From Liolophura sinensis (lineage: Eukaryota; Mollusca; Polyplacophora; Chitonida; Chitonidae), in assembly GCF_032854445.1 (NCBI RefSeq), contig NC_088295.1, forward strand, positions 85,234,644-85,298,643: a stretch of DNA of 64,000 bases. Reading direction: 5' to 3'. The notes under the pieces are model-generated. The model ran no database searches. It had not been told where the DNA came from and worked only from the letters and a program-made list of their open reading frames with translations. Positions 1 to 64,000 of the stretch are shown one piece after another; the stretch's first letter is position 1; the number at the start of each line of letters is the position of its first letter. Made by a program: the position numbers and the translations under genes.

Positions 1-1420
1 GTAAGACTTTATAAATACAGGAAAAAGGACTTCTGAGATTAAGTCGCAGTTGAACTAGTGATGACTGGATTCAGCGAGCCATGCATGAAGAGACTGTCAT
101 CTGAACCGAGACCGAGGCTTTACACAACTCAGCCAGCAAGAGCCCCGAATAGATGAATTAACGGAAAACTGTATCAGATATGGATACATCTCTCAACATG
201 ATTCTGCTATCTCCTACCACAGATATGGGCATCCATGCAGCTGTTGTAAGATTACCCACCAGCACTTACCTGTTATGAATGAAACAATCAGTCGACCAAT
301 ATCGACCGTAGAAGAGGTAGATGTATAAAATAGCAACATCGATTTCTAAAACCAAAATTTGTCGCTTCATCAGATGTATACACATATGGATCCAAAATAC
401 CGGTATGTAGGCCTATATTTATATGCCATCATAATTTTGCTGCGTTGTTAGTCGTGTTTTGGTGGACAGAGCGTGTTTATATTCACGTTATAAAGATGAT
501 TTCCAACACCACGCATATTTCTATACTCAACTTGAGGATGAAGCAGGTACGATCGGGGTTAAGTCATGTTTGCATTCAAGATAACACAGCCCATACAGAG
601 ATAGTATGGATAAACTGGGATTAGTTTCTTATGAAGACACCAATTATATAGATACCCGCAATTCCAAACCCATATGGGATTCAAAACTACATCTGTATAC
701 AGCCTTAATTCATTCACGGTTCATGTTTTTATCATATAATATTCAAAAACCATGGCTTTGTGGCATGGTGGAATAAAAAGGCAGGGATTCATACCTAGTT
801 GTCTAAGAAAATAAGGTAGAGCTTTCTTCATCATGAAGACTGACCATTCTCTTCTTGGTTTGTAACAATTAAAAACATTCCGAGAATCTACCGACCAGTG
901 GGGCTATCCAGGGCTGTACTGATTATTTTTTAGTGTGCGGCCATTCAGGGGCGGTGTACCTGTGTCCTGGGGAAGTTCTTCGATTTTCAAAACCTATAAA
1001 GCCACAGTTTAGTATATTGATGGTTAACTATTACACCAGCTTTCGTGGGTTTAATGTTAAATTAAATTTAAATATTTAACTGTAAATATTTTAAATGGCT
1101 TATTTTTGTGACATGAGTAACCTAGATATATTGTACCCTAGGGCTAATATGAGTAAACGCAGTCCGGTCGACAACCCGCATCGTACTCTGAATTTTCTCC
1201 TCAATATGGGGATTCTGAAGACAGATTGAAGTAGAATAAAATGTACGCAGTGCGGAAAAAGTCAAAAAGAATGAAAAAAAGATGTTCCCATTCAGGTACG
1301 TGTACGTTTTACAGATGGAAAATGACCACGTTAGTTTACCAATCATGTAATCATGCGCTTGAAATACGTGTACATGTGAGTATATATGGCCTATACTTGT
1401 TAGCCCAAAGCTAAGCTCGC
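1..1420. other. Upstream sequence, no gene recognised
   Basis: AT-rich, with only short random open frames in both strands. No exon, tRNA or clear repeat could be supported. Confidence 0.4.
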
Positions 1421-1479
1421 ATCGATGTGGCTGAAATATTGTCGATGTGGCGTGAAGCCATAATCATTCATTCATTCCA
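1421..1479 (+). repeat. 3'-end fragment of a SINE (ATTC tail)
   Basis: Contains GCTGAAATATTGTCGATGTG followed by GGCGTGAAGCC and an (ATTC)n tail. It resembles the conserved 3' module of the other SINEs in this window but ends in ATTCATTC rather than AAATAAAT. It directly abuts the foldback element. Confidence 0.5.
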
Positions 1480-2034
1480 AAGCTATGCTGGACGTACCCA
1501 CCGTAACGTCCGATTTCTGTCATATAGACCTCCGGGCGGATAATTTCACTAAAGAAAAACCCTGTCCGGACCCTACCTCATTTTTGCTATCCACCGATTC
1601 CGTAACACGCCCGAAATGTAGGCCTAATACATATGGCAAAGCCAGCAATGGTAAACCATCTTTCAAGAGTAATCCAGCCGTTTGAACGTTCGAATCGGAC
1701 ATCTCAGATCAACGTCTAGTACTTCGTTAAAACAGAACAGTATTAAAGAATTAGCTATCCAAATTTTTTTTAATATTTCCAGTGGTACCAACATAGGCTC
1801 TCTTAATGATTTCAGTTGTCCGATTCGAAAGTTTCAATGGCTGGATTACTGTTGAAAGATGGTTTACCAATGTTGGGTTTGACATATTACATTTTGGGTA
1901 TTTTAGGGAATCGGTGGATATCAAAAATAAGGTAGGGTCCGGGCAGGTTTTTTTAGGTGAAATTGTCCGCTCTAAGGTCTATATGGCAGAAGCTTGGCGT
2001 TACGGTATAGGAACGTCCAGCTTCGCTTTCGCCT
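1480..2034. mobile_element. Foldback (inverted-repeat) element, MITE-like
   Basis: The left arm (~1480-1706) is an imperfect reverse complement of the right arm (~1814-2034), with a loop of about 107 bp. Shared blocks include TGGCTGGATTACT, GAAAGATGGTTTACCA, GAATCGGTGGATA, AGGTAGGGTCCGG and ACGTCCAGC. The arms carry open frames in mirror orientation that are by-products. No transposase. It ends close to the HYOU1 promoter elements. Confidence 0.75.
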
Positions 2035-2059
2035 AATACATGTAGGCCTCCCGGTACAT

Positions 2060-2456
2060 GTACATTTTAAGATTGAGTTACACGTCATCACTACTGCATG
2101 TTTTCCTTTCTAGTTTGTTCACGTGAACATATGTCTACGATTGGACACGAATCCTCTTCTCAATTAGAGGTCAATATGCATGCAAGGATATTCGCTTGTC
2201 ATATATCAGTTTACAGCTGATTTGGGTGACATACAAGCGAGTCACGTGGGACCCACAGCCGGAAGTTTACGTGTTCGTAGAATATGCGCAGATGCGGAAA
2301 CGCAACCTTCACCAATCACATGTCGCCACATTTGCCGGTAAGCGGTGTACACATGCGACAGAAAGCTGCACATGTTCAGTGAACACAAGCTAAAATATTG
2401 CAGGTGCTAGTGTAGTGGGGATAATTTGTCCCGCATCCATATCTGAATCAAATAAG
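2060..2456 (+). promoter_or_regulatory. Probable HYOU1 promoter / non-coding first exon with ER-stress-like elements
   Basis: CCAAT at 2312-2316, nine bases, then CCACA at 2326-2330. This is the mammalian ER-stress element CCAAT-N9-CCACG with one mismatch. ACGT cores typical of ATF6/XBP1-like bZIP sites lie at 2081-2087 (CACGTCA), 2117-2128 (perfect palindrome GTTCACGTGAAC), 2243-2250 (CACGTGGG) and about 2270 (ACGTG). A strong donor AATAAG|GTAAGT at 2456/2457 and an acceptor TTTTCAG at 3077 would make a 5'UTR exon ending at 2456, joined to the start-codon exon. Established: mammalian HYOU1 is induced through such elements. The transcription start is not visible, and no TATA box was recognised with confidence. 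Confidence 0.5.
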
Positions 2457-3077
2457 GTAAGTACATGGACATTCACCAGGGGGTTTAAGTTCACAAAGCC
2501 ACTTCCAAGTCATGTTTTCGTCTTAACCCACAGAATCAGCTGCCGTACATGTATACACGTAGTTATGTGACACATTTGATGTGTACAAATTTGTGTTGTA
2601 AGATATATTGAGATTTACCATTCTATGGAGTAAATAGTTTTGTGTAATTATCAAATTGGAAAATGTTTAGTATTTCTGATCTTTTAAAAGTTTAAAAATG
2701 TTAAATGTGTTCCCATTTGATAATTTTAGCAAAACTTCAGTATCCTATGTAGTCACACTTGTGACATGTACAGGGGAACAAAATACTGTATCAGTACAAC
2801 TACAAAGATTAAAAAGCACACATCTGAACAGACATTTTTCTTTTGATCTGAATATTTCTGCTTCCACAAGTCCTTGTGAAGGTAATATATATCAAAGGAA
2901 GGATTGGATTCTTCAGTCAGAGGAACTTTGTCTTAATCCATTATACTAACAAAGATGATCTGGGGGTCATTTCTCCAGTATGTTCTGTATTTACATGTTT
3001 ATGTATGTTCCATGGACATCTGTAGGATTAAGTGTTAACTTGCATGAACTCTATCAAACAGGTTTTTACTTTTTCAG

Positions 3078-3184
3078 AATTGTAAAAAGGAAGTTACCAG
3101 TTGTTTGTCTGAAGATGAGGTGGAAAGCACAGTTAGCTGTCCTGGGCATGATGGCTGTGATGTTTGGCCTGATACCTTCCTCTG
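3078..3184 (+). CDS. HYOU1: HYOU1 coding exon 1 (signal peptide)
   Basis: The acceptor TTTTCAG ends at 3077 and the ATG is at 3115. The exon codes for [20 protein letters not shown] and four more residues, a charged n-region and a hydrophobic core. It ends in phase 1 at TCTG|GTAATT. Signal cleavage is likely just before LAVMS, two residues into the next exon, as in vertebrate HYOU1. Confidence 0.9.
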
Positions 3185-6100
3185 GTAATTAGGCTCTGAA
3201 TAATTTTCCTGTTAATCTCCTGAATAATTTTGACATCAATCTGATGACTTGATCTTCACGTATATCATTTGGAATATGTAGCATATATGTGTGTTCATCC
3301 AGGGAATATATTTTATCCAGCTAGTGCTGTGTGTTAAGTTTTAATACTGAGTATCCTCTATCCCAGTGACTTCCTGTTTGTACATATTGCTGAAGATGTT
3401 ATTGTGTATTTCCTGTCTGATCTGATGTGAAGCTGTTTCCCAGTATATTATAAAAAAATTCTCTATTTAGTTTGTTAAATACATAAAATAGCCATGTTTA
3501 TACCTGAACTTCTTTCCTTCTACTTTTGAAATTCAGCTTGGATTGTTTTCTGCTGTTTATATGTGATACAGTGTGACTAATTATATTTATCTGATAATTG
3601 TTTTCCTTTATTAGTGTACCACAAGTATTCATATGAAAGCTGGAAAATGATGTTTATTAGTTTATGTTGATATATTTTGCATGCAACTGGAAATAAATAT
3701 GCAGCATATGCATTATATTAATTAACAGACATTTTATATGTATGATTATTTGCGCAAAATTAATTAAACATTTTGCATATCCCCTTGCAGATGCCTTAGC
3801 TGTTATGTCAGCTGATTTGGGAAGTGAGTTTCTGAAAATTGCCATTGTGAAGGTAATTATCCATTTCTGCTACAAGACCATCTGCCATAGGAATGCAGCA
3901 GGTGACTGCTACATGTATACTGGTTAGGGTTGGCTCAGTTACAAGTGCTAGTGAACTATTCGTTTCTCAGGTCATCTATAGTAGAATTGAAGCATATTGC
4001 AGAAACATAAATAAGATTATGCATGCATGACCGCACAAGCAAATTATAAACCTATATGATGCAATATGAGCTGAATTGAGGTTTGAGACATAGTTAAAGC
4101 ATGTAGGCCTACCAATCCTCAGGTGTAACTAATTGCAGTGATGAAACTGTAAGGGAATCTATGACAAACGAGGTCCCATTTGATACATTCCTCTGTTTGA
4201 ATTATGGTTTTGAAAATTTTAGTCTTGTTCTACTGACATTGTATACATGCTAGTCATTTAATTCTGTTTTGTAAATGTGGACAAGTGATGAACTGAAATT
4301 AATTTTCATGCGAATTCTAATCAAAACTTAAATGTTAATCAGTTACATCCTGTCAACCACCCCTGTAATCTCACCCCCTTCCACCCCCACCCCCCCCCCC
4401 CCCCCAAATTCCTCCTCTCCAAAAATAAAACAGCAAAGAGCCAAAATCTGGATGGGTTTTATGTCCATTTTCTTGGTCATAGATCTTTCTAGAAACTTGG
4501 TTATCTCCCCCTGATCTCCTGCTTGCATATAAAGTATTTCTACTCCCAAGGATTAATCATGTGACTGCTTCTAAACAAAGAGGCGGCATATTTTTAATCC
4601 TGTGAGACTGTGTTCAGTTGATTTTTTGGTTGTTTGCCTTCTTCGGTTCAGAGGGATGTTTATCACACAAGTAATTCACTGATAAACATGAGAGTTTTTT
4701 CACAGAAAATCCACAAATTGCAAAAATGGGACCAAATGTATCAGCTAAATGTGTTTTTCCTGTAAGATTACATTTTCATTTTATTCTTCAGTGTTGACAG
4801 TGTGTGTTGTCTCTTAGTTCAGTGCATGTGCATGCAGAATATCTCTGCATTATGGTTTATTTCAAGACTACTGAACAACTACAACATAGTGTGTGATAAA
4901 ATGGCCTTGTATTGCTGCATAGGTTTGTACATGTACAGAGAACATAAAGATGAACAGAATATAGCCTGAGATGATGCTGGTGTGTAGTTGGATCTTGGGT
5001 CATTGATAAATTAAAAGCTGACTGTAGCAGTCACACAATGTTACAGGGAATAAGTGTCTACTGTATCATTGTGCTGAGCTGATAAAGAAATGGGGGACCT
5101 GAATAATAAGGCATTAGGATCTGTCTATATGGAATTAGCTGGGTCCTCATGACTTCATTGTCTCGCAATGACAAGGAAAGTGAATTAAAGTCATAAATGT
5201 TTTAAATTGTATGTTGCCATCTATGGAACATATCATGTAAATGAGTGTCCTTTATTCTTGAAGACATTGATATATTTTAGAAACAATGAACTAGTGGTTA
5301 ATAATGCAATAAAGCTACTTCACAAGCTTTCCGGAGAACTCCATCGTCAGGTAAAGAGACAACTGCGATTGTCTCGTTAATATGTTACATATTATGTACT
5401 GCCGTTATATAAGTGAAATATTCTTGAGTACAGCATAAAAACTCAAATCGGATAAATATTGTGTATTATTGTGCATGTCTGAAGGTTGTTTGTGCAACCT
5501 TGGTTACTCTACTCACAACATGTACAGTTAGGTAACATGTTTTACCCATCGTGTTTGGGGATGGGGAGTGGCCTATTAGTTCAAGGGGCAGGGAAATTCA
5601 CCTGCTCTCACTGGCTGTGGGCCTTGGTAAGGATAATCAGGATAATGTGGTACACATGTCTGGACATATCTTCCACTAATGTGGTATGCATGTCTGGACA
5701 TATCTTCCACTAATGTGGTATACATGTCTGGACATATCATCCACTAATGTGGCATACTTATCTGGACATATCTTCCACTAATGTGGTATACATGTCTGGA
5801 CATATCTTCCACTAATGTGGTATACATGTCTGGACATATCTTCCACTAATGTGGTATACATGTCTGGACATATCTTCCACTAATGTGGTATACATGTCTG
5901 GACATATCCACTAATGTGGTATACATGTCTGGACATATCTTCCACTAATGTGGTATACATGTCTGGACATATCTTCCACTAATGTGGTATACATGTCTGG
6001 ACATATCTTCCACTAATGTGGTATACATGTCTGGACATATCATCCACTAATGTGGTATACATGTCTGGACATATCTTCCACTAATGTGGTATACATGTCT

Positions 6101-9100
6101 GGACATATCTTCCACTAATGTGGTATACATGTCTGTTCATCATCAGTAACTTTCCAGTTCCAAACGTCAATTGGAAAATTCTTCAGCCTGGTGTCAGACA
6201 ACAATAAATAAATAAGTAAATAGATGTAAACTGCATTTGCTACTTGACATGATGAAGGAGTAAATTCACTCAAAGTTTTTGAACAAGTAATGATGCTGTA
6301 TGAAGTGTGGTTTGTCACTAGTTAGTGAAGCTGCACCTTGTCGTGCCTTCATTTGAAAGCAGTCTCATGAATATTCCCAGAATACAAAGAATATGTTATT
6401 AAACATTGGAAATCAGGGGAGGTAACGTAGCTTCTGTGCAAGGCATCTGTGCCAGAGTTAATAGTTTTTACAAGCTTAACTGTACACTAATTCTGGACTT
6501 TATCAGAATGTTATATGTACACATGGTTTCAAACACTCAATGTACATGTATTTATGTTTTTCAGCCTGGGGTACCTATGGAGATTGTACTGAACAGGTAA
6601 GTCCCACCTTTTTAACCTAAGCTCACAAAACTTTTTTAATTAGTTATTATCTTGTAGATAAGGCCATGCATAAAAAGTTCTTTGTTGGGGGTAACCTAAC
6701 TCTATTAAAAAAAATAGGGTCGGTTAGTAGGGATAATCTTTTTTATTCTGGCAAATGAAAAAGATAGGGATTTTGCAGAAATTAACAGTGAGAGATAATT
6801 AAAGGCGAAATTCCATCAACAGCCAAATAAAAACTTCAGAGCTTATTCTGTAATATTAGTGAGTACATGCAGTGTTGGTGTTACATTATCTTATTGTTTT
6901 GACAGTAACATTGTCACAAAGATTTTTACAGTCGGACAGTACTCCACAAGTCATTTACCAGCTGTAGTTTTAGATTTTCCTGGATTACTGTTGTCTTGTT
7001 CTCATTACCAGAGAATCCCAGAGGAAAAGCCCTGTGGTTGTGTCCATGAGGGACGGAGAGCGCATGTTCTCTGATGCCGCTTTGCAGACAGTAAGTATCT
7101 CATTCATGGTTATCTCCCTTTACTCTTGTCTTGATGCACATTCACCTAGAACATTATTATTGCTAAAAATGGTTATAATATGATTTGTCAGTGGTAGCTT
7201 GTGAGTGAATCCAGCTCTCATTATGATATTTGAAAGGGATACAGAATTGATGTTGATTTGCTGATTGTGGATTTAGGGTTTCACCCTACACGTCACGCTT
7301 GAATAAATCTGCCATACCTAAAATTCAGCTCAAACTAGACATATCTTGGACTTGCTTATCTCACGTCAACCAATCAAAAACAATTTTGTCTCCCTTTAAT
7401 TCAAGATCTGAAGATCACAGGTGTAGACTGGGCACTCCAGTTTTCTCCACAGTTTTTAAGATATGTCACAGTACCTGGCAAAGGTGTAGCATACCTGTAC
7501 AATCATTGTATTATGTGAAAATTTATGAAATTCCTAACTGCATTATTCAACTGTTCTTTTTACAAACCATTCTATTATTTTTTTTTTTTTTTGTCAACTT
7601 CAACAGGCTATAAATCATCCTCGCAAAGCGTTCTGGTACTTGACTCATTTAGTGGGGAAAAAATTTGAAGACCCAGAAGTTGAGTTATTCAGGCAGAGAT
7701 TCCCTTATTATAACCTGGTGAAAGATGAAAAAACTGGAACTGTCAGGTTCAGAATTGACGAGTGAGTTGCTGTCTTCCCAGTATGCTTGTGATCAAAATT
7801 TGCATGGCTTAGTAGAAATTGTCAGCAATATTTGGTAATGTTATCTACACAGTCATTGAAAGTAACATATACTACAAAAGTGCACATTAATTCATAATTA
7901 TATTTTGTGTATAATCATTATGTGCATCATTTTTGTAACTTAATGGACTTTTGATGATTTCATAAATTTGATTCAGTTGAAGAAGCTTTTCAGATTTTAC
8001 CCCTACAACAGTACCATACATTTATACATAGATATTGTAATCAGATATTTAGTTAGCTTTTTCCTAATAAAAGGAAACATTTTTAAAGCTCTTAAGGCTT
8101 GCAAGGATCTGTTCAGAATGTCTGGAGTAAGATAATATTTTATCATTGTATGTTTTTACTTGTCCAGAGAGACTGAGTACAGCCCAGAAGAGTTGCTGGG
8201 CATGATCCTGGAGAGAGCTAAGGAGGATGCCGAAACTTTTGCAGAACAGCCAATTAAAGATATTGTTATCACTGTGCCAGCATTTTATAACCAGGCAGAA
8301 CGACGTGCCATCATTCGTGCAGCACGGATGGTTGATCTGAACGTGTTACAGCTGATGAGCGACAATGCTGCGGTGGCACTCAACTACGGTATATTCAGAC
8401 GGAAGGAGTTTAACTCGTCCATGCAGTATTACATATTCTATGACATGGGAGCTACAAGTACCACAGCCACTGTTGTAGGTAAGCAAAGCTTTATATGTCT
8501 TTAATACTGCATTCGTCACTTTTTAACTGCAAAGTTAAATATTGGTAATGAAAGGCCCTACCAAATTACCTCCATTATGGTCACTCTCTCTTTTATATGG
8601 CGCCTTGTTAAGAGCAAGCTGTGCTTAAATGGGACATCTGAAGATGGCTTTTGGGTGAATTTTGAAGTTACAGTGGCATATTAAAGCTGGTTGAAGACAT
8701 GGTTGAAGACAGATTTTAATTTTGTAATCTAACTTGAAATCCCAGGATTGGTGACATGGTATACTTTTTAAGCTATTTGGATGAACTTTTAATGTCCAAA
8801 AATGAAATATAAGTTTTTTGTACATTCTGTTCCATAGGAAATAGATTTCATTGACATTCTAAAACCTACGTCGTGAATACTTGAGCAGGCAAGTTCCCAC
8901 CTCTGATAGTGTCACGCCTCAACACCTAATCCAGGGTTATGTCATAGCTGGCTGTGGTATGACAAGGGAGGCAATTCAGTGGAAGCCTGTTGAAGTATTC
9001 ACTTGGTTCATCGTTGTTCTGAGAACATTCCTGTTGATCAAAAAAGGCTCTTTTCAGCACTATGCAGATCATAGTAAGGTAATAGCTGCAAGAAAAGGTA

Positions 9101-12100
9101 TTATGAACTTCCATTTAGACATCTAATGTTCCTGTTATAGTAAACTTGAATAAAATCCTAAAGATATTGGTCTTTATTCTACTTTTTATTGTACTTGTTT
9201 CTGTTGTTGTTGCACAGGTTATCAAGTGGTGAAAACAAAAGAAGGAACCATAGTGGAGACTAACCCACAGGTGGTTGTTAAAGGTGTAGGGTAAGTTACA
9301 GGAATTTAGGTGTGCTTGTAGACTCCAGAAGTTCAGTATGGCTCCCCTCAAAGAGCCTGATTTTAATAAGATTTTGTGCCCATGTTCATTTTGTGGCTAC
9401 TCAGAAGAAAATTTCAAGAATCATCTCTTGCATAAGTTTGCAGTATTTGGCGTGGTATTCAAATTTTAGAATTTTCTTTAGTGTATATTTTGTCATTTTT
9501 ACTTATGCTTTTTTGTATTATGACAATTTTTCAGCTTAACTTTACAAGGAATATCTAATTGCATTCTGACACTCTTATATGGAGGAATTCTAACCATGAT
9601 AAGCAAACAGCTGACAAACACTTCTGTAATTTTTTCCATTGCAGTTTTGATAAGACTCTAGGTGGATTGGAAATCACACTTCGTTTAAGAAAGCACCTGG
9701 CTCAGCTTTTTAATGATCAGAAGAAAACAAAAACAGACGTATTCACAAATGAGAGGTCAATGGGGAAACTGTTCAAAGAAGCTTCCCGTGTGAAGAAAGT
9801 TCTGAGTGCTAATAACGACCATTTCGCTCAGGTGAGTTCGGGGAAATCTTGAGGGAAATGCATGACAGGTGTGAAGAATTTTCTTTTTAAATGTAAGGCA
9901 TTATGCAGTTAATTTAGTGAAATCCATCTTGCAGCCTGCAGCTGTATTCTTGTAGTTATGTTCAATTGGTACATTGGGAAATACATACATGTAGCTGACA
10001 CGGTAAGTAAAAGAAAAGTGTACAATTTTTGTTTTGAAAATTTCATGGTATGATCACATTTTTAAATAAACAGTAGTGGTTTTTGTTTTTTAGTGATTGC
10101 AAGGAATTAGAACGTTCAATATACACACGTGCATGTATTTATTTAGGTTGAAGGCCTACTGGAAGAGAAAGATTTCCGAGCCAAAGTGACACGAGCAGAC
10201 CTGGAAACTCTTTGTGCTGATCTGTTTGATCGTGTGACCAAGCCCATTGAAGATGCGCTGAAGGCTTCAGAAATTACACTGGTAGGGTTTTCCATAGTTT
10301 GAACTCTTGTCATCCAGCTTAACATTTGTGCGAAGGGGTATGTACTCATTTTGTTAATCAAATGCTCTGTGTGTTACATGTACATGGATCTGATTTTCTC
10401 TTCGACACTTCTGTTAAAATAGATAAACTTTTAATTAGCGTTTTGTTTATACAGGTAATTTTCCATCTGACAAAAAAATAACTGTGGATCATGTGAAACA
10501 GTTTATGTATTAAAGTGTACAACCTGTAGCATGTTGAATGTTAAAATCACATTTATTAGGAGGAAAGTACCTCTTACCTGGAAACATGAATGTATTTTGG
10601 CCTCTTGTCTTTTCAGGGTGAAATCAATGAAGTGATCTTGATGGGAGGCAGCTCAAGAGTACCTAAAGTACAGGAAAAACTGAAGGAATTCCTTGGCGGG
10701 TTAGTTTTTAATACTATTGTTTTGGCATTTCTTGTGCCTTCATTGCACTGTAGGTAAGAGCAATGTGACTATCTCTGTTCAGGTTTACACTAGTGTCAAA
10801 AAAAAACCCTTTCCTCCTGTATAAACATTTTTTTCAGGAAGAGTATTTGCAGAACCCCTTAGTGTACAGGTGGATGTAGAAATAGACTGCTTTAAATTTT
10901 TATCACTTCTTTATTAGCTCGCTTGTAAGAAGTAAGGAGAGGCATTATGAGACTGGGATCATATTTTGTCGCTAGTGGTGTCCAGCTGTGTTAAATTTTT
11001 TGGCCAATCATAGAGTTGCAGTGGCCACCCATAATACACAGGCAGCCAGTAGTCGGTGGTGTTTTGCATATCAAAGACCAACAAAGTTTTTGACCTCATA
11101 GCTCAATATTTCATCAGCCATTCACAGAGTGACATTTGCCACCCATAGTACACTAAATGACGTAAAGCTTCACACATGAGTTACTGTCGTTTACTTTTGT
11201 GCGATCGGAGCTGGCGGCAGGATGACAGAGGAGTGCGATTAGCCCCCCGCCTGCTTCATTACCCTGCATGGCACTTAGTAGCTCTGGTTGCTAATCCTCA
11301 CCACATGGGGTCAAGTCACTGACAGTGAGGTGTACATCTTTAAATATACCCATGAATGAAATTGAAGAAAGTATTCAGACAGGCGATATCTATTACAAAC
11401 CTTTAAATTCCAAACACTGTCTGAAAGCATGACAACGCCAAACAAGGAATGTACGCTGCAGAGGAACGGATTATTCGGGCTAGGCCTATGTGGAAGTCAC
11501 CTCACACCGTTATCTGGTGAACAGTTGTCTGCTGAGAGCCCTCATGATGCAATGAATATGTGTGCAAATGTATTTCAGCTTAAAATGAATTTCACTGAGA
11601 AATATCTATCGGCTCCCTGTGTCTATGTAATTCCAACTTAGTATGTCAGTCAACACGTTCAGTTTGTTTCTTTATGGTCGGAACTGTCCTCCTATTGCAG
11701 AACAGTTCCCTTTCCCACGTTTTTAAATAGGGAACCTCTCATTAAACAAAAAAACATACTCCATGCGAGGTCTGCGAAAACTACGATGATATGCTTTTAC
11801 CTCTTTTTGGAAGCACTTTGTGTGAGTTTGGCATATCGAGAGACAGGATTTGTTAGAGTTGTTATTATATTAATAGTTTGCACAAAACCATCACTGGCTT
11901 TATACGGGAGCAACAAAATGTTTTATGATTTCCTGTATGCAGTTTTGCCCAGACGTGATTTACATATCACCAGCAATTGATAAGATCATTGTTTTACCAT
12001 TCACCAGCAAAAATCATGAGATCAGTAGGTAGACACGTTTACATTGCGAGTCTGGTGATTGCAAGTCCTTTGTATCTAAGTGTAGATAAAACCAATCTTT

Positions 12101-15100
12101 ACAACTAAAATTTCATTTGAGGGGACTGAATTAAGTATTAAGTAAATTAAGTATTCATGGTTATGGGTGGAAGTTGACAGTCTTTCAAATTATGCCAGAA
12201 TGAACAAGAAATGTTTAGCTGCAGAGTTGCAAACGCACATGTGCAGGTGTGGGTTTGGTTGCAATTTGACATTGTCATCTTGTCTGCTGGTAGGCCTGGT
12301 TTGCAAATGTTGATTTACAGTGTGCGAAATTCAGCTACAGCTTTGTACGTGGAGGTGCCCTGCAGTTAAATACGGACATTTGACATAACTCCACATGCGT
12401 AAAGGTACTAAGTTGTCATGTTAAGTCTTCACAGAGTTTTCTTTCAAATTTTCATTTATCACAAAATAGCAATTATAAAACAGTCAACCCGTTGTGAAGT
12501 GCATGTACTAAAATCATTGTGATTTTTAACTGAGGAAATCATGAACTGTTGTTGGTAGGAGCATATAGACAGACTGCTTAGTGAAGCATGAGCTTGTTTA
12601 TTACGTTCTTGAAATGTCGATATAATCCGCTAACCACCCCTGATACTCTCCCACGGTGCCCAGAATCCCTGGTCAAAACTTCAGGTCATTTACCACAGAT
12701 TGATTTCCAAATACAGTCCGTGATTTGAATATCAAAGACCTCTGCGTTAAATTTTTGCCGAAACTCCCCACAGAGTCTTTTACCACCGCGATGATTTACA
12801 ACTCCATAGCATACAAAGTCACTGATCTGCAATCCTTACAATAAACATACAATACACATACAATAAACATGTCAAAGATGTAGTTATGACAGTATAATTT
12901 TGGCGTTCTGGTGGATTTAATGGCAAGACCTTAGCTCTGTCTAACTGGAGAATAATATTTGTGTATGACAGTGTCAATCATTCTACTTCATTTTGGTTTA
13001 GTGGTCAATGTTTGGAAATATCACATGACTGTTTTATGAAATGCTCAGTCAGGCAAGCTTCAGGTATTCAATTGCAGTTTGTTTATGGTGTTTTTGTTTT
13101 GTTTTTTTTTGTCTCAGGAGAGAATTAGGGAAGAGTATTAACACTGATGAAGCTGCAGCTCTAGGTGAGTTATTGTTTATACTCATTTACATGTTATGAT
13201 TCAAGTAAGAAGCGTTGACGTCATTCGAATGAATGATGATGGCTGAATGGCAATATTGTTGCCATATCAAGGCAGTGCAGACTTTGAGGGGATATAAAGT
13301 TTGATGACTTTTAGGATGTAGCTATTATTTGTGGAGGGAGGTTCCTTTGTTGTTTGTATCAAATATTAGGATGTATCCATTCATTTGCCTGTTAGCCAGT
13401 AAGTACTAACAACTAAATGACACTGTCCATCTGAGCATTCCAAGGTTTTTGTTTAAAATTAGAGAAAGTGGTCAGAGCTCAAAAGTGGGCACTTTTTTTG
13501 AAAGCAATTATGTCACATTTACTGTTGGTTTAAATAGACAGAACATCTGAAGTAGGCAGGTGCAAGGACAGCTTTCTGCAGCCTGACCCTTGAACTTTTT
13601 TGAATGCCGTGGCATTTATGTGTAAACAAACACCATTCACTATGAAATGTTCCAGACTGTGTCTGCTTACAGGGGCTGTGTACCAGGCTGCTCATCTGAG
13701 CAAAGGCTTTAGGGTGAAGAAATTCATTGTGAAGGAAGGCAATATCTATCCAATAGTTGTAAGTAAAACAGCTTATGAAACAAAGGATATTATATAGAGC
13801 ATAGAATAGTCGTTGTGTTCATATGTAAACTATTTGCGTGTGTGTTTCATTTTCTTTTTCTTTTTTTGTGTTCTGACTTCTTAAGCTGGTGTTTTGTATA
13901 TTCTTGTGTAGGGACAAAACTGTGGAAAAGTGGAATAGTGACTCATTTGTTCTGTTTTTCTTTACATTTTTTAAAATCTTGTTGCCATTTTCCCAATACT
14001 TTGCAAATTTATTCTCTCACAACTTCAGAAATGACTAGCAATTGATTATAATGTCATAAGGCCACGTAATTCGGAGGAAACTTTTTTTTTTATAATTGAT
14101 TTATTAATATTTGGCGAATGCCTTGTGTTTTAGGTTCAGTTTGAGAGACAAACCACTGCAGAGTCAGGGGAGACAACCACCAAACTAGTTAACAGGACAT
14201 TGTTTGGCTACATGAATCCTTACCCACAGAAGAAGGTCATGACATTCAACAAACATTTCAAAGACTTCCATTTTTGGGTCCGCTATGGAAATACTAATAT
14301 GCTAAGTGAAGAACAGCAAAGGTAGATGATCCACTACTTTGTCACTATTTACTTCTAAATTGTCATATCTCACTGTCTCGGCTGTGACATTAAGGCATTA
14401 ATAGCTGCTGGGTTACCACAAGCACTTGTGTCTCTCCCGTATAAACATAAGCAAATAAATAAATCACAGACCTTCCCTTGTATGGCTGGAGAGGAACCCT
14501 TAATTAATGAGGTCATAAGGTTAAGTTCAACTTCTGGTGGTGAAGTTGCAGCACTAAGTAAGAAGGTGTATCAGGCACCTGACAATAGGTTGTGGTTTTC
14601 TGCTCTGTGCCCTTTATCTTCATTCCAGAAACTTGATCTTTGTGAGGTAACAGAAGAAATTTTGAGTGCAGTGGTAAAAACAGTAAAAGACGTAAAATTA
14701 CACCTGTGACAGCATTGCATATTTCTCCTGATTCAGAGAGTTCTGTTGGTCTTTAATAAAAAGGTATTTTTAGGTTTGTTTTGAAGGAAGGTTTGAAAAA
14801 GGTATCATTCACCACCAAAAGTAGCATTTTTGTGGAGGCATTTATTTGGCTTGAAAAGTACACTTGTTAGGTCGTTTACCTTAAATAAATATTAACCATG
14901 TCCTGTTCTTTTTCTTTCTGTTGTGTAGGTCTTTGGGCTCTGGTGAGATACACAAAGTCAAGCTATCTGGTGTGGAAGAGAGTTTTGACAAACACAGCAA
15001 AGAGGCAGAAAGTAAAGGAGTGAAGGCACATTTTCGACTGGATGAAAGTGGTCTAATTGTCCTGGAGAGTGTAAGATAGCTTAAATATATGTATAAGATT

Positions 15101-18100
15101 GTATCTCAGTACACAGATTGTTTGGGGCAGTGTAGGATAACTTTGTGTCGGGATGCATCAAGATTGGTTCTCAACACACAGATTGTATGGGGTGATCTGA
15201 GATAACTTAATGTCAAGATGCATGAAGATTGTATCTCAGTACACAGATTGTTTGGGGCAGTGTAGGATAACTTAATGTCAAGATGCATAAAGATTGGTTC
15301 TCAACACACAGATTGTATGGGGTGGTGTGAGATAACTATGTCAAGATGCATAAAGATTGTATCTCAGTACCCAGACTGTTTGGGACAGTGTAGGATAACT
15401 TAATGTCAGGATGCATAAAGATTGGTTCTCAATACATAGATTGTATGGGGTGATGTGAGATAACTATGTCAAGATGCATAAAGATTGTATCTCAGTACAC
15501 AGTTTGTTTGGGGCAGTGTAGGATAACTTAATGTCAAGATGCATAAAGATTGTATCTCAACACACAGACTGTTTGGGGCAGTGTAGGATAACTTAATGTC
15601 AGGATGCATAAAGATTGTATCTCGGTACACAGACTGTTTGGGGCAGTGTAGGATAACCTAATGTCAGGATGCATAAAGATTGGTTCTCAACACACAGATT
15701 GTTTGGGGTGATGTGAGATAACTTAATGTCAGGATGCATAAAGATTGGTTCTCAGTACACATATTGTTTGGGGTGCTGTGGGATAACTTTATGTCAAGAT
15801 GCATAAAGATTGGCTTGTTGTCTGTATGATAAGATCAGAAAATAGTCGCAGTGTGGTTAAAAAAAAATAAACTGTTTGTTTTTGGCAGAGTAAAATCAGT
15901 GCAAATTTGTGTTACTGTGCTAAGGACTGTCAGATTCCCATGAACAGTATATGTTCAGCACATAATGTTTTTTTAACTGATGTATGTGTGCAGCTATTGA
16001 CAAACAGTGAAGAGAGTGGACTTTCATTTCAGTGTCTCTGCGTTTACAGTTTCACTCACTTTAAGATATGAAAGGGTAGGGGATTTTATTGAAAGAAATT
16101 TCTATAATGAAAGAGTACAGATGAATATCTGCACAAGCTAGTTGTGTTTCTGCTCACCAGGTGGAGTCTGTGTTTGAGAAACAGCCTGACCCTGAGGAGG
16201 AGAAGAAAGATGAATCTGCATGGTCCAGTAAGTTATGGCTTCACTCCTTTACCACTCTTGTCTTACCTGCTCATTAAAGTTGAATCCAACTTCCATATTT
16301 TTAGCTTCTGTTTAAAAACAAATCCTGTGATTGAGGCATTATTAACATATACCTGGGCCAATTCCATAAAGTCATTTCTGACTTAACTCAAAATGTAAAA
16401 CCTTGCCACAATGCTCAGTTTTGTTACTCAAAGTTGCAAGTGTACCACTTTTGTTTTAAGATTTATTAGCCCGTCAGAAAATTTAATTTTTAAGGCTCCC
16501 AAAATAGTTCAAATTTTGATATTTTTAAGTCAGATATGAAGTAAGCCACAGATGTTAAATGCATTTACATGCATAGACCTAATGCCATGCACTGAAATCA
16601 GCAAATAATTCCAGGTAAATAATGTTTATTTACTAATGCTATTATTCCTGTACTTATCAACAGTCTTTAGCTCACTTTAACAGCAGTTATGGCTCCTGCT
16701 GTAGGGAAATACAGATTTTTTTTAGACTGAAATACAGATTTTTTTTGAGTAAGGTCTTTTCCATCTCATGTTTGTTTTAGAATTAGGCAGTGCGATTGGA
16801 GGACTATTTGGCGGTGCAGAGGGTGAAGGTAAAGGTCAGCCTAAGGAGGTCAGTAGGCACAACTGTGTGTACCTGTCAATGCTGTTTACAGAGGTCAAAG
16901 ATCATTGCCTGCATTTATCAATCTTCCGATACATCTGCCACCTATATCTGCTGAGCTTCAAATTCTATGTTTTGTTTGATTTCTAGTATGCACAATTTGG
17001 TGGTGTTTTTGTTTTAAATTGTAGACTTTTAGGTGTTGGGGCTATTATATTATTTTGCATTTTATACCATAGTTTTGATATACATCTTTAAGAACAAAAC
17101 CCATAATTAAAGCATGAAGATGGATTTATGCATTTACTATCGCCTATTCAAAATGTCTAATGCTCTTTGTAAAAGTTCTTGTTGTCTAGAATGTATTTGG
17201 GCCTGTTGTGCTTTGTTAATGTTTTTTAGCCACTGGGTTTCACTGCTTGTAGTACACATAGCAGGTTTGTTGGCGAATGTTGTGTTATTTTCCCCTCACT
17301 TTGCTGTGTTTGCCCTGCCTCTGCAATAGGCCAGACCTCCAGGCACAAAAGCAGAAGCTGGAGAAGCTGCCAACGCCACCAAAACAAAGGGAGATAAGCC
17401 AACAGACAAAGGCAAAAAAAAGGAGGAAAGCCAGAAAAAGGTGTTTTACAGAAGCCTATTTTTTGTGCTCTTGACTCATTCCATTTTGGAAGTAGTTACT
17501 AACTTAGATATTTTATTTTGTTGGGCTGTTATTATTTGTTGCCTAGATCTTTCTGCTGAAAGCTTGTGTAGTTCATTTTGTAAGTTACACGTCACCTGCC
17601 TGTGTGTTTATACATTAAGCTGTACAAAAAATGTTTGATTTTTGTTCTTCTTCCAGAATAATTTTCAGTCTTCAGACATACATGTGGAACGTTATTATGA
17701 GGTATTTGGTTAAATGGAATGCCTAGGAAAAGATGTTTCCTTAAATCTTTATCTGGTTCCAAATTAGAGAAGTAAAGTGTGGCCCATACCTCTCCTGGTT
17801 GTCTTCGGACACTAGGTCGAATGTTGTGGCTTCAGGTCCGGAAGTGGAACTCTCCTGGTTCTGCCCAGTGCTTTAAATAAAATACAAATATTGTGGAGCA
17901 CAACATTAAACTCCAAGTCAAGATACACAATTTTCATGCCTACACTTAGATTTACAATCATAACTTGCAGACAGCAAATGTTAAGAATGTTTTTTTGGTT
18001 GATTCTTGTAATTTAGGAGAACACCAAAGAGGAAGAGCCCAAACCTTCAGAAGGGGAAAAAACTGAGGAAAAACCAACTGAGAGTGCAAAACAGGAAGAG

Positions 18101-21100
18101 GATGGTAAAAAGGCAAAGGAGGGCAAGACGGAGGAACAAAAGACAGAGGAACAAAAAACAGAGGATAGCAAAGACAAGAAAACAGAAGAAGGCAAGGATA
18201 CAGACACGTCATCTAAAATGGGAGACAAGAAAAAAGATGGGGAAGATAATGGCAAGGATAAAAAGGTTTGTTTGATCTTAAACTTGCGCTGTGAAGCTAG
18301 GGAGATGTTGTGCAGCCCTTTTATATCGAATCGACTCTTACTTTTCACTTCAGTTTTTACTTCAGTTTTTTTCCCCATTCATGGGAAGTCACTCTATAAT
18401 GGAAATGCTTCCAGTGTGGTGTGAAAGATCAATCTAACACATAAGTATATGAAGATGTACGGATGTGTATGTTGATGTGTTATACATATGTACAACACCA
18501 TTGAGCTCATACACACAAGTGGTAACCGTAGTACCCCAAAGTCAGAATGAATGGATGTGTTTGTGGAGATAGTTGTTTGAAAAATTTCCTAAAACATATT
18601 TAACATGTGCACTTTTTGATTTTAGGATGAAAAGGAAGAAGAAAAACCAAAGAAACCTAAGGTTGTCGTGATCAAAGATGAATTGAAGGCCAAAACTAAG
18701 ATTCTAGATTTGCCTGAGCCATCTGAAGACAGTGTAAAGGAGTCCAAGTCAAGGTACACTATCCATACCCATTGACTAACTCAGGTGAACGTGTTGTTAC
18801 CTCATGTACACTATCCATACCCATTGAATAACTCAGGTGAACGTGTTGTTACCTCATGTACACTATCCATACCCATTGAATAACTCAGGTGAACGTGTTG
18901 TTACCTCATGTACACTATCCATACCCATTGAATAACTCAGGTGAACGTGTTGTTACCTCATGTACACTATCCATACTTGTTGAACAACTCAGGTGAACGT
19001 GTTGTTACCTGATGTACACTGTCCATACCCGATGAATAACTCAGGTGAACGTGTTGTTGCCTCATGTACACTATCCATACTCGTTAAATCACTCAGGTGA
19101 ATGTGTTGTTACCTCATGTACACTATCCATACCTGCTGAATAACTCAGGTGAATGTGTTGTTACCTGATGTACACTGTCCATACCCGATGAATAACTCAG
19201 GTGAACGTGTTGTTGCCTCATGTACACTATCCATACCCGTTGAACAATTCAAGTGAACGTGTTGTTACCTGATGTAGACTATCCATACCCGTTGAATAAC
19301 TCAGGTGAATGTGTTGTTACCTCATGTACACTATCCATACCTGCTGAATAACTCAGGTGAACGTGTTGTTACCTCATGTACACTATTCATACCCGTTGAC
19401 TGACTCAGGTGAACGTGTTGTTAACTCATGTACACTATCCATACTTGTTGAACAACTCAAGTGAATATGTTGTTACCTCATGTACACTATCCATACCCGT
19501 TGAACAACTCAGGTGAATGTGTTGTTACCTCATGTACACTATCCATGCTCGTTAAATAACTCAGGTGAATGTGTTGTTACCTCATGTACACTATCCATAC
19601 CCGTTGACTAACTCAGGTGAATGTGTTGTTACCTCATGTACACTATCCATACCCATTGACTAACTCAGGTGAACGTGTTGTTACCTCATGTACACTATTC
19701 ATACCCGTTGACTGACTCAGGTGAACGTGTTGTTAACTCATGTACACTGTCCATACTTGTTGAACAACTCAAGTGAATATGTTGTTACCTCATGTACACT
19801 ATCCATACCCGTTGTCCATACTTGTTGAACAACTCAAGTGAATATGTTGTTACCTCATGTACACTATCCATACCCGTTGAACAACTCAGGTGAACGTGTT
19901 GTTACCTCATGTACACTATCCATGCTCGTTAAATAACTCAGGTGAATGTGTTGTTACCTCATGTACACTATCCATACCCGTTGACTAACTCAGGTGAATG
20001 TGTTGTTACCTCATGTACACTATCCATACCCGTTGAACAACTCAGGTGAACGTGTTGTTACCTCATGTACACTATCCATGCTCGTTAAATAACTCAGGTG
20101 AATGTGTTGTTACCTCATGTACACTATCCATACCCGTTGACTAACTCAGGTGAATGTGTTGTTACCTCATGTACACTATCCATACCTGCTGAAGAACTCA
20201 GGTGAACGTGTTGTTACCTGATGTACACTGTCCATACCCGTTGAATAACTCAGGTGAACGTGTTGTTACCTCATGTACACTATCCATACCTGCTGAATAA
20301 CTCAGGTGAACGTGTTGTTACCTCATGTACACTATTCATACCCGTTGACTGACTCAGGTGAACGTGTTGTTAACTCATGTACACTGTCCATACTTGTTGA
20401 ACAACTCAAGTGAATATGTTGTTACCTCATGTACACTATCCATACCCGTTGAACAACTCAGGTGAACGTGTTGTTACCTCATGTACACTATCCATGCTCG
20501 TTAAATAACTCAGGTGAATGTGTTGTTACCTCATGTACACTATCCACACCCGTTGACTAACTCAGGTGAATATGTTGTTACCTCATGTACACTATCCATA
20601 CCCATTGACTAACTCAGGTGAACATGTTGTTACCTCATTTACACTATCCATACTCGTTAAATAGCTCAGGTGAATGTGTTGTTACCTCATGTGTTTAAAC
20701 AAATGTTGAAATTGTAGCATCTTTTCGTTCCTTTAATGGGCACATTTTGTACATGCATGCCATGGTCATCAAAAGGTATTAAATCAAAAGCTGAGAGTAT
20801 AAATTAAACTTGATTAAATAGGAAAGCTCTGTGATTTAGGTACTAAGTTTTCATGAAATGAGTCCCCAGTCTCTAAAATCTATTATGGTAGGACTATGTG
20901 ACATTGGAAAGTGTCTGGATAGGTTTGTGTGCGTGATGGATTTGAAGGCTTGTTTTGTTTTATACCATAAAAAGTAAAAGTTTTGGTTCAAGTACCGAAA
21001 AATCAAATCAGGTGAAAGAGAGTGAAAACTCATTTGCAAATATGGTCTTTTATATAATTTTTTTTAGACTTTTTTTTTCATTTGAAAATATTTTTTTTGT

Positions 21101-24100
21101 TATGGTGGGTATTTGGGGCCCTCTTTTGTGTATATCGTCTTTGCATAATAATATTCTTAATAAGGATGTGATGCATGTCTAATGTAAATTTATTGTTTAT
21201 ATCTAAATATATGCATTTAATCTGAATTCTTATATATATGGATCAAGGAGTGGTACCAAATATCCGCCATACAAACATTTTCAAGTGTTCTTTTCTCATT
21301 AAAGAAAAATCGAAAAAAAATACTGAAGACCATATTTACAACTAACTTTTTGAACTCTTTCATCTGAACTTTGTTTTCTCCACCTTTAACCAAAAAATAT
21401 TCTTTCACTGTTTTGATCACATGTTGTTTATTGGTCTCCTTGTGTTACTCAGGGGCAAGAAGGAGGGTAAAAATGTTTGCACCCCATCTGTCGGTCTGTC
21501 AGACTTCTTTTTTGAAAATGGTTCGCTGTATTGAATTGAAACTTGGTAGATGGCTTCACCATAACAAGTTACAGATTAAGTTCAAGTTTCAGGTCCCTGC
21601 ATTCAGTTTGGCCAAAATTATACATTCTTGTTTGCAATTTTATGGATTTAACTTACACGGAAATGTTTCTGCTTTTGTGTGTACTTAACAGGCTGGCTGA
21701 ACTAAGGAAAAATGACCAGGAAAAATTACTACTTCAAAAGGCAAAGAATGAACTGGAGTCATTCATATTTGAAACTCGTGACAAGCTGTACACAGATGAG
21801 TATGAGAAGTGTTCTGTAGAAGAGGAGAGGGAGAGTCTGAGGTCTCAGCTAATAGAAGCCGAGGACTGGCAGTATGAACAGGAAGATTCTGCAGGAAAAG
21901 ATGTAAGGCTGCTGGTAGAAGGGTGGAACTTACAGTGTAGCTGTGGTCAAGAAATGATAACATGATGTACAGGATATATGTAGGATGAAAATATACAGGA
22001 TGTATTCCATCTGTTTCCTACCAGAGATTGATGGAGTCAAGTGACGTATATAGTTCCAGTCACATGCAGCAGTTTCTTTAGTCGTTATCCTGGGCAAAAA
22101 TTCATATTCTAACCCATAAAACTTTTGGATGTCTGGAAGATGTATGTTTTGAAACTAAAAGTAATATTTGATGACATTTATTTGCCTGTAAAAATGCACT
22201 TTTTCTGGATGAAATGTGGGCTCAGTTTCAGTACCTAGCTTACCAATGATGGGTGATTAGGCTGCAGTTATACGGCAGAAGGTTTGGATCCCCACCCTCA
22301 GTGTACGGCCATGTTCCTTGTCTTTGCTCAGTTTCCTCCACCCATAAACCTGTTTGATGTCATATTTGAAAAGTTCTTGAATGTGTCATTCAACATGAAT
22401 TAAATAGATTAAGGAATAACACCTGTGGATGTATTTAGTGAAGGGCAAAGAAAAGAGAATTGTCAAAGTTATCTTCAGATATCATAGTCAAGATTTTTAT
22501 TGAATTTATCACTCTGCAATTGCCCATCACCAATGAAAGCTTCTACACATGAAGCTGCTTTCTTATACTTACATTCATTGCCTAGGCTTTCCAAAAGCTG
22601 TTTTCGTAACTGCAAGGCCTTCCAGTTCTATGCCAAGTGAGCATGAGCAAGCAGTTTTAAAGAAGCCAATTTTCAGAACTTTTTTTAGCGTAATCACATC
22701 TTCTGGCTACTCCTGACTATTTTAGTGGTCTTCATTTGAAATACATATATACACATATATGTGGTTATCCAATGCCGGCTTCTTTGTCATTTAGGTAAAA
22801 GTATGGCGTAACACTCCAATGAAATGAATAAAGAAAGAAACAGCGTGGAGTATTTATTACAGTGGAACTTAATAAGGGGAGCTAACAGGCAGTGCAGGAG
22901 TAGTCTCCCCTCACCTGCATGTATTCAACTACATTGTATGACTACAAAATACACATGTAAACAGATCTCTGTGTTCTCTGTTAATAGGTGTTCATAGATA
23001 AGTTAAAGGAATTGAAGGCAGCGGCTAAGGATTTGTTCACCCGAGTGAAAGAACTACAGCTTCGTCCTAAGGCGGTTGAGGAGCTGCGGGCTACCATCAA
23101 GCAAGGATGGAATTTCTCAGAGAGCATCCTTAACCTCTCAAAGAGCGATCCTGACATCTTTACACAAGTGGAAATGGATACTTTGATCAAAGTGCTAAAT
23201 GAAACAGAGGTAATATAGGCTGTGATATGAAGTATTTATAAGCTCTCAGACATGTGAGGAACAGTTTGTTATCTTGCTTTAATACTTGATAAGTATGCTT
23301 TCACTTGAAAGAGCAACATGATTTAAACTAGATGGATAAGTTTCAGGTGACATGTTTTATGACATACACCTTCTTGTGAAGTATGCTCTTCAGTCCAGAG
23401 TTCTGCTGTATATATCTAGGAGGTTTTGATGAGAATTCTCACCAAGACATGGCTGAAACACTGCCAGTGTGACCATGATATTCCATTCTAATTCACATCA
23501 GTTAGTCAGTACCCTCTCATCTTGCTTAAATATATACATCTGAATTGTGTTTTTGTGTTTCGTTTTAGATATGGTTGAATGAAACTGTGAAGCTTCAAGA
23601 CAGTACACCTTTATATGAAGCAGCTGTTTTAACTAAGGCAGCCATCATGGAGAAGGGTGTGGCTGTTGCCAGGGAGATGCAGTATCTCATCACCAAAATG
23701 GTGTCCTACAAACAGAAGCCTCCCAAATCAAAAACAAAGGAGGATAAAAACACTACAGATAGTGCAAAAGGAAACACTACAACTGATACAGAAGGTCCAG
23801 CATTAGGTAAGCTTTTTATCTATATCAAATATAGCATGTCCTTGTCCAGTTTTTTTTAGTCCAGTATAGTTTTACTATACCTCCTATTTTATGCTGAGTA
23901 TATCTTGAAAGCCTTCTTGTGAGATACGTATCTTCTCAAAAACCCAGAATTAGCATGGTGTGTGTTTTACTATTTTTGTAGCTACTTTTTTCTTTTAAGT
24001 GCTGCTGTAATTTTTTGTCCTGTCAAATTGGTTTCTCCAGACAAACAGGGTAATGATACATCTGCGCCAGAGCCCCCTGGTGGGGATTCATCACCTCCTA

Positions 24101-27100
24101 GTGAAGACAGTACAAAGGGAGATGACTCTGCCTCACCCGATATGACTTCAAGTGAAGAAACTCCTCAGTTAGGTCTGATTACAAGCATAAAATTACACAC
24201 CCCTGCATGGCAGCTTCCAGCAAATGCTTGCTAACTCATAAGGACTTAAACATATGTATCTGTTTGGCATGATGATAACATGGGGTGTTTGGTACTAGCT
24301 CCCGCTCTTCCATTGGGAAAGGCTTCGCTTATGGTAAATTATCTGGTGAAGGGTTTCATCTATTTCTGAGTGAGCACCATTCAACAGGTCCATAAGGAAA
24401 GGGATTTAATGTTTTACCAGAAGCATGTAATTTGCTTGTGCTTGCATCCTTAGCAGACCCAGTCCTACCAAACCAAACACACATCTCCCCAACGGAACAA
24501 GCATCTTCCAAACCAAACACACATCTCCCGGACGGAACAAGCATCTCTGAGACCAAACACACATCTCCCGAACGGATCAAGCATCTCCCAGACCAAACAC
24601 ACATCTCCCAAACAGGACAAGCATCTTCCAAACCAAACACACATCTCACCAATGGAACAAGCATCTCCCAAACCAAACACACATCTTCCAAACGGAACAA
24701 GCATCTCCCAAACCAAACACACATCTCCCCAACAGAACAAGCATCTTTCAAACCAAACACACATCTCACCAATGGAACAAGCATCTCCCAAACCAAACAC
24801 ACATCTTCCGAATGGAACAAGCATCTCCCAAACCAAACACACATCTTCCGAACGGAACAAGCATCTCCCAAACCAAACACACATCTCACCAACGGAACAG
24901 GCATCTCCCAAACCAAACACACATCTCCCAAACAGAACAAGCATCTTCCAAACCAAACACACATCTCCCCAACGGAACAATCGTCTACCAAACCAAACAC
25001 ACATCTCCCCAACGGAACAAGCATTTTCCAAACCAAACACACATCTCCCCAACGGAACAACCATCTTCCAAACCAAACACACATCTCCCCAATGGAACAA
25101 ACATCTTCCCAACCAACACACATCTTCCGAACGGAACAAGCATTTTCCAAACCAAATGAGCATCTCGCAAGCCGATTAAGCATCGAATAAGTACCTCACA
25201 AACTGATTTAACATCTCCGAAACCAAATAAGCATCTCCGGAACGGAACAAGCATCTTCCAAACCAACCAAGCATCTCTCAAAGTAAGCATTTGTCAAATC
25301 AAAGAGGTCTGCAGATAAGCATCTCTCAAACCTCATATTCGCTGCATCAATATACTTATTGGATTGGATTGGATTGTTCACCACGATGCAGTGTTGTGTA
25401 GTCCTTGCCAGTTGTGGGCTAACCTATTTAGCAACAAAGTATCATACTGGTACTCAGCTTGCACTACAGAAAATCAAACTTTCAAAGAGCATGGCTACTA
25501 TAGGGAAATCCTGTTGATTGATTGGTTTAGTATGGCGATGGTAAAATTCCACACTACAGTTTGGATGCGTACCAAACATTTAACCTCCAACTTGTGAAAT
25601 TATATTAATTTAAATTCTACTGAAAAAATGTTAACCAAGCGGTCAGTATTCTCCCTCAAGCCGTCCGTGTGCTTGGTGGAGTTGTCGTCCATCATACAAA
25701 CAAGACGGAATACCGATCATTGCTGAGGAACGAGAGAGACCTCGGTGTTTTCAATGATGCTTGTTCTACGAAAGTTGCTTCCTCCACTTACCCTTATGCT
25801 TATTTGGTTTGTTAGATGCTTGTTTGCCAGACCTTACTTTGGTTTGAGAGGTGCTTACTGGGCGGACTTTTCTTTGGTTTGTTAGAGGCTTATTTGGTTT
25901 TGGAGATTTTTGTTTGATTTGAGAGATACTTGTTTGATTTGGGGAATGCATATTCGGTTGGGGAGATTTTGGGGGGAATGCATATTCTGTTTGGTATAGA
26001 CGTAGATGCTTATTTGGCTTTTGAGATGTTGTTTGGTTTTGGGGATGATTGTTTGGTTTGGAAGACACTTAACTGCTTTGGCGGTAGATGTTTATTTGGT
26101 GTTGGAGATGTTTATTTGATTTCGGAGATGATCAATTAATTTGGGAGATGTATTTTTGGTGGTGTTTGCCTTCCGTACAGTCCTCCTGGCTTACCCACAC
26201 TCATGGAACATAGGCAAACTGCTGCAAACAACTCTGGCATACATTGCCCATTGGGATGAAGTTTCAATTGCCTGTGCTAGCCTGATGTGGTGGGCATGAG
26301 TGTCTGTAAGGTGACACCATCTTTGTATGTGGTGTTTTGTTGTGAGCCAACACTAAAAAATCCAATAAATCAACTAAAATAAAATTGAAAACACATCTAC
26401 ATATATTTATTTTGTCCTGTTGTAATATGTTACATAATATTTCCTGTTTTTGAATCATATAAATATGTCTTTAAAAGGAACAATTGCTCATTCAGTCAAC
26501 ATTCCCCACAATAGATGATTTTTCAGTTACATTTTTTTTTTACACCCTTACAGATTCAATATGCCTGTGAAACAAAAGTTTTAATCGGTGTAGCCTTATG
26601 TTATATATGCACTCATGTTGTGTCTAGCATGTGGGCAAGGTCTGTTGAGATGTAGGGCTATTCACGATGATGCGTCTTACTTCACCATGCTCTTCTTGAT
26701 TTATGCGGGAATCTGTTGCATTAACAAACCATTGTCTTGTGATGAGAAGATTGGGCTGGCCTGGTTTGAATGCTGATATGTATTCATGCGTGTTATGCTT
26801 TAGGGAAGTAGGATATGATTGCATTGCATGTCAGATGTACATGTAATCACATGAATTAAGTGGAGTAAGGCTATAATTCCACTGAAAACCTTCAGCATCC
26901 TCATTTTAACAGTGGCCAATTTGAATGACGTCAAATACTAGATTGATCTGTACTGTGTATAAGTTAAACCACTGTCAGAGTACTACATGGAAGCAGTTGG
27001 TGACCAGCTTGGTGTAGGAGCACTTGGTATATGACAATTGTTGGACCCACAAGACCGTGAGAACCATAAATTCTAAATATGACAAATTTGAGAACCCACC

Positions 27101-27740
27101 TTTATATACAGTGTTAAATATAAAACAAATCAGAGATATTGTCATACTATTGCCATTATTCTTCCAAATTTGATGACCCCCAAATGTCATTGATAAATCC
27201 AAGAAAAGGTTTATATATCACTTTTGGATTATATCCTAAGGCAGAATCTCGAGAAGATCTTATGTTGTCATGGCAGTAAGTGTAACACATATTATTTGTG
27301 CTTAGTGAAGCTGGCTCCATGTCATACTTATTTTACAAGCTTTTGGTCATGTGGAGTTTGTCTACGTACCCTGTCTGTGGTCTTCCGTACACATGACCAT
27401 GGTTGGTGTGTATGTAAAATATTTTTGCACACTGCATACAGATATCAAGGAATTACATCTGTATGTAGTATGAATGCATGTACATGTATGTTTGTGTATC
27501 TGAGCAAATTTGCCAACTGTTACCGTAGGACTTAGGAAACATGCTTTTTTCCTTGCAGATGCCCCTGATACAGCTACCACAGGAGGGTCCACTGATCAGG
27601 AAGGTGCTCAAGTGACTGGGGACAATGGGGAGGCAAAACGGCCAAGCACGAATGAAGAGACCAATCCAAACACAGATAGCGCTAAAACTATAGAAGACTC
27701 GGATTCACCAGAAAAAAATCATGATGCAGGAGAGTTATAA
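3115..27740 (+). CDS. HYOU1: Hypoxia up-regulated protein 1 (GRP170/ORP150), ER Hsp110-type chaperone; 24 coding exons
   Basis: Joined exons: 3115-3184, 3791-3852, 6565-6596, 7012-7090, 7607-7761, 8168-8478, 9218-9290, 9645-9831, 10147-10281, 10617-10699, 13118-13164, 13673-13758, 14134-14321, 14929-15070, 16161-16227, 16781-16848, 17330-17440, 18017-18265, 18626-18753, 21692-21902, 22988-23209, 23569-23806, 24041-24172, 27559-27740. The sum is 3258 nt, 1085 residues plus TAA; every junction is GT..AG and keeps phase. The order is that of the GRP170 family: signal peptide (~1-26), Hsp70-like ATPase (LAVMSADLG near 27; [12 protein letters not shown] near 225; GFDKTLGG near 261), beta-sandwich region (~440-560), acidic Lys/Glu loop (~573-757), helical lid (~758-960), variable acidic tail. 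Human HYOU1 is about 999 residues, so length fits. Family knowledge: it is a nucleotide-exchange factor for BiP and a holdase in the ER lumen. The start is chosen because it opens a signal peptide, has purine at -3 (GAAGATGA), and an in-frame TAA (2422-2424) lies in the presumed upstream exon. The C-terminus AGEL is not a canonical KDEL-type signal. Confidence 0.96.
3791..3852 (+). CDS. HYOU1: HYOU1 coding exon 2 (ATPase start)
   Basis: Acceptor CCTTGCAG. Residues 24-44 include [14 protein letters not shown], the first strand pair and phosphate-1-like loop of the Hsp110/GRP170 ATPase. Ends in phase 0 at GTGAAG|GTAATT. Confidence 0.92.
4390..4405 (+). repeat. Poly(C) tract in HYOU1 intron 2
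   Basis: Sixteen consecutive C after a CCACCCCCA-rich lead. A G-rich transcript-antisense strand could form a quadruplex; otherwise it is simple sequence. Confidence 0.9.
5399..5458 (+). repeat. SINE family A, 3'-end fragment
   Basis: TATAAGTGAAATATTCTTGA, then GTACAGCATAAA and a GATAAATA end. Matches the 3' module of copies at 30120 and 57960. Confidence 0.65.
5643..6135 (+). repeat. 34-bp minisatellite, about 14.5 copies (HYOU1 intron 2)
   Basis: The unit contains TACATGTCTGGACATATC and TTCCACTAATGTGG. Copies are nearly identical; one near 5905 lacks four bases. Each unit holds TGTC-TG-GACA, a short inverted repeat. Confidence 0.95.
6565..6596 (+). CDS. HYOU1: HYOU1 coding exon 3 (32-nt micro-exon)
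   Basis: Acceptor TTTTTCAG, donor AACAG|GTAAGT. Codes [10 protein letters not shown] plus the first two bases of Arg55, the segment that follows the first ATPase strand in the family. Without it the frame breaks, so it must be constitutive. Confidence 0.9.
7012..7090 (+). CDS. HYOU1: HYOU1 coding exon 4
   Basis: Residues 55-81, including [20 protein letters not shown]. This matches the conserved R-K-(S/T)-P-V strand and (F/S)-G/S-D-A-A turn of Hsp70-superfamily ATPases. Donor CAGACA|GTAAGT, phase 0. Confidence 0.92.
7607..7761 (+). CDS. HYOU1: HYOU1 coding exon 5
   Basis: Follows a long polypyrimidine tract and CAACAG. Residues 82-132, including [20 protein letters not shown] and RFPYYNLV, the GRP170-type loop between ATPase subdomains. 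Ends phase 2 at GACGA|GTGAGT. Confidence 0.92.
8168..8478 (+). CDS. HYOU1: HYOU1 coding exon 6 (ATPase core)
   Basis: Longest exon, residues 133-236. Motifs in order: [60 protein letters not shown] and [13 protein letters not shown]. The last corresponds to the phosphate-2 motif of Hsp70, in the relaxed form typical of GRP170. Possible N-glycosylation site NSS. Confidence 0.96.
9218..9290 (+). CDS. HYOU1: HYOU1 coding exon 7
   Basis: Acceptor TGCACAG. Residues 237-260, [10 protein letters not shown] through VVKGVG, a beta-hairpin region preceding GFDKTLGG. Donor GTAGG|GTAAGT, phase 2. Confidence 0.92.
9645..9831 (+). CDS. HYOU1: HYOU1 coding exon 8
   Basis: Residues 261-323: [19 protein letters not shown], then [20 protein letters not shown], the adenosine-binding side of the Hsp70 fold (KxxLSAN). 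Donor CAG|GTGAGT, phase 0. Confidence 0.95.
10147..10281 (+). CDS. HYOU1: HYOU1 coding exon 9
   Basis: Residues 324-368: [33 protein letters not shown]. Exactly 45 codons, phase 0 at both ends. It encodes part of subdomain II of the ATPase. Confidence 0.94.
10617..10699 (+). CDS. HYOU1: HYOU1 coding exon 10
   Basis: Residues 369-395: [20 protein letters not shown], the connect-2/adenosine motif (V-(I/L)-(L/V)-(M/V)-GG-x-(S/T)-R-(V/I)-P) of the Hsp70 superfamily. The donor GGCGG|GTTAGT is non-optimal. Phase 2. Confidence 0.94.
10700..13117 (+). other. HYOU1 intron 10, largely featureless
   Basis: 2.4-kb intron. A ~38-bp segment with CCACCCATA(A/G)TACAC is repeated at 11001-11040 and 11115-11153. 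Otherwise no exon, RNA gene or transposon recognised. Confidence 0.6.
13118..13164 (+). CDS. HYOU1: HYOU1 coding exon 11 (47 nt)
   Basis: Acceptor GTCTCAG after a T-rich tract. Codes [17 protein letters not shown], the invariant N-x-DEAAA-G helix closing the ATPase. Phase 2 to phase 1. Confidence 0.93.
13673..13758 (+). CDS. HYOU1: HYOU1 coding exon 12
   Basis: Acceptor GCTTACAG. Codes [20 protein letters not shown], then EGNIYPIV, the end of the ATPase and linker into the substrate-binding beta region. Donor GTT|GTAAGT, phase 0. Confidence 0.93.
14134..14321 (+). CDS. HYOU1: HYOU1 coding exon 13 (beta-sandwich)
   Basis: Residues 441-502, from [12 protein letters not shown] through [20 protein letters not shown] to MLSEEQQ. 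Contains the NRT sequon (LVNRT). Donor CAAAG|GTAGAT, phase 2. Confidence 0.92.
14929..15070 (+). CDS. HYOU1: HYOU1 coding exon 14 (beta-sandwich)
   Basis: Residues 503-550: [39 protein letters not shown]. The V-K-A-x-F-x-L-D-x-S-G-(L/I) motif is conserved in Hsp110/GRP170. Donor GAGAGT|GTAAGA abuts the 65-bp minisatellite of intron 14. Confidence 0.93.
15078..15820 (+). repeat. 65-bp minisatellite, about 11 copies (HYOU1 intron 14)
   Basis: The GATGCAT start recurs every 65 bp. Two unit types alternate in the 5' half: type A with TGTATCTCAGTACACAGA and GGGGCAGTGTAGGATAA, type B with GGTTCTCAACACACAG and GGTGATGTGAGATAA. The higher-order period is therefore about 130 bp. It starts within ten bases of the exon 14 donor. 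Confidence 0.93.
16161..16227 (+). CDS. HYOU1: HYOU1 coding exon 15
   Basis: Acceptor CTCACCAG. Codes [20 protein letters not shown] plus WS, the end of the beta domain and start of the acidic stretch. Donor TCCA|GTAAGT, phase 1. Confidence 0.92.
16781..16848 (+). CDS. HYOU1: HYOU1 coding exon 16
   Basis: Acceptor GTTTTAG. Codes [20 protein letters not shown] plus PKE. The K-L-G-x-x-I-x-x-LFGG segment is a GRP170 hallmark at the border of the acidic loop. Donor AAGGAG|GTCAGT, phase 0. Confidence 0.92.
17330..17440 (+). CDS. HYOU1: HYOU1 coding exon 17 (acidic loop, skippable)
   Basis: 37 codons, phase 0 at both ends. Low-complexity Ala/Lys/Gly/Thr-rich sequence ([20 protein letters not shown] and on) with sequon NAT. 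Donor AAAAAG|GTGTTT is weak, so in-frame skipping is possible. Confidence 0.85.
18017..18265 (+). CDS. HYOU1: HYOU1 coding exon 18 (acidic loop, skippable)
   Basis: 83 codons, phase 0 at both ends, almost entirely Lys, Glu, Asp, Thr and Gly, with repeated [12 protein letters not shown]-like units. It accounts for much of the extra length relative to the human protein. Donor AAAAAG|GTTTGT is weak. The antisense frame is also open by composition and is not a gene. Confidence 0.88.
18626..18753 (+). CDS. HYOU1: HYOU1 coding exon 19 (end of acidic loop)
   Basis: Residues 716-757, [36 protein letters not shown]. The V-V-(I/L)-x-L-x-x-LDLP pattern resumes the conserved fold. The donor TCAAG|GTACAC is itself the first bases of the 52-bp minisatellite. 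Confidence 0.92.
18754..20690 (+). repeat. 52-bp minisatellite, about 37 copies (HYOU1 intron 19)
   Basis: Starts exactly at the first intron base. Each unit has GTACACTATCCATAC, ACTCAGGTGAACGTG and TTGTTACCTCAT. Variant units (CCCGTTGACTAA, GCTCGTTAAATAA, CTTGTTGAACAA) recur in the same order, showing higher-order blocks of several units. Confidence 0.97.
20940..21430. mobile_element. Degenerate foldback element in HYOU1 intron 19
   Basis: The left arm (~20975-21110) and right arm (~21235-21405) are diverged reverse complements. Shared blocks on the plus and complementary strands include AAATATGGTCTT, CATTTGAAAAT-like and GG(G/A)TATTTGG. Pieces of an open frame in both arms mirror each other and are not coding. 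Confidence 0.55.
21692..21902 (+). CDS. HYOU1: HYOU1 coding exon 20 (helical lid)
   Basis: Residues 758-828: [40 protein letters not shown]. The (N/S)-(x)-LE-(A/S)-FIFE-x-(R/Q)-DKLY motif is diagnostic of Hsp110/GRP170 lids. Donor AAAGAT|GTAAGG, phase 0. Confidence 0.95.
21903..22987 (+). other. HYOU1 intron 20 with a possible old SINE
   Basis: Around 22261-22420 there is a SINE-like CAGTTTCCTCCACCCATAAA followed by CCTGTTTGATGTC, resembling the body of the element at 52560-52737. The rest is unremarkable. Confidence 0.4.
22988..23209 (+). CDS. HYOU1: HYOU1 coding exon 21 (helical lid)
   Basis: 74 codons: [20 protein letters not shown] through [20 protein letters not shown]. The F-T-(Q/E)-VEM-x-TL-x-KV-(L/I)-NET block matches GRP170. 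Donor ACAGAG|GTAATA, phase 0. Confidence 0.95.
23569..23806 (+). CDS. HYOU1: HYOU1 coding exon 22 (lid end, tail start)
   Basis: Residues 903-981: [50 protein letters not shown], then Thr/Asp/Lys-rich tail. Donor TTAG|GTAAGC, phase 1. Confidence 0.93.
24041..24172 (+). CDS. HYOU1: HYOU1 coding exon 23 (acidic tail cassette)
   Basis: 132 nt, phase 1 at both ends, so it can be skipped in frame. Codes a Pro/Ser/Asp-rich tail ([20 protein letters not shown] and on). The donor TTAG|GTCTGA is poor; read-through would stop at the TAA ending 24234, giving a shorter isoform with a different C-terminus. Confidence 0.75.
24465..25345 (+). repeat. 40-bp minisatellite made of two diverged 20-bp halves (HYOU1 intron 23)
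   Basis: From 24481 a 40-bp unit recurs in strict register. It consists of AACCAAACACACATCTCCCC and AACGGAACAAGCATCTTCCA, which agree at about 14 of 20 positions. After about 25150 it decays into single 20-bp units such as AACCAAATAAGCATCTCCG. All three frames are open on both strands because the unit lacks stops; the long open frames are artefacts. Confidence 0.95.
25755..26160 (-). repeat. Inverted counterpart of the 20-bp array (HYOU1 intron 23)
   Basis: Repeats such as AGATGCTTATTTGGTTTGTTAG are the reverse complement of the AACCAAATAAGCATCT monomers at 25210-25345. The unit is about 20 bp and strongly diverged. With the forward array and a ~410-bp centre it forms a large inverted structure. 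Confidence 0.8.
27559..27740 (+). CDS. HYOU1: HYOU1 coding exon 24 (C-terminus)
   Basis: Acceptor TTTCCTTGCAG. Codes an acidic Thr/Asn/Ser-rich tail ending [11 protein letters not shown] and TAA. Vertebrate HYOU1 ends in NDEL. Here the last residues EL are kept but position -3 is Gly, so KDEL-receptor binding would be weak or absent unless another sequence serves. Confidence 0.9.
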
Positions 27741-28675
27741 TGTTAATTTAATGATAGTATTTATATAAAGGATTCGATTACATGAAAGGATGAAAGCTGT
27801 ATATATGTAAGAAGTGTGTGGTTCCATCATCTGCTTCACGAGGCTCGTGGGCCTACCTCCACTGGTTCTAAAGACCACTCACCAGTTCGTATACGGTAGT
27901 AGTGAAAGCACCTTTATGAAATTTGCAAGCCTTCTACAAACATGGCTTATGGAAGGCTGGAACGTGATGACACTTTCGAGCTCAAAGGTCATTTACTACC
28001 ATTGGTCCTGTAAGAGAATGCCATCTGACATTGTGAAAGGATTATGTAAGCCCAGTGATTTGAACACTGTAACATCTGTGTATACTGGTGACCTTGACAT
28101 GACAGCCATGTGAGAAAATCTCGATTAATAGATACCAACATATATCTTTCATTCAGAAGTACCATATTGATGTGTTATGTAAAGAATATTTGTAAATATT
28201 ATTGGCCATCATCCATCAGTAAGTGTTATCTTTGTTATTACATTTTTTGTGCATTAATGAGCTGTAGGAATTCCAGATTTTGTACATTACAATGTTGATA
28301 CAGCATGGATAGCTGATAGAAGGGTGGAGGTCTGAGGTCGGGTGAGGGAAGGAGGCAGGGCGTTGGTGTGGGTGGGATAAGGGAAGGGCAGTATTTATGT
28401 GTGGGTGCGGGATAGGGCATCGATCAGGGAAGGGGTTGAGAATGCACTAGTTTATTGTCACAGCTCTATAGTTGATATTTCATCATGGGTTCTGTCTTAA
28501 ACATTCAGTATATCTACATGTGCATTGAATGTAACTTGTGCTTAAATGTTGTGGTAGAAGCGATCGTCTCGGTGCTAAATGTTTATATGCCTGTTTCTCT
28601 CTGTAGGTAGCCTATCCTAACTGCGACTAAAAGCCTTGCTCAAGATGTAAAATAAAAGTGAGCTTCATGCCATGT
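27741..28675 (+). other. HYOU1 3' untranslated region with poly(A) signal
   Basis: AATAAA at 28651-28656 is the first canonical signal in a plausible position after the stop; the mRNA would end about 15-25 nt later. A later AATAAA-containing stretch near 28930 is an alternative. Short open frames here look random. Confidence 0.6.
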
Positions 28676-29974
28676 TGCATGTAAGTCTATCCTGGAAAAA
28701 CTCTGAAGTGTGAAGCTTAATAATTAAAAATATTTATGGTTTCGGCGTCAATAGTTCAGTTATAGTGCTGTTGTAATCAGCCGCACACCACATTGAGCAG
28801 ACGACATTCCTGTATATACAATGACTGATTGAGATGTACGCTCAGTGATTAGGTCGTGTGTCACGTGATCGCATTTATTTGTACAAACACATTCACCTCT
28901 TGGTTCAGACCTACCACTCTGAAGTTTTAAATAAAATTTCTGCAGGAACCAATTTTGAAACTGATTTTTTTTTTTTGTCCAGTGTTTACATTTCCTTCGT
29001 GTCAGATGGAAAACTTATGTTGAATGTTGCGTTCAACAAATAGGTAAACTATAATAAACAAACGCTAGGAGTGATGAAAATGTTTTACAAGACTTGCCTT
29101 TTGAGAAACTCCATGGTCCACAGGTAGTTTCTGACAAACGCCTGGTGCTATATGTGGCTGAGTTCAAACGGTGTGATTGTCCAAAGATATGGTATGTGGT
29201 ATTTCATGCGATTGTCACATTCGACAAATCACAGCGTCTGAAGGTGGCTTTTAAAATAGCTTGTCCTGTTTTCATTCCATTTTTTGAACTGGAGTGAGCT
29301 GTCCCTTCGCCAGCCTATTGGTATCAAGCGAAATCAGCCCAAGTGGTCCCAAGAAATGAGAATAGAACAGCCCCCCCGATCTATGATTCGGCTAAAAAAA
29401 TATTCAACAAAACTCCAGGATTTGAAGTGATAATTGGTTGTTATTCGTAGAAATTTTTTCACAATATACAAAATATTTTGTGACGTGTTTTAATAAAAGG
29501 CTTTTCAGCGATTGGAAGTTATCTGGGTGATAAAAAAGTGAAGAGACTGGTGATAATCATGCCCCATATCATGTACTTCTCTACACCCGGATACAAGGAC
29601 ATGAACGTGTGAATGACATTTAAGTTTTTGTCTACCCTAACACTGGCAGTGAAACACTGAACACGTCGTAAATGCATTGTCGGTATTAATTTGTGTATAG
29701 TCATTGGTTTGGGGTAAGCACAAGCAGCTGCTGTGTACCTGTGGTAATATATGCACGCTTTTTACGTCACCCCTATGAGGTGCATGGGACCTTTCCAACA
29801 ACCAAATTTCTACGACATTATCGAGTAACAGTTGCTTTCGCAGAGAATGAAATGAAGAGTTAAGTTAACAGGATTAGTCGCTGCAATTAGCCATTCTTAA
29901 GGTGACTTTTTTGTGATGTAAGAATAGTGGCTTGCTCAAATACGGATAGCTCAGTACGATCACAGTGGAGACTT
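28676..29974. other. Intergenic stretch, nothing recognised
   Basis: Only short random open frames and a T tract near 28965. Confidence 0.45.
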
Positions 29975-30182
29975 CCACCAGTGCGGTCGTTGTGAGGTCA
30001 AATACAGCTCATGCTGGCTTCCTCTCCGGTCGTGTCTGGGAAGGTCGTCCAGCAAACTAAGGATGGTCATGGTTTTCCCCCGGGTTCTGCCGGGCTTCGT
30101 CCCACCACAATGCTGTCCGCCGTCGTATAAGTGAAATATTCTTGATAATAAGGCATAAGAACAGTCAATAAATAAATCAAAC
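29975..30182 (+). mobile_element. SINE family A, near full length
   Basis: tRNA-derived head (CAGTGCGGTCGTTGTGAGGTC) with a degenerate B-box, then CTCATGCTGGCTTCCTCTCC, a body with GTTTTCCCCCGGGTTCTGCC, the 3' module CCGCCGTCGTATAAGTGAAA, and an AATAAATAAAT tail. No coding capacity; would depend on a LINE. Confidence 0.8.
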
Positions 30183-31734
30183 CCTGACATGGATGAGAGA
30201 TATTTTGTGATAGTTAATTACAAAAACATTTGTGGTTTTCATCAGTCTTCCTTCCTCAATAGACACGTGTGCATACTTAACAACTGGAAATGAGAATGGT
30301 TAATGTTGACAAAGCATGTTTAAAAGATATACACTTGAATAAATGACGGATTTATTATAAACCTGTTACGTGTATATATGTTATAAGCAGATGAAATCAA
30401 GAACTTAGATATGCTGTAAATATCTAAATATATAAATATATGAACAACCCTCAAAACAATATCTACAATTAACTGCAATCAAGTGCCATTTTAGGCACTA
30501 AAAGATTAAGATTTACCACTGTAAAATTACAACCCTAAACCATTAGATTATGATTTTTGTCATACTAATTGCGATTACATTTTTTGTGCGCACATCACTG
30601 CAATAATTTGGAGTACTAACGTAATTTGTTTAAATGTACTTTAAGAGTAGTAGGCCTCCTATCGGAAGACGGTAGTTACACGCATTTTGAGTAGATCTTG
30701 TTGACATGAATGCTCTGATTACATATCGTCACTGGTCACTATACATTATATTCTAGATCATTACTTCCTCTGCTTGTATTTATAAAGTCATACGGCAAAC
30801 GTAGTTCATGTTTTCCTCCGTAATTAACCCAGTACTTTTAAAATATTAATATTTATCACGGTAATACATTTACATAAACTGATTGTCTCTGTCTTATATA
30901 ATTTTGGTAAAGTTTACAGTGTATTTCTTACGACTTGCACTGTTCATGCTGAAATTGTAATAAAGTTGGTTTTATTGTTTTGTTTTGTTTTTTTTTGGTT
31001 TTTTTTTTTTTGTTGTTTGTAGAAAAATAAAACGTATACATGTTCAGTCCTGGTTGGCACAATACTGTTTTGGGGGGATTTTTTTGTAATTTATTACAAC
31101 CCAAACCCCAACCCCATGAAAGCTGTCTTATAAAATAACTACACTTAAATACAAATTTATAGAGATGTTTATACACATTTTTATACAGATAAAACTATTG
31201 TTGTTTTGTTGATAATAGCTTCATGTATTCATATGTGCATATGAACTGATGTATAGTTGACAAGCCACTGAGACAAGTTTCAAAAAGGGATGTTTCCGAT
31301 AAATCGTTTCAAATTATGAATTGAATCAATTTAATTACTTGTTCAACCATTCCTACGGGGGCGCACCACTGGTGCTCTCGTAGCAAACACCTAGCTTTCC
31401 ACTGCCATCGCTTTGACATTATTCTGATATGAGTGATTGCTGCGGTCTGTGGATATTACAAACACCTAATTAAGTGGAAGCTATGTCTGCGTGCCATAAT
31501 CATTCGACCCAGTTCAGATAAGCCAAAAGCAAGTAAGCGCGTGCATGGTTGCCGTCTCCGTAGTATGTATACATGTAGATTCGGTTTGTACATGTACCGG
31601 TGCTGCAGTTTCTAAGAATAAGATTTAGCTGGGATTAATATCTGTTATATATCATTCCCAGGTACCAGCGACGCTAGGCCAATAACGTTTAGACTCCGCT
31701 TAACGCCTCTTTTGATATTATTGTCGTCATATCC
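30183..31734. other. Intergenic stretch, nothing recognised
   Basis: AT-rich with T-runs near 30975-31015. No coding sequence or structured RNA supported. Confidence 0.4.
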
Positions 31735-31844
31735 CAAAGCTGTATTCAACAATGTATCAAACAACCCGTTTTACTCCGTGAAAACAAGGTTAATTTTCCG
31801 TCATCGAATACCATGTATATAGGTGTACGGTATAACAAAATTAT

Positions 31845-32440
31845 ATTTATTTATCGAACTGAGTGGTGTTTTACGCCATACTCAAGAATATTTAACCTAT
31901 AAAAGGTTGGCCAGCATTTTGGTGGGATGAAACCGGGCTGAGCTCAGGGGAAACCCACAATAATCCACAAGACCTAGGTTGCTGCAAGACCTTCCCACGT
32001 ACTGCTGGAGAGTGATTGAGTGAGTGCGTGGAGTTTACCGTCGTGCTTAACACTTTTAAATCATATGACGACCAAGGAGTCTTTAGAGTGCGTATAATTT
32101 GCCTCCTTGTTTCGGGGCGGATTTCCATCGCTCTTTTATCTAGTGCTGCTTCAGCGAAACGACTTATCAAATTCAAGTAAGTCGCCCCCGCCGGAGCCAT
32201 TTTACCAGTCGTTGCACTATCCCCTTAATGCTGAAACGCCAAGCGAGAAAGTTACTACTTTCTTTATTAAAGTCTTAGGTGTGACCTGGCCGAGGACTGA
32301 CCCTGGATCCACCGCCCCCGAAGAGGACGCTCAACCAACTGAGCTATCGGAACTGGTCGTACGGCCGGAGAGGAACTTATGAGCTGGATTTGAGCCCACA
32401 GAAACCGCTTTGTTATTGCGCCGCGCTGGCACGCCCTACA
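31845..32440 (-). mobile_element. SINE family A copy, split by a nested SINE
   Basis: The 3' part (31845-32002: tail, GGTGTTTTACGCCATACTCA module, GGGGAAACCCAC) and the 5' head (32358-32440: GGCCGGAGAGGAAC, GAGCTGGATTTGAGCCC, ACCGCTTTGTTATTGCGCCG) are both in minus orientation. They are separated by 355 bp of another element. Confidence 0.85.
32003..32357 (-). mobile_element. tRNA-derived SINE (ACTC-tail family) inserted in a SINE
   Basis: On the minus strand it begins with GTTCCGATAGCTCAGTTGGT, a perfect tRNA A-box at 32346-32335, then CGTCCTCTTCGGGGGCGGTG. It runs to GTCGTCATATGATTTAAAAG and ends in CACGCACTCACTCAATCACT. It is flanked by CGTAC at 31998-32002 and 32358-32362, the target-site duplication. 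Confidence 0.85.
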
Positions 32441-33077
32441 CGAAAGATGTACTCGCCAAACACGACTTGGTCATCTACATCTTTCCGAGGTACACAACTT
32501 GTGTACTGGTGTTCAGTCTTGTTACAGATGTTCAGTCTTGTTACAGATGTGTGTACCAGTGTCATAGTCATTTTTAGACAGACGGCAGGCTACAAAGACT
32601 GTTCATTTTAAGGTCTTACTTCTTGTATATCAATATGCCATGTGTATATGAACATATCAACCGACTCTTCTCGCTTACAAGTGTTGTTTTTTTCTTATTT
32701 TTTTTTATATTTTTTTATTTGCTTGGTAGAGACTCATAAATTACTAGTATACTTCCCCAACAGCAATTGGGTTTGCAGCATTGGAACCTTCTGAACGCTA
32801 TTCTTGTTCGTTTATCTATGCATGTCCGTCTTGCAGTCGTCGATTGACGTATAAAAGGATGAGGACATTTAGCATACATCTAGTCCTGCCGTGTGGAAAC
32901 TCCCTATGATGTATGCTTTTTTGGAAACCTCTGTACATGCTTTAGCTTTTGATTGCATGATGTTTAACGCCATATTCAAAATGCTCGAGGTACGTCACAG
33001 GCCTGCGGCAAGTTACTCACAAACGTTCCCACATGTTATGCAAACTTGCAAGCAATATTGGTAGAAGGCAAGGTACA

Positions 33078-33326
33078 ATGAGAGAAAAGTTTTAGTCAAA
33101 TGACTAAAAAATCTGAGCTAATTCAACACAGAAAATCTGAGTCATAGGAGGAGATTAGCTGAGTCATGAAAGACTCCTGTGGGTTTTCCATTTAACCAAG
33201 TCGACAATATAACAGATGAGTTTCACGACTAAGCTGATCTGGTCACATGACTCAGTTTTCTGATTTGACTTATCTCAATTGTATAACTCAGATTTTTGGA
33301 GTCAGTTGACCCAATCTTTTCTCCCA
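33078..33326. mobile_element. Foldback element with AP-1-like sequences
   Basis: The left arm (~33078-33175) and right arm (~33210-33326) are imperfect reverse complements sharing GAGAAAAG, AGTCAA(A/C)TGACT, AAAAATCTGAG and CTGAGTCATG. The TGA(G/C)TCA heptamer, an AP-1 core, occurs at least three times. Confidence 0.65.
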
Positions 33327-33554
33327 GTCTAGGAGTGCGCAAATGGCCTCCCGAGCGTCAATGGCCATTTACTGTGACCACGAAGGCCTCAACGAACGCT
33401 GGGAGTGTGGAGTCTGCTAATTCTTTGCCCCATTGAGGTCGAGGTTGAATCAACCCATGTCAATCTGTTCAAATGACAATCGAAACATCATATATTAACC
33501 AGAATATGCTGGTTTTTAAACAATCTTTTACTGTTATTTTACCATCTTTTTATA

Positions 33555-34115
33555 TTATACCACCTCAGAGGTTTTATTCCTGCTAGTTCACTTGATTACT
33601 TTAGTTTATCTGGTGAATAGATAAAGTGAAGGCTTGACCATGTGATGAATAAGACAAAGAAACACAGCGTAAACTAAAAAGTAGTTAGTAATATACATAT
33701 ATGTAATATAAGGTAATAACTCTTTGAGCACCGATTTGAAATAACAAAAGGAAATAACCAGTTACTTGTAAGTCAGTACGTCACAGTAACGTGACATTCA
33801 CCTTTCCAGCTATTTACATGCATATATGCATGGTAACCAGACCATTCGGATATACTGTCAGGCTGTACTTATATATACTAGGTTTCACAATTCTCACATT
33901 CGCGCTTGCATAACAAATAATATTTAACAAATTAACCTGATTTAACTGTCAAATCCATGAGACCTTTATATCGCTAGAAATGCACGGAATATGTCTGTAC
34001 AATTTTGCATCGGCGTTAAGGGTGACTGAGATCTGAATAACATGATATTTCCACACCGATATACAAAAAGCGGAACACATATATGGTTAGAAATACTTCA
34101 TATGTAGCGTAATTT
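33555..34115 (-). other. Presumed 3'UTR of the ETS gene
   Basis: Stretch between the stop codon and AATAAA at 33578-33573 (minus strand). No coding sequence or repeat recognised. The ETS and HYOU1 genes converge tail to tail, about 4.9 kb apart. Confidence 0.45.
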
Positions 34116-34894
34116 CTAAAGTTGCTCAAAGGTTACCTGTGAATTCTGGTAACAGTGTGGGATTTCTGGGAAGTCAAAGTCATATTGATAGTCATTAGCC
34201 TGGCAAAAGGCGTGAGAGAGGACGAAATTGGACAACTCTTGTGGTAGGTCCTCGGCTGCCAATATCTGGTCGGCTTGCTGGATGCCATAATTGTGGCCAG
34301 ACCAGGCATCACATTCAGGGGTCACGTGATTAGCCTGATCACACCACGTGTCATATCTGTCATCAACGCGACAAGCCTGGCCCAGTTGGGGAACTGTGTC
34401 GTGATTGGTTGGTCTGAAAATGTTTTTTGTTGGGGAAGGGGATGAAGTAGTTAGGACATGATTGGGGGTACTGGGAGCACGGGGTGGTGTGGCGGGGGTA
34501 CGGGATGGTGTACAAGGGGCGCGGGATGGGTTTGGACTCTCTCTCAAAGCACTGTAAGCCCTTACTTGTGCGAAGAATGCAAAAGGGTCAACGGCATCCG
34601 AGTTTCCACCTCTCAAGGCCCTCAGAATGGCTTTGAAATTGAACCGGTAGGTGTAGCGTTTCCCTTGTACCTTAGTCAGTATCAGTTTATCGTAATAGTA
34701 CCGTAAAGCACGACTCAATTTGTCGTAGTTCATTTTTGGTTTATTTTTGCGAATCCCCCATTTCTTGGCCACTCCTTCTGGGTCGAGCATCTTGAATTCG
34801 CCAGCGCTGTCCTCCCAGCGGATGCATGAGGTGTGGATTCCTTCATCAAGTAGTTCCAGGAGAAACTGCCACAGCTGAATCTGTCCTGTGCCGC
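34116..34894 (-). CDS. ETS factor last coding exon (ETS domain and C-terminal tail)
   Basis: Acceptor TCCTACAG ends at 34895. The whole ETS domain is in one exon, then an SP/TP-rich region including the 7-residue repeat at 34464-34526, then an Asp/Glu/aromatic tail ending FEQL. A likely poly(A) signal AATAAA (minus strand) is at 33578-33573, giving a 3'UTR of about 540 nt. Confidence 0.93.
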
Positions 34895-37800
34895 CTGTAG
34901 GAGGACCAAAAACAAGGAATAAATTGACTGGACATATCTTGGTATAATGTGAAACAACCATGTCCCGTTTCACTCAGTGACAATTTATTTCCTCCTGGAA
35001 TATCAACTATATAGGTGTATGGTATAACATTTATTTAATCGATTGGTGTTTTACGCCATACCCAAGAATATTTCACTTACACGACGATGGTCAACATTAT
35101 GATGGGAGGAAACTGGGCAGAGTCCAGGGGAAACCCACGATCATCTATAGGCTGCACACGTATAGCCAGAGAGGAAGCCAGCATGAGCTAGACTTGAGCC
35201 CACAGCGACCGCTTTGTCATTATGCCGCACTGGCAGGCTACGCAAATCACCACGCAAAGCAAGTTCGAATGGATAAAAAACTGCCGGTTAAAATGGGTAT
35301 ATTAAATGAGGTCCAAGTTACACATATAATAATTTTTATAAGTTGGCCGACCAGTAAACCTCATTCACGTTCATGGTAAATTGGTCGGACTCTGACCAGT
35401 GAGGCTAAGGCTAGGTTCCAGCTCACGCATGTTTCTGTGCGGCTTTATTTAAGGAGATTTGTCATGTAGGTTAAATGGAAATGTCCTGAACATTGCGTTA
35501 AATACAGATTAGACAAATAAACAAATACGGCATGAATAATTATTGGAGTGAATGGCTTTATGACTGATTACCGCGAAGTCTTACCGGAAAGGGCCTCGGC
35601 CAGGGCTTTGCGAACCTCTTCTGGAGACAGAGAATCGATGTAATCCGGCCCGTCATCTGCTCAACAAACATCAAACAAACAAACAACATTAAGAACAGTG
35701 CACGTAATGCCTGCAGGCCCCCGTCTTGTGACATCGTCTCTGCAAACTTATATCAAAGAAATCTAAAATAGTCTGCCATGTGTTGCAATCATCCAGAAAA
35801 GAGTGCGTGTGTGGATGCTCATCACGTCTACCCGAGTTACCGTTCGGGATTGATGGGAGCGCGTGTATACCACGTGGGTGATCCTCATTCATGCAGGACT
35901 AGGGGAGACACAGTGCCTTGCCTAATAAATAATTCATTCTCTTATAAGGTGTAAGATTTTACTGCTATTTATCCAATCATAGTTTTTGCTGACAAAATAC
36001 GGTAATTAATTTTACGTTCGCTCATAAATAACGGAGATGAAAGTATACCACCATCGTTTGAAAACCGGAAAAGGTATGGCGTTTCTTGGGGGAAAAAATT
36101 TCTTATAATTGGTATGACCTGTAAAAAGTGCACCGCAGACCCATGTCATCTTTAAGTGGCACATAAACCGTAAGAGAACGTAGAAGACGAAGAAGACAAT
36201 TTCCTATGGATAACAACTTCTCTTTTATTTATTTTTACACGTTTGGATGCCGCTACTACTTTTGGCACTTGATAACGATGCCAATATCAAAATCGAAACG
36301 TCGTGTAAAAAATAATTAATGACTAAAGAAGTTGTTAATCTCATACTTTTTCGTTGTTCAATTTTCATATCCGTATGTGAGGTCTTGTTCAGTGAAGTGT
36401 AGTCTGTTAGCCACGAAAACTATATGTGACAACAGATATAAAGACCTGAAAATTGTGTGTAAATACCTGAAGTGATACATGCTGATGTAAGGACAGGAGA
36501 ACGTTGTTGCAGGGTCCGCCCTAACAAATAATGTCATAAGAGTAGAGACGCGTTTATAAAGGCCAGGATGATTTTCAGTGCCAATAAACCAATTACAGAG
36601 ATTTCCTTCTAAGATTTATTCCGGCTCTTTAATTCATACAACAAGCTGACTGGGTGGTAATTGTTCGGTGTGTGAGTGCAGATGAAGTGTGCGGGACAGT
36701 TAGACTGTTCCGCTTGGGCACTCTTCTAAGCAGGTAGGTCTGGGTTCAAAGACAGACCCAATTGGCCAGGTAATCGGGTAATACAGTGGCGGTTCGTTTG
36801 AACCTGGAATCCGCTCTTACTGATAACAATGACCCTGTCGCCGAAACGCGTGTGTCTTACAAAGTACGCGTTGTTCAGGAAAGTTCAGTACAACATAAGC
36901 ACTGGTGGTATGTCAGAATAATGACGCTAAAGTTGTCTTATCTGCAATCGCGTCTTTGAAGGTCGACTATTATGTAGACTCTAATTTTTGTGGTTTTGGT
37001 GTTTGTGTGAACAAATCTAAATATTCCAATTGACATTATTCTGATTAGGAAATGGTCAACAAGTTTGCACCGAACAACACCGCAGATCTTTGAAAAACGT
37101 ATTGTTAATGATGCTGTTGGATATGTCGGAGGTAGACGTTTGATGTCTTGGAAAACCATCGGATTATCTTAAGAAGTCCTAAACCGTTTCACACTGTTAG
37201 TTGTTGCCGTCATTCCAGGTGTGTCATGGAATGTAAATATTTTAGGTGATGCCATTATCATACGATTACAATTCTTTAATAGCCCAAGACGGTGACAATT
37301 CCATTTTTCTTTGGGAAGAAACAAAAGAAGTATTCGTTGTCAAAATTGTAAATCTTTCAATATGAAGAAGTTTTTAAAATTTATTTACACTACTTATGAT
37401 ATGATTTATTGCTGTTTTCTTTTCAAAGCCACGATAACTCATTTACTGATTCAATTGTGATTATTCGCGACGGTTTAATTTTCAATCATTTAGATTACAT
37501 CTGTAATATGGGATTTTTGAGGAAAGGGACAGGAATATCTTGCGCACAGAAAATATGCACGGATAAAATTAGTACGTATACAATTTTGAGGATTGCTAAT
37601 GGATAAGAAGGCCACATCGTCTGAGCCATGCTTAAGGACACAAACTTACCTATTTTAGAACAGCAAGATGACTCCCAAAATGTAAGACATTTCGTTTCTT
37701 CAAGAGATCCCCAGTCCGCTAGCTGCTGTGGAGAACTGGTGGAATAGTTAGCCGACGAATGGTTGGACCAACTGCCAATCTGCGACTCTGGACTCCCACA

Positions 37801-38127
37801 AACCGACCTGTCTTCTGGTGGACTGTATTGGGTTTTCTTCAGCTTTAGATGCTCCTCGTACGAGGGTGGGGGTTTATAGGAACAAGGTGGACAGGAGCTG
37901 GACGGAGTTCTCCACCTTTGGGGGTTTTGCTGACACGCGGCATTCGGGCAGAGTTGATCGTAGAAAGACTCATCAGTGCTGCAGTCGAAGTCCAGGAGCC
38001 GGAGATTGGCATAGTCGGTAACGGATGATGCTCCGTCATCCGAGTCCTGGACCGTGTTGGTTGGAGAGGTGTTGTTGGAGGAGTAAGGATCCAGCGGCGA
38101 ATACGGGCTCCCGTTAGAGAACAGCAT
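34116..38127 (-). CDS. ETS-domain transcription factor, three coding exons, 442 residues
   Basis: Exons on the minus strand: 38127-37650, 35656-35585, 34894-34116 (1329 nt). Both introns are phase 1 with GTAAG donors and CAG acceptors. The ETS domain is residues ~188-272: [15 protein letters not shown], tryptophans 192, 210 and 229, and recognition helix [16 protein letters not shown], in which Arg245 and Arg248 are the GGA-contacting residues of the family. No Pointed/SAM domain was seen. The N-terminal half is Ser/Pro-rich with PPPSY at ~86-90, a PPxY-type WW ligand. The C-terminal part has an SP/TP-rich segment and an acidic aromatic end. The start has in-frame TGA four codons upstream and A at -3. 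The domain resembles the ERG/FLI group but with ERF/GABPA-like positions ([13 protein letters not shown]), so I leave the subfamily open. Expected role: nuclear DNA binding at GGAA/T sites. Confidence 0.93.
34464..34526 (-). repeat. Coding 21-bp repeat in the ETS gene
   Basis: Three tandem heptapeptides [14 protein letters not shown] and PRAPSTP at residues 307-327. Each carries a TP site, so this is a cluster for proline-directed kinases by sequence. Confidence 0.8.
35030..35246 (-). mobile_element. SINE family A, near full length, in ETS intron 2
   Basis: On the minus strand: GCCTGCCAGTGCGGCATAAT head, AAAGCGGTCGCTGTGGGCTC, CTCATGCTGGCTTCCTCTCT, 3' module GTGTAAGTGAAATATTCTTG, short tail. 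It inserts between the middle and last coding exons in the gene's own orientation. Confidence 0.85.
35585..35656 (-). CDS. ETS factor middle exon (72 nt)
   Basis: Codes [20 protein letters not shown] plus EALS, an amphipathic helix-like segment just before the ETS domain. 24 codons, phase 1 both sides, so skippable without a frame change. Acceptor GAGCAG, donor TTTCCG|GTAAGA. Confidence 0.85.
36209..36341. mobile_element. Short foldback (hairpin) element in ETS intron 1
   Basis: GATAACAACTTCT and TTTTTACACG on the left are mirrored on the right by CGTGTAAAAA and AGAAGTTGTTAATC. The whole is about 133 bp, a small MITE or a strong RNA hairpin. Confidence 0.65.
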
Positions 38128-38190
38128 CTTAATATCTCAACCCAGCTTGGAAGAAAATGATCACCACAATCTCAGCACAGAGACGAATGC
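37650..38190 (-). CDS. ETS factor exon with start codon (N-terminal region)
   Basis: The acceptor (ATTATTGCAG on the minus strand) places the exon start at 38190, so at least one upstream non-coding exon exists. 63 nt of 5'UTR precede the ATG at 38127. Codes residues 1-159, Ser/Asn/Pro-rich with DSDDG and [16 protein letters not shown] acidic-hydrophobic patches that could be activation segments. Donor ATAG|GTAAGT. Confidence 0.88.
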
Positions 38191-40880
38191 CTGCAATAAT
38201 AAATCAAACAACTGAACAATTAATAAGAACCAGAAAAAAGCAATTCGTCAGAAAATAAGCAATTAGAAAATTTATGAGAACCAGAGAAATGCAAATTCAT
38301 CAGAAAAAAATAAATTCTCAAAATAATAGAGCTAAATTGAGCTCTTTGGGGAAGAACAACTTAACAGAATAATCCATATACTTTGATCATAAGTACTTAA
38401 CAATGGTAACATTTATGAATTAACGCTGGAAGCTTCGTTCAGACAAAACCGTAGTACCTCGCAATGAAGTAAGCGGGTTGTGGTGGTACTGTTTCTGATC
38501 ACGGCCCTGCCTAATATCACGACCTGCTGATTAGGTTACGCCGAGCCTGAGCAGGCTAAGTCTTTAGTCACACTGTGGGTCTATATTAGTGCGTGGCCCT
38601 TACTTCCTTGTGTGACTTGTAACATTAGCCCTAGGCCTGCGCAATGATTATGGACAATTACTTCACCGATTCATAACAATTCTCATCCGTTTTGCCTGTC
38701 ACTATGTTCTTTTATAGAATGGAGTGATACATGCGGTCTCGCAGCCAATCAGTGATGAGCTAATAGAATCTCGCCACACCGACAGCCGTTCAGTTCGAGT
38801 CCCGGGAGGAACTGCTTTAGAGCCCCGGCTTATTACTGATATATAAGTAAAGACAGCTAGGGTTAACCGTGAGAAAAACACAATGGTCGTAGCCTTTGGC
38901 CATGAAAGCATTGTTATCCTGTGTAGGTTGTACCGAGGAGTCGTGACTCACTTGACTTCGCGAGTTAAGGAAGGCTTGAACGCACCGGAAACCGTGCTCG
39001 GCCACTAGAACTGACGTGGACGACTTAATTCAACTCGTCTATAGCCGAGATCTAAATCCGCACCACTCTCCCGCTATTCACAGCGGCTCGGATATACTTG
39101 GTATCTGATTCAGCTATAAAATCAAATCAAAGTGACTGTCTGACTGAGCAGAGCATGTGGGAGCCATGATGTCTCTGCGGTTAGCGTTGTTTGTTCCCAG
39201 CGTATACACTGAAGCATATGACTAATCATAATGCCACGATTGATACAGGTTTGGAAACTTTCCACACAAACACTAAATTTAAATCTGTCACTTTGTTATA
39301 TGATACAATCAATCTGGACAGTACACGAGTCTGTCTTCCGCAATGGCCGTCTAGTCGCAATAAATGCAATTCAATGTGAACAGTTTCAATAAAGGTTCAT
39401 GTAAATTTCAACACCAAAACTCCCTATTACAAGCGACCTAGTAAACATGTTTTAACAACGCCGAGAGGAAGCTAGTACAGCGATAAAAGGGTGCAAACTT
39501 AACAAAGGGGAGATAGATGTATAGCTAGATAGTTATATGGTAAAAGAATAATGGTATTGTTCAGAAGAGACATTTGTGGTTTATGAATGCATTAACGGAG
39601 ATCTGAGTGTGGAGCCTTGGGTCTTGGCAGACTCCTATGCTTGAATGGATCAGACATCGAGGCATATATCAGGAGTTTTTGTTCTGTGGCTATAAAGGCG
39701 AAGAAAGAAAAATGAAAACGTGTGTCAAGCAACCCCACCTGCCGTGAGTCGCTGACGACAGAAAGCTATTCTGTGTCACCAAACACAGTCCCTCGTGTTT
39801 CAACCGTGTGCGGTCTCCACTGACATTGAAGAATAACTTATACATTATCACACGGCTTTCTGTCGGTGTCTATCACCGCTTTGCTCGCTGTGAGGTGCTG
39901 AAGAGTTTGGTGTCAATCTCCAGCGATCATCCAGACAGTTTATCGGAAGTCAAAGACTTGTACCTTTGTGCTGCATTTTAATGCCATCATTTTAATAATC
40001 TTCTCAGTAGTTTGAGCACAAACTTGCAGGTGGCCATCTAGCCTATAATTATCTACTTCGTTTAAGTTTTGTTCACCCAAAATGAAACTTATGATAAGGC
40101 TTCCTATCGGGCTTGTTTATTTTCCGGATTACGTTAGTAGGTGTAGTTAATACAAATATTTTTATTCAACCCTGACTCGCATGGTTCTCATACATGTATG
40201 TGATGTATCGCATAGAGAAAACCAAGTGCAATGTGCTAAACTTACGACTGCACCCTAAATACATGCGAAGGCTTTGGGAAAGAGCAGTTTCGTTGTAAAT
40301 TGACCGAGCTACCTTCGATAAATAAAGATGGCAAAAATCCTTATTATCGTTAATAGAGATTACACTTTCTTTAAATAATAAAGATGCTGGTGCTGAAATT
40401 TGGAGGAAACCTCTGCGGGTTTCGAACCAGCACCAAAATCGAACATCAAGATCTCATCGAACAGTCAAGATCTCATAATTGTTTCTAAGTCCGCTATATA
40501 AGGGGTGTATAAATAGATAACAATCGCAGCCTTGGGCATACATAGGGCCGGCATGTAGAGATTATACCCTTCCATTTTAACTTGCATGCCAGTGTTTTTA
40601 ATTTGCCTGGATAGTATATAAGGACTTCTAGCTGGAACCTCGTTTGAACGTCGGGTTTGCAACATTCTGATAACTTGGAAAACTGATGTTTTGAAGCAGC
40701 AAAGTAAACCCTTAGAATATGGCACGTTTCATGAACTCAAATGTTCAGTCTTTGTTTTTGAAATGTTTCCAAGTATTATAAATTATTTGGAACTTCCGTT
40801 TCCGGTTTACGGTTGGTCCGCAAATGTTGGCTTTCACACTGACAACGTGACGATACAACTTGGGTACAAATAAGTGTCAC

Positions 40881-40965
<85 letters not shown>

Positions 40966-41454
40966 GATGGGTGATAAGATCGTATGAGACCTGAGTTCAG
41001 GAAAATCCTGATCACGACTCAATGACCAACGACCAGGTCATGGAGGCGAAAGAACACCAAGAAATGCAAGTCATCCACACGCGACAGCGCCCTGCAGGCT
41101 TTGGTTTATTACCGCAAAAACGTTAGGAACTATCGAGGAGGAATTATCATTCTTTTTTATTGTTTGTTTATTTAATGTAAGTTTGTTTTGAGAGAAATAT
41201 AACTCGGAAGATCTCGCAATCCGGTTCCCTAAATCTTTTGTGTTGCCGAAACGAGTGTGACTTTTTTATTGTTTTTTCGCCCTTCCTAGCTCTTAATATT
41301 GACGCGGCTAGCTCAGTCATCGCTGAATGCACTTGACCTAATGTACGAATTATGTTTTGGGGAAAACATAAACAACATAGTTCATCAGAAGAGTCAACAA
41401 ACTATAGCCTGTTGATTAAAAACATTCGATAGAACCTCTGTGAACTCTAGGGTT
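38191..41454. other. Region upstream of the ETS start exon
   Basis: No coding sequence recognised. Contains the (TA)n tract near 40.9 kb. Probably an intron or intergenic, depending on where the ETS gene begins. A B-box-like GGTTCGAAACC (minus, near 40424) suggests an old SINE. Confidence 0.4.
40883..40964. repeat. (TA)n microsatellite
   Basis: About 34 TA dinucleotides, then GTATGTATGTATC. Confidence 0.97.
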
Positions 41455-41660
41455 AAAAGCAGTGCTTACACTCGCAGCCGTACCAGACGTATCATTCGAC
41501 GGCGCCTGCTTCCCGACCAATCACAATCCACCTTTCAGTTCCTGGTCCAATGATAGCGCCGTCCAGAGGGACCAGTTCGTACTAGCCATCCGCCGGCATG
41601 TGACTGTCGTGGGTTTGTGTACGAGTGTGTGCAAATGTTGCTGCCGGCGATGAGAGGGTC
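41455..41660 (-). promoter_or_regulatory. Candidate promoter / non-coding first exon of the ETS gene
   Basis: CpG-richer than its surroundings, with two CCAAT boxes on the plus strand (near 41518 and 41548, i.e. ATTGG read from the gene) and, on the minus strand, a donor GCGAGT|GTAAGC that would end an exon at 41470. An alternative donor CAA|GTGAGT ends at 38952 (minus). Neither is proven; transcripts would decide. Confidence 0.25.
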
Positions 41661-42055
41661 AGTGAGCTGCATCGTTGAGGAAGTGTCGTATAAGATGGTT
41701 ACTGAGGAACCTCTCAGTGTCTACCCTGAGGGAATCATGTCTTCATTAGCTTTTGATATGCATTTTATCCTTGAAGCAACCGACATGGGTGAACATTACT
41801 ACAACGTGCTTAAAAACAGGACTGTGGGCATGGGGTAAATCAAATTAAAAAGATGATCACCTTTGATAACTTCGCTGATGATTAAACCTCTTGGCCCGCT
41901 TTTGCGAAGCCCTCCTAACATCATACGTAACTGCCATGTCAATCGGCGCTGTAGACATTACGTTGTCATGCTATTTCCGTGCTTACAGTATTAAGACAGC
42001 TGTCCACAAGTTGTTTTTGCTCGACTAGAACACACAGAACTATGGCAAGCACGCT
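41661..42055. other. No feature recognised
   Basis: A 73-codon open frame (41617-41838, +) was inspected and shows no recognisable domain. Confidence 0.35.
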
Positions 42056-42450
42056 GTGTTACAGTTACAAAATCTCTCAACTGATCGCTGAAAAAGTTAC
42101 ACAATTTCATACTTGGTCACTGTAAAAATAGCAAAATTTCATATCTGGTCATTGTAAAAGATGCAAAATCTTACATTTGGTCACTGTAAAACTGACAAAA
42201 TCTCATATTTGGTCACTGTAAAATTTACAAAATCATATATTTAATCACTGTAAACCTACAGAATCTCATATATGGTCACTGTAAAACCTACAAAATCTCA
42301 TATTTTGTCACTGTAAAACTTACAAAATCTCTTATTAAGTCACTATAAGTTACAAAATCTCATATTTAGTCACTAAACTTACAGAATCTCTTATTAAGTC
42401 ACTGTAAAAGTTACAAAATCTCTAACTTAATCTCTGCAAAAGTTAAAAAA
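42056..42450 (+). repeat. 32-bp minisatellite, about 12 degenerate copies
   Basis: The unit carries GGTCACTGTAAAACTTACAA and AATCTCATATTT, with substitutions and small indels between copies. Confidence 0.9.
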
Positions 42451-44407
42451 TGTCATCACGGTAATATACACTCCGGTGAAACAATTCTGTTTGTCTACTC
42501 ATAACGTAAGTCGACATTAGTAAACGCATGTAGTACTGTATAGGCTGCTATGTGTAATTTAAAGTAAAATAATTTAGCAGAATTGTTTCTTTTTATTAAC
42601 AGCTGACTGTATAAAAGAATAAGTCTAACGATCAAGACAAGCTTATTCACTTCAAACGTCTCAGTGTCATTATCACATTACCATTCAAGCAGAATTGACA
42701 GACCTGAAACTAACACTAAAGATGATTGGGACATTGCGCACTACTGCAAGGAGGTTAACACAGATCGCTGGTGACATTTACCTATTAGCCTTCAGAAGCA
42801 TCTACAATTTGACAGCACTTTAGTCGCTTCTTTTTTTAACTAGAAGCTTGAGGGATATTAGATTTTTTGAAATAAGTTAACAAGTTCAACTTCTGACCTT
42901 ATTAGTTAAGCGTGACCACGACAGAAAAGAAGGTGTTACAACTGCATCTTTATATAAAGTAAATGAAGCAAGTAATTGGTGGCGCCATATACATTCCACT
43001 GATACTGGGTTAGAAAGTGTACATCATTACTTCACTGCAGCAAGGGCAGGCCCACAGGTGCGAAAAAAATGTAAAAAAAAAAGATATTCCTTTGAACTTT
43101 TCTTTAATCTTTGAAATTCAGGTGTCAGCGGAATTAACGTTATTTTCTTCAGTTTCTAATATGAGGAGAAAAGTGCAATAAATTATAAGATGTAATAAAT
43201 GCCTGAAGCAATAGTTTTTAAATCCTTTCAAAACTTTGCTGTCACTTTTGAAAAACTTATCCTGCAAGGAAAAGCGGAGTCATGGTGCAATTACTAAATG
43301 TTGGGGGAAAGAACCAGCTTAATGAACCTGGGATAGCGTAAGATTGTGGTCGACAGGTCGCTGAGGGCAGGCTGCATACGGTGAGGCTGACCCCACACCG
43401 TGGTGTCTACCCTCCTTCATGCATGTTACACCTGTTTGGTTGGGTGGTCTGCAGTCTTAGTCACACTTAGGTACTTATCGGATTCAGCAGGTGGTGAGGT
43501 GTTAAGATCATGTTACACAGACAATATTACAGCATTCGTTTATTTTCTATGAAGCCGTTAAAACTTTGAAAAGAATTTTATTCTTGGGTCAAGCAATGCA
43601 GAACATCCCTGCGACAATACGCTTCTTGCGTCGTCAACGTAAAAGTTCGAGAATTCTGGATAAAGAGACACTAGTAGAGCTTTGGGCCATTTCAAATTTG
43701 GATAGACTGTGAGGAATTACGATGTAGTTCTTACCTTTATCTGAAAAACAAGAACTTCTAAACAAAGAAGAACGAAAATGTTTAATTTTATTTCTCACGA
43801 TGCGTGTTCCTAATCACACGAAATGGCTGATAGTAATTCAGCACCGAATGAAATGTGGAATCAAAACGTTATGATCCTTAACTGACATACATTGCCTGTA
43901 CACCAGACTATCCCATACTCGACAGTTAAATCCATGATAAAACAGATTTTAGCTTAACGTGTATTTTACCCTCCGACACTCTGCGTTCCTCATCGACAGT
44001 ACAGTAGCAGTAGTGGATTGAATGCGTGTTCTGCATTCCACATAATCCACACAGAACCCTCTTTCTTCGATTTTAACAATTTTTTTGCACATAAGTAGTA
44101 TAAATCCATTGATGACTACTTATACATTCCGGAAGCGAGGACCACACAAGCGCAGGCTCGCACTTAAAACTAACACTTATAGACTCCAAAAGTTCGAAGG
44201 TGAAGCGTCTCAAAGGTCATGATGGTCAGCCTAATGGCGTAAACAGAACAGAAAAAAAAACATGCGGAGTGCCTGCTATTGTTTACATTACATAATCTTT
44301 GATACTGGGAATTGACTGTTTCGAATAAAGCGTTTTCTTGCTGCAGCCTTTGGAATGTGGCTAGCTAAATTGCGGCAGAATGTCGGTGCTATAATCTATG
44401 TACGTAC
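42451..44407. other. No feature recognised
   Basis: AT-rich non-coding sequence. No exon with matching splice sites and homology was found. Confidence 0.35.
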
Positions 44408-44485
44408 CTCATTGCGGCCGTATAAGTGAAACATTTATCAGCATGGCGTTAAATACGAATGAAATAAATAAGTAAATAAATATTA
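44408..44485 (+). repeat. SINE family A, 3'-end fragment
   Basis: GCGGCCGTATAAGTGAAACA, then ATGGCGTTAAATACG and an AAATAAATAAGTAAATAAAT tail. Confidence 0.7.
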
Positions 44486-46145
44486 AATGCCTAGTGCTAG
44501 CCTTTATCATATCGAAGCTGCGCTCTGATGTACCTCCGTTATAAGCCCTAAGTAACGGCTATTAGATAAGTTATTTTGCCTGTGGTAGGCGGTCTTTCGC
44601 TGTCCAGATGGCCTTTATAAACAATGTCCCTGTTGTCTTTTTATAACTTTGAGGATTTGCCTGCGTGGGGAAATCATATTACCTGATACTACACAAAAGG
44701 TTCGTAAAAGAGTGGAGACAAGTGACAACAGAAATAAAAATTAAAAATGCAACATCAAGGGGGCGAACTCCGACTCCTCGCAGTGTCCAAGGCAGACAAA
44801 TCAAACATGTCTGGGTGAGCATACTCCCCGGCATATATTCGCTGTGAACACAGTAAACTTGAGCATGAACTCGTGGAGAAAATGATATGAGCGATAATAA
44901 AGAACAAAGTGGTTAAAAATGCACAATGGGGTGATTATTTTTCAAGGTTGAGATATTATAATCGACGCATTGTTGATAACTTCCGCTTAATTCCCCGAGC
45001 TGTTAGCTCGAGCGGCGCGGGACGAACATCCGGTTGACACGTCACAAAATCAACATTCGGATGGTGGCACCTCGTCTACTCAACCAGTGAGAAAGTTTTG
45101 AAAAAATGTTGAAAACAAAGACATCGTTGTTGCAATTCCATTGTCTTTCTGTTTTGTTTACTGAAAAGGGTTCACGACCAGGGGAGACTTCTTCTTATCT
45201 GATCTCGACAATGGCGCTGTTCATCTTACCCCTCATCGAGAACATTGTGTCAACTAGCTCCCAGTCATGCTAATTTATAACTGTCTAATTAAAATTTATC
45301 GGCGCGATTAGAAACTCATTCATATTTACTGTTCCCCGAGGTAAGCATCGCACTACAGTCGCGTGTCGAGTACACACTATAGATATCTAGCAATTAACCC
45401 CCCCTACAAACAAAACACAATCCGCATGTGTTTTTTTTATAAGCACGACAATATTACCTAAATATGTAGTGATTTGTGGCAAAAAGAAAATAAATGACAT
45501 TTCCATTATTAATGTAAAATAAATTCGTGACATTAGTCTATTAACTATGACCCGTTATTTTCATAATTCAGAACAGAATATTTCCGGGTTACACTCTTTG
45601 TTTCTAACAGGGGTCGGGCATTATTAGCACGTTTAGAGGGTTTTTGAAGAAGATACCGATAGGGCTAAGTCTTTAATAACGGCAGTCGAAGCGAATTCAG
45701 CTATGAAATACCCCATAAAAATAGTCCTTCGCTAGCTAGTTGAAAATTTACCCTAATGTACTTTGTTTAGTTTTGACTGATATGAAGGTCAATAAGTCAT
45801 CATCTGCGAGTGGTTGTCCATAAGAGGAGCTCTTAGTATTTGGTGACATTCAACTAACTTTCTCATTTGAATAAATCTCGTCCTATACCTCTGTTAAAAA
45901 TTAATTTAGTACAACATTATATCAGCGCGGTTAAATTTTAACCCGTCCAAGTATTAGTATAGTACCGCTTTGCTATTTCTACCTGTATAAAATGTAAAAA
46001 ATGATACCAACACGTACGTAACAATGTAAAACGTGGCATGCCTAGGTATGGTATATAGTCATTGCCATTACACAGAAATACACAGATGTAGGCCTGTCCT
46101 TACAGAAATACAACGTTGTTGACATAGGCATATATACTAGAACTT
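44486..46145. other. No feature recognised
   Basis: Non-coding by inspection; no repeat of note. Confidence 0.35.
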
Positions 46146-46213
46146 ATGATATCAAAAGTGAAATATTCTTAAGTACGGTGTAAAACACCAATCAAATAAA
46201 TAAATAAATATAG
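46146..46213 (+). repeat. SINE family A, 3'-end fragment
   Basis: AAGTGAAATATTCTTAAGTA, CGGTGTAAAACACCAATC and an AAATAAATAAAT tail. Confidence 0.75.
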
Positions 46214-47240
46214 ACAGAATATGGAAGGAATATATCCACCTTCACTGGATCAGTTTTAAAGAAACTATACACACTGTTCAAATGGTACATTCTACTTATT
46301 GGTACAGATACCACAACTGCCTTTCCCATAGACGTTAAGACAAGACGAATCATTCAAATTTTGTCATATATAAATATTCTTACTTGGATAGCAAAAATCA
46401 ATCAAAGACACAAGTTATTATGAGAACAACTATAGTGTGTCAAGGGTATTCCATCAAATTCAATCTTTCAGCCATCATCTGAAACTGTCGAGTGCTTCTC
46501 CTTGAACGAATTAACCCTATTTTTTTATTTCAAATACCTTCTTACAGCTGGTGGATTTGTTGAATGTTGTTTTGGAAAATGATCTTGCCATTATTGACCA
46601 GGCTGAAACACAAATGACGACTGGTATACGAATGTCTGTGGACGTCCAAATCCAGGGACTTATCAAACATAATACTTCACAGCATACGCATACGCTTCAA
46701 TTGACGGCGATTAAATAAAAATCTCTTTTTTACGATCGGTATAGGAATATCGGGGTTGATGCGAACATTGCGAACATTCTCTGGTTTAGAAATTGCGGAC
46801 ATCTAGCACACGCCCCGAATTATTGAAGCCAGACGCACCGTATGAATACACGAATCAGGGTTCAAACTGATTGTTGTTTAACGTCATATGCTCAAGAACT
46901 GATTCGGATTGCTAATGTTTCGTAAAGGACAAGTGTCATTTTAAATTCGCCCTTCAACATTTGGAGACAATTCAACATTTTCTACATATCTGCACTCCTA
47001 ATGGCCTGCATGTAATGTTGGCATTGTTTTGAAACTACTAAAACATCACATATTAGGATGTAAATTTGTTTTGAAGAAAATCATGTTTAATTTAATCACG
47101 TTCATGGTTACCGATGAGGAATGTTGGTTATTTACCATGCTACGTTATAATGTATATATCAATCTTAAAAATCTCAACAGTCATTCCCAAACAATGGTGA
47201 AATAAAGCACTGGGCGAAACAGTCAAATCGCGTCTTGTAT
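46214..47240. other. No feature recognised
   Basis: A short SINE-like GTTTAACGTCATATGCTCAA lies at about 46876-46895; otherwise nothing supported. Confidence 0.35.
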
Positions 47241-47242
47241 TA

Positions 47243-47823
47243 CAGAAAACCTTAATGCATTGCACTATTCGACTTATTTTACCAATACAACAGTATAGGT
47301 GTCGTGTGAAAACCTAATACATGGCGTTATTTGACTGATTTTGCCAATACAACAGTATAAGTGTCGTGTGAAAACCTTAACACATGGGGCTATTTGATTG
47401 ATTTTGCCAATACAACAGTATAGGTGTCGTGTGAAAACCTTAAATACATGGCGTTATTTGACTGATTTTGCCAACACAACAGATATTTGTCGTGTGAAAA
47501 CCTTAATACATGGCGCTATTTGACTGATTTTGCCAACACAACAGTATAGGTGTCGTGTGAAAACTTAATACATGGCGCTATTTGACTGATTTTGCCAACA
47601 CAACAGAATATTTGTCGTGTGAAAACCTTTGCACATGGGGCTATTTGACTGATTTTGCCAATACAACAGTATAGGTGTCGTGTGAAAACCTTGACACATG
47701 GCGCTATTTGACTGATTTTGCCAACACAACAGTATAGGTGTCGTGTGAAAACCTTAATACATGGCGCTATTTGACTGATTTTGCCAACACAACAGTAATA
47801 GGTGTCGTGTGAAAACCTTAAAC
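47243..47823 (+). repeat. ~64-bp minisatellite, about 9 copies
   Basis: The unit carries TTTGACTGATTTTGCCAA, ACAACAGTATAGGTGTCGTG and GAAAACCTTAATACATGG. Two variant classes (CAATACAACAGTATAGG and CAACACAACAGATATTTG) are interspersed. Confidence 0.95.
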
Positions 47824-49282
47824 TTCATGTGGCTTCATGTATGTATAATTTCAATAAAACGTCTATTCACAAGCAGTGAACCTATTTTGCTCAGCTATAC
47901 ATAAGGTGACAAACTTTAGGTCGCAAGTGTGCCATTTACCGGCTATATACTGGAGTATAATCATCATCTTACTTGTTTAATACCCGCGGGTGGATGTACA
48001 TTTGGATATCAGAATTCAGACTGACTACGCACTCTTGCGCAAAACTAATGTCACAATTAAACACACTGATAACAAAGTTCAGGGTATGTTAGACTAAGCT
48101 GTTTATCTCATGCTCTTGGTCACGCATAAAGGTCAATTGCAGCATGGTGCGCATGTCCACAAAATCTTCCTTCTTTTGACACCTGGGGTATGTGTTTTAC
48201 GGTGAATATAACGAACTACAGATAGCTAGGTATACAACGTAATGGAGCAGTTGTGTTGATTCTAAATGAGGTATCTGGAAAAGGTAAGCAGGTAAAACTA
48301 GTATTAAAAGTTACCTGGGGCAGATCCACTATTGTGCAATACGCCATATATACTTATTGTCCACGACTCTAAAAACAGATGAATTTTGAATGATACGACG
48401 AAGATACTTTTGTGTATGTACTGTAAAGGGTAACGGGGTAGAATTGACGAGAAAGCTACATCAGAGTTTTACTATAAATAACGGGCAGATGCACCAGAGA
48501 TGGCATAATAAAACTGTTCCACAATCGCTCCTAAAACCCCATTCATATTCTATGGCGTGAATATCAAGTATTTTTCTATTACATAACAATTAGCCGTGTA
48601 ACTCGACACTGTACTCAAACAACCTCGAAAGCAGTAGGTACCCACAAACTTTACAAACACGTCTTTTTTTGTCAGTGTATATTTTCAGGACACTGTTAAA
48701 CTATATAAGGTCATTAGGTGCATATACGGCACAGAAAGACACGGTCTAGTTATCTTGTGCCGTGTATGCTACGCTGATGATTTTAAGTAAAGGCACTGTG
48801 TGTTTTTGTGTAGCGCGAGTACAAGTCAACCCATAGGTGAGGAAACACACACCCATTATCTACATTAAGGCAGGGCTTTTATTTATATGTTATATTGTAA
48901 CATTTCTGAGAAGATCAACTTGTTATATCTTCATCACAAAAAGTATCTCCGTTTACATGCTAACTGAAAACATTCTGTAAACAGCAATAACATGTTTTAA
49001 TTACGCCGTATATGAAAATAAAAGCATTAAAACAGCGTATCCCAAAGTTCACATTATATTACACTGAAATGAAAATGTTTCTTTCATAAATCCAAGCAAA
49101 AAGGAAAACTTAGCTGACAATATAAGGTTGTTGTTTTTTTTCTCTTTCACAACTTTTCTTATGATAGGCTACTCCCAGTATGTAACTACACCAATACAGA
49201 GCCAGAAAACGTTATATGCCTTATGTGGGACATAGGTCTAAACATCACGCACTTAAACCATACTGACAGAAATCTGTTTGAC
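47824..49282. other. No feature recognised
   Basis: Non-coding by inspection. Confidence 0.35.
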
Positions 49283-49376
49283 TGGTCTTTTACTCTCTCC
49301 TCAAGAATGTTCCACTTACACGTCGGCGGCCAGCATTATGGTGGGAGGAAACCGGGAAGAGCCCGGGGAAAAACAA
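49283..49376 (-). repeat. SINE family A fragment (body and 3' module)
   Basis: CTCAAGAATGTTCCACTTAC, GTCGGCGGCCAGCATTATGG and GGAGGAAACCGGGAAGAGCC are in minus orientation; head and tail are missing. Confidence 0.75.
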
Positions 49377-49482
49377 TGACAGAAATTAAATGTTCAGGGC
49401 TGTACACTCTTGTTTAATTAATTTCTTCGCAATTATTTCATTCTTGTGTGCATGGTTCATGTCGATTTAAACTAATACGTAC

Positions 49483-49670
49483 CATGTGCCGCAATGATTT
49501 GCGCATGCACTCTTTTAAAAGAGTTTAGTATAATTAAAAAGTGCTTAACAGAGTGAATTGAGTAGACCTATGTACACGACAGCATTTCAATTTAGACCCA
49601 ATATACCTATTATGTGCCGCCATGATTTGCGCATGTAGTAAAAGAGTTAAGTATTGAGTATAAGAGCTTA
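49483..49670 (+). repeat. Direct duplication about 130 bp apart
   Basis: ATGTGCCGCAATGATTTGCG at 49483 and ATGTGCCGCCATGATTTGCG at 49613, with similar sequence (AAAAGAGTT..) for about 60 bp after each. Confidence 0.65.
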
Positions 49671-50457
49671 TTTGACAGAAACTCAAGCATCATCTGTCGT
49701 TAAATGGCACCAGGACTTAATTTATCGGTATAGTATAGGTTTAGATCACAGTGACAAATCAGGAACGTTTTGGAAATAATCTTTCTAAAAGGAAGTTATT
49801 CCTCTTTCCAAAACATTAGATATCCTTCGAAAAATAACACAAATGCTAACACAAGTATTTTTGTGTTATTCAATTCACCACGTATATATGAGAATAACAA
49901 ATTGATTCTGAATTTTTAAATGTGTCGTTTTAAGCCGTATTATTTATTTCGGCCGATTTCCTATCTTCTCCACAATCATTAAAAATATATATCACTAGAT
50001 TAGGGATTTCACTGGCTTTTCACCTCAAGGACTGCACCCTTGTTTTTCACGTGCAGGCAATCGCTCGACGCTACCATGCACCTTATATTGGATATATCTT
50101 GAATTTTACCTTCCTGTAACTAGTATGATGTCGTTACATTATGTCAGTATACATAATTTTTCCAGAAAAATAATTTTTCTGGTCATCACCTTCCAGATCA
50201 TAAAATAATAAAAGTATTTTTTTTCAATGTCGCGCTTTTATTTACTAGTTCCCGATCAACACCGTTTTCAAATATTCGATATGGGTGTAAAGATAATATA
50301 TCTATAATGTTTATACACATAAAACTATCAAATGTTACCATGTGAACTCCTCTGAGGTATTTAAATGACAAAGCCCTTATAAGCCACAATGATGCATCTC
50401 TGGGCATTTCAAGGCATCTATATATTAAGGTTAAACAACAACGATGTTTTGGGGATA

Positions 50458-50790
50458 AAGTTTAAATACATGTGCGTTTCCTCAAAAACAAATGCAAACA
50501 TTATTCTCTTTGACAGAATACAGTTCTGCTTTAAAACAAATAAGCACGATATCTTACAAGAAGCAAAGTTGTTTTGCAGGTTTAAATACATTTCTTGAAA
50601 AATAAATGCAATTTATTATTTTATAAATTCATTTATTTACTTTTTACGTCGTACTCAAGAATATTGCACTTATACGACGGCGGACAGCATTATTGTGGGA
50701 CGAAACCTGGAAGAGCCAGGGGGAAACCCACGACCATCCGTAGGTTGAATTTTGTTTTAAAACAAGTGGGCACAATCTCATTTGTAATAT
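50458..50790 (+). repeat. Tandem duplication, second copy interrupted by a SINE
   Basis: Copy 1 from 50458 (GTTTAAATACATGTGCG .. CTTTAAAACAAATAAGCACG). Copy 2 begins at 50580 (GTTTAAATACATTTC) and resumes after the SINE at 50747 (GTTTTAAAACAAGTGGGCAC). Confidence 0.6.
50624..50746 (-). mobile_element. SINE family A fragment
   Basis: Minus orientation: tail ATTTATTTAC, module CGTCGTACTCAAGAATATTG, ACGACGGCGGACAGCATTAT, GGGGGAAACCCACGACCATC. The tRNA-like head is absent, so this is a 5'-truncated copy. Confidence 0.85.
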
Positions 50791-52170
50791 TCATCATAAC
50801 TTGCACTAGTTCGTCATTAACGTCATCGTTAATAACTGAAGACAAGATGTATTTTTAAACAAGGTAATGGACAAACTAATGAAATATACATTGCATGCTC
50901 TTATTAGTGAATTATTTTACTTTAGCATTTAAATTCATTATACATTTTTATTTACGATGGACCTCAATGTGTGCATTGAGACAAATGTTCTATTTCCTTA
51001 ATAATAATAGATTAGGTAAGTTGATGTGTTTGCAAGTGACCGGATATTACCTTTTTTGCTATATAAATACGCATAAAATGCAAAAATTGACTAATTGCCT
51101 TTTTGTATAAAAAACCTGTTTCTTGAAACTGGAAAAAATACAGTAAATACTTACACATTAAAAGTGTTGTTATGATATACAAAAAGGAATGTAAAGTCAT
51201 GTAACATATATAGGAAGAAGAAGAAAAAGATTTTATAAAATGGAATCTCTTTTGCAGTATTAAATTCCGTCTTTAGCTTTGCATTGCATCTGATACAAAC
51301 GTTTATTAACATAGAAAATACGAGTTGCGACATTGACCTGTTTCGATCAGAGTAAATTTCTGCAGCGTGAGAAAATGTCTAGAGAAAACACATGTATTAA
51401 ATAAGAGAAGATTTTTGTTTGTTTGGAATCAGAAATAATCATGTCACTGAAAAATTGCGATTAGACTTTGCCGATTTTGATTAAAACATAGAAATGTCCA
51501 CTCATGCTGTCAAATATTTCTACATATTTCTGATCTTGTTTTTGAAAAAATAGAACAATTGTGGACAGCTATAAATGGGTAATAACAGAGTTGTGATCGA
51601 AATTCCGAAAGCGACCATAAATAAAACCTACTGTTATTGTTACTTTTCATGCGGGTATAATTTGTCATTATAACGATGCAGAATTATTCTCTGATAAATA
51701 TGGCTAAAATAGCTGACCAACGCAATAATGGGTGTCGATGGGTGCGAAATGTTCAAAATATGCAAATTTACAATCCATGTTAAATGTAACAAACATGAGA
51801 ACAGACCAGAGAAATCTTTACACAAGGTGTGCTCAGTATTTTCCAAACCTTTTTGATTAGATGAATGCATGCCACGGAGCAATGCTACTGCTTAGTACAT
51901 CTTAAAACGCTATGTAGACAAGGACACTCAGCTCCTCCACGCCGCCCCCCTCCCCCACACAAATGCCCTTAATATATATTAAAGATGCGACATGTTCTGG
52001 TAAATGGTGCTAGTGTGGATATTCTGAGAATTGTTCTTGAGGGTTGTTTTTTGTTTTAAATTCCCCTCATGGAATCAAATGGTTGCCTTTCTAATATTTA
52101 AAATTTAAAATGTTGGGTTAGAATTAACTGTTAAGTACACAATGATTTGTAGGTCAAAAATATTTCACTA
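50791..52170. other. No feature recognised
   Basis: AT-rich with short random open frames. Confidence 0.35.
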
Positions 52171-52535
52171 TCATCGATTTCTGAAAACAGATAAATGTAC
52201 ACAGATGGCACACGATATTTCAAAATACCTACTGTCCGGAATTTGTTTAAAATTCAGAAGAGCGCTTAAACGCATTTACCTTTCTCGTCTGTAATTCTGA
52301 CTAAATTTGCTTGCTATAATATGCAATATTTAAAATGTTAAATATCATGGAATTTAATTGTTCGTTGTAATGTGCTGAACGAAAATCGTCATCATATCGA
52401 TACATGGAAAATGTGTAAGGCAACACAGATGACACCAGGAGTTAAGAAGCGTCGACTCTCTGGAATTTGTCCACAGAAAAGTAGAGTTCTTAAACATATT
52501 TACGTTGAAGTTTGTAGTTCTGACCAAATCTGTTC
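52171..52535 (+). repeat. ~145-bp direct duplication
   Basis: 52171-52312 and 52390-52535 share, in order, ACACAGATG.CAC, GGAATTTGT, CAGAA-AG.., CTTAAAC..ATTTAC and GTA.TTCTGAC.AAAT. Diverged, so old. Confidence 0.65.
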
Positions 52536-52559
52536 AAAATTAATCATTATCTGTTTCTG

Positions 52560-52737
52560 AAGCTGTAAGTCAGTAGGGTTGTGAGGAACCTGACGAACAA
52601 CAGATGTAGTTACTCGGAGGGTTGTCAGGTACCTGACGAACAACGGATGTCCCTGCTCGCAATTTCCCGGTTTTCTCCACCCCAAAAACCTAACTGCCAT
52701 CAGATCTGACGTAAAGCTCAACCAAATAAATAAATAA
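52560..52737 (+). repeat. SINE-like element with AAATAAAT tail
   Basis: An internal duplication of CCTGACGAACAAC.GATGT 42 bp apart, then CCCGGTTTTCTCCACCCC, CCATCAGATCTGACGTAAAG and an AAATAAATAAAT end. The tail type is that of family A, the body is different. Confidence 0.6.
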
Positions 52738-57491
<4,754 letters not shown>

Positions 57492-57904
57492 AAGAAATAG
57501 GTCAAACTGTGCTAATATGTGATGTCAAAAATCCGGGATATTTCCCAAGATGAAAATTAAAATGACAAAACAAAACAGAAAACAAAAAAATAAATAAAAA
57601 AAAGTTTTAAAAATAAAAAAGCCTGTATGAAATCGTTAGTTACTACTTTTAATAAATTTTCCATGCACTGGTACCAAGAAAATATAAATTAAAAATCAGT
57701 ATCGTATAAGCTATGTATCTTCGTAAACCCAAAGGTGGAACTCTTTTAAGGAAATATGTTCATACATTTAGGTAGAACAGGCGTATATACTCTTACACTT
57801 GTGTATCACGAAGTTAGCGACTGAAATCATCATAAAATTATCACCTGTGAAATGTGTTGACAAAATTTGTGTGAGTGCACTGATTCATTTGACGTCCTTT
57901 ATTT

Positions 57905-58062
57905 CTACACAACCTGCGGATGGTCGTGGGTTTCCCCCCGGCTCTGCCCGGTTTCCACTCACCATAATGCTGACCGCCGTCGTATAAGTGACATATTTTT
58001 TAGTACGGCGTAAAACACCAATAAAATAAATAAATAAATAAATAAATAAATAAATTATTTCT
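57905..58062 (+). mobile_element. SINE family A, 5'-truncated, intact tail
   Basis: GCGGATGGTCGTGGGTTTCC, CCATAATGCTGACCGCCGTC, GTATAAGTGACATATTTTTT, GTACGGCGTAAAACACCAAT and a tail of seven or more AAAT units, the longest in the window. Confidence 0.88.
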
Positions 58063-60462
58063 ACACAATCTCCATTTACGAAAGTTAGCTTTTCGATATT
58101 CTCAGTTTTGGCACGAGCTGTATGGGAGCAATGTTTTTGCTGATACTGTATACAGTAATGCGTGTGATAGTAACTGAGACTGTCGTGTGCGATGCTAGTA
58201 TTATTAGGAAGACATTGAGAGTGAAAGTTTTGATTTCAACAATGCGTTAACAATTTTAAATGTTGTGGAAATGCACAAGAATCAGAAAGTTTAGCAAGTC
58301 TGATGTAGATGGAAAACTTATCAAGTTTCTGAAGTCTCTCACTGGAAATAATTGTTGAAATAATTTAATCACGCAACAAAATGGATGTGTGCATGATCTG
58401 TGTGTGTTCATACCATCTTACATCCCAACTAAATAAAGTCTATGTCCTATCACAAACAGCAGTACCCACGGACTTCCAGAGTTAGCGTGAAACTAGGTCT
58501 CAGAGTTAATGCACCGTTTTATCAGTTAACTTAGTTTTACATTAGAACTGACGAATTAGATTTCCACAATCAATGATATTTTGCATTAATTGATTGATCA
58601 TTGGCGTTAATTCAAGTGGTGTTAAATGTTAGTGTCAACATCTTAATATGTCCTTGTAACTGATTGGCGGCAGTATGGTTTACAAGACATTTATATCACC
58701 TATATTACACATCAGGTAGGCGATGAACGTAACTTTTAAACGATTAATTTGATATTAAGATATAGTATTAGACTACAACATTTTCTTGGAATTATGCAAA
58801 GTATTAAAGTAGTGTTAATAATAACAATAAAAATGCTTCCTCTCCTCCATCTGTACCTAAATAATGGATTCGACATAACAGAAATCATATATATGCTGCA
58901 TTTCACTTTTAAGAGTGTATATGGACGCATCTGTAAATTGGAAAAGTGTGAGCACAATTCATTTAGCTGAGAGCAAAGCATGTATGTTTATATAGGTTTA
59001 TATACTCACAGTTTGTTCAATCGTGTTGATGGGCCTTGTTCACCATAATAGTACGCAGTTATAACGAATCAGAAACAGGTGCACTCAATTCGAAACATTT
59101 ATTGTGATCTCTCTGATTGCTAAAGAGCTTTCCTGTAGCGAACCTAAGCCATGTGAGGCGCCCTTAGTTCCACACCATGACAAGCTTATCAACAAGAATG
59201 ACTGTATACAGGTAATTCTAAGTTGCACGTGCAGTTTACTTGCATAACTGTTTAATATGCATGCAGAGTAATTGTATTCAGCTAAAAAAAATGTCGGTCA
59301 AGTTTAATATCATCTTCTTAACCAATTAAATTGTCTAGAAGTGGGTCAGGCATACATTTTATTTCCGGGTAACTACAGATTGTAAAGCAGGACTTGTTAC
59401 TCAGCTTTCTTTACCAACGCTGCAGTGTAAATGGTAGGTTAAATGACTTCACTTTTATTCATTGACAGCTAATTGTCAACTGCCAGCCTTAGCAAAGAGC
59501 TTCAATTCATTTCTGATTTGGAGCCACATGTACGACGTACAAGTAATCAGTCGTTTTCTTGTTGACCTATGTTTGACCTATGACTGCATTTCAAACACTT
59601 TCCAATTTTGAAACATTTCGTAAAGTGTACAGTTATATTCACAACAAAAATTTTAATGATCTTGCTGTAATAGGTCTTTATGATTTTAAGAAGTCAAATA
59701 ATGACAGAATGTGCAAGCCGTTTGAGTTATATATATGCACTTTGAGATATCTTTTCGCTTGGCTAATTTTCTTTTTAGGTCATAATTTGTCCCTCCGAAA
59801 CAGCCAAACAGTGTTTGGGCGCATGTGATTACTTATAATACATGTACATGTGTACTCCAAACACATGGACGCGAAACCAAGTGGAATGCTAATCTAAGTT
59901 GACAGTGATAAGAACCGATTGTTCTGCTTTAGAACGGTAACGCATGTATTAAAGCCCTGGGAAACAGAAAACCAACAAAAAAACCTAATTTACACAAACA
60001 ACATGTTTGCAAAAAAACAAAAAAAGACATAAAACGAAACAAAACCCTAAGGCTCTGATAACAAAAACAATAGGTAAACAGACGGATAAATACTATAACA
60101 AAAAACTAACAAATTCTTATGCAGCGTCCACCACCAGGTGATGCTTGTTATTTGCAGAACTGAGGTGGTATATGCACCTATATACGTGATAAGCACAGTG
60201 AAACATGCATAGTTGTCCATACACCCATTACATATACTATCAGTAAAAATGTGGTACTTATATAAGTCAACAAGAGGCACATTATACCGACAGAATAAGA
60301 GTATTAGTTTGAAAAAGAAATGCCACACAAACTTTTATTGTCAGATTTTTTCTATCAAGACTATTGTTTGCCAATTATGTACACATAAGGCTTTTAAATA
60401 CATGTCTTCTCGTGAAATTCACCATGCACGTGTAAGATACCCCCTTCTTAATTCAATGAAAG
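58063..60462. other. No feature recognised
   Basis: Non-coding by inspection. Confidence 0.35.
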
Positions 60463-60734
60463 ATATCATATAATGGAACATATCATATAATGACACATAT
60501 CATAAAATGAAACATATCATATAATGGAACATATCATATAATGAAACATATCATATAATGGAACATATCATATAATGACACATATCATAAAATGAAACAT
60601 ATCATATAATGGAACATATCATATAATGAAACATATCATATAATGGAACATATCATATAATGAAACATATCATATAATGGAACATATCATATAATGAAAC
60701 ATATCATATAATGGAACATATCATATAATGAACA
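60463..60734 (+). repeat. 17-bp minisatellite, 16 copies
   Basis: Unit AACATATCATATAATGG. The first bases alternate GGA/GAA, and a variant CACATATCATAAAATGA recurs 85 bp (five units) apart, so a higher-order block has been duplicated. Confidence 0.95.
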
Positions 60735-61975
60735 AACGAAAGGCGTAATCATTTTTTTATTCGCTTACTTGCAAATTCCACTGGTATGTTTTTATGCCGT
60801 AAAGCGAAAATGTGACGCAATATTTGCAATTCCTTGTCACATTTCGACCTTAAATATACGAGGTACATCATTTCATATATCGTGTATATTACGAGTTTGC
60901 AAAAAAAAATTACTTGCTTTTTCTTCTGTCATACTGACTAAAACAAAAATTATTCTGTCCCATCTGACACATGCCTGGCTATGTTTCTTTCATTTTCTCC
61001 TCATTGTCCAGAAAAAAACCTGGGAATTTAATATAATTATGTTAGTTACCGACCTAATGTAGTCAGATAATCTGAATGAGTCAGACAATGTGACTCACTA
61101 TATACCACCGAAAATATCCCGGTATATATAGTGTCCGAGTTTGTCGCCATGCCCTGCTGTAAAAGCATTGTGTTCCTGGTCCTTACTCAACGGTGTTTTG
61201 TCAGTGACTGAATGGATACTCCCCTCAAACTATATCACATGAATCTGTCCAGTTAAAACACAAACTTACATGTTATTCTTCGTCATCTAATTTATGAACA
61301 AAATAGAGAAGTGATTCATGCAATCTCAACTACCATCAGACGACCTATAACGCTGTATACTCACAACACCATCCACGGTCTCAATGATACATTGTTTGGT
61401 TTTAAACCATTAAAGGTAGTCCTATCACCAGATAAGGCGTTATTTTAAAATAATCAGCATATGGACAAAGGCCTATCAACACCGTAAACACCTGCACAAG
61501 CATGCATTATACAGCCTTTTCAGATTACCTCATGGAAGACAATCTTACTCGAAATTAAATTTGAGAATATTCTCTAACCTTTTTGGTTAATTTTACCACA
61601 AATTGGCGGTTCAATTTCTGTCCATTTCTGAAGATTAAACATTTCATTAATGTGTTCAACTGAAACAGATCTTTGCGGGACACTTTTGACTACAATCTTA
61701 CACGATCCTAACGTTATCATCAACAGCTCGCAAACTACAGAAGTTATGCATTTGCCATGAGCAGGGCGAGCTTAAATTCCCCAAATCTCTTCAGAATGAG
61801 ATATTTAGGTATACATGTACTTTAAGAGCTTCCAAAAACTTTGGTTTGGAATTGAAACACTTCGATTAGAAATTTCTAAAAGATTTTAAGCTAACAACAC
61901 TGTTCATTACTTAGATGTTGGAGAAAGTATTAATATATGAAACCTATAGTGTACACAGGAAGACCTTATCGTGCG
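60735..61975. other. No feature recognised
   Basis: Non-coding by inspection. Confidence 0.35.
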
Positions 61976-62950
61976 ATAGCATTGGTGTCGGGTGAGCCAT
62001 CGCATAGTGGGTCAGGTGCGCGATATTCTGCTGAACCAGATGTACGATAACTTACAATGTTATATTTGTTTAGGTGCGATGGCATGGCGCATCATACTTA
62101 AGATAGCATGGTGATTCAGGTGCGCTAACACGGTGAATCAGAGTGGGGCATGGGTGTAATATTTGATTGGACCAAGTATCAGAAAACATCAATCAATCAA
62201 TTGATTGATTGCGGATCAACCGTAGGATAACATAATGAAATAGACACAGGATATATTAACACAGAGTATCACTGTAGATCAGCTGTGTGATAATGTGGTG
62301 GATAATGCTTACATGTGATAATACGGTTGTTCAGATGTACGACCACTGTTGTTAGGCGTGATAATATGGTTGTTCATGTGTACGACAACGGTGGTTAAGG
62401 TGAGATAATATATTTGTTCATGTGTGCCACAACGGTGGTTAAGGTGAGATAATATAACTGTGCAACAAAGGTAATTATAGTGTGCGATAATATGCTTGTT
62501 CAGTTTCGATAATATGGTTGTCCGGGTGAGCGACATAGTCAGGGTTTGAAAATATAGTTTTTCAGGAGGGCGACAACGGTGGTTAGGTGATAAAATATGG
62601 TTGTTCAGGTGTGCGACAACTATGGTTAGAGTGAGATGAATCGGTTGTTCAACTGTGCAAAAAAGGTTGTTAGGGTGTGCGATAATATGGTTATTCAGGT
62701 GTGCGACAACTATGGTTAGAGTGAGATTAATTGGTTGTTCAGGTGTGCAACAAAGGTGGATAGGGTGTGCGATAATATGGTTGTTCAGGTGCGCGACCAA
62801 TATGGTTACGGTGTGACACATGATGGGTCATGTGTATGACAATATGGCAAATCAGGTGTGCGATAACTTGATGAGTTACAATTAAGTATGACAACATGAT
62901 TGTCCAGGTGCAATAACATGGTGGATCAGGTGTGCGATACTGTGGGTCAG
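61976..62950 (+). repeat. Degenerate ~45-bp minisatellite
   Basis: Units contain GATAATATGGTTGTTCAGG, TGTGCGACAACGGTGG and TTAGGGTGTGC. It is best ordered at 62300-62820 and decays outward on both sides. A 170-codon open frame on the minus strand (62309-62821) is a by-product. Confidence 0.85.
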
Positions 62951-64000
62951 TACTGTGTCACACTAAAAATAACATTTACCTATCCCTTGGCTACAAAACA
63001 ATAGACACAATGTAGAACAATTGACAAATAAAAAAGAGAAAATACCAATCAGCTTCCATGCTCACACTAATAAACAGAAATCTAGATGAAGGCCAGGATT
63101 GCGTCAAACAACTGAAAGGCGAACAAAAATCTGATTCTACGTATACTTGTCGGATGATATGATCTGTGAGCAAATCTTATAGTTTTTGTCTAGCCACCAT
63201 TTACATAGAAATGAGTTTAAACGTTCAAGCGACTTGAACCTCATTCTTGACATTTTCGCTATGGTTGGAATTATTATTGTTTACTGCATGTTAAATGAGT
63301 TCCTAAAAGAAAAAAATGCATTCATGCAGCAATGTATATATGATCTGAGACAGTGTGTCTTATGTTTGCAGCTTGAGTCATTTTGTTATCGGTCTATCAG
63401 TAAAGGATCTGCACGCTTAAAGTGTCAAATAACTTAAATGTTTAAGCTTTTGCCTGCATGGTTGTTTGAGTTTGACCCACGGGAAGGTTGTACATTCCAG
63501 ACAGCTGAACACCAGGCGAGGAATGTCAACTATGCTGAAGCACAACAAGAGCATTTACTCTTGCTTTAATTCATAAAGGATTAAAGCATCGCCTCGTCTC
63601 GTTACACTATTGACTATCCGCATGGCCTGCCTAATAAGTCTGGCAAGATAAACAGTTAACAACTTAATCTGCAGACATATCGCGCTAAAGGGGCTGTCAA
63701 TATATCAGCAGGCAGAACAACACGCCTAACTGGCAAATGTCCAACTTTGAAGTGAGGCGCACATATCCTTGAATGCATTTTTGTAATATTCAATACAAAG
63801 AAAGAGATCAGTCCTCTGATATGTTTTAAAACTTAGTGAGAGCAAAAGTATGCCATAAATTTGAGAACCAAGGGAAGAATTCCTTAGGCTATAATTGCAT
63901 GTCATATTTATTTTCTAAGCAATTGTTAACACAAGCTAGGCCTTGAAGGAAAATAATATAAAGATAATCCACGAGTGAAATAATTTGTTTAAATCTTTGC
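62951..64000. other. No feature recognised
   Basis: Non-coding by inspection; an 83-codon frame at 63186-63437 has no recognisable domain. Confidence 0.35.

Follow-up and report, generated by a model that had tools for sequence, protein, structure and literature searches.

A 52-bp intronic minisatellite begins at a weak predicted 5′ splice site of a HYOU1-like gene in Liolophura sinensis and multiplies stronger donor-like sites

Introduction

In a gene of the chiton Liolophura sinensis, the base at which a predicted intron begins is also the first base of a long tandem repeat. Where does such an array come from, and what do the donor-like sequences it multiplies do to splicing? An earlier note on this DNA held that the array is a field of decoy 5′ splice sites, that it might have spread by duplicating the exon edge, and that it could tune splicing of an acidic-loop region. 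We report here a computational analysis of the locus, placed in the whole 64,000-nucleotide stretch of DNA that was analysed, called the window.

Results

A minisatellite in an intact HYOU1-like gene

The coding exons of the host gene, a member of the Hsp70 superfamily, were positioned by GT/AG borders and reading frame, every junction being a prediction. Spliced together, the 24 exons yield one intact open frame of 1085 amino acids, which rules out a pseudogene. An Hsp70 domain (PF00012, E 2.8e-86, residues 31-514) was found when the first 550 amino acids of the predicted protein were searched, and 2 of 6 single exon frames matched the same family; 70 amino acids of the tail had a weak match to Sse1 (E 0.005). 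Read by eye, the predicted protein has a hydrophobic start, a lysine/glutamate-rich loop and an HDAGEL end. From its sequence features we take the gene to be HYOU1, and call it HYOU1-like. The 70 amino acids of exon 20, the only exon searched in this way, gave a single match in the 609-Mb genome, at the host gene itself, meaning that no second copy of the gene was found genome-wide with this query.

Exon 19 joins exon 20 (21692) in frame through a predicted TCAAG/GTACAC donor at 18753/18754. As it is 128 nt long, skipping it would break the frame. Intron 19 measures 2938 bp, and about two thirds of it is occupied by the 52-bp minisatellite. Table 1 gives the coordinates of these features.

Table 1. 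Main features of the locus (positions in the window; a slash marks the exon/intron cut)
Feature	Position	Strand	Details
HYOU1-like host gene (Hsp70 superfamily)	3115..27740	+	24 predicted coding exons
Exon 19	18626..18753	+	128 nt, ends TCAAG; predicted from its in-frame junction with exon 20
Predicted true 5′ splice site, intronic half	18754..18759	+	GTACAC, bases 1-6 of repeat unit 1
Minisatellite	18754..20690	+	37 units (36 of 52 bp, one of 65 bp), trailing GT to 20692; Tandem Repeats Finder and unit splitting
Units 1-4, most homogeneous run	18754..18961	+	units 2-4 identical, unit 1 one base off
TGA stop in frame with exon 19	18773..18775	+	inside unit 1, upstream of every decoy
First decoy donor, CAG/GTGAAC	18782..18790	+	cut after 18784; one per unit, intact in 32 of 37
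Exon 20	21692..21902	+	acceptor ACTTAACAG/G; predicted junction

Tandem Repeats Finder placed the start of the array on the first base of intron 19, immediately after the last base of exon 19, and splitting into units gave 37 of them. Both results agree with the earlier note, which had the repeat beginning exactly at the exon-intron boundary and running for about 37 units. The units lie head to tail within the predicted intron, making this an intronic minisatellite; the single 65-bp unit is at 19794-19858, and the last full unit ends at 20690. A 22-base word matched 37 times in the array and not once in 100 shuffles: the array is far beyond chance. Unit starts read exactly GTACAC in 35 of the 37 cases, the exceptions being unit 11 (GTAGAC) and unit 37 (TTACAC). 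The full word GTACACTATCC is present at 27 places, and CAGGTGAA(C/T) is intact in 32 units, the other five carrying CAAGTGAA.

Unit 1 is identical to unit 18 (19638). Private changes are confined to 6 of the 36 units of 52 bp, one each in units 7, 10, 11, 28 and 35 and two in unit 37, and unit 1 has none. Exact blocks are found again 3, 8, 11 and 12.25 units away, and at other unit spacings too, a pattern that looks like ordinary unequal exchange. Inspection by eye of the decoy motif found column 31 disrupted in 5 of the 37 units. Most of the rest of the motif does not vary, as in other parts of the unit, and to the eye the decoys have been neither purged nor given special protection. The intronic half of the working donor turns over with the array.

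Strength of the donor-like sites

Donor sites were scored with a standard human donor matrix and with a matrix made from the gene's other donors. The predicted true donor, AAG/GTACAC, scored 4.46 with the human matrix, which ranks it 21st of the 23 donors of the gene, and 0.91 with the gene's own matrix, the last of 23. In 32 of 37 units, the CAG/GTGAA(C/T) motif reached 7.6-8.6 (human matrix). Paired with the U1 of this genome, these 32 decoys give a predicted duplex of −8.4 kcal/mol, the true donor one of −5.6 and CAAGTGAAT one of −2.2. Among the five CAAGTGAA units, four have a score of 4.8, a little more than the true donor's, and the fifth has 3.9. It is therefore correct, for 32 units, that the decoy fits U1 better than the real site, and the description of the array as a field of donor-like sites is borne out by consensus score and U1 pairing alike.

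The repeated GTACAC had also been presented as a multiplied donor. The word is indeed repeated, but its 35 copies in units 2-36 (GTACAC or GTAGAC) are poor donors because each is preceded by T (CAT or GAT): they score 0.3-1.3, versus 4.5 for the true donor, and GTACAC copies after T form a U1 duplex of only −0.7 kcal/mol. Scoring all units, as the note had proposed, sets 32 decoys above the true donor by consensus score and U1 pairing together and leaves the GTACAC copies weak.

When the unit was shuffled 20,000 times, about 2% of the results contained a site as strong as the decoys; on the + strand of the 64-kb window such sites occur at 1.2 per kb outside the array. The decoys are one founding event that was copied, not 37 independent events. 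In the part of intron 19 outside the array, four GT sites equal or exceed the true donor, and one of these scores 7.8 (human matrix). With the gene's own matrix, the number of GT sites that reach the true donor's score is 76 within the array and 26 outside it; with so many outside, scores alone do not predict usage.

Masking of the decoys by hairpins was ruled out, six stretches of unit and flank folding no better than shuffles (z −0.53 to +1.52). No Rfam match at gathering score was found in the 64-kb window when structured RNAs were looked for. A search for U1 genes gave 41 genome matches, 40 of them over the Rfam cut-off, and the one copy that was read begins ATACTTACCTG. Many of the U1 genes sit about 2 kb apart, with equal scores, in a tandem cluster (L036 and G000:C10:30033968-30140539), and four more are on contig C627.

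Consequence of decoy use

When all 37 CA(G/A)GTGAA sites of the array were joined in silico to exon 20, the same ending followed by a stop was obtained every time, because the TGA of unit 1 precedes the first decoy. Counted from exon lengths, about 327 of the 1085 residues would be lost. Several junctions follow this stop, so that decay is to be expected from the usual rule, and an mRNA spliced at a decoy would be unproductive and probably decayed. Decoys that all read into this TGA offer truncation or decay only, and the proposal that they tune splicing of the acidic loop was not upheld.

Acceptor sites were scored on the basis of 21 acceptors, with exons 2 and 23 left out. The acceptor of exon 20 scored 5.68, the best AG site of the array 6.77, and the best CTCAG/GT sites 5.55. 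For a reading of CTCAG/GT in terms of recursive splicing or poison exons, these acceptor scores are middling; poison exons of 52n nt are conceivable.

Expected frequency of such overlaps

Minisatellites (period 15-130, at least 150 bp, at least 4 copies) were counted in a 283.6-kb sample composed of the window, the flank on either side of it and 20 further stretches taken at intervals from five of the 632 contigs. There were 26 arrays, or about 92 per Mb. If the genome has in the order of 200,000 introns, the measured density predicts about 18 arrays, genome-wide, whose start falls by chance on an intron's first base. For intron 19 alone, an array of the same length placed at random would have a chance of about 1 in 1000 of starting exactly there, and at the density of the window (8 arrays in 64 kb) the chance that any array does so at one of the gene's 23 donors is about 0.3%. 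An edge on some donor is expected many times in the genome by chance, and rarely in one given gene. Since the overlap was selected for being striking, the genome-wide figure is the fairer one. Strong donor-like sites (cut 7.6) were present in 3 of the 52 strand-units of the 26 arrays, the intron-19 array included (7.647).

Some other arrays were observed on this occasion. One background array (stretch L018, from 3754) has a donor-like edge scoring 7.7, with no evident coding exon beside it. In the window, a 65/130-bp minisatellite (15095-15813) starts 24 bases into the intron that follows the exon-14 donor (15070), and the three genome matches listed for it are all in place. Intron 23 harbours a 40-bp minisatellite (24468-25156) in which ORFs of 202-279 aa run in several frames of both strands, a pitfall for gene prediction. 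Finally, the unit of an irregular 46-bp array (62508-62816) holds a strong donor-like CAG/GTGTGC (8.8).

Origin and dispersal of the unit

The idea that the array spread by duplication of the exon edge was contradicted by alignment. The last 52 bases of exon 19 match the unit at 14 of 52 positions in register, random 52-mers averaging 13.5, and of 300 random 128-mers, none aligned to the array less well than exon 19. With no resemblance between exon 19 and the unit, and a T before GT in units 2-36, the unit does not contain an exon end as in the human CBS repeat (see Discussion); what it shares with that type is that the array adjoins a 5′ splice site and multiplies donor-like sites. To judge from these alignments, the duplicated segment lies within the intron, with only its left border coinciding with the exon end.

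The genome was searched with units 1-4, very common words being skipped and counts being lower bounds. At least 12 matches were returned, and those listed are all inside the array. Among these matches there was no copy of the unit at any other place in the genome, which rules out a dispersed family, and five other GTACACTATCC clusters (stretches L029-L033) proved to be different repeats. Separate from the array, intron 19 contains an imperfect inverted repeat (20997-21378, 66-nt arms, 71%) with partial matches in stretches L004 and L019, possibly a miniature transposable element.

Discussion

We think it probable that this is an ordinary intronic minisatellite, found at one locus in a HYOU1-like gene, whose decoys are passengers. 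The array would have been built as a 52-bp segment lying wholly in the intron was duplicated in tandem again and again, the left border of the segment being on the intron's first base or no more than about one base away from it. This border would then be held in place by selection acting on both the exon and the GT, and with the border fixed at the start of the intron, the intronic half of the donor is part of the array. The CAG/GTGAA decoys would simply be carried along by duplication. The true donor would be used for enough mRNA to keep the chaperone working, and any use of a decoy would lead to one truncated frame, removed by nonsense-mediated decay. Four points count against this explanation. 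Taken for this one gene, so exact a coincidence is improbable. The units closest to the exon are the most homogeneous, which is odd if the edge is no more than a passive border. A much stronger rival lies 31 nt downstream of the weak true donor, so that silent decoys would need exonic help. Lastly, the donor was predicted from the reading frame, not from RNA.

Could the decoys be functional? They might compete for U1 and, through the stop in unit 1, send transcripts to decay, in which case array length would set HYOU1 output, possibly in a stress-shifted manner. The low rank of the true donor with either matrix, the stronger predicted U1 pairing of 32 of the 37 decoys, the single stop common to all of them, and AG scores in the array that come near that of the exon-20 acceptor all argue for such unproductive splicing. 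The scheme is coherent, but it is drawn from sequence, and site strength alone does not decide usage. Scores discriminate poorly in this gene: with the gene's matrix, 26 GT sites that are not in the array score at least as high as the true donor, and by consensus the non-array site at 7.8 outscores most decoys. The decoys, moreover, are copies of one event, and strong leakage would be costly, given an intact frame and no second copy of exon 20 found. We consider this explanation unlikely. More doubtful still is a splicing dimmer, in which each unit would add a stronger U1 decoy and allele length would set the fraction of HYOU1 mRNA that is decayed; with GTACAC at 35 of 37 unit starts, nearly every contraction or expansion that preserves the register would leave a working, self-renewing donor. 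U1 might also bind the array without splicing there, its pairing sites guarding a long intron from premature cleavage and polyadenylation (telescripting). The array does offer 32 seven-base U1 matches, one pair a wobble, in 1.9 kb. Intron 19, however, has no AATAAA, and its four ATTAAA are all downstream of the array, leaving little to protect against, and we find such a role very improbable.

Concerning the origin of the array, two alternatives to local duplication of an intronic segment were weighed. The array could have been brought in by a Helentron-like element of which it was the core repeat, after the pattern of the Pacific oyster, where Helentrons are described as dispersing satellite-like repeats (PMC7492417), and the inverted repeat of intron 19 does have relatives elsewhere. 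With the matches listed for units 1-4 all within the array, and the other GTACACTATCC clusters being different repeats, this reading is disfavoured, and has in our opinion only a slim chance of being right. Copying of the exon/intron junction itself along the array would account for the exact start at the junction, but it is hardly credible in view of an in-register match no better than random, of the T that precedes GT in units 2-36, and of a unit 37 that starts without GT.

The overlap of a minisatellite and a weak donor is real, and its origin most likely neutral. If decoy use is real, the locus would present the competing 5′ splice sites of a single gene in a natural series of copy numbers, and could test how U1 chooses among many donors and in what way gene output is set by hypermutable repeats. 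If the decoys are unused, it becomes a clean case of a spliceosome ignoring 32 better-scoring sites beside a weak donor.

Among the matches listed in a literature search, with subscription journals mostly outside its range, there was no paper on a minisatellite at a splice site of HYOU1. Introns gained through tandem duplication have been described (PMC4974935), but this is not applicable here, since exon 19 is not copied. The closest precedent is the VNTR of human CBS, like the intron-19 array a minisatellite at a 5′ splice site that multiplies donor sequence. Its copies cause alternative splicing. It is also reportedly associated with reduced CBS activity and raised post-load homocysteine, going by the title of a 2001 article by Lievers. 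The CBS repeat is a 31-bp VNTR of 16-21 copies, c.1444_1467+7(16_21), at exon 13/intron 13 (PMC2630376, PMC1395315, as excerpted). By its name, the CBS unit consists of 24 exon and 7 intron bases, so that the true junction is repeated, whereas the intron-19 unit is intronic and has its strong decoy inside. A long intronic minisatellite is also found in human TERT, where alleles of VNTR6-1, a 38-bp repeat of intron 6, shift splicing to nonsense-mediated decay isoforms (PMC11830802). VNTR6-1, however, lies some 3.5 kb away from the exon it affects, a G-quadruplex mechanism is proposed for it, and the excerpted text of that paper describes no field of decoy donors (PMC11830802). As for the Helentron repeats of the Pacific oyster, they resemble the intron-19 array in forming short tandem arrays outside classical heterochromatin, but, according to the excerpted account, they are dispersed in many copies (PMC7492417), whereas the matches listed for the intron-19 unit are at one locus.
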